NCBI GenBank assembly: GCA_037042915.1
Contig: CM073197.1
Location: 2,666,001-2,730,000, forward strand
Length of the DNA stretch: 64,000 nucleotides
Source: Auricularia sp. M13
Taxonomy: Eukaryota > Basidiomycota > Agaricomycetes > Auriculariales > Auriculariaceae
Direction: 5' to 3'
This document shows, in pieces, positions 1 to 64,000 of the stretch. Position numbers and translations under genes: made by a program. The notes beneath the pieces are model-generated. The model worked only from the letters and a program-made list of their open reading frames with translations, ran no database searches and was not told where the DNA came from. How positions within the stretch are numbered: the stretch's first letter is position 1; each line of letters begins with the position of its first letter.

Positions 1-2
1 AG

Positions 3-886
3 ATCCAAGCAATAGCGTCGAAGGGCCAGATGGATATGGAGACCGCCAGCAAAGTCGCGGACGTCCTAAGAAAACGTATCGGCGAGCTGCAGGAACTGGC
101 GGGCGACGTCGGCAGCGACATTCTGGACGCGCATCCTGAAGTCAAGAAGAAGCTGGGCGGCGGGTACGAGCAGCTGCAGCAGCTGGTCGAGCAGAAAGGT
201 CCGGAGGCCAAGAAGGCCCTCGAGGATGTCCAGAAACAGGTCAGTCTCACGCGCAAGCTCCCGCTCGGTTTGCGCTGATCTTTGGTCACAGCTGAAGGAC
301 ATCCTGGCGAACGGGCCGTCGCCCGACGCGCTGGATAAAGCGCGCAAGCTGCTCGAATCCAAGGTCAACGAGTTGCGCAACGCGCTCTCGCCTGAGGCGA
401 AGAAGGCGTGGGACGCGTCGCTGGACAAGGCCAAGCCATACCTCGACAAGCTCGGGTCGGACGCGAACTCTATTCGCGAGCTTCTGACGTCCAACGCCGG
501 CGTATTGGCCACGGGGTCCAAGGAGGTGTTTGACCGCGTGCGCCGCGTCAGCGAGGCCAAGGGAAGCGACCGCGAGAAGCAGCTCAAGGAGCTCAAGGAA
601 TACGTCGAGGAGAAGGCCGGCGAGGCGGCGATAGCATGCCCGGCCTTGGCGACGTGATGGGATGGGTCAAGCAGGTTCCCGGCGGTGAAGCCTTGTTGAA
701 GAAGGTGCCCAACGCCGAGGCGCTCCAGAAGTTGGCCGAGGAGCGGGGCGAGGAGGCGGAGAAGCTCGCGAAGGAGACGTGGGACGAGCTTGTCGAGGTG
801 CTGCGGAAGAAGTCCGAGCGGGCAAGGAACTCGTCGAAGGCACCAAAGAGGACGCAAAGGACGCTAGCAAGAGCAAAAGCAAGTGA
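3..886 (+). CDS. Helical Glu/Lys/Ala-rich protein, 5' partial, two apparent frameshifts
   Basis: No family was recognised. The product is rich in Ala, Glu, Lys and Leu, with heptad-like amphipathic helices resembling apolipoprotein- or LEA-like helical proteins. The frame is open to the left edge, so the N-terminus may lie outside; Met codons at 30 and 36 are possible starts. A clean intron spans 240-291 (GTCAGT donor, CTGAT branch, CACAG acceptor) and joins in phase 0 to LKDILANG. Two places need one extra base to continue: near 625-632, to enter the frame of GLGDVMGWVKQVPGG, and in the GGG run at 820-822, to enter the frame ending GTKEDAKDASKSKSK with stop at 884-886. Both are compatible with a lost base in a short run or GC-rich stretch. 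It is convergent with the SDR gene. That this is a gene is fairly sure; its function is unknown. Confidence 0.55.
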
Positions 887-1047
887 GCGATGTTTCGACC
901 AAGGGAATTTCTTGATGTAGCATAAAATCTGCTGTCTTAACATTAGCATTATCGTACATCGCGCATTTTAAGCACGATAAGCTTCTAAAATCTGATCGAG
1001 AATCTTCGTCGTCGAGGTCATGTCCGTAAGGACTCCGAGGTCGGCGT

Positions 1048-2067
1048 TTATTTACCGTCGCAGATTTCCACGGAGTGATTCCAGACTTTGTCGATGACCT
1101 CGTCCGTAAGATACTTGTTCCTTGGTACGTCGTCGCCGTGATGGTTACGGGAATGCGCGCCGGTGGCAAGCTTGGGGTCGAACAGCGAGTAGACCATGTT
1201 CTCGCCGCACGTTTGCGGCGATGTGGTTACCAGAGGAGCGAGAACGCCTGCGATGTGCCTGAGGCCGAAGGGCAGCGTTCTGAAGATCCCCGTGTTGACG
1301 ACGCCGGGGAATGCGTGCGTGAAGGACACCGTCGGGTAGCGTTTGGCGAGGGCCTGCGGCATCGAGGTTAGGCCTGTTCTAACCCATGCGTATAGTATGG
1401 GAGAAGAAGCTTACAGCTACGGCGGCGTCGTTGTATGTGCAGCCAACCTTGGCCGCTTGCGCGAGACTGTAGTGTTTCTTCAGCGTCATATCGTCAAAAT
1501 GGATCGGGCCGCCGTGGGTCGAGTCGAGGATTGTCAGAACGCGAGCAGGCTCGCCCGCTTCGGCCGCCTTTGTGAGCAACGGCATGAGGTCGCGCGCAAA
1601 CTTGAACCGCGAGTAGTAGTGCACGGCGAGCTACAAGAGTCACAGCATCAGTACTACAAGGTGTTTTCCAAATAACAGGCGTACCTTGTAATCCACGCCG
1701 TCTTCCGTGGGTGTGAAACCAGCCATTGAGAGCAAGCCCGCGGACAACACAAGGTAATTGATCTTTCCCAGTTTTGGTTGAGATCACGCGTAACGGCGCC
1801 GACAGCGCGCATGCTCGAGACATCGCACTGCACGAACTCGTACTTGCCGCCGTTGACGGGCGTAGGGAGCTTCGCTATAATCTCGTCTGCCGCGGCTTTA
1901 TTGCGGCCGATGAGAACGAGGTGCGCGTTGCCCTCGGTGTATTTCGCCAGCACCTCGGCGACGCCGCGTCCGATGCCGTTCGTGCCGCCAACGAGGACCG
2001 CAACGGGCTGGATGGAACGCGGCGCGTACCGGTCGTTTTCTGCGAGGACCACAGGGAGTGTAGGCAT
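1048..2067 (-). CDS. Short-chain dehydrogenase/reductase (SDR), one frameshift
   Basis: This is a cytosolic-type NAD(P)-dependent oxidoreductase of the SDR fold; the substrate cannot be inferred. It starts at 2067 with MPTLPVVLAEN. The dinucleotide-binding motif GGTNGIGRG lies near residue 28, a LVLSAG strand follows, and the catalytic YxxxK appears as YSRFK. The tail carries FTHAFPGVV, typical of the family. Introns on the minus strand are 1684-1631 and 1414-1354, the latter with a CTAAC branch. Between RDLNQ and KLGKINYLVL the frame breaks at an A4 run (1772-1775); a fifth A restores a perfect SDR reading, so this is either an assembly indel or an inactivating mutation. No intron of plausible length can bridge the break. 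The upstream neighbour on the same strand is a carboxylesterase, but nothing shows co-regulation. Confidence 0.75.
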
Positions 2068-2285
2068 CGTGGGTTATGAGCAGACTGCTTCACGTAGATC
2101 ACCTAATGGTGTAAAGCTAAGAGGCGCGATTCGTGTTCATCGGCAGGATCCCGGCCGCTGACCTACCTACAAACCGACTGGACCTGCTTAGTCATCATTG
2201 TCGTTTCTGCTTTCCTCGAGTCAACAAGCACACAGCATTGATACTGATACGCTCAATAAACATGATCATGAAATGCGCAGGAAAA

Positions 2286-4694
2286 TCACCGTTTCCAAGC
2301 AGCCATGTTGTTAAGAATATACTCGATACCTAATCGGACCTCAGAATGATCCTTCCATGCGTGAGTGAATTCACACGCACCTGCGCTCCTGTAGTCATCG
2401 GTCTGCACCCAGTATTCGGTCTTGTCAAACTTAATGATTGACGGGTTCTCAGAGTACTTCTGCCACGGTACACCGTCGTCGTTGTTCGGGTTCAAATCCG
2501 AGATGAAACGGATGTACGCCTTCTGCAATGACATGCCGGACTTGCGGCGGTCCTCCGGCGGGTCATCTGCACGGAAAACCATGCCAGCGTCGGCAGTATG
2601 CGCCGCTCCAGCATCCTATCATCGAATGAAGATGAGCAAAGAATCTCTCGTGCCGAGCACGATCAGCGTACAGTACCGTCTGAGACGAGCCATAAATATC
2701 CCCAAGCATCAAGACCGTGCTTTGCGGCCAGACGCAGGGCATGACGGCGGTACTGGTGTACTTCCAGTCGCCGAAGATCGCCGCGCCGCGCTTCCACATC
2801 GGGTCCTTGCCAAACGTCTCGTTACCCGTGCCGAACGGCGAGCCTTGGCTGGGGTCGTTCGGGTAGGCATCCAGCAGACCGCGGAAGACGTTGTCGTCGA
2901 GTACCTGTGGGATAAGGACGGCTGCGAAAATTAGTGCAGTCAGTCTTTGCCGTTGTAGCAGTTTTGAAACCAAATTGCGAACAGGTAACGAGTCTCTTGA
3001 TGTCGTCTTCCGTTTTCGTATCACCGGGCGTGAAGCTAGGGAGTACATTAGCATTCAGATAAACAATCAAAAAGCGATGGGAAAGCGTACACAGTGCCCT
3101 CATCGCGGTTGCGCGCGATACTGCAAAAACCTGCGTCAATACGAACTGACCGAGGAGCAAGAGAGAGACGCACAAGATCGGGACATGGTTCATCTTTCCA
3201 GCCTCCATCCAGGTGGACACATGCTCCTTGACAAAGAGTCCATCAAGACACGGCGGCCATGCAGTGGACGCCGGCCCATTCTCCGGCCGAGTAACGACAG
3301 CGTGAGTGTGCTTCCGCAGTTCCTCGATGGGCATGTCGCGCAAGCACTGGATGCTTTCTTGTTTCGTGTCGCGCTCGCAGCCTGCCTTCTGGAGGAGAAT
3401 CGTAGTCGGTCCGTCGGGCCCGTCGTAGTCCTTGGGATCATTCAGCGGGTACCTATAAAGCTTTGCTCAGCGGCTACTTGTGACTGTTTGAATGATCGCA
3501 CTGGAGAGGACCGCCAGACCCGAGGATAATGCCACGGAATACTATGACCATGTGTGAGATCTCCTCACATAGAACTTCAAGGCATACGCACGCTTCTCCT
3601 CAGGGTTGCTGAACAGCCAGTTGAGAGACGCGCCGCTTGCACCGGCGCTCGAGCCACCAAGTATGATCTTCTCGGGGTCTCCGCCCATCCGACGAGCATT
3701 TTTCTTGATGAACCTGAGAGCTTCCTGTTGGTCGGAAAGAGCGGCGTTGAGGTCTGATAGGTAGGACTTGAGATAGTGGACACGGAAGCCATCTGTTTAC
3801 TGACCTTGCTGATCCATTCCCTCAGAGGCGAGCAGGCCAAAAGCATTCAAACGGTACTGGATTCCTGAGGAGAGAGTTCATCAATCCGTAAATTTTCACG
3901 ACATGGACAGGTGCATACCGATGTGAATGAAAGGACGGCCCTATCGAAGGGTCAGTCTAGAAATCAATCGACGGGCCAATGCGAATGCATACATCTTCGC
4001 GCGCGTGCTTCATGAGGTCTGGAAAACGATCATTCAGTACTAATAAGAGGACGTCCGTAGATAGACGTACTCCACGAAGGACCCGTCGCTGAACCACCCT
4101 GGCCAGGAATTAGTAACATCCATCGAGAATTGCAGGCTGCAAGCATACATTCCAGGAGCCTCCGTGGAATCTGTAAGGCACATGAGCTTGATCATGAAAC
4201 GCGGGAAGCAAAGCACGGGTCGTGCGCACCCAGACGAAGATGGGCAGACTGCTGTTCTTATTCGTGCCATAGGGACGGTAAATGTTCATGTACTGCAACT
4301 TGGTCATGCCCTAAGCGCATCGAAAGGGCTTGGAGGACACACAAGACAGTCTTCACTCTGATCTTGGCTGTCCGGAGATTGGATGCATGCCTTGGGGAAC
4401 TCCTTGGCGTCACGCTCGCCGCACATGGGCTGCGCCGGGCGCGCTTTGCGAAAACGCAGATCGCCCACGGGCGGTTGGGCGAAAGGAATACCTAGGCTCC
4501 ACGTTAAGTACATACAGGGGGCGCGCAACGCTGGTGGGCGCACCGCGGTACATCTCGTGCTGCTCGTTATCGTTGGGCAGCCCGAAGAAACGGCCGTTCG
4601 TAAGCCAGATGGACGGGCCCTCTCCTGCCTGGACGAGGGGCGCGAAGTTGGGGAGAAGGGCAAGTGCAAAAACGAGAGCCGCGCCGAAGGCCAT
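2286..4694 (-). CDS. Type-B carboxylesterase/lipase, probably secreted, frame breaks near oxyanion hole
   Basis: This is an alpha/beta-hydrolase of the carboxylesterase type-B family. It starts at 4694 with a hydrophobic signal-like N-terminus (MAFGAALVFALALLPNF). The family block RGIPFAQPPVGDLRFR is restored by splicing a 54-nt intron. The nucleophile elbow is GGSSAGAS (Ser in GxSxG) after MGGDPEKIIL. Later exons give RNRDEGTVFTPGD (candidate acidic-residue region) and a C-terminal part ending NNMAAWKR. At least eight short introns are needed. The oxyanion segment reads IHGGSWN only if one T is removed near 4168 (sequence gives ATTCCAC instead of ATCCAC), and the following exon also joins badly, so 3990-4240 is either mis-sequenced or broken. 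Family assignment is firm; substrate, integrity and exact exons are not. Confidence 0.75.
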
Positions 4695-5487
4695 GACTCA
4701 GAGAAAAACGAAGGGGAAGAGGAAGAAAGAGGAGAGGTTGCAAATTCGTGCTCTCGGGGTAAAGGACCTCTGCGATCACAGCGCTGGCGATCTGTAATCA
4801 CTGCCGCCTGCGATGCCGGCAGCGCGGCAGCGCAGCGTGCATAGCCTGATTGGGCCAGGATTCTCCGGACGTCGTTGTCCCTAGCACGACTCCGACATAC
4901 GCTGCGCTGCTTTACGAAGTGGTGTGGTGGCAGTGGCTTATAAGCCATGGCATTTGGGACCCCCGAAAACCTATGGGTTATGTGAATCATGGGCTAAGAG
5001 GGCGGGTATTTGTATGTAAATTGCGATTCCGGAGGTGGCCAAACGCTCTGGCCGGCTATGGGTTATGGACGAAGAGGGCTATGGCTTATGAGGGCTTCGA
5101 CTGTATGCGATCTCGCAGCACGTAGTCGCAGCAGTCGGTAATTGCCCTATTTCGGATTAAGCGTTGCGGTCGTGAGCGCTGAGGCTGAGCGTTGAAACGT
5201 TGAGCCCGCGGCGGCGCTGAAGAGCACACAGGTTGAGGTCTATCAGGCGAGTGCATACAAATCTTTGCGCCTCGAACATTGAGCGACAGTGGACGTTTCT
5301 TGTGCATCGGAAGACTGCACCTAGAAACAGGGCTGGAAGAAACTCACTGCCGACATTAGATCTGCTGCGAGGGCGTATGCATTGGAGCAGAGGGGGTCTC
5401 TTGTGTTCAGCTATGATACAGCCATCATTAGTTTCGTGATTAGAAAACGAATGGTCAACGTTCAAGAACGACAATTCAGGTCTCAGG
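4695..5487. other. Intergenic, esterase promoter side and Ugo1-like gene 3' side
   Basis: About 790 bases lie between two minus-strand genes. The part next to 4694 should hold the esterase promoter. A stretch at 4940-5110 repeats short words built on TATGGG/TTATG and AAGAGGG, without a clear period. No conserved protein or RNA gene was seen on either strand. Confidence 0.4.
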
Positions 5488-7004
5488 TCAGAGCTCCGCC
5501 CATCCGCCATCGCCATCATCTCCAGCGAGGATAGCTAAGAGCATAACGATGGCGCTGGCGACGACGCCCGTGCCGAACCCGCGATACAACTGCCCAACAC
5601 CAGTACCGGCGAGCCAGCCAAGCTCTTCCTTGGCGACAGCGGTGGTGGCCTCGCCGCCAGACGCCGGGCGGCGCAGCGTCCACGCAGCGGGCACCGGCAC
5701 GTCCGAGCGCTCCTCCGCAACGATGCGGTACAGCGCATCAACAACGCCAGCATAGGGCCTCGGGCGCGTCTCGACGCACGCGCGCAGGTGCCGACCGCCG
5801 CGCGTCTGAATTTGCAACCGCCGGCGCACCGTTTCGAACGGCAGCGTGATCAGCAAACCCGCGCAGCTCGACACAAATTCCGTAAGCGCCCATGCGACGG
5901 GGTTTGCGTCCTCGTTAATGCCGAGGACGCGGCCGAGGAAGGCGGGCAGGAAGAGCGAGATGAGCGGGCGCAGGGAATTGTCGAGGATGGCGGGGAAGAG
6001 GAGGTGCGGGTGGAAGTAGATGCCTGCGAGCCCGCCCTCGTGGTCGATGATTTGCGAGAGCGCGTCCAGTGGGCCGCTATACGTCCTGTATTCCGGCATG
6101 GACGACTGGACGATCAGACGGGTCCGCACGAGGTCCAGAGGCGACAGGAGAATGCCAGTGATTAAATGTGAGGCGACAGGAGCATAGATCGAAGGGCGCG
6201 GCGAGAATGTCTGGAAGAGATGATGAAGCTGGCGTTGAACATAGGCAGAAAGAACGTCATTCAGACAGGATGTAAGGAGCCCTGACGATCATGTGAGCCC
6301 GTGTCATAGGGTTACTGGTGCCGGAGTACGTACCCTTCCATAGACTGAGCCAGCCTTCCTGTCGGGAACCAGATATTCGACGAATCATGCCCCAGACACC
6401 GTCGGCTTTGCCAGCAGGAATCACGTATTCCAAGGGTTCAACCACAGACTTCTTGACAAGAGGGCGCACTCGTGGTGCCAGGGCGCTTGCCCGCGATGAC
6501 GACGGGTCATTGGGGTCTCGAAAATAAGATTCGCTCAAAGACTCGTCGAGCTGGGCGGTACAGTATTAGCAAAGCATCGTGCGCAGGCAAATGAAGGCTG
6601 AGTACCTCTTCCTCCTCCTCTTCTTCTTCGACCTCAGTGGCCTCGGGGGTCTCTGGAACACGAGGCATCCATTGCACCTGAAGCAGGAGCTTGCTGACCT
6701 CCCAAGGCATGGCAATAGCAGATGTCGTATAGCGTAGAATAGCGCTGGCCAGCAGATTTCTGACCAGCGCTCTGAGGTCTATGTCGCCTGGATCTACCCC
6801 GAGTTCATCGCCAAGTGACGGTGAAAGTTCGAAGACAGGGCTATGCGATGGTCGACGGGTGCCCCATTCGACCTTTGTCGACGGCTGCGACGACGATGCC
6901 GAGCCCGACACTGAGGTACCTGAGCTGGACGCCGGCGTAGAGGCAAAGTCCCAAGAGCTATGCGGCGCTATGTACTGGTCGCGTAATGACGCTGGTCGCG
7001 ACAT
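5488..7004 (-). CDS. Ugo1/SLC25A46-like mitochondrial outer-membrane carrier-fold protein
   Basis: It is similar to Ugo1 of yeast and SLC25A46 of animals, outer-membrane proteins of the mitochondrial carrier fold that link fusion machineries (family knowledge). It starts at 7004 (MSRPASLRDQYIAP). A Ser/Pro-rich N-terminus is followed by three carrier-type P-x-[DE]-x-x-[KR] motifs: PWEVSK, PLDLVR and PFETVR. An acidic run of eight or more Glu follows the first motif, as in other fungal homologues. Exon joins at about 6605-6550 and 6330-6290 restore SLWKGLLTSCLND. The last exon, ending GDDGDGGWAEL, covers 6129-5488 and includes hydrophobic stretches such as LRPLISLFLPAFLGRV. No frame break was seen. 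The Ugo1 identity is by motif pattern and layout; another divergent carrier protein is possible. Confidence 0.75.
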
Positions 7005-8445
7005 GGTCCAAAAGCCGAGTGGCGGACATCGAAACGCGCGTTGTTTTTGAGCCCTGCCGAAACAGACAATCTCTCGCTCCCATGCCAAAAAAATAAAAAA
7101 TGGTTCAAGTCACTAGGAAGGATAGTATAGGATAGTATATCTATATAAAACGGGGAGTTCCCACTTGGGAACGACCGCTATGCATGTGTCAATAACTTTA
7201 ACACTGCAGACGTCGTTGTAGCCACTACTCGGAAGCCCCACTGCTTTCCTCAGGGTAAAACTCAGAATTTGATAAAAACCCCTGTGCGACCAAAAAAAGC
7301 AACCACTGCCGAGAATAAGCAGCCGTTTAACTACTCGGCCAACCCAAGTAACTCCCCAACTGCCGCGCTCTCCGTTTGCAACAGGTTAAACTCTCTAAGG
7401 CAACCGCAATGATGCTATTTATTACACGCGAGTCCCAGCTCAAGATATACACACATCCCGTACATAGCGAGCCAACAGGACTCCGAGGAGATCCCAGGAT
7501 CATCTGCTCAGTGGCAAGCGCCTCAGTGCGTCCTGGATTCCTGATTCTCCTGCCAGCACATCAGCTTCTTTGGGGTTATTTTCCACCAGCCTGCTAGCTC
7601 GCGACGTTGCTGCCCAGGCTCTTCAGCCGCAAGCCGACAATGCCTGCAACGTCCGCAACACGACCTGAACGCTAGGGAAGCAGGCACTACTGTATGTCCC
7701 AATCCAGTGATGCATATCTCCCTGAGAAGCCGGTATAGAGCAATTTCAAACCCGGGAAATATTGGGAAGCTTGGGTAACGCACTCACCTGCAATTTCGCA
7801 GGGCATTTCACGTGGCAAGGCCGTAAACAAGCAAATTTCCCGATAGTTCGACCGCTTCAGACGCTCGCACTGCCCTGGAAGCTTACGAATGTGCTTCTTT
7901 GCCATTTACAATGGCACGAGGCCACGACTGTTTAGATTGGTGGCATTGTTTTGTCATTGTGACTTGGTCGGAGTTTATTGCGTAGTGTTTGACAGTTGTT
8001 TGACTGGAGCTCTCTATCGCGACACGCCAGACCGCTGGACCCATATCCTGTTCTGTTGTACTACAGAGCAACCATTCTCCGGGGTCCCTCTGAGCAGATG
8101 TAGCGAGCGCTGATGGCGAATTTGTCCGTTTCACGGCCACGCGTCCTGTCTGGCTGCTTCGCAATACCGCGCCCGTTGCCCAGGACAAGTCATGCTGGAC
8201 TCGTGGGTCCTAGATCGCTCGTGGTCAGCACACCCGCCAAGGCTCCTGTTCCCTGCCATGCGCGCGCCGATCTACCCTGGGAAGAACTCGTGCATTGCGG
8301 TCTCTGTTGTGTTGCTCGTCCTCGGAAATCCGTCCTCCAGTACATTGCGCGCCCGGTGCAACGTTGTGGCAATGTGTCGGGCCTCTGGGTATAAAACCGG
8401 AATGCCCTGTTGTACTTGCATCGCAACCACCCGTTGTTCGCGACA
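7005..8445. other. Divergent intergenic region, Ugo1-like/ABC-1
   Basis: About 1.4 kb lie between divergent genes. A 10-bp direct repeat GATAGTATAG/GATAGTATAT occupies 7121-7140 and runs into a TATATAAAA box at 7142-7150 that points right, yet no supported gene follows it. The right end carries the ABC-1 TATA box. Short open frames here show no recognisable protein features. Confidence 0.4.
8390..8396 (+). promoter_or_regulatory. TATA box of ABC transporter 1
   Basis: TATAAAA lies 50 nt upstream of the chosen ATG at 8446. A similar TATA-to-ATG spacing is seen in ABC transporter 2, which supports both start choices. Confidence 0.6.
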
Positions 8446-11162
8446 ATGTCCTTCCTACGTCGTCGCGCCCATTCCACGGTCAAGACCGATGCTGCCGAGC
8501 CCAAGCCTGCACGTTACCGCTGGCGAGGCGTCTGGGAAATCCTGGAGATGCCCGGAGCACCATTGAACTTTTGGGACATGGTCCCTACGGCTCGGATTGC
8601 CCAGGCCATCGAGGATCTCCCTTACCTCCTCCGCGTCGTCGACATCTTGGTTGCATATCGGCTCATCTGCGCTCAGTACATTGCCGGTGAACTCTTGCTC
8701 AACGTCGTCCTCCCCAACGCTTCTCTGTGGCTCACTGGCTATCTGCTGTCCATGTTGGCCGCCGCACCACAACTTCATCCTTGCACTGTCGTACTCGCGC
8801 TGGTCGCCTGGAACGTCTTGCCTATGGTTGAACTTCTGCTGCGCGCCGCAAAGATGGCATGCCAGCGCTTCTTGGAGGAGAAGGTACAGCGGCATTTCAT
8901 CCTGCACATGATCAACGGTGCGTGGCCGTCGCCATCCTTATTCGCGATGCTGACTTCTCGGCAGTGCGGTCCCGGCTAGACGTGCCAACCTTCGAGGACA
9001 ATCTTGTCGAGGCCCAGCTCAACGGCACCGACCCGAATCTCGGCGCAGACTACGCGCACAAGGAGCAGACGAAGGCGTGGCACCTTCTGTGGGCACTTGT
9101 GCGGACCGTCATGCTCGTCGTCTCCCTATTGTGCTCCGCCTCGCTTTCAACGGCACTGCTTCAGCATCATCCCAGTATCATCCCGCTAGCTATCGCGGCA
9201 TTCAGCAAGCCCATCCTCAACACCGTCATCCTGATCACGGGAACGAAGGAAGAAGACTCCAGTGCGCAGGCCATGACCCACCACTACGCCATTGTTTGCT
9301 GACGTGGCTTACTGCAGTTTGGGTTGCTGTGTGCAAGGACAAGCGTTATATGAGGTTGGACCGTCACTGCGTCTACGATTATGGCTCATCACACTTGATG
9401 CAGGTTCCGTGGCCTGCGCGCCAGCCTGTCAAGTCCAGCGCTACGCAAGGAAATTGTTGCCGGTGACCTTGGACGGTACATCGCTGAAGGTACGCCTGTC
9501 GTCCTTCTCCACCACCAACGCCAACACCCGTATAGAATGCGCGAGCCTTGCGTCCGAGCTAAAGCACGCGGTCCTCACGGGCTACTCCAACTTCGCGCGG
9601 TATAGCGAGCTCAACATGGACATGCCTACGCCCGAGCGCCTCGCGTATGTTCTCTTCGACCAACTGCCTCTGGTGCGTTATTTCCACAGGTCGCGGCAAC
9701 CTCTCAGGCTGAACGCCCCTCAATTGGCAGACCGTCCTCGCGTTGCTGGTGCTCAGCTCACCTGGAAAGGTGGCCATGTACCTGGGCTCCTTTGCTGTCA
9801 TTAAACAGGCCGTCACGCGTTTCGACGATGCCATTTACTCGCTGATGTACAGCGGGATGGACATCATGTCCGGCCTCGCTACGCTCAAGCGCCAGTATGA
9901 GCTCGTCAACCTGCGCAACAAGATCGAGGATGGTACTCTGCCTTTCCCGGATGACGCTGGCGAGGGCGTATCCATCGAGTTCGAGTAGGTCTGCTTGGAT
10001 GATACACTCAATTAAGTTGGCTAATGTCCGCCTTCAGAAACGTGTCCTTGACATATGGCGAAGCTTCTGACGACGCGGAGAAACACAGCGTACCTGCGCT
10101 GAAGAACGTGTCCTTCAAGATTGGCCACAATCAATTCGCCGTCATCGTCGGTGTAAACGGGTCCGGTATGTGCAGTCCATTCCATCGGTGGGCGACTGCA
10201 CTCAACATGAGCGCAGGGAAGAGCACTATCATCAAACTTCTCGCACGGTTGTACGACCCTGACGAGGGTAGGATCATCATCAATGGCGTCGACATCAAGC
10301 ACATCCGCCTGCGCGAGCTCCGGAGCAGGCTTGCGGTACTCTTTCAGGACTTTGCTTTCTTCGCGTTAACTGTGAGCTTCGTCCTCGCTCGATTCTACCG
10401 CAATGCTCATGCTGCGTTATAGATACGCGAGAACATTGAGCTTGGAGCCCCCGGGAATGCCAACCTCGCAATTGACGACGCCGTGAAGCTCGCGGGCATC
10501 GACTTCATGCACAAGTTTGATAGCTATCTCGAGGTGCGCTCCTCTGCGTTTCCACCGGCATGCTTGCTGATACCGTGCTGTTTTCCAACTCCCAACAGCA
10601 CCCAGCAGCAGTGATGCAGTCACCCCAACTCGCGACGCTGCCCGATGGCCCGCTGCACGAAGCGGCGCGGGCCAGCGCGGCGCAGACGACGGACCTCTCC
10701 GGCGGGCAGAAGCAGAAGATGGCGCTTGCACGCACCCTCGTGCGCGCGGCGAACGCTAGCGTGCTCGTCCTTGACGAGCCTACCGCGGCGCTGGACCCCG
10801 TGGTACGTCCTCCCCGCGCATCGCTCGCCGAATGCTGTCGTGTTGACCCAGCGTTACCAGGCGGAATCTTGTACGACCCATTCTTCTTTCTATCACAAGC
10901 AGGCGCCGAGTGCTGACTTGACCTTTCTCTCGCAGCTCTGTTCAGCACTCTGCGCACGATTGGTCGCGGCAAAGCGGTAATTGTGTGCAGTCACCGCTTT
11001 GGAGACCTCACGAAGCATGCGGATGTCATAATCCACGTCAAGGAGGGCAGAGTCGTTGAGCAAGGGACGCACGAACAGCTGCTGGTAAAGGATGGCGTGT
11101 ACTGCGACATGTGGTACCAGCAGGTCAGGGCGTTTGCGAGCTCTTCAACTCCCAAACTGTAA
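8446..11162 (+). CDS. ABC half-transporter 1 (TMD-NBD, ABC-B-like)
   Basis: This is a predicted membrane exporter of the ABC-B type with one membrane domain followed by one ATPase domain; the cargo is unknown. It starts MSFLRRRAHS. Five to six hydrophobic segments span the first two thirds, for example LLWALVRTVMLVVSLLCSAS and IIPLAIAAFSKPILNTVILI. The ATPase shows Walker A GVNGSGKST (split by an intron after GSG), signature LSGGQKQK, Walker B VLVLDEP, D-loop ALD and H-loop SHR. About eight introns are needed. The exon between introns 10803-10860 and 10871-10935 is only 10 nt (10861-10870) and completes DPVAESSLFSTL. The tail MWYQQVRAFASSSTPKL ends at 11162. All exons join without frame errors. 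Two paralogues lie at 15.7-18.4 and 19.1-21.9 kb on the other strand. Family is sure; subfamily and substrate are not. Confidence 0.85.
10861..10870 (+). other. 10-nt microexon of ABC transporter 1
   Basis: The exon GCGGAATCTT is flanked by ...TTACCAG and GTACGA. Skipping it puts the following exon (LFSTLRTIG) out of frame; including it gives A-E-S plus one base. The same 10-nt exon occurs at the same protein position in both paralogues. Confidence 0.75.
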
Positions 11163-11585
11163 TTGTGGGACTGCGAAGGCGGACTAACGACGTTGGGATA
11201 CTGGACTGTAGCGTCTGTACAATGTATCAGGTATGAGTTGGCTCAAATCGTAATGTGGTTGCCCATAATGTTGTATTTGGAATAGAACGCCTTGCTGAAT
11301 TTTATGCTCTGGTTTGTCCGTCAAGAATTGGCACTGACCCTCGAGTGAATTCCGATGGAGCCTCCAATCTGGAATCGCCAACACCGTTCGAGTCGGCGCT
11401 TGACAGCAGTGGGGCTCTTCTACACATAGGGTAGGCGTTCGAAGCGGTGATATCGTGGCTGGGTGGCAGACATGCGGTGACAGCGAGGCGGTGGAATTGA
11501 TGAGCATCTCAATTTTTACAGCACGGGGAAATGGACGCAGTAAGAAACAGAGGATGGTGTATGCAAGCAGACAAGACAGATGGAC
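11163..11585. other. Convergent intergenic region
   Basis: About 420 bases lie between the 3' ends of ABC transporter 1 and the Rab gene. No gene, repeat or clear terminator element was recognised. Confidence 0.4.
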
Positions 11586-12497
<912 letters not shown>

Positions 12498-13054
12498 AAG
12501 TACGAGCTGTAGTACGATTATTTAGGGTGTTTAAGCCCCGTGGCAGCGAGCTAGACCCACAAGAGCGTTGGACGAAAGGGTGCTGCGTGGGCTGAGGCTG
12601 AAGCGAAACGGCGCACGGATTTGAAGCTCCGGATTTACTGTCTCTTCTGAGTCCACGACTGCTCCATTCTCCAGGCACGCTCTAGGCCAGGTTCCTTCGC
12701 GGCAGGGACCCCGTTCGAAGTTGACATGCAGATGGCTACTCGCACAGTTAAAACGTGGTCGAATTGGCGGTCTATCGATATTTTGCTATAGCACCTGATT
12801 CATTGAGACGAAGGGTACATCTACGAATGGTCTTGGAGGCAATTCCCAACGTACACGCCGTTTCTTACCTCCAAGGCCTGGTCAGACCCTTTGCATTACA
12901 ACCTGGCACTGACATCGCCCGACAGCCAGGACTATAACCTATCTCGCAAAATCTCCGGCATACATGTCTTGTTATAGCTTCTACTTCACACATATATAGG
13001 CACATGTTATACTTCACAGCAGCAGGCGACAGCGGGAAAGCAACGTTCAAGAAA
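12498..13054. other. Intergenic, Rab promoter and Arp5 3' flank
   Basis: About 550 bases between two minus-strand genes. The part near 12500-12700 should contain the Rab promoter. No other feature was recognised. Confidence 0.35.
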
Positions 13055-15576
13055 TTAGGGCAACGCGCCATTCCAATTGCCACCCCACCACTTCTTGATC
13101 CTCTCTCCTCCATATTCCTCGTATTCCTCCCGCGTAATGCAAGCTTTCGCAAAATCCGCCGTAGAAGCGAAGGACGCCATGCCCTTCCAAGCGTCCAATA
13201 CGGGGTCATAAGCCTTGACGACTTCAAGGGGCATCTCCGGTGGCAAGAGTGGCCGGAGCGTCCTACGCAGCCGCTCATCCAAGCCAGGCAGCTGGGCGGG
13301 AGAGCCAGTGAAGAAAACACGCTGGGCGAGCCGCGCGCGCTGCTCGAGCGGGAACGCCGCGAGTACAGACCCGAGCAGCTCGCCAACGCCTGCCCAGTCG
13401 GCGCCAGCCATGCTGGGCGTCCACCACGTTTCGGGCACACGCCAGCGCTCGATCGAGAGGTGCACGTGGCCGCGCGCGTCGGCCTCCGGCGGGCGCACGG
13501 CCGCGACGAGCGCGCCACGCGCCGCATTCTGCGCGGCGTAGGTGTCGGTCGCCGTGAAGTCGGGGTCGTGCGCGAGCAGCTTCGTCTCGAGCGCGAGCAG
13601 GTTCATCTCGTCGTCCTCCTCGTCCGAGGACGGCGCGCCGGTGTTGATCTTGCGGTAGATCGCCCAGTCGTCGTCGTTCGCGCCGAACGTATCCTCCGGG
13701 TTGATCTTGCGCCGTTTCTTTGTGGGCCCCGTTGAGTCGGCCGCCAGAGATGCGATGTTCTTCATGCGCGCCTGCGCCGCGGCGCTCTTGCGGTCACTCA
13801 TAGCTGCGCGCCGCCGCTTGCGCTCTCGCAGCTTGTTCGTGAGCGCCTGTTTGAAAGGTCAGGGCGATATCCTATTGTCTTCAAAGTCACTCACGTCATG
13901 TTCGGCACGCACGCGCCCGCACCACCCCTTCAAGTCGCGCTCGCGTTCCTCGTCCTCTTTGCGCCGCGCCTCGTCAGCATCCCGTTTGGCCTTCTCCTTC
14001 TCTGCCTTCAGACGCATGCGCGCGTCGTACCCGGCTTTCAGCAGCCGCTGTTTCTTCTTCTCTTTCAATTGGTCTTCATCGAGGTCCGCGTCTGCCACGT
14101 CCAGCAGAGGGAACGAGGGTTCTTCCTGAGCGCCAGCAACGGGCTCTTCGTCAGGCTCAGCTACCGCTGCCGCGGCCTCCTTGCGTCGTGCCTTCTTGAC
14201 AAAGGAGTCCAATCCAGCGATGGCTTCTTCCAGCTCGTCGTCGTCGTCGATGCCTTCGTTCCGGAGGAGATTCTAATGACATGTCAAGGCCCCTTTCTCA
14301 CTATTCCAACCTTCTTACCTGCCATTCAGCTTTCTTCACTGCGCCCTTCTTCTCCTTGAGCTCCAGTAGGCGCTGTAAGTCGTCTTCCTTCTGCGCAAGC
14401 TGCGGGAATCGTTCAGCTCGCCGCCTTGTCCAGCGGAGAACGGCGCGCACCAATTCCGCGCGTTTACGCGCCAACTGCTCTTGCAGTCTCCTGCCAGTTT
14501 CGCGCCTCTTTTCTGCAACGCGCGCGATCTCCTCTTCGGTCTTCTCAGGCTCCTAGGGCCAATGTCAGAGGAATGATACCACATGCCACCGAAACATACA
14601 GTCATCGCCGCATAGGGCATCTGAATGATTCTGTCGGCCTCTTGGATGGCTTTCGCGTCGTCCAGAGAGCGAATGAGTTCGCGGTAGTCTGGCGCGAATT
14701 CACAAAAATTGTGCATCATCCACTGCAACGCGTACATGAGCACTTGTAACCGGAAGGAGTTATGACACGTACTGTTGAGTGCTGCGAGGTGAGTCGCATG
14801 GGAAGAGTTGGGTGTTTCAGCTGGATGAGCTTGAGCAGATAATCCGAAGCGTGTGCGGCTCCCCATGGCAGCCGCTTGGCCTGAGAGAGTATGCCTTTGC
14901 CGTCGAGGACCGGTATGATAGACGTCGAGTACGTGTTGAACGAGAGCACCAGGCCGTCTCGGTCGGCGGGCGTTTGCGCATTGTGGTGAAAGGACATGAG
15001 CGCGTCAATCGGATAGCAGGCTGCGGGGGCGTTGTACAGCTCGAACAGAAGCTCCGATGTCACTGAGAATATAGGTCAGGGCACCGAGTAAGAACACGCA
15101 GAGAGAACATACATGCACGCGAGTGAAGGGGCGAGCATATGCGCTCGGTCATGGCTATTGGGTGTTCAACGGTGCTGGTATCGATTCCTAGTTTGATAAA
15201 AATGTAGTCCAACGCCGATTCCTAAGGCATATTGGGTGAGCTATGAGTGTGCGCATTGGTACGCACTTACCAAGGCATCGAAATTCAGAAGCAAATCGCC
15301 TTCCCAGGGGGTTCGTGCTTGCGTACGAGTTGTGGCCTCAATGTCGACGGCTTCGCCATATAACAAAACAGTGCCCGTTATCCTTCGGTCTTTATACCGG
15401 GAGACAATGTTGGGTTGGATGAACGGCGTCTGGGCAGACGCGAAGCCAAAACGCATTGAAGTCGAGCCATTATCTATGACTATAGGCTGATTTGTGCCCC
15501 GGTATGCGTCGTAGTCCTCAGCAGTAAATCCCGCAGGCGGCGGTTCCGGTGTTGGATAGCGGAAGGCAGCACTCAT
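13055..15576 (-). CDS. ARP5: Actin-related protein 5 (INO80 complex)
   Basis: Arp5 is a nuclear actin-related subunit of the INO80 chromatin remodeller, needed for nucleosome sliding (family knowledge). It starts at 15576 with MSAAFRYPTPEPPPAGF. The actin-fold N-terminal block reads PIVIDNGSTSMRFGFA, and ERICSP and MSELLFELYNAP follow. A long insertion typical of Arp5, charged and coiled (KKKQRLLKAGYDARMRLKAE, then KRDADEARRKEDEERERDL), interrupts the actin fold. The actin C-terminal part resumes with RVFFTGSPAQLPGLDERLRR and ends YGGERIKKWWGGNWNGALP. Several 45-60 nt introns splice in frame, for example after RAEHD. Identity rests on the insertion plus the C-terminal WWGGNWN-type end; Arp8 or Arp4 fit less well. 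Confidence 0.88.
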
Positions 15577-15707
15577 GATCGCCTCGGTTGAAGCCGGTGA
15601 CGCGCCGCCATGTTGTCGCCAGGATCAACTTTTCCGATTGCAGACACAGTAAGTACTCTACCTCACATCGAGACGAAAAAGAGTATATCACAGCAAGGAG
15701 CTAAATC

Positions 15708-18408
15708 TCAAGTCGTAAATGCTTCGGCCTGCCTCTTCCACATCTCAGCATATCCACCGTCGCTCTTGATCAATTCGTCGTGCGTTCCGCGCTCCAGAAT
15801 CTCGCCGTCCTTCATGTAAAACACCATGTCAGCGTGGCGCGTGAGGTTTCCGTAGCGGTGGCTGGAGAATATCATCGTCTTTCCACCTCGGATGCGCCGG
15901 AGAGTCTTAAACAATGCTGGAAAGTATAAAGTCAGCCAGCCACCTTGTTAAACTCAACTTTGAAGCAACTAACAGTACTCTGCCTGGACGGGGGTGAGAA
16001 AATCAAATAAAGAAAGCAAGCGAGAGGGCGCACGATGGGATCCATGGCTGACGACGGCTCGTCGAACATGACAATACCAACGCGGTCGTCTTTGCTCGTC
16101 GCTCGCATGATGGCGCGTGCGACGGCGATCTTCTGAGTCTGACCTCCAGAAAGAGAAATGTCGCGAGATGAGACTCCCGCTTTCAAGTCCGCAAACTTAA
16201 CGGGCCGGCCGAAAAGGGACTGTGTTCCTTCTGGTAGCTCGGAATAGTGATCACGGACAGGATGCTGGTAGGACGACAGGCTATCAGAAAGGCAAGACTT
16301 CACATGACGAGCCAGCTTACATTGATGTAAGTTTCGAGTCCGTTAGTGAACTTGTGCTCGAAGTCGACCCCAGCGAGCTGTACAGCTGCTTGTACGGCTT
16401 CATCATCCCATGCATTCGCTGGATCGCCATAGCCGATATTGTCACGAATCTGCATGGCACTAGGTGAGTACTATCCTGCTTCCTGCCATGAAATGACTCG
16501 CCGACAGAGGAAACAAGGTATGATCCTGGAACATGATAGCTATGGTTTCCCGCAAGTCACGAAGTCGCAGCGTCCTAATATCCTTGCCGTCAATGAGAAT
16601 TTGTCCTTCAGTAGCATCGTAGACCCTTCCAATAAGTTTGAGGATCGTGCTCTTGCCTTAATAGCCCGTGAGCACTCTGAAAGTGAATCGATCGGGTGCG
16701 AATCTTGATTGACCTACATACCTGACCCGTTGAAACCGACGACGACAGCGAGCGTGCCACGAACGATAGTGAATGAGACGTTGCGCAACACCAGAATATC
16801 AGTTCCCGGATATTTGAAAGAGACATTTCTACAGTGGTCATGGGGGAGGGGGTGTCAGGTAGGGTTAAGATACTGATTCCGTTTGCGCACCTAAACTCGA
16901 TGCTCAATCCCTGCACGCCAGCATCGCGCGCATTTTCAGGGAACGGAATCGTTCCATCTTCAATTTTGTTCTGTATGTTAGCCAACTCGTAAAGTTGTTT
17001 GACTCCCGTGAAACGTTTGAAGATGTCCTTGCCACCCCTCATCAGGTTCTCGAACGACGACGTCAAACGAAAGACCGCAGATTCCACGACGCTCATAGAT
17101 GCTAATAACAGGGGGAGATCCTGTGGGGTCTTGAGCGCGAGAAATGCAAGCGCCATCTATATGGACGTTCAGCTTCGCCTTGGAACACCAACTTAACAGG
17201 CGCTTCAACGACCCACATATGGAAGCTCTTCCAAAATGACCCTCCCGATCTTGGGCCAGGATAGAAACTCCGCGACATACTGCTGAGAGTATCTCATGTT
17301 CCAGTTGAAATCGGACATGAATGTCGTATGCTCAAGTACCGATGCGAGCTTGTCGCTCTCTAAATTTACGTCAGAGAAATGCTACAGCCGAGTCGTTATA
17401 TGGACGCACCTGAAGCAATATGTTCGCCTATATTTCCTACAACGATCTCCTGCCGATGCTTTTGGTCGACCACAGACTTTCGCAAGCCGCGAAACTTGAT
17501 GTAAGCTGCGTTTGTACAAGTCGCAGCCCAGACTGCAATGACAGGTCAGCTTGCATGGAGACGACACCGTCGGAGAATGGGCTCGTACTTTCGGCTCTGG
17601 TAGCATTATCTGCCCCAGTCATGATCACCAAAATCTCAAAAAACGGCTGCATGAACGCTGAGAGCGCAAGGGGAAGGATACGCTCGTGTTTCCAGAGCAA
17701 TGAGAAGACAACGAGCAAGGAGAAAGAGAGGGACATGATTGTCGTGAGTAGTTCCCAGAATTCAGACAAAGCTGCCCAAGCCTGCATGGCTTCGCCGTAA
17801 TCGGAGAGGCTCGCAGCTTCCAGTTGGCGTGCGATGGGTCCATCATTGAAAGTGGGCATATCGAGTCGAGCGCGCACTGCAGACTCGGCATGAGCTAAGC
17901 TAGCCGAGAGTATAAATTACTGTGACGCACCTTTGACCAGATGCAAGATGAAGTGATTCTGCAGGCGTCTTTGGAGCAACGTTTGCGATGCATAAGCGTG
18001 TCGTCGTAAAGCAAGCCTCAGGATCTGGGTGAGACTCTTCGAGGCTACCACGATAATCACAAGACGCAGATTCATAGCATGGGTCTCCAGGGCAGTGTTC
18101 AGAATATCGAGTAACCGACCACCCAGCCAGAGCGATACATTCGGCAAGGCAACCTCGGCGACAAGTTCGCAGAAGAAATAAGTAAGAAAGACTCCAGGTT
18201 GGTCCATCAGCAAGTGTAGGAGTGCCCTGTGCACCTGGTTTAGGTTCAGGGTAGCCGCTTTGAGGCGATACCATGTCACGGAAGTAGGCATCGACCAGCT
18301 CTTGCGATGGAGTTCGTACAGATCCCATACGCCGGCAAAGCGAGAGTGCACGACCTTGGCATTGTTGTCAACCTCGAAGGCTTGTGGAGAATCGAGGGAC
18401 TTAGCCAT
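15708..18408 (-). CDS. ABC half-transporter 2 (TMD-NBD, ABC-B-like)
   Basis: This is the second member of the local paralogue set. The start MAKSLDSPQAF at 18408 is chosen because a TATA box lies 47-52 nt upstream; an in-frame ATG at 18543 would place that TATA box inside the coding region. The membrane half includes FLTYFFCELVAEVALPNV and LRLVIIVVASKSLTQILRL. IWAATCTNAAYIKFRGLRK and RQEIVVGNIGEHIAS align with the other two copies. The ATPase has a Walker A split by an intron, signature LSGGQTQK, Walker B IVMFDEP, D-loop AMD and H-loop SSHR. A 10-nt exon at 15974-15983 restores DPIAEYSLFKTL. It ends KRQAEAFTT. No frame errors were seen. The 3' end lies only about 130 bases from the Arp5 start. 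Confidence 0.85.
15974..15983 (-). other. 10-nt microexon of ABC transporter 2
   Basis: On the minus strand the exon is GCAGAGTACT, preceded by CGTCCAG and followed by a GTTAGT donor. It encodes A-E-Y plus one base and is required to keep LFKTLRRI in frame. Confidence 0.75.
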
Positions 18409-18454
18409 AACGAGAGACGAGGATGCGGGCTGAACGCTAGCCACCGGCGCTGAC

Positions 18455-18460
18455 TTTATA
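18455..18460 (-). promoter_or_regulatory. TATA box of ABC transporter 2
   Basis: TATAAA on the minus strand, about 47 nt upstream of the ATG at 18408. It decides the start in favour of 18408 over the in-frame ATG at 18543. Confidence 0.55.
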
Positions 18461-19120
18461 CCCTCCCAACCGGAGGAACGAGTCAAGGACGGTGCCGCGA
18501 AGAGCCCGCTCGTGCAAATCGCCGTTTTGACATCGTCTGCCATTATTCCGAGAAGATGCAACACGTGATGCGCGTTCAATTTGCGTAGTCGGAGTGCCCA
18601 AGCGCCCTGATAGGTAGTCCAGTGAGCTTCTGTAACGGAATACAATGTCCGCAAGGCGCGTTCGTGCGCGGGACATTGAGGCGATATGCCTTTCTAGGCC
18701 CCTGCTACTTGCATTACCACCTACTTACCTCCCTCCCGAATCAGAGATTGTGGAGAAAGCCCGGGCCGGACGAAAGTTTGGGCAGCGAGGCGCTGGACCC
18801 GGCGCTGAGAAGAGCAGGCGTGAGGCATTTTTGCCGGACTTCCTCGGGGCGGGCTTAGGCTGCGGCTCGGAAGCCCGTTCGGAGATGAAGATAAAGGCGA
18901 AGAATAAGCAGTGCAACGTCTTCGTATTTTTGAACGCAATGCTGTCATTAAGAACATCTGGAGATACGAAGATGCAAGTGAGCATGCGCAGCACTCGATA
19001 AGACTACATACCTAGCGACTCACATAGTCTTCCACCGTGATCATAAATCAAAACAGTAGTGCTACATCTGGAAACATAATTATCACCCGTCACATGTCCG
19101 GTCTGAGAGGGATGAGAAGT
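18461..19120. other. Intergenic between ABC transporters 2 and 3
   Basis: About 660 bases between two minus-strand paralogues. Open frames on both strands show no family features. No repeat shared with the ABC genes was seen, so there is no visible scar of a tandem duplication. Confidence 0.35.
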
Positions 19121-21923
19121 TCAAGGAAGAAAGGCCTGCGCCTGCATCTTCCACATGCGTGCATATCCTCCATCCATGGCGAGAAGCTGGTCGTGAGTGC
19201 CATGTTCTACGATGGTACTGTCTTTCATGTATCTATAGGCAATGGGTCACTGTCAGCGAGAAAAGGCGACACATATAAAGAGACTGACAATATTAGGTCC
19301 GCGTGCCGGGTCAGATTTCCGAACCGATGGCTGGAGAAGATCATGGACTTGGTGTTACGCATGGTTCGCAACGTGTTGAAGAGTTCTGAAAAGACACATC
19401 AGCACTCAGCACCGAACTTGACGCCCCGCACCCCACACCGGAACTTACTGTATTCAGCCTACGAATATTCTTAGGAGCGCCGAGCGAGCAATGCACAGGT
19501 TTGCTTACCTCGGGATCCAAACTGGCGGAAGGTTCGTCAAAAAGCAGCAACCCGATCCGGTCATGGCCGCCCATGGTACGCATGAGCGTCCGGGCCACGG
19601 CCACGCGCTGTGCCTGGCCTCCAGAAAGCGCTGAGTCCTGCGAGTTAGCCACGTATCCGCGGAGCCTCGAGTAGTCGACAGGTTTGCCGAACAATTGCTT
19701 TGTTCCCTCCGGTAGAGATGAATAGACATCTGGTACCGGATGCTTGGAAAAGATGGGATGTTAAAACATGTTGACAGCGAAAGATGGCCTAGAAAATAGA
19801 GCATACCTGTAGATACGAGTCAAGTCCCTGTGGAAGACGGTCTACAAAGTCCGAGACACCGCCTTGGAAAACCCTTGAGAAGGGAGGACAAAAATATAAG
19901 GAAGAGCACTGCGCACCTTGCTGCGCAGCGGCTTCAATCAAGTCATTGTCCTCCGTGTGCTCAACATTCCCCAGACGAATGTTGTCGCGGATCTTCAACA
20001 TGCCTGAGTTGGCTATACTCCCGCAAGTTGGCGGACAACATACCGACAGCGGGAAAATTTCGAAATCTTGGAATAAGACCGAGATCGTATTCCGCAAGTC
20101 AGCGAGACGAAGTGTCTTGATGTCTCGCCCATCAATAAGGATCTGGCCGTCAGTCGCGTCGTGGAGTCGCGTGATGAGTTTGAGAATAGTGCTCTTTCCA
20201 GACCCGTTGAAGCCGACGAGAACGCAGAGCATGCCGCGCTCAACCTTGAACGACACATCTTTCAGCGCATACGCATCTGAACCGGGATATTTGAATGACA
20301 CATTTCTACAGCTTCATTAGCAAGGTGCAGTGGCTGCCACAATGCGGCAAACGCGTACTTGAACTCGATGCTAATTCCACCCCTGGCCGTCTCCTGCGCG
20401 TTTTCGGGGTACGGCTCGGAGCCATCCACAACCTTGTTCTTGATGTTGACCAATTCGTAAAGTTGTTTGAGCGCCTCCAGACTTGTCGCTACGTGGTCGC
20501 CAGAGTATACGAGTTGCGTGGCCTGTATCGCAAAAGACTGCACTGATGATTGGATGACACTGAAGGAGGCCATCGTAAATGGCATAGATGCAGGGGTCCG
20601 AACGACTTGTAACATGAACACTATCTGCGCGCATGAAGTTTCGATCGGCAAATGATAGATAGCGAACGGACCTGTGGCAGTTGTTCGATGAGGCTCTTTG
20701 TCCATCTACCCAGGTTAAAAACGCGATCAAAACTGAGTTCTTCGTTGCGGGCCTGGTTGAAGTCCATAAGATTGTCTTCTCCAACGAGCTTGGCAGACGC
20801 ATCGAACTCTTAGTAGTGGGATGAGCGTCCGCTTGACACGATCAGTACATACCTACCTGAATATATCCTGTCCTGCAAGTTCCCCGCAACGATCTCTTGC
20901 TTGTATTTTGCGTCGGTTCCCATGTTGCGCAAGCCGGCATAACGAATATAGTTGGGATCTATGCAGGTGGCAGCCCAAACTGGATCACGTGTTAGTTGCA
21001 TGAGCTTTGTGCAAAGTTACACAGGTATCACTTGCCTTTCGAGTTGGAAATACGGCCTGGATTAGCGCTCCACCATTCCAGTATGGGTCCAACGAAGCTG
21101 ACGAGTGCGAGAGGGATTGACTCCTTGTGGTTCCAAAGGAGAGCTACGAGTACGGCAAGAGATGAACCCAGCTTGACGAAGGTCATCAAAACTCTGATTA
21201 TAGTGCTGATGATCCCCCAAGCCTGTTCGGCATTGCCTCGCCCATAGTGACTTTCCAGTTGTCTTGTGATTGCAGCATCGTTGTACGTTGGGACGTCAAT
21301 TCGTAGATGTGCTGATATGCGCCCAATTAGCCAGAATCATGTAATTATGAATCACTGTTTCATACCGCGGAGGATGTGGCGCGTGAACTCAAGACGCAAG
21401 CGTTTCTGAATTGGAAGGCTACAGCGAGTGCTGAAGACGTTGTTCAGACGCATGATAACGCCGGCCGCGAAACGCCCAACAACAATATAAAAGAGGAGTC
21501 GTTCGTCCAGCGACCGTTCATCTATCGCGGTTTGGACCTGTGAGCGCCGTGATTAGCGACTTGCAGAGTCCGAACGGTAACACGTACAATATTCAGCATC
21601 TGGCCAGACAACCAGACGCCCAAGGAAGGCAAGACCGCACTCAGCCAGCACGACACCAAATAAGCCACACAGAGCCCAGGGCTGATGCTGACGAGCTGTC
21701 GAACGAGCCGCACGAGATATTGGATGTCCTGGAACGATTCTACGACGTGTACATAGGCCCCCATGCCTGGAATCTGCCATTCGCCGTATTCTGGAATTTC
21801 CTCGTACAGCATCCATACGCCGAGCCTCCGCGAGCGCACGCGTTTCTTGTCTTCGGGGTCGAACACGCCTTGTCGACGGGGAGCCCTGTAGAACCTCATC
21901 GGCCTTGCAGTAGCCATCATCAT
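19121..21923 (-). CDS. ABC half-transporter 3 (TMD-NBD, ABC-B-like)
   Basis: This is the third local paralogue. It starts MMMATARPMRFYRAPRR at 21923 and carries a longer N-terminal tail than its sisters. Membrane segments include LCVAYLVSCWLSAVLPSL and LMTFVKLGSSLAVLVALLW. VWAATCIDPNYIRYAGLR aligns with the sisters. The ATPase has Walker A GFNGSGKST in one exon (not split here), signature LSGGQAQR, Walker B LLLFDEP, D-loop SLD and H-loop SSHR. The 10-nt microexon at 19449-19458 gives DPEAEYKLFNTL. The intron 21035-20980 has a GC donor (AAAG|GCAAGT) supported by the reading frame. It ends KMQAQAFLP. All exons join. Upstream is the Nic96 gene, also on the minus strand. Confidence 0.85.
19449..19458 (-). 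other. 10-nt microexon of ABC transporter 3
   Basis: On the minus strand the exon is GCTGAATACA, preceded by ATTCGTAG and followed by a strong GTAAGT donor. It encodes A-E-Y plus one base; without it the next exon (LFNTLRTMR) is out of frame. Confidence 0.75.
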
Positions 21924-22207
21924 CCTGGGCGAGTGCGGTGAAGAAACAGACTGGTGAATGAAGGAAGGTGGTCAACCTGTGAGTGACGCCGCAGTCCGGC
22001 TCAAGTCCGGCTCCATCATACATAATCCAAGCGCTGGGTACATGCAAGCCGTTTTCTCCCTTCCTATCATATCGAAAGTCCTTCCTTATCGTTGCTGAGG
22101 CCACACATACAGGCATTGACAGAAAGTGACACCGCTGGCAGCAGTGCGCACCATCTTGAGCTCTGACGTGAACCATCTTCCCATTACAAAGGCACATAGA
22201 AGTCAGA

Positions 22208-25200
22208 TTACAGAGTGATGTCGACAGCCATACGAGAGATATGTTCATAGACATCGGGGCTCAACCGCTTCCCGCGTAACGCACCCGCGAAGCTCTGGAT
22301 AGAGTTGGCCTTTTTACGGAGCAAAGTCAACCGCTACAAACACCGTCAATATGTCAATTTTGATAATGGTTTGCAAATGTTACGCACATGCGGGTCGGCA
22401 CTGTTAGAGTACCGCATCGCGTCGCGTTGGGCTTTCAAGATCTCCATCATCATCTGCAAGAAGTACCCCAGGTTGCGCGAAATGGCGTCGTCTTGGTGGA
22501 GCAGTAACTCTCCTGCGCGCCGGATGGATGCCTGGTCGCCGGTCAGCGGCAGGATCTCCATCTGTTCCAGCAGCTGCACACAGCACAATAATGGTCAGCC
22601 CGTGTATGAAAAGCCAGGCGGCGGAAACACCCACCTCCAAAGCACGGTCATATCGTCCGTTATCCTTGCCTTCGCGCGCCTCGCGCGCGTTGAGCAGCTT
22701 GAGCACGACGATGCGCTCCTTGCCGGCGGCGCGGTTCGTGCGCTCGTAGTGGCGCAGGATCTCCTTGGCGGTCGCCTCAAGGCGCATGTTCTCCTCAGTA
22801 TTGGCCTCGGTGATGGTGTCGCCGAGGAAACGCGCGAGACACGCGACGACGGTCTCGTACGCGCCCGCGAGGTTGTACAGCTTGATCGCCTCATTCACGC
22901 GGCCCTCGCGCTCGGCCTCGGCCGCGGCGGGCAGCAGAATGTGCTCGTTGTACGCCTTCGCGTCCGGCAGCCGCAGGAGCCGCATGTACGACTCGATGGC
23001 GCCGCTCTAGCTTAACTTTAGCATCTGCGAGTCGCCACAGATCGTAGAGTGGGAATCGCAACGTACGATGCGTGTGCCGTCTGCTCTAAACCCGCCGACA
23101 ATGATCTCCCACTTCGAGTCTGAGTCGAGGTTGACGACGATCCGGCGCGTCTGTTCCCAGGCGAGCTCCATCTGCTCCTTGCCGACTGTATCGCTCTGGT
23201 CTGTAGACAGGCATACACATGCAACGTATTCCAACGCCTCCTTGGGGTCGCTCTGCATGATCGGCCGGATGTATCGCGCCACAAGCAGGCTGAGGTTCAA
23301 CGACGGCGGCGACACAGGGGATAGGACGACTGGAGAATAGATGTCAATGCATACGCATCAGATGGCAAAGACTTAGTACTCACGAACGTCGCCCTCAGAC
23401 GCCTCGAAGCGCTCCGGAACGCGTAGCAGCCCATGGTACGCCAGCGCAATTGCCAGATGCGTGGCCTCCACCTGAAACTCGGGCTTGTCGTTGAGCGCCG
23501 CAACAGCCTGCTCAAATGCACCGCACAGGAGCAGCACCCGTGCCCACATTCCGCGGTTGTTTGACTTGGGCGGTTCAAAGTACCGTTCGCCGTAACCAAG
23601 CACGACCTCGGTCAGATCCTTCAGCCCCAGCCCGTCCTCTTCGTCTGTCATCGCCAGCTGGAACCACATCCAATCCTCTATGCCGCCCGTGACGAACGGC
23701 ACCGTACGTTTTGTCGGTTCCAACTTTCCGATGAGCTTGTAGAGCGCAAGCTTGTACGGGTCCGTCGTCGGCGAATGCAGGATATGTGAGTTGTATGCCG
23801 ATAGGAGCCTGTCGCGCATGGCCTTCGGCAGTCTGCGCGGTGCGCATTAGAATGGCAACGGATGGAAGACCACGTACACATACTTGCGTTCTGCCGATTC
23901 AGCCCACGCTTTCAGGTACGTCGTAAAGTTGCGTTCGCGCGCGTTGAGTAGATTGGCGTTCTCCTCGGCCTCAACGAGCGCCTCCTCGACCTTGCCCGTC
24001 CGGATGAGGTAGTACAATTTGGCCCACAACGGCGTATTGTTGAACACCTGCAATCATGAATGCACTCAGCATCGTGAAGAAAAATCCGCCTGGTGGCCAG
24101 TCACGCACCTCCAGCCGCTCATCCCACTTCCCGCCACTGTACATCCGCACCGTCACAAATGCGCGCACAAAATTTGCGGGACTGGGGTCGCCGCCCAGCA
24201 TGGCCTGCTGCGAGTGCGATTGGATAGTCTGCACCAGCACGTCCCAGTACTGTTGTTCGAGAGCCTCGCGTGCGCCGCGGGCAATCTGTACACGCAGCTG
24301 TACGGCGTCGCGCACCATGGACGGCTTGCCCGTACCGCTCAGTCCCGCCATCAGGTATGCCCGCGCAAACTTGCGCTCGAACATCGGCGTGTTGAGCATG
24401 TGCACGCCTGCGCGCGAGATGGCTTGCAGGCCGGGCGGTTCTTGCGTTATGTGCGAGAGGATGTTGAGCATGTCTATGAAAGGCGATTTCTGGATAAACG
24501 TTAGACAGTCTGCCTCCAATGCACCGTCTGATATGTACACATACTTCATATATTTGTTGTGCTGCTTGCTTGAGCGCCTGCACAATGGGGAACGAGGAGC
24601 CGGTGAGTCGCATATTGTTGAGTTCGGCCACAACTCGGGTATATGCATTCATTTTTGCGCGCATTTGCAGGTTGGGCGTAAAGTGCATTGAGCGCTGCGA
24701 TACGCATGAGTATAATTTGAACAAGCTGACTTGTGAGCATGCCGTAGGCAAAAACAGGCCCAACGGTGGTCACAGCGGAACTCGTCGGGTCACTTGCAAC
24801 ACAATACGTGCAAGCAGAGCAGCTTGCAAAACACACAGTATACCCATGAAGCAAGCAACACCAGCGAGTTCCGCTGTGGCCACCATTACAGCCCGCCCCG
24901 CGCATTGACAGCAAGCGCAAACGAAACAACACATACCGACGATGCCAGCCCTCGTACGCTCTGTCTGAGCTGCAGCGCGGAGCTGGGTTCACCCGGCGCC
25001 AGTCCACGCACGCCGAACTCGTCCAGTATGCGCTTCTTGCGGCCTTCCCAATCGCGTCTTACGCGCTCCTCGAGGACGCGGTAGAACTCCGCCTGGGTGT
25101 CACGCCGGCCCTCCTCAATGCTGGAAAGGATAGACTGTTCGTGAGCATGCTTTAGAAAGCCAGAGACGTCGGTATCGCTGAGCGGCTGCAGCGGCTGGAA

Positions 25201-25497
25201 GATCGTGGAGGTGTTGAGGTTCGCGATCGAGTTGCCCAGCGTCGACGCGTCGACGTGCGCCTGAGCGAGCAGGTAGTTGCTGGCACGCGGTACGACTCAG
25301 TTTATTGGTATTCAATCATCGTATTGGCATACACACGCTTTACTGCTCTCCGCGCCTTGTTGACGCGAAATGAGCCTGCGCGACTGGGCCTCGATTTGGT
25401 CCAGCGACAGGTTAATCGTGGGCAGATCTGGGCGCGACAATTGCGAAGTCAACGCCTTGGACGACGTCAATAGCGACGCCAAATCATTTTGCGACAT
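22208..25497 (-). CDS. NIC96: Nucleoporin Nic96/Nup93 family
   Basis: This is a structural inner-ring nucleoporin that scaffolds the nuclear pore through an all-helical ACE1-type domain (family knowledge). It starts at 25497 with MSQNDLASLLTSSKALTSQL. Diagnostic stretches are NTPLWAKLYYLIRTGKVEEA, EDWMWFQLAMTDEEDGLGL and GMWARVLLLCGAFEQAV, all typical of Nic96/Nup93. The last exon gives KKANSIQSFAGALRGKRLSP and ends SRMAVDITL, stop at 22208. It is split by about ten short introns plus one long one (24936-24695, 242 nt) that contains a strong inverted repeat. No frame break was found in the parts checked. Confidence 0.88.
24762..24887. repeat. Inverted repeat inside a Nic96 intron
   Basis: Arm 24762-24784 and arm 24865-24887 are 23 bases each and match at 21 of 23 positions when one is reverse-complemented. 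The 80-base loop contains a second perfect stem, TGCAAGC/GCTTGCA (24809-24815 and 24822-24828). The whole lies inside the 242-nt intron, so the nascent transcript could fold into a two-level hairpin. Confidence 0.75.
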
Positions 25498-26427
25498 AGC
25501 GGCGGTGGCGAGAAGAAAGGAGCACCGGAGACGCGCGGTACAAACTCAGCCAAATTCCAACCTCCCGCACTTCTTCGCGTTTCGCGCCAACAGTTCTCCA
25601 GCTTGCAATCCAGAAAAGCGTTTTCCAGTTTAATTCGCAAACTTTGGGCAAAAACATGAGCAAGACCGCGCGGAGCAAATTCATTTTCATTCGAAATTCG
25701 AGCTTCAAGAAGAACCGAGACGAGAGTTGAGACAGAAAAGAAGACGGCAAGATGGAGGACGGAAAGTAAGGCCTAAAAGGAAAAGAGGTCTCAAAAAACA
25801 GGGGAGGACGGACGAGAGGACTGAGATATAAGAGAGGAGAGGAGAGGAGAGAGAGGAGAGAGGGCCAGCCGTGCGTTAGTGACACAGGATGCGGAACCAG
25901 AGACGGAGATGATGCGAGTGACACGATAGGGATGAGAGCGACTGGATAGAGAGGAGAGGAATGAGGCGAGATGAGTGAGGACTGAGGAGAGGAGAGATGA
26001 ATGCGGAATGAGGAGAGGATGATGACCAGATGAAAGAAGAACAGAGGATGGAGGAGATGACTGAGAATGAGACGAGTGAAAAGGAAAAGAGGAAATTAGC
26101 GACACACTTTGGTTGGATTGAGCCGGAAAAGAGACGAGACGACGGAGGGCAACGAGACGTTCTTTGTGTGCACACGAGCAGCAAGAGGAGAGGAGAGGCG
26201 CAAAAAGAAAATGGGAGGAGACGAGACAACTATACGGGTCCAAAACGGCAGCATCGTGCTGGCAGCGACGTCGCGGCTGCCCACCACGAAGGCCAAAACT
26301 TGACGAGAAAACAGGCGGTCGTGCGTTCTTTGAGGAGCTTCAGATTGATTTACGATCGGAAATTTTGCTTGAGGGGGGCACTCAGGTCCTTGTGAAGCAG
26401 GCAGGGGTCGGCCGCTGCTGATTCGTC
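25498..26427. repeat. Long polypurine (+)/polypyrimidine (-) tract upstream of Nic96
   Basis: From about 25725 to 26240 the + strand is overwhelmingly A and G, including GGAGA mirror-type repeats at about 25832-25866. The tract is upstream of the Nic96 start and downstream of the RRM gene stop, so in Nic96 orientation it is a pyrimidine-rich promoter/leader region. CT-rich promoters are common in fungi, but this length is notable. No gene was recognised inside. Confidence 0.65.
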
Positions 26428-27919
26428 TACGCCTGGTGCTGCGCCTCTGGAGCCGGTTGCTGGCCGTAGTAGCCTGTCGCGCTGATCAATTTGTAGCCCG
26501 TGACGGGCGAGACAGGCTACATACCTCCCCAATATTGTGGCTGGTAGAAGGCGTTCGGGTCCTGGCTGCCCCACTGCGCTGCAGCAGTGGCGTCCGCTGG
26601 CGCCGCGGCAGCAAAAGCGCCGGGGGCACCGGGAGCGGCAGCAGCGCCGCCAGGGCTGAGGCTCGCGGCGCCGGCGGCCGCGGGAGCCCCCGACGCCTGA
26701 GCGCCAGGGAACGCGCCGTAGCCGCCGAAGCCATACTGGCCGTACTGCGTTGGCTGGGGCATGCCGTACAGGGGCTGCGGAGGCCATGGTCAGTTAATCA
26801 TCTTTCTGGCACAATAATAGCCGCAACGGCTCACCATGTTGCCGTAGGGTGCCACACCCGCGGGGGAGGTCGGGCTCATGGCACCTGCTTCGCCCGACGC
26901 GCGGTCCTTGCCCCACGAGCACTTGATGGGGCGGCCGTGCACGAGCTGGCCCTGGAGCTGGACGATGGCCAGCGCGGCGTGCTCGTGCGTGTCGAGCTTG
27001 ACGAACGCGAAGCCACGGTCGGCCTGCATGCGGATCTCGGAGATGTAGCCGATGCCCTGGAAGAGCGGGATGAGATCGGCCTGCGTCGTGTACGGGACAA
27101 GGTTGCCGACGTAGACCGTCGTGTTGTACGCCGGCGTCTGTGCGACGACCTGCTCAAACGACAGCGGCCCACCGCCGGGCGCAAAGTTGATCGATGCGGG
27201 CGCGCCGCCGGCGCCAGCCATCGGGGGCCCGCCCATACGCATGCCACCCATCCCGCCCATTGGAGGGCCGCCGCCGCCAGTCACGGGCGCGCCGCCCATG
27301 GTCTTCTGGTTGGCCCAGTTGACGCGGATGGCGCGCGAGCCGAGCCATTCGCCGTTCATGGTCGCAATGGCCTGCTCGGCGTCGGTCTTGTCGCGGAAAG
27401 CGAGGAAACCGTAGCCGCGCGACTTGCCCGAGTTCATGTCCCACATTACGCGGGCGTCAGACAGCGTGCCGAACGCGCTGAACGCCTTGGCAAGCACCTC
27501 GTCGGTGACCTCAGGGGACAGATCGCCGACAAAGACATGGCAGTGGTCGGACGTGTCCTCCTTGTTCTGCGAGCCCTGGTACGCCCAGTTGACGCGAATT
27601 TCCGTGTCAAAGATCTTGCGGCCGTTGAGCGTCTGCAGTGCCGTCTCGGCTGCGCGCATGTCCATGTACTCCACGAAGCCGTAGTTGAGCCCGCCGTGCT
27701 GGTAGTTGCGGTCGGGGATGATCTTGACGTGCTGGACTGGGCCCGCCACAGCGAAGATTTCCGTGAGCATGTACTCGGTCACCCTGGGCGACAGGTTTCC
27801 GACGTAAAGATGGGCCCTGCGCAACTGCGTGGCAGTCAGATTTTTTTCTGTTCAAAATAAGCTGAAAAAAGTCGGGCACGCACAGGACCGCCGTCAGGAG
27901 CAGCTCCAAAAGTGGCCAT
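26428..27919 (-). CDS. Pub1/TIA1-like RNA-binding protein with three RRMs
   Basis: This is a poly(A)/U-rich RNA-binding protein of the Pub1-TIA1 group, acting in mRNA stability and stress granules (family knowledge). The first exon encodes MATFGAAPDGGP (start 27919). RRM1 has RNP2 LYVGNL and RNP1 GGLNYGFVEY. RRM2 has VFVGDL and KSRGYGFLAF. A Gly/Met-rich linker follows (MGGMGGMRMGGPPMAGAGG). RRM3 has VYVGNL and DRGFAFVKL. The C-terminus is Gln/Tyr/Ala-rich (prion-like), and a last intron joins QYWGG to YYGQQPAPEAQHQA, stop at 26428-26430. All introns are in frame. A large antisense open frame here is a GC-codon shadow. Confidence 0.9.
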
Positions 27920-28269
27920 GATGCTGAATGAGACCTGGGCGGCAGGTGAGCGCGGGAAAGGGGGCGCGCGCAGGGGCTGCTCACTGGGATATAGATACGG
28001 AGACAGCCGGATTCAGAGGACAGAGAGGACGCGAGGCGAGAGACGATAGAAAAACAGACGAGACACGAAAGAGACGAGAGAGGAGACGAGGACCCAAACT
28101 CGACAGTGACTGCAGGAGAGCAAGCTACGGAGCGAGCCGTGCCCCATTCCCGGCCCGCCTTCTAATTGCACAAACTCTGACTACGTAACTGACACACGTC
28201 CGATTCTCTTGTTTTTGTGTTCAGATTGCATTCAGACACGGCTTGGTACTACGACTGCTGCGACCAACT
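27920..28269. other. Intergenic, promoter of the Pub1-like gene
   Basis: About 350 bases. The stretch 27990-28110 is again purine-rich on the + strand (pyrimidine-rich in the gene's orientation), resembling the shorter CT blocks near fungal transcription starts. Nothing else was seen. Confidence 0.45.
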
Positions 28270-29542
28270 TCACTTCTGCTCCTTGGACACCGGCACGTTC
28301 AGCAGCACGTTCCCGCCCGAGCTCGGAAGCCACGTCACGTTGGGGTTGCCCGCCAGGCTCTGCACGATAGCCTTGCCCGCCTCTATCCTGCGCAGCGTGA
28401 TGAACGCCTCGCCGGCCCTGTCGATGGCCTTCGAGATGGTCAGCGCGGCCTCGGCCTCGCCCTCCGCACGGATGACGGCAGCCTGCTTCTCCTGCTCGGC
28501 CTATCGCAGCGAAGGGAATGCACGTCAGCGCGGTCATCAAGAATGCAGCTTGCACACCTTTTCAACGATAAACTTCGCACGCTCCGCGTCTGCTGAAGTG
28601 AGCCGCGCTGCGAGCAAGAAGGCGCTCAGGGCACACCTTGCTGAGCAATTTGTTTCGCTTCGACGGCCTGCGAGTGGATGAGGAACGCGCCATCGTCTGT
28701 TTCATAGACACTGCACCTGAGTGAATTCCTGCACACGCACGCGAATTAGCATCAGGCCGGAGCTAGATAGCTTGCAGCTTACCTGGCCGAAGGTCAAGTG
28801 GGTGATGCTCACGTCCTCGAGCTTGATGTTGAACTCGCCCGCACGCTGCAGAAGGTCCTCACGGATGCGCGAAGAGACCTGCACATAGTATAATGTGAGC
28901 TACAAGACGTACCAGACGTTACGGAGCACGCACGACTTCACGCTGCGTGATGAGCTCGGCGGCGTCGAACTGTGCGACGATGCTCTTGAGGACCTCGTTG
29001 CCAATGGAGGGCAGCACACGCTCGTCGTAGTCCATGCCGAGCGTCTGGTAAATCCGGGGCAGGTGCTCGACGTCGGGGCGGGACATTACACGCAGCGTGA
29101 TCGACACCATTTGCAGGTCCTTGCTGCCAGTCGTCGTCGAAATATTCTGCAGATGCCAAAGCATAAATCAGTGGCAAAGTCTTCAAAAATCACAAGTACG
29201 CACTCTGGGTTTGATGCGGACGTCGTAAAGAATGGCGCGCTGCAGCCAAGGGACGAGGAAATGCGTGCCTTCGCCGGTCGCCTGAAATCGAAGTTCACCC
29301 AGTCAAAAAGCAGTCCATATGAGCGATTAAGCATAAGCATAGGCATACCTTGTCCTTGACACCCTGGAACCTATCGAACATGACGGCCCTGTAGCCACCA
29401 GGAACATCGTAGATGCTTGCTTGGCCCAGCGCGACCAAGCCCGCTGTGGGCACTGCAGCAGAGCTGTAGCCTTGATTACATGCAGGGCTGGATTCGACGC
29501 ACCGATCCACCTCAGAAGACGAGCCTCCAGCGATGCGGCCAT
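28270..29542 (-). CDS. PHB1: Prohibitin-1 (inner mitochondrial membrane ring subunit)
   Basis: Prohibitin-1 assembles with Phb2 into the large ring in the mitochondrial inner membrane that supports protein quality control (family knowledge). It starts at 29542, [14 protein letters not shown], and an intron joins [25 protein letters not shown]. The PHB domain includes [39 protein letters not shown] and [20 protein letters not shown]. The coiled C-terminal part gives [20 protein letters not shown] and [19 protein letters not shown]. The short tail [13 protein letters not shown] fits Phb1 rather than the longer Phb2. One exon is only 12 nt (28717-28728, EFTQ). All exons are in frame. Confidence 0.92.
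28717..28728 (-). other. 12-nt microexon of PHB1
   Basis: On the minus strand GAATTCACTCAG encodes E-F-T-Q between TFGQ and AVEAKQ. It is flanked by GTGTGCAG and a GTGCAG donor. EFT[KQ]AVExKQIAQQ is conserved in prohibitin-1, so the exon is required. Confidence 0.8.
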
Positions 29543-30012
29543 GGTAGTGAATGCAAACGCGAAGACGGCGGAGTTGGTCGACGCGCGGTCTCTCCGATTC
29601 TCGGCATCATGGAATTGGACCCATTCCAACTGGCAATCTGCTCGAAACTCGCCTGCCGGATTTCTGAAATGTATGTACCGTTGCAAGTTATTTGAAGATT
29701 TTTTTGGTGAATCTGAAATGCTACAGGTGCTTCTAGTTAGTTGTAGGAACTCAACGCAGTGGAACTGCTCAGAATAAGTACGCAGTTGTGCATGACGGTG
29801 CATACTATTCAGAGGCACAACTTACCCACAGCACGACGTCCAGCAAGATGATCCAAAAACAACACCGCAAACGACAGCTGAATATTTGCTACAGAGAAAC
29901 AACAGCGGCCTGCACATGGACTTGCACACGGGCGGGGATGGTTGTGCCCTTCGCGAAGTCTCATGTATACACCTCTACGCACACACGCACAGTACCGGTC
30001 AGTCCGAGGCCA
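29543..30012. other. Intergenic, PHB1 promoter
   Basis: About 470 bases between two minus-strand genes. Nothing beyond the presumed PHB1 promoter was recognised. Confidence 0.35.
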
Positions 30013-31280
30013 TCATGACGAGCTCTCCACCTCACCCGCCGCGCCGTCCCGCGCTGCTTCTCGCTCCTTGACGATATCTGCGGGGGATGAGCAAAAAGGT
30101 GCATACGTGGACTGTACACAGGCGACATACCAAAGTAGGGATGGTCCTGGGCCTCGCGCGCGGTCAGCCGCTCCTGGTGGTCGTACCGCAAGAGCTTATC
30201 AAGGAAGTCGATCGCCTCGTTCGAGATGTAACGCTGGTTTTCGCTCGTGATGAAGCGGCTCCAGGGCTTCTTGGGGTAGCGGCCGAGCAGGTCGTCGAAG
30301 TGGCCGTCGAGCTCGATCTCGTACTTCTCGAGGTACGTCCAGAACTCGTCCGTGCCGAGCACCTTGGTGATCTTGACGAGCTGGTCGTAGTTGTCGTGGC
30401 CGTGGAAGAAGGGCTCCTTGCGGAAGATCATCGAGGCGAACATGCACCCGAGCGACCACATGTCCAGGCTGTAGTCGTATTCCTGGAAGTCGACGAGCAG
30501 CTCGGGGCCCTTGAAGTAGCGCGAGGCCACGCGCACGTTGTACTCCGTCTTCGGGTGGTAGAATTCGGCGAGACCCCAGTCGATGAGCCGCAGCTTGCGC
30601 TGCTCGTGGTCAATCATGACGTTGTGCGGCTTGACGTCTCGGTGCATGATGCCTTTCGAATGGCAAAAGTCGAGCGCCTGGAGACAGAAAAAAAGTTGAG
30701 TTTTAGGATGATAATTTCAGAAGAAACGCGACGCACTTTCAACAGCTCGAGCATGTAATACCGGACGTCGTAGTCGGTGAAGCGCGGGTAGAGGACTTTA
30801 AAGTCGACGTTGTGTATGTACTCGGTGATAAGACTCGGTATCTTGCTGGTCGAGTCGCGCACGACGTCCAGCAGGGCAATAATGTTAGGCCCGCCCGCGA
30901 GATTTTGCAAGATCTTAATTTCGCGCTTGATCTTCTTCTTCTTGACGGGCTTGAGCACCTTGATGATGCACTTTTCGTCGTTGACGATGTTGATGCCCTC
31001 GAACACCTGCTCGCCACCGCCCGTAAGCTCCAGCGTTGCCGATCGATGGCGCCGAACGCACCTCGGAGTACTTTCCCCGGCCGACCTTGCGCACGATTTC
31101 GTAGTGCTCCTGGCTGCCCCATTGCACCTGTAAATTGTCTGTCGCCGCCTCGTGTCAGCCGCGCCGCCCGCCAGCGCGCTGCAGTCACGCACCGTAGTCG
31201 TACCAGCCCGGGCCCAAGCGCCCGTTCACGTCCGCATACACGCGCGCGACGGACGGGGATGTTGTCCTTCCTGGCGCCAT
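30013..31280 (-). CDS. CKA1: Casein kinase 2 catalytic subunit alpha
   Basis: This is a constitutively active acidophilic Ser/Thr kinase that works as a tetramer with CK2 beta (family knowledge). It starts at 31280 with [20 protein letters not shown]. The Gly-loop is [11 protein letters not shown], the catalytic lysine is in CIIKVLK and the basic cluster is [15 protein letters not shown]. The CK2-specific DWG (instead of DFG) is present in [26 protein letters not shown] and [13 protein letters not shown] complete the core. The last intron joins HPYF to [17 protein letters not shown], ending ESSS at 30013. Six exons fit in frame. Length is about the usual 340-345 residues. The numbering CKA1 versus CKA2 is a convention here. 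Confidence 0.95.
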
Positions 31281-33143
31281 CACTGAACGCCGTTCAAGAC
31301 CAAGGTTGCGAGGAGCGGCGCCGAAACTGAAATGGCAGATTCCGGCTACTCCCGCTTCTTGCCCTTTGCTTTCGCACTTGAGCTGAACTCGACAATCTGA
31401 ATGCTTTCGCGGCCTGGTGCTGTGCAGGATAGCGGTGGTGCTAGGGACTGTGCTAGAATTTTTTATTGCTCTACAACCAACTCGGCCGAAATGTCTGGGA
31501 TTGGGACTGCAACTGCCGTGCGGTTGACAACAAGCTCACTCGAATTCATGGCGGTAACTGTGGCTTCATTTTCATTGCGGCCGCGCGGTGTGACTTTACG
31601 GGCGGTCTCAAGCTAAGCGATCTTCGCCTTTGCGATCCTTGAACACCAAGTCTCCGACTTCGCGCAGATTCTGGTTATCTTTGATAACTTGTATGCGGGC
31701 CAGTCAATCTCTTGCCTTCCAACTGGGCACCTTTTGTTGGCCACGTGGTGCTCAAATTTCCTTCCAACTAGCGCACCACGCAAGTCTACGTTTTTAGCCG
31801 CCATAATTCGACACCGACATGCTGCGACGTGCACGATACAGCTCGGGGATCCTTCTCGGTCTTCTGACTCTCTTCGTTTAACAGACGCGAACGCGCCGCT
31901 GCAGCCTCGGTTTCGGTACTCGCGTTCAACTGCCGGCGATAATAAACGACATACTTGATAGACAAAATTCCTCCTCCACGTTTCACCTTCAACAACAGTA
32001 TAGGACTTCGCCGCAATGCTCCATGGTTGCCCTCGACGTCTTACATCCGTTCGGGTGAAGAATAAACCAAGGTTTGGGCTTTCGCCTTCCTCTCATTTAC
32101 TACGGTAACCATTATGCAGACCGTTGTCCCGATGCGTCCCGGCTCCGTGTACCAGAAGAGGCCGCTCATCTGAATGGTCCTCTACTGAAGAAGGTGTGAA
32201 ATACACATGCTATTTCCAGGTTTCCTTCCGTTGTTGGTCGGCAACATGCATATGTTCCATGCAAATGCTCCCACGTCCCCGCCCTCATTCCGCGCGCTCG
32301 TCGTTCTGATCGATGCCATTCAGTCGAGAGTTCGGCTGCTCTATCACGTCTCGAAGAAGTGACCGGACACATGCTGCACTTCTTTTTCATGTCGAAGCGC
32401 CGTGTCAGCCAGCGACCTTTTTTGTGAAGAGCTCCGCCCGCGACACAACGTGGACGGTGTCTGAGGCGCAAAACCCTAGCGGGCAAGGCGGACACCATCA
32501 TTCCTAAGTAATATCGAACTAAATTCTGGCATGCAGGGTGTTCGACAATAAATAAATGTGCGGCGTGCAGTCCTGGGCTACACCCGGTCATTCCGTTCCT
32601 GCACCGTGCGCTCACAGCATTCTCAGACATGATAGACCAGGTCCTGGCCCGCTGTGCAAGCGCCACTGGGCGCAGGAAGCGAATTAAAGGCGCACACGAG
32701 CAGAGCAAACACCGGATTGACCGAGGCGAGACTCGCGGCCTGATTGGCTGATAAGAACTGACTGGTATCTCTCACAGACAGTCGCTGTCGGCGCTGGGGT
32801 GGACACCGATAGCACTGGCGCGCGGATCGTGCTGTGTTTCAGGCACCTTCAGGACGATTTCTGCGATGCGCACGACGGCGAGCACGGAGGATGGTCATGG
32901 CGGCAAACTCCGGGGAGGACAGCGAGCGAGCACGGCGCGAGATTAGATATGATTTCACCGTTCCGCTCAGGGGATTTGCGGGTCTGCCGATCTTCTTATA
33001 AACGGAGCACGGTTGGGCCCGGAGCGTGCCAATCTGCCTGGTCCAGTCCGGTGCAAGTCCAAGCTCTGCTCCTATATCATCGCCCCCCTTCGCTCTTTGC
33101 CTCGCCCACTCTCAGCACTCGCACCCACCCCCCAGCCGCGACA
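31281..33143. other. Divergent intergenic region, CK2 alpha/ammonium transporter
   Basis: About 1.86 kb between divergent genes. Several GATA-type words lie on the transporter side, including GATAAG at 32750-32755 and CGATAG near 32804. A 180-codon open frame on the minus strand (32708-32166) has no family features and is not called. No RNA gene was recognised. Confidence 0.4.
32750..33002 (+). promoter_or_regulatory. Ammonium-transporter promoter: GATA-type word and TATA box
   Basis: GATAAG (32750-32755) fits the HGATAR core bound by AreA/NIT2-type nitrogen regulators, and TATAAA at 32997-33002 lies 142 nt before the ATG. Nitrogen regulation is inferred only from the motif and the gene product. 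Confidence 0.35.
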
Positions 33144-35203
33144 ATGCCCAACATCACCGAGGACGCGTCAGGCAACGTCGTCGTCTGGGACGCGGCCAAC
33201 CAGAAGCAGCTCGTGTACAACATGGGCGACATCTCCTGGGTGCTCGCGTCGACGGCGCTCGTCTGGATCATGGTTCCCGGCGTCGGCTTTTTCTACTCCG
33301 GCCTTCTCAGGCGCAAAAACGCTCTCTCTATGATCTACCTGAGCATGGCCACGCTGGGCGTTGTCTCCTTCCAGGTGCGTACAACCCGGCAGGGACCGTC
33401 GTAACGCGCTCACGGTTCCGTGACAGTGGTTCTTTTGGGGGTTCTCGCTCTCGTTCAGTGACACTGCAAGCAGCTTCATTGGCGATCTCAGTACGCGCCG
33501 CTTTCCCTGGAGGCTGACCGTCCCCTGTCTAACGCGTCGCGCAGAACACTTTGGCCTAATAGGGGTCATCGAGAAGCCCTCCGTGGGCAGCGACAAAATT
33601 CCCGCCGTCGTCTACTGCATCTACCAGCTGATGTTCGCTGCCATCACGTGAGACGGCCTCTCTCCACTAGTCTGACCGCTGTTGAACGTCAATTCATAGC
33701 CCCATGCTCGCTGCCGGCGCATTTGCGGAACGCGCCCGGCTCGGGCCCATCCTCGTCTGGGTCTTTATCTGGGCGTCCCTCGTCTACGACCCGATCGCGT
33801 GCTGGACATGGAACCCGCACGGCTGGTCGTTCAAGCTCGGCGTATACGACTTTGCGGGTGGTACGCCGGTCCATATCGCCAGCGGCACCGCCGCGCTCGC
33901 CATCTCCGTTTACCTGGGAAAACGTTCTGGATACGGCACAGAGCGGCTGTCGTACAAGCCCCAGAACACAAGCTACGTCGTCCTTGGTACCGTCTTCCTG
34001 TGGTTCGGCTGGTTCGGCTTCAACGGCGGTTCTGCGCTGTCCGCCAACCTCCGCGCCGCCCAAGCATGTATCGTCACGAACCTCGCTGCGAGTGTCGGCG
34101 GCGTAACGTGGATGCTTTGGGTACGCGCGAACTATCACGTTCTCGTCGCGTCAGAGCGCATGGCTGATTAGACTTCGGGCACCGCTATGCAGGACTGGCG
34201 GCTGGAAAGGAAGTGGTCTGCCGTTGGCTTCTGCTCTGGTGCTATCGCTGGCCTCGTGGCTATCACTCCAGGAAGCGGCTTCGTCGGCGCCCGTACGCCC
34301 GGTTTCTCTCCATCCTGCGTGTTCCGCAAGCATGCTTATCTTAAATCGCCCTATAGCTGCCTCGGTGGCGTTTGGCGTCGCTGCAGGCACGTTCTGCAAC
34401 TTTGCGACGCAGCTCAAGTACATGTTTGATTATGACGACTGTCTGGATGTGCGTATCTTCTCAGCAGAGCGGCGGTCCCGCCCTGACAGACGGTTGTCGA
34501 TCGCAGATCTTTGCGGCGCATGCGGTTGGCGGCTTAGTCGGCAATGTGAGCTCTTGAAAGCCGGACTGCTCGCTTCGCGGACTCTGTTCTCACGGCCACG
34601 TTTTAGATCCTCACTGGATTCTTTGCACAGAAGAACGTGGCGGCATACGATGGCGTTGCCGATATCGCAGGCGGCTGGCTCGACCATAACTGGGGTGCGA
34701 ATTTCGGAACTCATTCAGTGCTGGCAGATGGCTCATCTGTCTACTAGTCCAAATTGGCTACCAACTCGCCAATTCCAGCGCGGGACTCCTCTATTCGTTC
34801 GTGACGACGGTGAGGATCCTTTGCCACACCCTTGCGGCACAGGGAAGCTGACATCGACGTTTCAATTGTTCAAGACCGCCATCCTCTGGGCGATGCATTT
34901 TATCCCCGGATTGCGCCTGCGTACCGATGAGAAGCGCGAGATTCTCGGAATGGACGACGCTGAAATGGGAGAATTTGCCGTACGTACCTCGTTGCATATC
35001 TCAGTATATGGGCCGGTCTCTCAATATTTGTCCTGCAGTACGATTATGTGGCTGTCGAGAGCGACATGCCATACGCGCTCTCGGACCGCAGCATCTTCAC
35101 GAAGCGCTCCGACATTGACGAGCACGGCATGCCGACCATGTCGCACTCGGCCAGCGGAATGAGCGCGCACGAGTACCCACCACGAGCTATGACGCGTTAC
35201 TAG
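33144..35203 (+). CDS. Ammonium transporter (AMT/MEP family)
   Basis: This is a plasma-membrane ammonium permease with 11 predicted membrane helices. It starts MPNITEDASGNVVVWDA. The first helices read WVLASTALVWIMVPGVGFFYSG, and exons then give FFWGFSLSFSDTASSFIGDL and YQLMFAAITPMLAAGAFAER, the family signature. The twin pore histidines are in TPVHIASG and FAAHAVGGLVGN. FGWFGFNGGSALSAN and CLDIFAAH also fit. The cytoplasmic tail has LGMDDAEMGEFAYDYVAVE and ends HEYPPRAMTRY at 35203. Eight or nine introns are needed, and all join in frame. Whether it acts as a transporter only or also as a Mep2-like sensor cannot be told. Confidence 0.93.
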
Positions 35204-35654
35204 AGTGACAGTCGCCACCCCTTCGTTCGTTTCGTTTCGTCTCGACATTTATTGTGTTTTGTTAGGGCATTGTCTTTGTTGTATGACTAGATCATGACTG
35301 TCGTGTTTAGGTGATGTATGCGCACCTGCGTCGTGCTGCCCTATAAAAGTACTTCTCCGGACTCCCCCTTGATACTGCCATTGACTCGGAGTCGCGTTGA
35401 GAGCTGTGTATCACGTGACTTCGCGAGTGAATGATCAACCTGTGAGATGTGGAAGCGCAAAAATTCTTCCGGCATTTGATTACTGCATGCAGGGTACCAC
35501 TCAAAAATGAGGGTGCAAGGAGGATGATGCTGGATATTAATAATGGTTATTTGCGCTGGAATGACATGGAAGTGTCCAAGACGTTATGGCTATTCGACAA
35601 CAAGATCTTCATCCTGAGCCTCATGTAAATAAGCTGCGCCTAAACGTTTAAATA
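35204..35654. other. Intergenic region
   Basis: About 450 bases between two plus-strand genes, AT-richer than the coding parts. Nothing was recognised. Confidence 0.35.
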
Positions 35655-37067
35655 ATGGTCGGTACGAATGCAGTTGGAATTGAATCTGTCAGGCGCTTTT
35701 GTCCCTCGGTGTTTGCCGAGGGGATGGTTCGATCGGAGCGTCCATCACCAAACGCTGCACTCGATGAGCAGGACGGGAGCGCAGGCCATAACCATGACGG
35801 AAACGCAGGACTGTCGATAGCAAGTCTCCCCGACGAGATATTGCTTTTGATTTTTTCAGGTAATTACACCGTTTAAGCAATTGGCTGAATCGCCTTGCTA
35901 ATTCTCATCTTTGCACCGTCTTTCCTAGATATACAGACTGAATCGTTCCCCCGGCATCACGGCTTGAGCTCGCTGTCTCCCTACAAGGATCTTCTCTCAT
36001 GTGGCTCTGTCTGTCGGTACTGGGCCCGTCTTGTGCCCAAGATCCTCTACCGCGACGTGCGCATCTCGGACCCCAACATCGTTAGCACTGGAAATCCAAC
36101 TGCCATCGAGAAGTTTTACAGGGCTTTGCTGCCTGTGCCAGGAGGTCTGTGCGTCGACAACCAGTTTAGGCATTTCGTGACTGTCATATCGCTGGACGTC
36201 TTTTCTGACGTGCACCCCCGTGTTGAGTACGCGTTCCGCATCCTTAGCATCTGCGGGCACTTGCGCGCCGTATCTCTCCACGTGCACAAAGGCGGCAGCG
36301 GGGCGAACGAGTCCACTCGGCCCCGTCACCGAGGTTGTGAGCCGCTTCCGCGCCGTGTGTCACATCTGCGTCTGAGCAGCGATCATAGCGCCGACCTAGG
36401 GATGCTTCTGTTCGACCTCCTGAGTGCCTGGCCACAACTCACGCATCTGGACGTCATTGGCTGCGATATCCTCAACGGCCCAGACACTGAAGCCGCTCAT
36501 CTCGCGCAACTGCCGCAATTGCAGCACCTACGCGCGTGTAGCGCGCATGGCTGGCTTATTCGGCTGCTAGCCCCGACGCTGGAGGACCAACCACTGAAAT
36601 CTGCAGCGTGGAAGGTCACTTCTGACTATTCGCCTGAGGCAGAGGTGCTCTTGCTGCGCCTGCGGACGCTGTATCTGACGTTCGACGCGCCATACTCGAT
36701 GAGGAACTGTGGGATTTCGGTAGTCCTGAGCCATCTCTCTTCGCTCCGCACGTTGATTCTCGGATACTGCCTCCCCTGGTCCGGCGCGGACCTCGCGGAT
36801 GGTGCACCCGAATGGTTAGAAGAAATTGGTATACACTTTGTCGCTGGCTTGTGCATTGCCCCCACGGAGCTGAGAAAGCTGCTGAAGCAACGGCTCACCC
36901 GTGTCCGGCTGATCACGATTTATCTGCCCGCCTCGAAAACAGCCCCGGGGTGGAGGTCGGCGCAGACGGCGTATTGTGACCAGATTGCGGAATCGTGTTG
37001 CTTGCCTGTGAAGACGAGACCCGAGGTGCGAGTTGATGAGCCGGGTGCCCGTAGAACAATTAGCTGA
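35655..37067 (+). CDS. F-box-like protein with leucine-rich C-terminal part
   Basis: This is likely a substrate receptor of an SCF ubiquitin ligase, from a family much expanded in basidiomycetes. It starts MVGTNAVGIESVRRF. The F-box-like segment begins LSIASLPDEILLLIFS, is cut by an intron (35860-35928) and continues SPYKDLLSCGSVCRYWARLV. The rest has irregular leucine-rich stretches such as WPQLTHLDVIGCDIL and LRTLYLTFD. The product ends VDEPGARRTIS. A short part around 36318-36362 (basic, Arg/Pro-rich) reads more family-like in another frame (VTEVVSRFRAV), so two compensating indels there are possible. The target protein cannot be inferred. Confidence 0.7.
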
Positions 37068-37250
37068 CGCTTCTGGCAGAGCGATCTCGATTTTCTGAAT
37101 TCGTGAAGTTTTGGTATGTGTCCTGCTACTATCAGATATAATGAGATATGAAAGTGATGCGGCAGCGTCGTGTATTCACACTATCAGGGTAGAGATAAGA
37201 TGTACTTTAGTTAGGCAGGCAGCCTTCTTGTTCTCCATAAGACTCTGAAA

Positions 37251-38874
37251 TCACAGCTCGTACCACGAGATGTCAAGTCCCTCGAGCTTCATGCTGTCCT
37301 TGAGCTTGAGCATCGTAGCTTGCAGGTCACTCTCTGACATCATGCGCCCATCCGAAGTCGGAGGTATTTGAAGCAGGAATTTATTGCTGCTCTGTGTGGG
37401 GTTGCTATCATCCCCCTCCTTGAGCGGGGTCATCCCTGGAAGTTATGTCAGGACGAACACAGCTGAGAATCCGCTCACCTGGCCTGAATTCCGAAAATAG
37501 AGGCGCCCTCGGGGCCATGACCAGCTGCTCCCCACCTGCATAGTTGGTACACCTCTGCCCGTCGGTGGCCCAGGCGATGAGGCGATCGACGCGTTCGAGC
37601 GGGAACGCATTCGCCCGGCACGCGTCGGCGAACGCGTCGACGCGCATGGACGCGTCCAGCGCGGCGAAGGTGTACAGCTCCTGCAGCATGTCGCATATCT
37701 CCCTGTGCGGGAACGGCCCCGCGCGCGTCCAGTCGGCCCTCTGGCACGCCCGCGAGCAGTACAGCATGACGCGACACTTGCCGCAGCGCGAGAAGCCCGA
37801 GTCCAGCGCCTTGCCGCACGCGGGGCCGTTGCAGTTTCTGTGTGTCGGGCGGTGCGAGAGGAAGTAGCGCAGGGCGTGGTACGGGTCCTTCAGGCCCTCG
37901 GACGAGTCGATCTCGCGCCCGTACGCCGGCGGGTCCGGGCACCCGAGCGCCGCGCGCTGCGCGGCAGACAGCGCGACCCAGAGGTGGCTCGCGAGCGTCG
38001 GCATCCAGCTGTAATCGTCCTCCTCGTACAGGAGCATCACGACGGGGTGCAGCGCCTGGAAGAGCTCCGGCGCCGCGCAGCAGAAAAAGTCCGTTCTCTC
38101 GGAGGGCTGGTTGTCCGGCCCGAAGGCGATGATGTGCAGCATGTGCACCGAGCCCTCGCACGGCTGGAGACGTCGCCGTGCAATGGCGCGCTGTGCGGAC
38201 GGGGCGACTGGCGGGGGGAGCTGCGCGAGCTCGGCGTTGAGCGCGGACATGCAGGCCGTGAGGCGCTGGATGGCAGCCGCTATGACGCGCGAGCGATTCG
38301 CGGGTTGAGAGAGCAGGGGAAAGACGATCGCGCGCTGCAGTGAGACCAGGTTGACAATGACGGCCTCCGCCAAGCAGTAGGCGCTCAGCCGGGCGACGAG
38401 CGCTGCTATAGTTTGTTCCGGTCCATACGGAAAGAGCTGCTCAGCTGAGGTCGGCCAGCGTCCTCGTTTTCCCACGTTGCGGACCAACCGGCTTACACTG
38501 CCAGCATGGAGACACGAACAGGACATCTGGAATACAAGCCCGAACCAGGAGTCTGCGTCCGGGACATGGTGCTGAAGGTAGCCGACGGCGCCCGCGGGCT
38601 TGCATTTGGTGCATTGGTCGTTTGAGCGCGCGAGCAAAGCGGAGACAGAAATCTGGCGCTGAGCGGTCCAGTCCGCCGCCACAAATGCCATCAAGGCGTC
38701 CCAGAATGCATGGCATTTCGTCTGCAAGAGCCTGGTGAGGGAGTTGTTGGGCTCGATCTTTTTCGCAAAGAACACGAAGCACACTGGGCAGATCGAAGGA
38801 GCAAAGACAGGGTGTAAACCCGCGGCGTAGGATTCTGCAGACTGCAATTGGAAGCGCTCAGTCACTGAAGCCAT
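37251..38874 (-). CDS. MYND-type zinc-finger protein
   Basis: It starts at 38874, MASVTERFQLQSAESYAAG. The MYND finger lies about two thirds along: CNGPACGKALDSGFSRCGKC, then YCSRACQRADW and HREICDM, giving the expected Cys/His ligands. MYND domains bind proline-rich partners; many basidiomycete paralogues have no known role. The N-terminal region has several CxxC pairs (CPVC, CTKC) that could bind a second metal. A splice at about 37484-37437 joins RPGE to GMTPLKEGDDSN, and the product ends LKLEGLDISWYEL-type at 37251. The single long exon is intact. It is convergent with the F-box-like gene. Confidence 0.8.
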
Positions 38875-40080
38875 TGGTGCGAGCAGCGGGTCGTCTATAG
38901 AGCGCGGGCTGTCACCAAGAGAGCGAGGAGGGATTAGAAGCAGTTAGACAATGCGAAAGAGCTCGTCGTCCGGCACTCAGCGAGTGAGCTCGTGAAGCAA
39001 CGGAGTCAAGCCGCGGGCGGCGGAGTTGAACCAGTTACTGCATGCGACTTGTGCGCCGAATCATCCCGATTTGTGCTGAAACTCCGTATCACCCAAGATG
39101 TGTGGATAATTTGTGCAGGTACGCGTGCCAATTGATGCGTTACCTTCATTTTCCAGCCTATTATGAGTGAAGTCAAAATCTACTAGGAGTGGACACGCAG
39201 CAACTGTACAGTTTCAACAGACTCTAATTCACCAAAATAGCAGATCTAAGCTTAGCTTTGCACGCGGTTGGCAGGGCAAGGCCGTATTCCATGGCATTCG
39301 ATGGAAGAAGGATCGAATGAATACCAAGGACTCAGAGCCCAGTCAGGAGGTGTCTGGTCAGAGCTCCTTAATCTCGCACGAAACTCCCGCAGACAGTCGT
39401 CCATGATCAAGCTTGCAAGGCACGCAAAGGCAGTTTTTATCTTGCCGCGTTTGCGGGGGTGGATTGCACCAATCTCAGTCTCACGTACGTAAACCGCGTC
39501 GAAGCGAGCCGATAATCGGGAGCCCAAATGCGGTCAGGGGGTGTACTTGCATTTCTCAGGAGCGTGCTTTACGATCTCAGTGCTTAGCAGCTCAGGTGAT
39601 CTGGACTCTGTGAAAGTGCTGGAAAACGCGAGATAGGACTCTGCGGATAGCGCGATGGAGTGATGCACATGGGTTGATCACGGCCTCGAGGACGCAGGGC
39701 TTGTACAGTAATTGCCATCGATAGAGTATCGACCATCGATTACTGACCCATCAAGCACGAGGTTGGGTGCGGTCGAGCGATTATTGGACGGCGGGGGGTG
39801 AAGTGTGCGCGGGCCGCCTGGGGTCGAATGTATGCGTACCTTCTGGGCGTCGCGCTCCGCCGCTTCTGATCTCGTGAGCCCTGGCTCGCAGCACGCAGCC
39901 TAAGAAAACTCATGGCGGCCATGCGCCCGCGCTGGGGGTGCGGATGGAGCTTGACGCAAATAAAACCCCGAGAGATTGATGACTCCGCCGTTCGGAGTTG
40001 GCATAAAGCGACCGGTGAAAATTTTGAAGGCTCGCACCCCTTGCCCTCCTACCACTACCTTCCTTCTCGTCCCGCCCCAG
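38875..40080. other. Divergent intergenic region, MYND gene/EF-1alpha copy 1
   Basis: About 1.2 kb. An AATAAAACC TATA-like box is at about 39958-39966, and a CT-rich block at 40040-40080 precedes the 5' UTR intron of EF-1alpha copy 1. No other gene was recognised. Confidence 0.4.
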
Positions 40081-40092
40081 TTGCCCTCCCAG

Positions 40093-41976
<1,884 letters not shown>

Positions 41977-42489
41977 CTACCCTGGCCTCAATCGCGGACG
42001 AGGGTTCGGCTGTTCGCCGCCGGCCCGTTCGCGCTGCCTCGCGTTGCCGCTGTTGATGACCTCCCCTCCTTTGTCTCGTCTCTCATCAATCTGTCTGTTC
42101 TAACGAGCTTGTGTACGACTTACTTTCGGTGTGTCGCGAGGGGGTATCGAATACGAAGCTGTCTCGTTACGCGCTGAATATATTACGATGTTGTACTGCA
42201 GCCTGTCTTTCTTTTGAGTTCTCTGCGCGAAGGCAAAGTGACGTACTTGTGCTCATGAGGGTGTTTGCACGGTTGGATCCGATGAGTGCTTGAGCGTGTG
42301 CCACAATTCCCGATTTGGTCCGAAATCATCTTGCCTCTTGGTTTTGCTGTCGTTGTCGCAGACCTCCCTCTGCTCTTGCAATCAGCATGGACGACGCAAG
42401 CACGACGCACGACTGACCGCCTATTCCTTGCGGCATTGCTGGGTGCGCGTCAAGGGTAGCGCGTCTGAGCGCAGAACGGGAGAGCACGC

Positions 42490-43500
42490 TAGGTCCCAAG
42501 CATCAAACTCGACGCACGACAGCAGCTGCCCAGAAAAATGGCTTACCTCATGCGTGGACGCCGGCGTTCGATGGCCTGGACGAGACGAGGTCGGCCATGC
42601 CGCTGTCAGGGCCAGGCGATACTACTTATGACTCGGAGCGTCAGCAAGATCAAGCTCGTAACGGGCGCGGGCGCTGACCTATGACGACGCTGAATCCTGC
42701 GCAACGGCTCGGCTGGTCGAGTGCTCGTGTCCCGACGAGGTTCCGATCTGGTTGAATGTTGGGCGAGGCTGCTGGCGATGACGAGGGCTGCTGTCCACAT
42801 ACTGGCGACAACGAGGGCTGTAGTTCGCGGTGTAAGCTCGCGCGCTATCATAATGGGCAACGGCTCTGAGTCCTGACGTACTGGTTGGTGGAGGACGTCA
42901 CGGTCTTTGCTTTGCGCGACATCTTCGGGCCTCTTCAGGTCTGGGGCACGCAACAGGACGCTCAATGAAGTTCACGGCTTTTGTTGGGCTGGTAGAGGAC
43001 GCCGACGTTCGTCGACCTGGCGCCGGTTCCGATCTGGTTGGATATTGAACGAGGCTGCTTGCTGTCCGCACGCCGGCGATAACGAGGGCTATGATTCGCG
43101 GTGTAAGCTTGCGCGTTGGCGTTGGCGGCGGCGGCGTTAACGTACTTGAAGCTGAGGAACGCACTTGTCCTCCGCCAGTTTCGCCAGGTCCGAGGCATCA
43201 AACTCGACGCAGGCCACCTGGTTCCGAAGTTTACTGACGACGACGGCGTTCTATGACCTGTCCGAGGCACCAAACTCGCCGTAAGCTAGCTGGTACTGAA
43301 GCCCATGGCCGACTTTGACTGCGGACGCCGAGACGCGACGAGGTCGACTTGAATCCGGTTCCGATCTGATTGGATGTTGAACGAAGCTGCTGTCCAAGCG
43401 CTGGTAATAACTAGGGCTGCGGTTCGCTGCGTAAACTCGCGCGTTGTGGGCAACGTTGCTGACGTACTGGACACTGGAGGATGCGACGAGTGCATCCAAT
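42490..43500. repeat. Decayed direct-repeat array between the EF-1alpha copies
   Basis: The word GGTTCCGATCTG starts at 42739 and 43025, and a near-copy (GGTTCCGATCTGAT) starts at 43357. Each is followed by TTG(G/A)AT(A/G)TTG, a cgAGGCTGCT block and an AGGGCT...TTCGCGGTGTAAGCT-type block, so three copies with periods of about 286 and 332 bases align over more than 100 bases. A second word, TC(C)GAGGCATCAAACTCGACG, occurs near 42493, 43187 and, mutated, 43258. Minus-strand translations of the copies share phrases such as LTPR[TI][TI]ALV and TRSEP. This may be a degenerated coding repeat or a non-coding satellite. No transposase was seen. Confidence 0.65.
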
Positions 43501-44990
43501 GCCTTCCACCACTGGGTATACTCAGCTCCCCGCGTCTGATCGTGCTCCTCCTGCTGCTGGACGATGCACTAGTGCAGCCATCTTAATATTCCGGGTTGAC
43601 TGATGGGTCTGGATGCTAGAGCTCTGGGTGAAGCTTGGCGTTGCGTGGGGCTGGTGCACCGGTTAGATCGTCCGTTTCTGCAGGGCTGCTACAGTCACGA
43701 AAGCAACGGTGTCAATGCCTGGCATACTCTCAGAAACGCGGCGCACAATATTGTACTGGCCTTACGTGTTCGGAGGTCGCGCTGACTCGGCATATCGTGC
43801 TCATGCTCGCGATTCCGCATCCAACCTCGTCCCCGAGTCGATCTTGTCTGATCCTTAACGAACTTCGTGCGAGTTCTCTCTGCTGGGCTGCCTGTGCAAT
43901 GCTGCAGCGACGGCCGCTTCGTGTTCATCGCGGAGGGTCCATTGCCGAGCGGTTCCGAGAGCTGACTGTGGGTGTTGTTGTCATCTGGGCGCTGTGCGGG
44001 TCGAGCGCCTCCCGTCCGAGCCGCAAATATGACTGTCCAGTGCGGTGGCTGCACGCTCTCGCGAGGCGACGGCAAGTGGACAGCGTCGGCGTTCCACCGG
44101 ATATTGCCTGCGTGCGTCAGCGCCGGTCTGGACATGTGCCCCCACACTCATCGAGTAACACACCTTCGTTCGAGATGCATCCCCTGCTATGCGGTGGGCA
44201 TTAAGGCGCTGTCTCGTAGCCCACGGCGAGGCACTGTGCGCGCCTCAGGCTCATGTGCGGTTGCAGATATTTCAGTATGGCGAGGCGACGAGGTGCGAGG
44301 CATCCGCCCGGTCATCTGACCAGCAAAGTCAGGAAATTTATTGGACTTCGCTGCCCTTGGCGTGTCTGTCTCCACGTACCCTGTGCTGCTGTCTCCGGCA
44401 TCGCTGAGAGGCTGTAGTTCTCCGCGCATCTCGCCTCGTGTTGGAAGAGAGGGGTTCGGATAGCACCGGGGTGCGATCCTGTTGATTCTAGGGGCTCTTT
44501 CTCAGTCTTGGGTCATGGTGGACCTTGGTGCTGGCAGCGAAAGTGCTTTGGCGCAGTTCTGAGGTCAGCTTCGAAATGACTCGGCTCCCAAGATCAGTGA
44601 TTGGATCCGGGCGAAACGGTTGAGACCAAGCACGGCGTGTCAGTATACCAATGGCAGGCTGACCTTCCCTCCGACGACTCGCGGACCATGCGTCTCTTCT
44701 GTTCTCTCAGCCGCCGGCCCTCTTCGGCACCAGCTATCGTTGGCTGTAGCCACCGAGCCCGAGGTCATTGCAGCCAAACGTGACCCCATCTCAGGTTCAT
44801 CTGCCAATTCTGCGGTCCCGGGGAGAGTCATGCTTCTGCCATTGGATGGAGGGGGTGAGTCACTGCGGTGTGCACGGGTGACTGCATGCTTGGGTCTGGG
44901 GCCGGGCGCTAAACCCGCCTCGGCATAAAAGTCGGCGACTGTTACACACAAGCAAACAGCACCATCGTCCCTCTCTCTCACCCCTCCCGC
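43501..44990. other. Intergenic, promoter side of EF-1alpha copy 2
   Basis: About 1.5 kb with no recognised gene. A CATAAAAG TATA-like box lies at 44924-44931, followed by a CT-rich stretch (44968-44990) directly before the leader intron. Confidence 0.4.
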
Positions 44991-44992
44991 AT

Positions 44993-45151
44993 GTGAGTAT
45001 TTTCCTCTTTTCTGTCTCATTTTCCCGTGGGCGGCGCCTTCGCGAGGTCAAGCTGCTCTGCCGTCCGATGGCAGGCAATGACGGACACTCCCCGCGGGCT
45101 GCCTCCCTCTCTCTCTCTCTCTCGGATCCTGCGCGCTGACTGCCGTCACAG
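44993..45151 (+). promoter_or_regulatory. 5' UTR intron of EF-1alpha copy 2, with a CT microsatellite
   Basis: GTGAGT at 44993 and GTCACAG ending at 45151 bound a 159-nt intron with branch GCTGAC near 45136. It contains an uninterrupted (CT)n run at about 45104-45121. The ATG follows at 45175. Confidence 0.65.
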
Positions 45152-45174
45152 ACTCGCCGCGCTAGATCTATACC

Positions 45175-46818
<1,644 letters not shown>

Positions 46819-47702
46819 CAGCTACACGGGGCGCACGCCTCTTTACGAACGATCAGATGTTTCGCTCCTGGTCTGCTGGCGTCGCCCACGAACTGTGATG
46901 ATCTTCCCTTCTCTCGTCACCCTCCACTACATGTTTCGTTGACTCTGTGCTGTCGATATTTCGTACCAGGATATCGAATAGGAATCCGATTCGTTGCGTC
47001 CCTTACACTCGTGATCCCCTGAGAGCTGAACCACTGGCATGCAGCGCGCGAAGTCACTTGAGTAAATCGTTAGATATCTGCACATGAAGCTCAACACCGA
47101 GCCGGTTACTATTCGTGATACCACGGCCCGGCGGTACAAAGCCATGGCGCATCGGTACAATCTTGCAGCGTTTCCATTCAGCTGCTTTACCCAGGGAGTC
47201 AAACTTCGTAGGCGTCTGCTATCATATCGACTAGGTATGGTACGCACATCCGATGCGTCATGAAGTGTGTGATTCAAGCTCTTCCAGCGCCCCGCCACAA
47301 ACCTGAAGTGACATCAACAACGGGACGCGACAGGCGCGGTTTAGCATGTCGTCGTATCATGTGCGCGGGTGGAAAAGGTGTGTTATTCGTCCTCATGTCA
47401 ATAAATGCGAAAGAAGCTCCAGACAGAAGCCATTTTGCCTCCGTGCCCATTGTGTTCGCCTAGTCACGACGGCCCGACGAGCCCAGCCGTATGACGAGTT
47501 CTCACCTGTCGCGCGCCCATAACATTGCTCATTAGGAGTATACAGAGCATCGGAACGCGTGGTGGCTAGCTCCCGGTTGGCTGGAGCACAATAGAGCCTG
47601 CCTGTCCGGGACGACGCGCGGACACGGACGCGGACGCGGACGTGGGCAGGACGGGACCGCGTGCCCCGCTGTCCTGGGCCGCTCCTGCCTCATTGCCGCT
47701 AT
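46819..47702. other. Intergenic region
   Basis: About 880 bases after EF-1alpha copy 2. No gene recognised. At 47610-47645 a GACGCG/GGACGCGGAC short tandem run occurs just upstream of the next gene. Confidence 0.35.
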
Positions 47703-48308
47703 ATGAGCCAGAGCTCCAGCGGGCACGCGACGCCGTGCCCCGCCGACGCCGCGACCATGGGCGGACTGCACGCGATGCGCGATGGGATCGACCTCTGGCT
47801 CGCGTCGCTCCCGAAGTACTCGCTCGCGTTCCTCCCGCCGCCGGGCGCGCAGATGCCCGTCGTCCTCGCCGCCTCGGACTTCCCCTCGCTGGGGCACGGC
47901 GCCTTCGCCCTTCTTCTCACGGGGCCGTACACACTGCGCGTGGTTAACGGTACTAAGCCCTTTCATCTCCTCCCCCCTAGACGAGTGATGACCGTTCGTC
48001 TCACAACTCACTTAATTGTTGTAGGCCCGCTCTCAAACGTGGTAACTCAGCTCGACATTGACCCTGAAGGCTACAACCACGGCGCATTCGGCCGCGGCGT
48101 CGTGATCGAGGCGCTCCGCATGCTAGTGCGTGTCGGCTCATCCTCAGGCCAGATGCTGGTGCGCCCAAACTTCGTTGCAAACCCCATCCTCGCGGGGAGC
48201 GTGCGTGAGATTGTGCTGCTGTACAAGAGCGCCAACAAGAGCCAAGAGCGTGTGAGCCACACCATGCACGCGTCAACCTTCCCTGCGCGTGAGGGATGGC
48301 GCCACTGA
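47703..48308 (+). CDS. Unrecognised small protein
   Basis: No family was recognised. The start MSQSSSGHATPCPADAATMGG (47703) is a guess; an in-frame upstream start at 47661 and a Met at 47757 (MGGLHAM) are also possible. An intron at 47950-48024 (GTACTA donor, CTTAAT branch-like, TGTAG acceptor) joins YTLRVVNG to PLSNVVTQLDIDPEGYNHGA; its 75-nt length is a multiple of three, so retention would add 25 residues in frame. The protein has moderate hydrophobic stretches (MPVVLAASDFPSLGHGAFAL) but no clear signal peptide or motif. GC-rich codon use fits a real gene. Confidence 0.5.
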   Translation: MSQSSSGHATPCPADAATMGGLHAMRDGIDLWLASLPKYSLAFLPPPGAQMPVVLAASDFPSLGHGAFALLLTGPYTLRVVNGTKPFHLLPPRRVMTVRLTTHLIVVGPLSNVVTQLDIDPEGYNHGAFGRGVVIEALRMLVRVGSSSGQMLVRPNFVANPILAGSVREIVLLYKSANKSQERVSHTMHASTFPAREGWRH

Positions 48309-48991
48309 GAGCTTTACAATGTCTTTCCTCGATTTGCGTCCGCAGAGTGCTTCATCGCTCTCCTGTAGACGCTATGTTTCTACTTCGACCTTCGTTCTTT
48401 CTTACATTTGAACTTCGCTTTCGTTCGTTCACATTCGCTCTTCGCCGTTCGTTTGCAACTTTGCCACACTGCCATTCGTTCCTCTGCACTTTATGTGTCA
48501 CGAATGTTACGACATACGACGACTGACCATGGGAATACATGATGTGATTTTCCTTGGATGTGCTTGGCCGCGTAAGTTGTGAACGAGACTTTGCATCTTC
48601 TGCCGATCTCCCGAGCCTCTGTGATCAATCCGTAACCCATTCCACGAGTATAACGACTATAGTCGCGGAATATCATTACGGAATCCTCAGGACAAGGTCT
48701 CGCTCAACTTATCAACGCCATAGAAGTCTGTGTATGATGTTCGTCCTGCAGATTGAGCCGTGGATTTTTCATATTTAATCTTTCAATCGCGCCCAGCTGT
48801 CTCCTCAAATTTATTGAGGCCTTTAACGGAGAAGTAATTGTGGAATGAAGTTGGGGAGCTGTCTTCGACCTCGAAGTTGACATGCTTGACACGTCGGAAG
48901 GAAACCTTGTTGCGGGAGTCAGTCATCCGGCAAACTCCGACTGCTCACCTCCACCAACACCCTTCCTCAAGACCCAACCAACCCGGACCGG
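48309..48991. other. Intergenic, rpl16 promoter
   Basis: About 680 bases. The stretch 48370-48480 is rich in TTCG/CTTT words, and a pyrimidine-rich stretch precedes the ribosomal-protein gene. No other feature seen. Confidence 0.35.
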
Positions 48992-49048
48992 TGCGTGCAC
49001 TGCTCGCCGCCGTTGTCGCGCGTCGCGCTGACTATCCGGGATATTCAG
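48992..49048 (+). promoter_or_regulatory. Probable 5' UTR intron of the uL13 gene
   Basis: GTGCGT at 48992 and ATATTCAG ending at 49048, with a CTGAC branch at about 49028, bound a 57-nt intron ending three bases before the ATG. Confidence 0.55.
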
Positions 49049-49051
49049 GCC

Positions 49052-49815
49052 ATGTCCACCTTCTCGTCGAGCCCCGTTGTCATCGATGGCAAGGGCCACC
49101 TCCTTGGCCGGCTCGCGTCCATTATCGCAAAACAAATCCTTAATGGCCAGAAGATCACCGTCGTCCGCTGCGAGGAGATCAACATTAGCGGCTCGTTCTT
49201 CCGCAACAAGGTGCGCGTCGCCGTCGCCGTGACGTTCCGTGACCTGCGTGACTTATGCTTCGCTCTGCAGCTCCGGTACCACAACTTCCTGCACAAGCGG
49301 CACATTGTGAACCCCAAGAAGTCGGGGCCGTTCCATCACCGCGCGCCGTCCAAAATCCTCTACCGCGCAGTCCGTGGCATGGTCCCCCACAAGACCGCGC
49401 GCGGTGCCGCTGCCCTCGAGCGCCTCAAGCTCTTCGAGGGTGTCCCCCCGCCGTACGACAGGAAGAAGCGTATGGTCGTCCCGGCTGCTCTCCGCGTGCT
49501 GCGCCTCAAGCCTGGCCGCAAGTACTGCACCGTGAAGGTGCGAGAATTTCGATTAGATCGTAATTTCAGCGACTGAAATGCCGCACCATATCTCAGCGTC
49601 TGTCCCACGAGGTTGGTTGGGGATACAAGGACGTCGTCGACCGCCTGGAGGAGAAGCGCAAGATCAAGGCGCAGGCCTTCCACGAGCGCAAGGTGAGCTC
49701 ATACTCCCCACTCACCGTGCATTGGTTTACATTTCATCAGGTCGCGTCCATCAAGCTGCGTCAAAAGGCGATTGCGGAGAACGCATCGGCGAGCCTCACC
49801 GAGCTTGGGTACTAG
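49052..49815 (+). CDS. RPL16: 60S ribosomal protein uL13 (Rpl16/L13a)
   Basis: This is a large-subunit ribosomal protein. It starts [20 protein letters not shown] at 49052. The family blocks [54 protein letters not shown] and [17 protein letters not shown] are intact, followed by [18 protein letters not shown]. Three introns join FFRNK to LRYHN, CTVK to [14 protein letters not shown] and HERK to [10 protein letters not shown]. It ends [10 protein letters not shown] at 49815, about 200 residues, normal for the family. It is convergent with the dienelactone-hydrolase-family gene about 700 bases away. Confidence 0.95.
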
Positions 49816-50522
49816 ATTGCGACGACCGCTATTGCCACCTATGCTGTATGACTCGACATGCGCTTTCTCCTGACAAAAGATCGAGTGTATGCATGCACCC
49901 CGGGCGACATCGCACTTCTTTCTTGAGCCGTTCGCTGCAGTTCTCCGCATTCTTTCTACTCGCCAAGAACCTGCAGCAGTACATACTTGGAACAAAGTTT
50001 CTGTCTCGACTTGCATGATCTGCTTTCCTACCGCACGCGTCAACGGAATCGAAGCAAGACCACTGGCTCTTCGAATCGCACAGCCTGAGCTGGTTCTCAT
50101 ATGTCTGCGAATGTTTTGCCCCTTCAGTGTCGACTGCACTGTGTCGTGTTGACTTCATCGTGATCTGTCTCTGCCAGTGGTGACCGCTGCGGCTTTATTG
50201 CTCCTCGGGTGCGAAGTGGATGATAGACTGGAAGTCACAAACCAAGATCCTAGACACTGTTCACAGCCTACCAATGTTGTGCGAAATGCGTAGCGTTCTC
50301 AGTGAGATTATGAGTGCGACTTGCGCTCATATTGCCGAGGACCGTAGACATGCAGGACGTTGTCGGACGCGGATGAGAGAATATAGTCAAGAGTTCGGTC
50401 TGCTCTGCGCATTTTGCACTCGCAGGGGGCAACGTGTCAAACAAGAGAACGCGCTATGATATGGCCGGCGCGTATTTATCCTTCGGAAACGTAGCTGACA
50501 TCGGTTGTACTTATTCCCCCAC
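49816..50522. other. Convergent intergenic region
   Basis: About 700 bases between two 3' ends. No recognisable gene, repeat or RNA. Confidence 0.35.
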
Positions 50523-51915
50523 CTAGCAGACGTGCTCGGGTTCGCTCACAGTCCCCACAGGGGCTCCAAGGTCGCGCGCGACGGTCCTATCGAAGACCTC
50601 GATCATGAGGCCGAATAGAGCGCGTGTGAGCGCCGCGTCCCAGCGCCCTTTGCTCGCCTCGTCGCGGATGAACGCATGCTGGGCCTGGACCTCGACGAAC
50701 TATGGTAAAGATCGAAGAAATGAGTACATCGGAATGCGAGTGCAGACAATGGAATAGAGACGAACCGTGGACGTGACTCCAGCGTCCTCAAGCGCTGCCC
50801 GAATGGCATCGCGACCGGCACGTGGAACATGGGTGTCTTGTTTCCCGAAGATCATCTGCATTGGTACGGTGCAAAGTGTGTCAGAAAGTCAACGAATTTA
50901 ATGGCCTGGACGGAAGCCGACAGGGGAAGAAACAATCTCACAAGGACTTCGCCTTTACCAGAAAGTTCTCCTTTCTTGACGCGGGCGAGAGAGTCATCGC
51001 CGCCTTTGCCGAGCGTCGCGCTGTGGATGTCCGTAGCGAAGAAGCACACCGCAGCGCGCACGCGTGCATCAAAGGCCGTCTGTCGATGTACCGTCGGGTT
51101 AGCCACCAGATCAGCAGATTTTCAAGCGAGAACGAACCCGAAATGCTAGATGGCCGCCCAGGCACATGCCAGTGGTGGCAATTCTCCCGGTGCAGTTCGG
51201 AAGGCTCAAGAGCAGATCTTGGATTTTGGCGTCAGAGACAGCGGGCGCCTTTTGGGATCTGGGGGCACACCGACTGAGAGTTTGGAATCCTCAAATAGAG
51301 ATGAGCAGCATTCAGGTCTCCTCTGAGACTCACTTCATCATAAGCTACTACGGTTTTCTCGACCTTCATACGAAATAATCATGAGCAGATACAATCACAA
51401 ACTTTGCGGATGTAATGCACCTTGTATTTGTTCCCGCGATCCGTGCCTGTATCCTACTGGTCAGGACGAACCCTCATTCTTACTGGTCAGATGCGACTCC
51501 CCTTCAGTGTCGTACGGGATGGCCTCGGGTCCTTGGAACTCGTGGAAGCTCGACGGGCACGCTGAAGATCGCATCAGCATCGACTACTCTACATGCGTCC
51601 CAGTCCGCCCACCAACAACGTAGCCATGGCTTGCAATCTGTCCGGCAAACCTGCGCAGTCCGTTGTGAAGATGAAGGCGCAATATGACTCGGAGTGACAG
51701 CTTGCCTTTCGACAGGCCCGGTCACTTGATAAATCTCACTGCATCAAATTTAAGTTAATTCATGACGACGGCATGTTCAGTACTCACCTGAAAACGACAA
51801 CGCCGGGGAATTTGGCGTTGGGGTAGCCAGGAACAGTGGGCGCGATGACATAGATGCGGATCGGTCCGCGCGCAGACTGCGTTTGCACGTCGTGGAAAGT
51901 CTTGGTCATGAGCAT
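50523..51915 (-). CDS. Dienelactone hydrolase family protein
   Basis: This is a cytosolic-type alpha/beta-hydrolase of the dienelactone hydrolase family, known for opening lactone rings in aromatic degradation, though many fungal members have other substrates. It starts MLMTKTFHDVQTQ at 51915 (an ATG two codons in is also possible). The nucleophile motif is TTGMCLGGHLAF, with the Cys typical of the family. Later GKQDTHVP (catalytic Asp region) and EVQAQHAFIRDE (catalytic His) appear. Exons GNKYKVEKTVVAYDE, then APAVSDAKIQDLLLSLPNC and ARVRAAVCFFATDIHSATLG follow through at least seven introns, all resolved in frame. It ends TVSEPEHVC at 50523. It is divergent from an O-methyltransferase gene 412 bases away. 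Confidence 0.85.
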
Positions 51916-52327
51916 GCTGGGAGACGAGGGCTGCGCAGACTGCGGAACCAGTAACCTGTAGGTACAAGTTCGAGGGCTAGGCTCAGGCTGCCGCAGGCGA
52001 TTGCCGATTGGAGCAATGCCGGGCACGCGGCACCATTTCGCATACGGGAGCTCACTGGACAAAGAGATCATGTGCTGGAAAAAAAGGAAGTTGACCCTCT
52101 TGTATCCTCGTACGATGTGCGGGAGGGGCTGCTGCATTGCGACAGCGTCGATGCCGAAAGTGGAGAAACAGATGATGACTGATTAGATATGACTAGATTA
52201 TCTGATTAGATGGCGTCAGCCCGCAGCCGACCCGCATTTAGTGACATGATCTCGCCGACGAATTTCACTTCCATGGGGTATATAAAGCGGGATGTTGCAC
52301 AGTATCCCACACACATACACAATCGCA
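51916..52327. promoter_or_regulatory. Shared divergent promoter, DLH-like/O-methyltransferase
   Basis: This 412-base gap must carry both promoters. TATAAA at 52281-52286 lies 42 nt before the O-methyltransferase ATG. CTGATTAGAT occurs twice, at 52179-52188 and 52202-52211. Co-regulation of the two genes is possible but not shown. Confidence 0.45.
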
Positions 52328-53072
52328 ATGTCCCGCAGCGAATCGACCAACCTCTACGCGACGGAGCAGGACTGGCTTCGCTCCGAGGAGTACAGCGCAC
52401 GCTTTACCCTCGCCACGCAGCCACAGTGCACGCACGATGCCGCCACGGCGAGCGTTGCTGCAGGTCTCCCCGATATGGCTACTTCCGCGCCGGAGGCCAA
52501 GTTCCTCAACTTGCTGGTGAAGTCGCATGGTGCGCGCAGGGTGCTCGAGATCGGCACACTCGGCGGCTACTCTGCCATCTGGATGGCGCTCGCGCTCCCC
52601 GCCGACGGCCGGCTCGTCTCGCTCGAGTTTCGCGAGAAACATGCGCAGGTGTGTATCTGTTCTCGAGAGCACATTGTTCACTTACAGAGGACGTGTCCAG
52701 GTAGCGCGCAAGAACATCGAGAACGCTGGCCTTGCAGACAAAGTGCAAGTCATCGTGGGCCCGGCGCTCGAGAGCCTGGCGAAGCTGGACGCAGCAGAGC
52801 CCTTCGACCTCGTCTTCATCGACGCAGACAGCAAGAACGACCTCCCGTACTTCCTTGAGGCGAAGAGGCTCCTGCGCCCGCGCGGCGTCATCGTCGTCGA
52901 CAATATCATCCGCTACGGACTCACTGCCGACCCCGCGGCCAACGACGAGCAGACTCCCGGCGTTCGCGCGCTTCTCGAGCACATCCAGAGCGACAAGGAG
53001 GTCGAGGCGACAGTCATCCAGACCATCGGTAGCCGCGGCTTCGACGGGTTCATGTACGCTGTCAAGCTGTAA
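52328..53072 (+). CDS. SAM-dependent O-methyltransferase, CCoAOMT-like (Methyltransf_3)
   Basis: This is a class-I SAM methyltransferase of the caffeoyl-CoA/catechol O-methyltransferase group; the substrate is probably a small catechol or similar compound, by family. It starts MSRSESTNLYATEQDW. Exon 1 covers residues 1-107 and exon 2 residues 108-230, with intron 52649-52700. The SAM-binding loop is VLEIGTLGGYSAIWMA. The acidic motif and metal-site region is FDLVFIDADSKNDLPYF, followed by GVIVVDNIIRYG, where the family's metal-binding Asp/Asn lie. It ends GFDGFMYAVKL at 53072. Length of 230 residues is normal. A good TATA box supports the start. It is convergent with the MEMO1-family gene. 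Confidence 0.9.
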
Positions 53073-53193
53073 ACATAATAAGACACGATACAAGACGCTG
53101 TTGGATTGGATTGGATGTAGTACACGACGAGGGAATACTGTACACAGCTAGTACAAGATGAATGGAATGTCGGTGGTGCAGTACCAGTTCTGT

Positions 53194-54454
53194 TCAGAAG
53201 ACAACGTAGGCGGAGGCATAGCTGACGCTGGAGTCGTTGACATCGGCGCACTGGCTGCTCTGCTCGTACCGCACGAACTTGATCTCGTGGGATGCTCCGT
53301 CGAGCGCCTCCAATGCGGCAAGCAGGACGCCGATGGGGTGCCGCCCGCAAATGGTGTTGCGCGTGCGGCGAAGGTAGTCCATGAAGCGCGCGTGCTGTCT
53401 GCCTTCGATAACGCCGATGGCTTCCCGGTCTAGCGCCTCGATAGATTTGTGGATCGGGTGCGCTGGCGGGCGCGCGCCACGCGCCAATTTGGCAAGGGGG
53501 CCTGGCGGTGGATTCGGATAGTGCAGCGTGTATTGGAAGCGGAGACCCCTTCGCTTGAGAGTGAGCACGACAGAAAAGTCGAAGATAGACGGGAGCATAC
53601 CAATGGCAGAAGTCCGAGGACACGACTGTGAACGTGTCCGGCTGAGATAGGAATGGTGCAAGAAGGGCACCATACGACCGTTCGCCTTCGGTGTCTAGCG
53701 CGCCGACGAGAATGGGAACGATAACGATGTCGAGGCTGTCGGCGCCTCGTTAATGCTATATCTAGCTGGTGTTACAAGGGCTACACACCCTTCGAAAACC
53801 TTGCGAATGTACGGTAGGTGCATCTCCATGCTATGTTCGTCCTCGTCCGTCGACCGGGACATATCTTCGAACTTGCCAGTAGCGCGCAGCTCCGCGACGG
53901 CTGAATAACCGCTCGTGTCAGCGGCCGATTTAATATGGGCGTTGACATACTGGTCTTGTCAATTGGGAGGGCGCCGATCGGGGTGTCGTATGCGTCCAGA
54001 ACGCTTAGTGCGCATCCGGGTAAATAGTAATGGTGCGAGGGTCCAAGGACGAAGACACGGCGGCTGGCAGTGGCGCATCCATGAGCCACAGGCTGTAGAT
54101 AGGCTACCAATGTGCTCACATGCCCGTCGTATCGATACACTTGTAAGCCCAGGCTGCTGCTGGACCAGAATACGAGTATCCTGCATGGCTGGTATCTCTG
54201 TGAGGAATAGAGCTCGTGGCGAGCGAATGAAGGCGTACGGTGCTATTATCGCCTTGCAGCCTGGGACGGGAGCACTCCCAGCCGACTCGAGCCAGGTCGA
54301 GAGCTGACCCTGGAGCTCATCGCCTGAGGATTCGATTAGCCTCGCCAGTGTTGGGAACGACAAAGCATATAAACTTGCGATTATTGGTGTACCATGATCC
54401 CGCGTGGGTCGCACGCCTGGTACGGGAGTGTGGGACGCTGTGAGGTATGCCCAT
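53194..54454 (-). CDS. MEMO1/Mho1 family protein
   Basis: This is a member of the conserved MEMO1 family (yeast Mho1), related to extradiol-dioxygenase folds and implicated in metal or redox biology (family knowledge). It starts at 54454, [20 protein letters not shown], with the family opening [11 protein letters not shown]. Introns lead to [12 protein letters not shown], then [19 protein letters not shown], with a conserved metal-ligand His. [20 protein letters not shown] holds the second His ligand. RATGKFEDM and [17 protein letters not shown] follow. The C-terminal block [20 protein letters not shown] and [10 protein letters not shown]...[13 protein letters not shown] is very close to the family. 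Several introns, all in frame. Confidence 0.9.
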
Positions 54455-55000
54455 AGAGAGCCACGGACCTTGTGGCCATCCCTGCACAGTGACCGACGCC
54501 GAGGGAATCGATTCTTCGGCTGCGTCCGGTGCCCAGCGCTTCCTTGCTCCCACCGTTCAGTAAACTCAGAACCGCAATTTCTCGACGTCCATGGCGGACT
54601 AGAGCTCTCTCGACCTGCAATATGGCCGTAGGACTGATAAAACCAGAACTGGCTGCATTCCATGGGTCTTTTCGCGCTCGCTCGTGCTGCAAGTTGCCAA
54701 TCTTTCACTGCTGCTGCTGTACGTCGCGTTCTAAGCCTTTCTGGTACTGCTCAAGGCTCAGTCTACTGTCTAGATATCTGCGCATCTGGGAGATCTATGC
54801 TACAACTCCATTCACCACCATAGACAGCACTTAGTGCGCTTGTACGAAGAGCTCGTGCGACCGTGTCTGTGAGTCCTACGGCGCGCTCTTGTTTATAGCT
54901 AACGCGTCCAAGTGTGCAGAAAACACATTTTATCAAAGATAGAAATAATAACGCGACTCGCATCGCGTCTGTCCGCGTGCATTACAACGACAACGCACAT
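54455..55000. other. Divergent intergenic region, MEMO1/deaminase-like gene
   Basis: About 550 bases. Nothing recognised beyond presumed promoters. Confidence 0.3.
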
Positions 55001-55795
55001 ATGCACATCTGGGATTATTTTTCAGCGCTAGGTATCGCGCCTCCCAACTACCAGAGCGAACATGTGCTGATGGCGCGTTTTATCGGGCAGGTTACATCTT
55101 CGCACACCAGTCCAACGCCATGCAGCCTGACGCAGTGCATTTGGTGCAACTACTGAGTCTCTACGCGTCTTGGACGCGTATCTCCGCGCGCGCTCTGGAG
55201 CTGAATCCGCCTACGGTTGTACAACTGCTCTGGACACCCACGGCCATCGCGCTCGCGGCGAGTGTCGTGCCTGGAAGAGCCGATGTAGAAGAACTACGCG
55301 CCGCCCGCATGCAGGAGTGGCCGCACTCGCACGCGCTGCCGCGACCGACGCCCGTGCAACGGGCGCACGCCGCGGCAGGCGTGTGTTATGTCGAGCCTTC
55401 TGCGGAGCTGTTCGGTACGCCTTGGGGACACTGCGGGGAGAGCGTGTCGTTTGCTTCGTACGTCTACGTCGTTCGCATGCCCAAATGAGCCTGATGCCAA
55501 TTCTTTTGTTCTCTATGCGCATAATAGCATGTATAAAACGATGCAAAGCGAGACCCCGCTTGGTACGCTCGCGCTGAGCGTTAAAGCGATGACGACACAG
55601 CTGCCCGACGTGGGCGTTGCGCCCACCGAAGCGATCTGCGCGCTCCACCGCACACAGGACGTGGTCGAGGTGCTTCGCGTCGCCGGAGCTCTCCGCCCAA
55701 TGTGCCTCAACTGCTCTCATTTGGCGAGCTCGGTCTCCGCCAATCTTGAAGACTTTGCAGTCTTGTTTGCTGACCCCCACTCACCTTTGGAATGA
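55001..55795 (+). CDS. Probable deaminase-fold protein (CxE and CxxC zinc motifs)
   Basis: It was not recognised as a named gene. The start is uncertain: 55001 (MHIWDYFSALGIAPP) or 55070 (MARFIGQ). Two introns are proposed, 55091-55125 (35 nt, weak) and 55458-55527 (GTACGT donor, CTGAT branch, strong), giving HLVQLLSLYASWTRISARAL, then a helical middle and WGHCGESVSFAS joined to MYKTMQSETPLGTLALSV, and finally LRPMCLNCSHLASSVSANLE, ending ADPHSPLE. The CGE (Cys at 55432) plus CLNC (Cys codons at 55703 and 55712) resemble the C/HxE and CxxC zinc ligands of the cytidine-deaminase-like superfamily, of which fungi carry several uncharacterised groups. If so, the Glu of CGE would be the proton shuttle. 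The long spacing (about 60 residues) and the Gly in CGE are atypical, so another zinc fold is possible. Confidence 0.5.
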
Positions 55796-57079
55796 TATTG
55801 CAGACAAAATTGCGAGCGACAGGTGCGTTTGGCTATCAGGTCGGAGATGGTTCGAACTAATGGCGAGCAGTGAATGGACCGCTGTCCAGAGGATTGGTCT
55901 TTTCCTTCCTAGCGGACCACTCACTCCCGTTATCCACTACAGGGCGTCGCGGCGCAAGCTCCAGGTACCATAACGAAATTTGGCCGTGAAGTCCTTGACT
56001 CATGTTAAGACAGATTTGCGTCGCCAATGCCATGTTACTGGAGGCACAGTTCTATCGGCAGAACGCCTGCATCGGTCGGACAGAGACGAATTGCCCCTTT
56101 GACTACCATTCTTGGTATCACAAGCTCTGTACGGTGACAACTTACGAGGATAAGTCCGCCATTGTGCCACGTACAACTCGTCGGCTTCACCACTCTCCAA
56201 CTATTCCAGTCAACACTGTGCTTATAAACACCGTGGGGATCCCTACCAGCAGCTCTGTCCTTTACAAGCAGCCTCCAGCAATATCCCAGACAAGCCTAAT
56301 ACAACCCGGATCTGGCAACTCTGTTTTTCTGCATTGCAAGATGACTTCGGTTGCCATGATGCTTCACTCCTCTTTTCAACTTGAACAGAGCCCTTCCTTC
56401 AACCAGTGCTGATACCGTTCAACAGCTATGTGTTTCAACTGTGCGCCTAGGCGCCTCGGTCTCGACAGTGCCTCCTCAGGGCCTACAGCATTACGATTAA
56501 GTTCTCACATTCAAGTCGGATCTGGAAATGCATTGGAAACAAAGGGAAGTCTGCCATGGCCGGCCCATTGGGGATCTCTGGAGCTTGCCCTGCACCAGCA
56601 TTGGATGTGAGCCTAGACTGGACATGTGCTCCAGGGCTGAAAGTCTAGTATCAAAACTGTGTCAAGAAGTTCAAGTTGCTCAGAAGCGGAGATGTTTGCT
56701 GATCCTGCGGAGGGATTCGCATGTGGCAATGCAGGAGGCCAGGATGCGACGTGGTCGGACTTGAATGCAATGTTGAAGAAGGGGATAGACTACAGGCTGC
56801 AAGAAAGTCGGGAAGCACGTGGTGCGGGAGATTGACAGCGATGCACCAGCCCGGAATAGGCACAGGTGCATGAGAAGCGAGCCTGGGGTCAGTCTCAGGA
56901 TCGTGGGCGGCCCAGACAATTCCGTGGGTATTGGAGATGTGAGGGGCAGTGGCGGATGTTGGAGGCAGGGATGCAATCCCTTGGCGCGCGGTGCGTGCCG
57001 AGTCAAGCCGTAGGGGTGCAAAAAAGCGGAGCATTGGTCCGCGTTCTGCATCTTTATCGCTTTCTTCATCTCGTCGCCG
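55796..57079. other. Intergenic upstream of the kinase
   Basis: About 1.28 kb. An open frame at 56002-56412 has no family features. A CCTAGACTGG word is found at about 56611 and again just inside the kinase gene near 57112; it may be chance. No gene called. Confidence 0.35.
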
Positions 57080-59164
57080 ATGTCGACGGGTACAACGGAC
57101 AGCGGGGTCAGCCTAGACTGGCACCTGCCGCCTAAGGAACGCGGCTTGGCCGCGCCTGGGCTCCTGTTCTTTGCGCCGGCGTCACACTCAGCCACCAGCT
57201 CGCGGCCAGCGTCTCCGATGTCGCACGCACGGTCCATATCGTCACCGCCGTCGCTCTCGATGTCTTCGCCGTCGCTGTCACCAGACCCAGAAGACGACCA
57301 GGAGCATCGGCGTGCCAGCAGCCCCCGGAGCGACGACGACAGCGAGGAGCCCGTCGTGCAAATTGCGCCCAGGCCGATGAGCCTGACTTACGGGATCAGT
57401 GCTGTTGGCAGGGGTTTCGACTGGCGCTGGTCGGATAATGGCAGCAAAGACGGGCCTGGGACGACCCCACCAGCCAGGGAGGAGGATGCGCCAAATATTG
57501 ATAGCCCGTCCTGGAGCTTGGGCTACAACGTTTCTGTGCTTTCTCGTCGCCCGGTCTCAACAACGCCTCCCCCGGTCACCCCGCCACCCACAGAGGCCCC
57601 AGAGCCCGCTATATCCGAGCCTCTTACGGACTCGCCGCCGTCTAACGCCGTGCCATTTCCATCAGTCGACGAGCCCCAGATTCAGCCTCCTCAGCCCCAG
57701 TCCACGCCGTCTAGCCCCCGACCACGGCGACGCGATTCCCAGAAGCGCATATCGCTTGTCGCTGGCAGGCTATCAATGATATCTATCCAGCCGCCACCCA
57801 GCCCGCCGCCGCGCACGTCCTCGCCGTCATTATTGTCACCGCGCCTCAATCGCTTCGGCTCCAACTCGTCGGCGCTTTCTATCATTTCGACAGGCCCTCC
57901 ATCGCGTTCGGAGGAGACAAGCACGTTCAACGGTGTGCGCAGCATTGACCAATTCGTCATCGAAGGCGAGGCAGGCCGCGGCGCGTACGGTGTCGTCAAA
58001 CGCGCTCGGGAACGCCTGCCCGACGGCACGCTTGGCCCACCTCTCATTCTCAAGCAAGTCGTCAAGTCACGCATTCTCGCGGACTGTTGGAAAAAGCACC
58101 CGCGCCTAGGCACGATCCCTATCGAGATCTATGTCATGTCTGCCATCTCCAACACGCCTTACACATTGCCCTGCCCTCGACGCCCCTGGGACCCACAACG
58201 GGCCTTTGTCACTGGCAAAGAGCCGCCCCCAAGAACACCAGGAGAGGTCGTGCTCGGCCACCCAGGCATTTGCAAGCTCATCGACTTCTGGGAGGACCCG
58301 CACTTTTACTACCTCATGCTGCCCAACGCGCGCCCGACCACGCCGCCAAGCAAAGACACGCCCGGGGACCTGTTTGACCTCGTCGAAATCTATCCGCACG
58401 GATTACCCCCTCATCTCACACGATCTTATCTCGGCCAGTTGGCAGACGCCGTGGCGTTCCTGCACTCGAAAGGCATCGTGCACCGCGATATCAAGGACGA
58501 GAATGTTGTTCTCGGCGAGCCGGACGGTGTCTGTGTCCTCATCGACTTTGGCTCGTCCGGCGTCGTGCGCCGCGCCGGCTGGGACACGTTCAGCGGAACG
58601 TACGTCGTCCGCCCAGCGTGTCGGATGCCCAACTAACTCGACGGCAGGCTGGACTACGCCGCGCCGGAGATCCTCGAGGGCGCACGGTACATGGGCAAGG
58701 AACAGGACGTGTGGGCGTTCGGCGTCGTCGCGTTCGTCCTGCTCGTCGGTGAGTGCCCCTTCGCGTCGAAGGCGGAGGCACACGCCGGCCTCGGCCCGCC
58801 GTCGTCGCGCGCAACACCTCCGCCACCTGAGGCGGCGTTCCTCGACAGCGTCGGATCGCAGCAGCAGCAGCCGACCAAGTCAGGCCGCGCACTCGACGCG
58901 CGGTGTTCTGGGCTCGACGAGGCGCGGGGCGCACTGGACCGCGCGTTGGAGGGCCTCGAACCGGACGGTGGCGGCGCGCTGGGCGATGCTGCGGCCCTTG
59001 TGCGCGCGTGCTTGCAGGTGACGCCTTCCGAGCGGCCGACATTCGAAGACATCATGCGCTCGCGCTTCCTCAGCGGCGGCGCTGGCTGGTCGGACGAGTG
59101 GGTCCCCGGCTGGACCGACGCCGCTTCGAGTCCCGAAGAGCTGCTCTCGCCGCAGTTTCCCTGA
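57080..59164 (+). CDS. PAS-kinase-like Ser/Thr protein kinase without visible PAS domain
   Basis: This is a predicted Ser/Thr kinase close to the PAS-kinase/Psk group by its catalytic core. It starts [20 protein letters not shown]. The first 290 residues are Ser/Pro-rich and probably disordered, with no PAS domain visible. The kinase domain begins with [11 protein letters not shown], then [12 protein letters not shown] (catalytic Lys), [10 protein letters not shown] (Glu of helix C), the catalytic loop [11 protein letters not shown] and DFGSSGVV. The intron 58600-58647 (ACTAAC branch) joins TFSGT to [12 protein letters not shown], and [20 protein letters not shown] follows. An insert of about 85 residues, rich in Ala, Gly and Gln, sits in the C-lobe before [20 protein letters not shown]. 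It ends [10 protein letters not shown] second insert between the early strands ([14 protein letters not shown]) is also unusual. Confidence 0.82.
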
Positions 59165-60427
59165 CGCGCTTTTCCCACACCCTGTCATCTTTATTACTCG
59201 CCAACCATCTCGCTCCATACACATCATCGCAATGTCGCAACGCATCCATTTCTCCTCGCTTCTGCTTTCTCTTCATCTCTGCCCCGCTGAATCAAAGAAC
59301 TGAAGTCGCTTTACATTTATCGCCGTGTATAGACGTCCACTTGCAGCGAATGGATTTGTAGCATTTACCCCCAGCAATTCCTTTGCATTTGAAATATGTA
59401 TGCGGCCTTTGCTGCTCTGTAACCTTTGATGTGTGTTGCATACAGTAATCGAGGACGGAGCACCATGGCATTTGAGTGTGCATTAGTTTTACTCTTTTAT
59501 TTGGAAACGGCGGAGCCCCACTCGGAACCTACCATCTCTTCTTCGTCGACTTTGTCGCTGTCAGAGCAGCCGGGCTCCAACCGCATATGCTTGATACCTG
59601 CCGCATACTTTAAGCTCATAATTCTTGCTGCGCGTTTACTGCCAAGTGACTGGAGCCTGGAAGCGACACAGTATCCGTATTCGTATGAAGTTTGTACCGC
59701 CCCTCGGGCCTCCGCATCATCGCATACTGGCAGGCATCCTCCAGCAACCGTATTCACGCGTCTATATCTTAACCCCGCTCGAAGATTCAGGAAACTTACT
59801 AGAAAAGCGTTTACTTCTATCTAATCTCTGGAGCGCCCTCTCCCTGCTGTCCGATATCGCGCGCCGGGACTACGACCTGTTAGCCCTTCGTTTCGCCGTC
59901 TCGCTTGAGATCTTGGCTGCTGTCTGATGACGGTGCCACCATGTGCCCTGTGCTCGTGGCCTTGCTACGCACAAGCCCGGTCTCTGTCCGCCTTCGATGA
60001 TGCATGTCGGACCCCTGGGAGCAGTAACCATCCTACATTCCTTCGTCAAATGCATTGATAGCGTACCTGAAGTTCTCTGCGGGTGTCTGAGGCATGCACG
60101 ATGCGACTAGACTCAGTGGACTTTGCATGGAGTAACAGCAGAATATCCGGCGCAGGCTTTGTCATTGGGCGACCACCCCGTCGGCTGCACTTGCCCGGAC
60201 GGGGTTCATACAAGCTTGCACCTTCTGTGCTGCGTCGTCACTATATCCCGGGCACTCGTCGGGCCCATCGCCCGTCGCCAATCAGAGACGCTGCGTGGTC
60301 GTCCAGCAGCGTACGAGGTGCCATGCATTTCCCCGGGCGGGCGCGTGCAGCAGTATAAAGGATGGGTGGGGCACTCCTAGTCTCGACATCGGTTAACCAA
60401 CAGGCAACGGTTCACAGGTTCACAGCA
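59165..60427. other. Intergenic upstream of GH7
   Basis: About 1.26 kb containing the GH7 promoter. TATAAA lies at 60354-60359, 69 nt before the ATG, with a GC block CCCCGGGCGGGCGCG at 60331-60345. No gene recognised. Confidence 0.4.
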
Positions 60428-62245
60428 ATGTTCCCCGCAGTCGCCCTCCTCTCTTTCGCCCTCGCTGCCGTCCGCGGCCAGCAGGTTGGCACGAACACGG
60501 CCGAGAGCCACCCCAAGCTCACCTGGTCGCGGTGTACCGGCTCTGGCTGCACGCAGCAGAACGGTGAGCTCTTCATGTTGCGAGGAAGCGCGCTTGCTGA
60601 GTTGTTGCAGGTGCCGTCGTCTTGGACTCTAACTGGCGCTGACTGCACACCACCACCGGTTACACGAACTGCTACAACGGTACGGCATGCTGCTCGTCCT
60701 TGAGCTCCGAATTTTAACGCAGCCCCCCACAGGGAACGCGTGGAACACGACTCTGTGCCCCGATGGCGCGACGTGCGCAAGCAACTGCGCGCTCGACGGC
60801 GCAGACTACTCCGGCACTTACGGCATTACTACCAGCGGCAATGCGCTCACGCTCAAGTTTGTGACGCAGGGCGCGCAGAAGAACATCGGTTCGCGTGTGT
60901 ACCTCATGGCCAGCGACACTGAGTACGAGATGTTCAACCTCCTCAACTCCGAGTTCACCTTCGACGTCGACGTCTCCAACTTGCCATGCGGCCTCAACGG
61001 CGCCGTCTACTTCTCGGCCATGGACGCCGATGGTGGCATGTCCAAGTTCGCGACTAACAAGGCTGGTGCTAAGTACGGAACTGGTTACTGCGACTCGCAG
61101 TGCCCGCACGACATCAAGTTCATCAACGGCGAGGTGGGAAAAATCGGGTGGCCTGCCTATGTCTCATGTTGACACATTCTTCTAACCAGGCTAACGTCGC
61201 TGGCTGGACCCCGTCGCCGAGTGACAGCAACGCCGGATCTGGCACTGCTGGCGCTTGCTGCGCGGAGATGGATATCTGGGAGGCTAACAGCATCAGCGCT
61301 GCTGTATGTCATTCCAGCGGGCTCTATTTTGAACTAATGCTGACTTTGCCCAAGGTCACCCCTCACCCTTGCACGGGCACCGGACTTCAGAAGTGCAGCG
61401 GCGCCACCTGCGGTGACGGTGACGATCGTGCGACCGGCATCTGCGACAAGGACGGATGCGACTTCAACTCGTTCCGCATGGGTGATAAGACCTTCCTCGG
61501 CCCTGGCATGACCGTCGACACCACCAAGAAGATCACCGTCGTCACCCAATTCCTGACCACCGGCAACTCGACTACTGGCCCGCTCACTGAAATCCGTCGC
61601 CTGTATGTCCAGAACGGCAACGTCATCCAGAACTCCAAGACCAACATCGCCGGAATGGCCACCTTCGACTCCATCACCGAGGACTTCTGCGACGCGCAGA
61701 AGGCCGCGTTCCAGGACACGCAGAGCTTCCAGAACCACGGTGGCCTGAAGCAGATGGGCGCCGCCATGGCGCAGGGCATGGTCCTTGTGCTCTCCGTCTG
61801 GGACGACCATGATGTCAACATGCTGTGGCTCGACTCGAGCTACCCGACCGACCAGGACCCCACCAAGCCCGGCATCGCTCGTGGCTCCTGCGCAACGACC
61901 TCCGGCCAGCCCACCGTCGTCGAGGCGAACGCCGCCAACATCCAGGTCACGTACTCTAACATCCGCTTCGGCTCCATCGGCTCGACCTACACTGGCGCCG
62001 CGGCTAGCCCAGCGCCCCCGACGTCGACCTCCTCCACTGGCAACACCGGCACGACCACCTCGTCTGCTCCTCAGGCAACTCAGACCAAGTTCGGACAATG
62101 CGGCGGTACTGGCTTCACGTGAGTATCTTTGTCGTCTTTTGTGAAGTCCCCTAGCTGACCGGAGCTATCAAGTGGCCCCACGGTCTGCGCTGCCGGGTCG
62201 ACTTGCAAGGCGGTCTCTCCGCCGTACTACAGCCAGTGCTTGTAA
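60428..62245 (+). CDS. GH7 cellobiohydrolase with CBM1; in-frame TGA at conserved Trp
   Basis: This is a secreted reducing-end cellobiohydrolase (CBHI, Cel7) for crystalline cellulose. The signal peptide [17 protein letters not shown] is followed by the mature start [16 protein letters not shown]. Introns join CTQQNG to [14 protein letters not shown] to NAWNTT, INGE to ANVAGW and NSISAA to VTPHPC. The catalytic motif EMDIWEAN is intact (nucleophile and acid/base Glu), as are [18 protein letters not shown] and the tunnel residue segment [14 protein letters not shown] equivalent. A Ser/Thr/Pro linker leads to a CBM1 ([15 protein letters not shown]...YYSQCL), ending at 62245. The codon after NWR is TGA (60640-60642), where the family has Trp (NWRWLH). 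If real, translation would stop after about 40 residues. Frame and splice sites around it are otherwise perfect, and no alternative intron removes it. Confidence 0.9.
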
Positions 62246-62387
62246 ACGTACCAAGTGCCAGCATGGGCATGCGTAGCATGCCCTGTCAATATTTTCCTGT
62301 ATACATAGTATCTAATCTGCTCTAGGAGCCATGAAATTTGAAATACTATATTGGCATTTTCACAAATAGCGTGTTCAAGAAATTGGC

Positions 62388-63053
62388 ACTGGGAGCAAGG
62401 ACGAGGATCCCTTGAATATCTCCTGAGTATCCTGCCATGACATTCAGATGAATGGCACGAGTATCCCAAGAGTATGATATTCTGAACCACTCTGGTGATA
62501 CACTTTACACAAGGTAATATATTGGATGAGTATCCCTTGAGGCACAAATGTTCTCATGAGATCAGGGGGGCCGCATGATAAGGATTGTGAATATCGGGTG
62601 GGGGTGGGTGGGTCGTGGGAAGATGTGCGCGCTAATCAATCCCATTCAGTTTTTCTGGATGTCTTTTGCGTACTGTGACCGCCGTTCCCTTTCGAAACCC
62701 CGGATTTTTTGCAAGTGAGCCGTAATTTGCAGACCGCAACTTTCTGGCAAAAAATATGGGTCGAAATCCTTCGTTTCTCACTGCTCGAACATTTTGTGAC
62801 GATTGTTTGGGTGCCAACTCAATTGAGTTGCCATCAATCTTCCCACGACCCACCACCCCCACCCGATATTGACTATTCTTATCATGCGGCCCCCCTGCAT
62901 GAGATACTCATTCAATATATTACAGCCTTGTGCATAGAGTATCTCCAGAGTAGTTCAGGCTGTGATACTCTTAGGAAACTCGTGCAATTCATCTGAATGT
63001 CAAGTTGGAATACTCAATAGATACTCTATGGAGTCTCTACTCTGCTCCCAGTG
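62388..63053. mobile_element. Foldback/MITE-like element with long inverted arms
   Basis: The left arm 62388-62624 and right arm 62837-63053 are inverted copies with many small indels. Both begin CACTGGGAGCA at the outside and end at GTGGGAAGAT inside. Shared blocks include ACATTCAGATGAAT, GGTAATATATTG and its counterpart, GGGGGGCCGCATGATAAG and ATATCGGGTGGGGGTG. The arms contain several GAGTATC words on both strands. The 212-base spacer holds a perfect 16-bp palindrome CAACTCAATTGAGTTG at 62815-62830 but no transposase. It lies about 140 bases 3' of the GH7 stop. A clear target-site duplication was not found. A non-autonomous DNA transposon of the foldback/MITE type is the best guess. Confidence 0.75.
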
Positions 63054-63793
63054 TGGTTGAGGGGAACAATTGTCCAATTCGTCTTACTTCGAAAGTCCGC
63101 ATTCGCTCCTTATCCTCTCACCTCCCAAATGGGATGAGCGCGTCCGCCGCTAGTGGTTTGTTCCCTATATCCCAATTATATAGGCAGCATCTCGAAACTC
63201 TGGTCGCGAACACCCTCCCTGATTCTCTGGCTCGTAGGCTTCCAACCGGATTGGCACAAAACTGCTATAGGAATATCCCTGGTCAGGAGCTTGCAATCTA
63301 CTCCGCTCAGCCATCTGCGTGCGCTTTCATTCTCCGAAAGCGTCCCTACTAGTCTTATATCTGCGATCCTCTCTCGCACACAGCAGCTCGATACGTTTGA
63401 AGTTGGGCCCTTTCATGGAGCTATCTGATGGTGGTGACTGGGCTGCGGGCCCTTTGGACCTGTATTTGCGGCCTTTCCGCGCCTTGAGCTCTTGATGCTT
63501 GTCGACGTCAAACCCGACCTCCCTCGCTGGCTTTCGGGCGTATGGACTGGTCTCCGCAAGTCCAGGGAGAACGCGGGCCTGGCTTTGTACCGGCTGTTCG
63601 TCACCCCCGCGCAATCACCTTCATGCATCCGTCCGACGTGGGATCTCAGCCAGAGCATGCGCTCAATGAGTTACGATCTGCCTACCGGGCGAAACGCATC
63701 CGGATTATGAATGTCGTTGACTCTACAGCCGGAATCGCTTGTAGGGGTTGGCTGGGCTGGGCAAGCAACGCGCTTGACTTGCCCTTCGCATGA
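63054..63793 (+). pseudogene. Possible F-box/LRR-type remnant
   Basis: Pieces in different frames look like the leucine-rich part of basidiomycete F-box proteins: LRALSFSESVPTSLISAIL with RTQQLDTFEVGPFHGAI (to 63428), then LYLRPFRALSS and LMLVDVKPDLPRWLSGVW, then AITFMHPSDVG with LNELRSAYRAKRIRI. Stops and frame changes separate them, and no convincing intron set joins them. It could be a decayed gene next to the foldback element, or a gene with unrecognised introns. Weak call. Confidence 0.25.
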
Positions 63794-64000
63794 CCCTCCA
63801 CCATCACCGGCGGTCCGGGTTTATCGATTTTTTTTCCGACATAGTACGCGGAGGTTGATAACCTGTGATTCAACCACTTTATATGGATTTACTTCCTCGC
63901 AGCGAGCCGGCACCGAGTGCAATGAACAAAATTTACAATTTCCAATATTCGAATTACGTGCACAGCAGTTCCGGGCATCTGGATAATACATGCGTACGAT
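63794..64000. other. Right window edge, nothing recognised
   Basis: About 200 bases, AT-richer; no feature supported. Confidence 0.3.

Follow-up and report, generated by a model that had tools for sequence, protein, structure and literature searches.

A premature TGA at the Trp40 codon of a GH7 cellobiohydrolase gene in Auricularia sp. M13: probably a recent nonsense allele of one of two haplotypes

A GH7 gene with an in-frame TGA

We analyzed a window of 64,000 nucleotides on contig C5 (C5:2666001-2730000) of the genome of Auricularia sp. M13 (52.1 Mb, 14 contigs), whose gene content and closest enzymes point to a wood-decay basidiomycete. Its forward strand carries a six-exon GH7 cellobiohydrolase gene of 519 codons (60428..62245; copy A), recognized from its translation and from Pfam and ending in TAA. 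Exon 1 (60428..60563, forward strand, as are all exons) contains the start codon and an N terminus that reads as signal-peptide-like. Exon 2 (60611..60679), only 69 nt long and placed between two phase-1 introns, carries a TGA in frame at 60640..60642, codon 56. Exons 3 (60733..61133), 4 (61190..61303), and 5 (61355..62118) matched Pfam PF00840 (Glyco_hydro_7) at 231.6, 50.5, and 309.4 bits, respectively (cut-off: 27), and exon 6 (62173..62245) encodes the end of a C-terminal tail that reads as a putative CBM1. The introns are GT-AG in five of five cases, and the translation of exon 4 includes EMDIWE, which we take to be the catalytic motif of GH7 cellobiohydrolases.

Codon 56 is the sole internal in-frame stop of copy A, and its context is non-homopolymer. 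The TGA is a real feature of the assembly, and a single in-frame stop within an otherwise intact frame of 519 codons exceeds what chance alignment of frames would give. The seven other Trp codons of copy A are all TGG and there is no second in-frame TGA; TGA is thus not a general Trp codon here, and its reassignment to Trp is ruled out for this gene.

When an intact relative (copy E) was used as the query, the codon-56 position aligned with Trp at chain residue 40 in all five displayed PDB alignments (40 distinct sequences matched). One study describes W40 as steering the cellulose chain into the tunnel of TrCel7A, and adds that an Ala mutant of the equivalent W65 of TcCel7A was not obtained in A. 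oryzae, whereas a W40A mutant of T. reesei had been obtained (PMC5701224). Copy A resembles Cel7A and Cel7D in PF00840 across exons 3–5, in the NWR(W) strand, and in EMDIWE, but differs in having a stop in place of the Trp40 codon, a difference confined to copy A. A preliminary description of this locus had placed the TGA at the tunnel-entrance Trp and called the remainder of the gene intact. The placement was confirmed by the PDB alignments and by TGG in the other GH7 loci of the genome (see below), and the intactness by the introns, EMDIWE, and the open frame, the signal peptide and CBM1 being assigned by reading of the translation.

Copies of the gene and the duplicated block on C5

We investigated the other GH7 genes of the genome. 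The family, whose relatives are eukaryotic, gave 28 matching stretches, which we grouped into eight loci: A, E, D, B, F, and C on C5, one on C4, and one on C8. TGG occupied the codon-56 position in all seven loci other than A, so that the stop is not conserved across relatives in this genome, as it would be in functional UGA readthrough. In the five C5 copies modelled besides A (B, C, D, E, and F), no stop interrupts the translation. Along C5 the order is A E D, then B F C, with the same order and orientation in both sets, and identities over the gene were 98.4% for A/B, 97.4% for C/D, and 98.8% for E/F. Copies E and F lack the second intron of copy A.

Copy B (C5:3230523-3232338) differs from A at 29 of 1817 aligned bases. 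In coding sequence, 18 codons differ (17 synonymous, 0 missense, and 1 nonsense, the TGA) and there is no coding indel; B encodes a protein identical to that of A apart from Trp at codon 56. The comparison of C with D gave 22 synonymous and 1 missense differences, that of E with F gave 15 differing codons, 4 of them missense, and a kinase-like open reading frame near A (57014-58633) showed 19 synonymous and 4 missense differences and no stop between its two copies. On the branch of A itself we counted 7 synonymous changes (with one further site at which A and B each differ from C–F) and 0 missense changes, for which the neutral probability is 1e-5 to 3e-4 (kappa 1–8). Under the same neutral assumption the TGA would fall in the last 12–19% of this branch (95% bound), an estimate that treats alleles as a simple branch, would be blurred by recombination or gene conversion, and rests on the small count of 7. 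These figures rule out an old pseudogene. Constraint on A either held until very recently or persists, and the data cannot separate the two. A single lesion in an otherwise intact frame, with 0 missense differences from B, is what a recent nonsense allele would show; the intact frame alone cannot tell recent nonsense from readthrough.

Copies A and B lie in a block of which one scaffold carries two copies in series, a left copy at C5:2669844-3173656 (504 kb) and a right copy at C5:3173757-3802321 (629 kb); the last 504 kb of one contig corresponds to the first 629 kb of the next. Window positions 3844..64000 belong to the left copy, as judged from sampled comparison rather than base by base throughout. 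A run of exactly 100 N (C5:3173657-3173756) sits on the boundary of the copies; no other N run occurs in the window or in the 163 kb of loci examined. Homology of the right copy begins at the first base past the 100 N, which corresponds to window 3844, and that of the left copy stops at the last base before them, which corresponds to C5:3802321. Homology would end at any junction gap, and this coincidence therefore proves only an assembly break there; such a break is expected for overlapping haplotype contigs, whereas a real duplication would need a special reason for it.

The end of the left contig matches the right copy at every anchor tested. All eight probes from position 3175001 on (C5:3175001-3211200) matched the window at 97.0–99.6%, C5:3150001 matched C5:3777219 at 99%, and C5:3171001-3173656 matched C5:3798362-3802321 at 97–98%. 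The probes at 3130001, 3150001, and 3170001 did not match the window, in agreement with their position on C5; only 3150001 was searched genome-wide. A gene that we assigned to cytosolic-type ribosomal protein L13 is doubled only as the block pair. Just outside the block, the probes were single-copy: genome searches found no near-identical second copy of the DNA just left of window 3844 or of C5:3802832-3804000 to the right of the block, and a farther probe had one 85% relative on C7 and no near-identical copy. The block copies differ in length by about 125 kb. The offset between copies jumps from 504 to 639 kb between C5:2726429/3230523 (A/B) and C5:3057315/3695819 (E/F), which implies about 134 kb of extra sequence in one block copy there. 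The right copy carries two tandem 1.3-kb units, 99.8% identical to each other, within C5:3799377-3802016; in the left copy we saw only one.

The 15 kb around A aligned with the surroundings of B in two long pieces (97.7 and 98.7%), split by a 667-bp insertion next to A. This transposon-like insertion (62387..63053) has 11-bp terminal inverted repeats (CACTGGGAGCA) and TGG on both sides, and it is absent from B, which has a clean empty site there. The insertion looks like one element nested in another, because the central ~335 bp and the outer parts each have their own set of matches in the genome. The outer matches overlap by 8 bases at one copy on C6. Elsewhere in the window, two eEF1A-type genes adjoin (41057-42100 and 45763-46731); a probe matching the region of the former at 99% matches that of the latter at 80%. 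Window 1064-2075 shares ~73% identity with C5:2732598-2733614 and with C5:3236004-3237020, as members of a diverged local repeat or gene family.

In one paper, a gap that separates duplicated pairs on a scaffold counts, like half depth, as a mark of false heterotype duplication (PMC9516828). The C5 block is similar in that a gap, here the 100 N, separates diverged copies on one scaffold, and its flanks were single-copy in the probes just outside it. It differs in that the phenomenon was described in vertebrates and defined by read depth and k-mers, whereas the block is known from the assembly alone. A homeobox search for mating type found one locus, on C3, and no second mating-type allele, a result that speaks neither for nor against a dikaryon.

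Error, duplication, and recoding as alternatives

The main rival to a genuine nonsense mutation is a base-call or polishing error, with DNA that really reads TGG. One substitution suffices for it, TGG stands in the other seven GH7 loci, A and B have no missense difference, and the site was judged from the assembly. Against it, random errors would be missense ~24 times as often as nonsense (0.734 vs 0.030, kappa 1), but A and B differ by 0 missense changes and no coding indel; this is a weak argument, since true random mutation gives the same 4% figure. The non-homopolymer context also speaks against an error, which we regard as unlikely, though it deserves more weight than any other alternative. 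Less likely again is a real large tandem segmental duplication, with A as a recent pseudogene and B as its intact paralogue. The head-to-tail copies on one scaffold and their difference of about 125 kb would suit such an event, which would look similar if the assembly had broken at the junction, but the 100-N gap lies exactly at the copy boundary, and the ~98% identity in samples together with the empty transposon site is as expected of two haplotypes.

The preliminary description had also raised leaky decoding at a TGA followed by C. Near-cognate tRNA-Trp might decode UGA-CUG in a programmed or useful way and so yield some full-length enzyme. This idea would draw on work on Ustilago maydis, which states that UGA followed by CU suffices for efficient readthrough and lists Trp among the residues reported at UGA (PMC4207609). 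Copy A has this core motif (TGA CTG), and so that part of the suggestion stood: basal readthrough at UGA-CUG is plausible by analogy with U. maydis. As for a function of readthrough, the suggestion gained nothing. CTG is the next codon in six of six close copies, which indicates that the leaky context was inherited rather than selected; the intact copies remove the need for readthrough; and no stimulatory RNA structure was found downstream of the TGA relative to shuffles (z = 0.36 unspliced; 0.39 spliced, 100 nt). The lack of missense changes in A, which would otherwise favor readthrough, is explained by the recency of the TGA. Moreover, the likeness to the metabolic enzymes of U. maydis ends at UGA-CU, as these are described: there the enzyme is complete before the stop and gains a targeting signal through the extension, whereas the stop at codon 56 would abolish the enzyme; and there A follows UGA-CU, whereas G does so in copy A, A at this third place having raised readthrough further in human cells (PMC4207609). 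A partial literature search found no report of readthrough in a fungal cellulase, and we consider functional readthrough of copy A highly improbable.

Conversion of the UGA into a Trp codon by RNA editing and skipping of exon 2 seem even more remote. Editing, A-to-I included, has been reported in wood-decay Polyporales according to a 2020 review, which also gives correction of premature stops as unreported in basidiomycetes and cautions that the alleles of a dikaryon mimic editing (PMC7306014). A-to-I correction of premature stops as known from ascomycetes prefers U before the edited A (PMC11156358), but the base preceding it in copy A is G. Overall, functional readthrough or editing of copy A found no positive support. 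As for skipping, loss of the 69-nt exon between two phase-1 introns would remove the stop in frame, but 23 codons would be lost with it, including both Trp positions and a Cys, as judged from the sequence.

A null allele of one haplotype

We consider it probable that the strain is heterozygous, in all likelihood as a dikaryon, that a genuine nonsense mutation arose recently in one of its two haplotypes to give the TGA, and that the haplotypes were joined in series. The block series, the 100 N at its boundary, the single-copy probes outside, and the empty transposon site in B lead us to infer that two different nuclei carry A and B as alleles. The assembler would have retained both haplotypes of the region and the scaffolder would have set them in series, so that what look like two genes of one scaffold would be a null allele (A) and an intact allele (B, TGG). 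Translation of A should end after 55 residues, signal peptide included, and A would be null. An early stop in exon 2 of six makes an mRNA likely to decay by nonsense-mediated decay; with its stop so placed, the mRNA of A is a likely target and is predicted to decay. With B and the close copies C, D, E, and F intact, loss of A would be tolerated.

A nonsense allele can be masked in a dikaryon, and A and B fit this situation in that one substitution breaks one haplotype while the other is intact. Among the options listed in the preliminary description, a null allele in a dikaryon is the one that our results strongly favor, as B encodes an otherwise identical protein with Trp and lies in a haplotype-like block. 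Copy B, the apparent allele of the other nucleus, reads TGG. No report of a premature-stop allele of a cellobiohydrolase in a dikaryon was among the matches listed in a partial literature search.

There is a slight chance that the TGA haplotype is not null, with tRNA-Trp reading UGA-CUG to give a low, possibly condition-dependent dose of native cellobiohydrolase in secreting hyphae. If so, a nonsense codon at a key tunnel residue would segregate as a near-neutral dosage allele, and the inherited UGA-CU would make TGG-to-TGA at this position unusually mild in GH7 genes with CTN as the next codon. The site would then be a natural reporter of readthrough, since codon 56 is the only difference between the proteins of A and B.

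Under the favored reading of two haplotypes in series, counting genes on this scaffold would give six close GH7 genes, although these probably represent three loci, each in two haplotypes, and one of the six would be credited with a 'recoded' stop. Copy A would instead be a nonsense allele within a redundant gene family.
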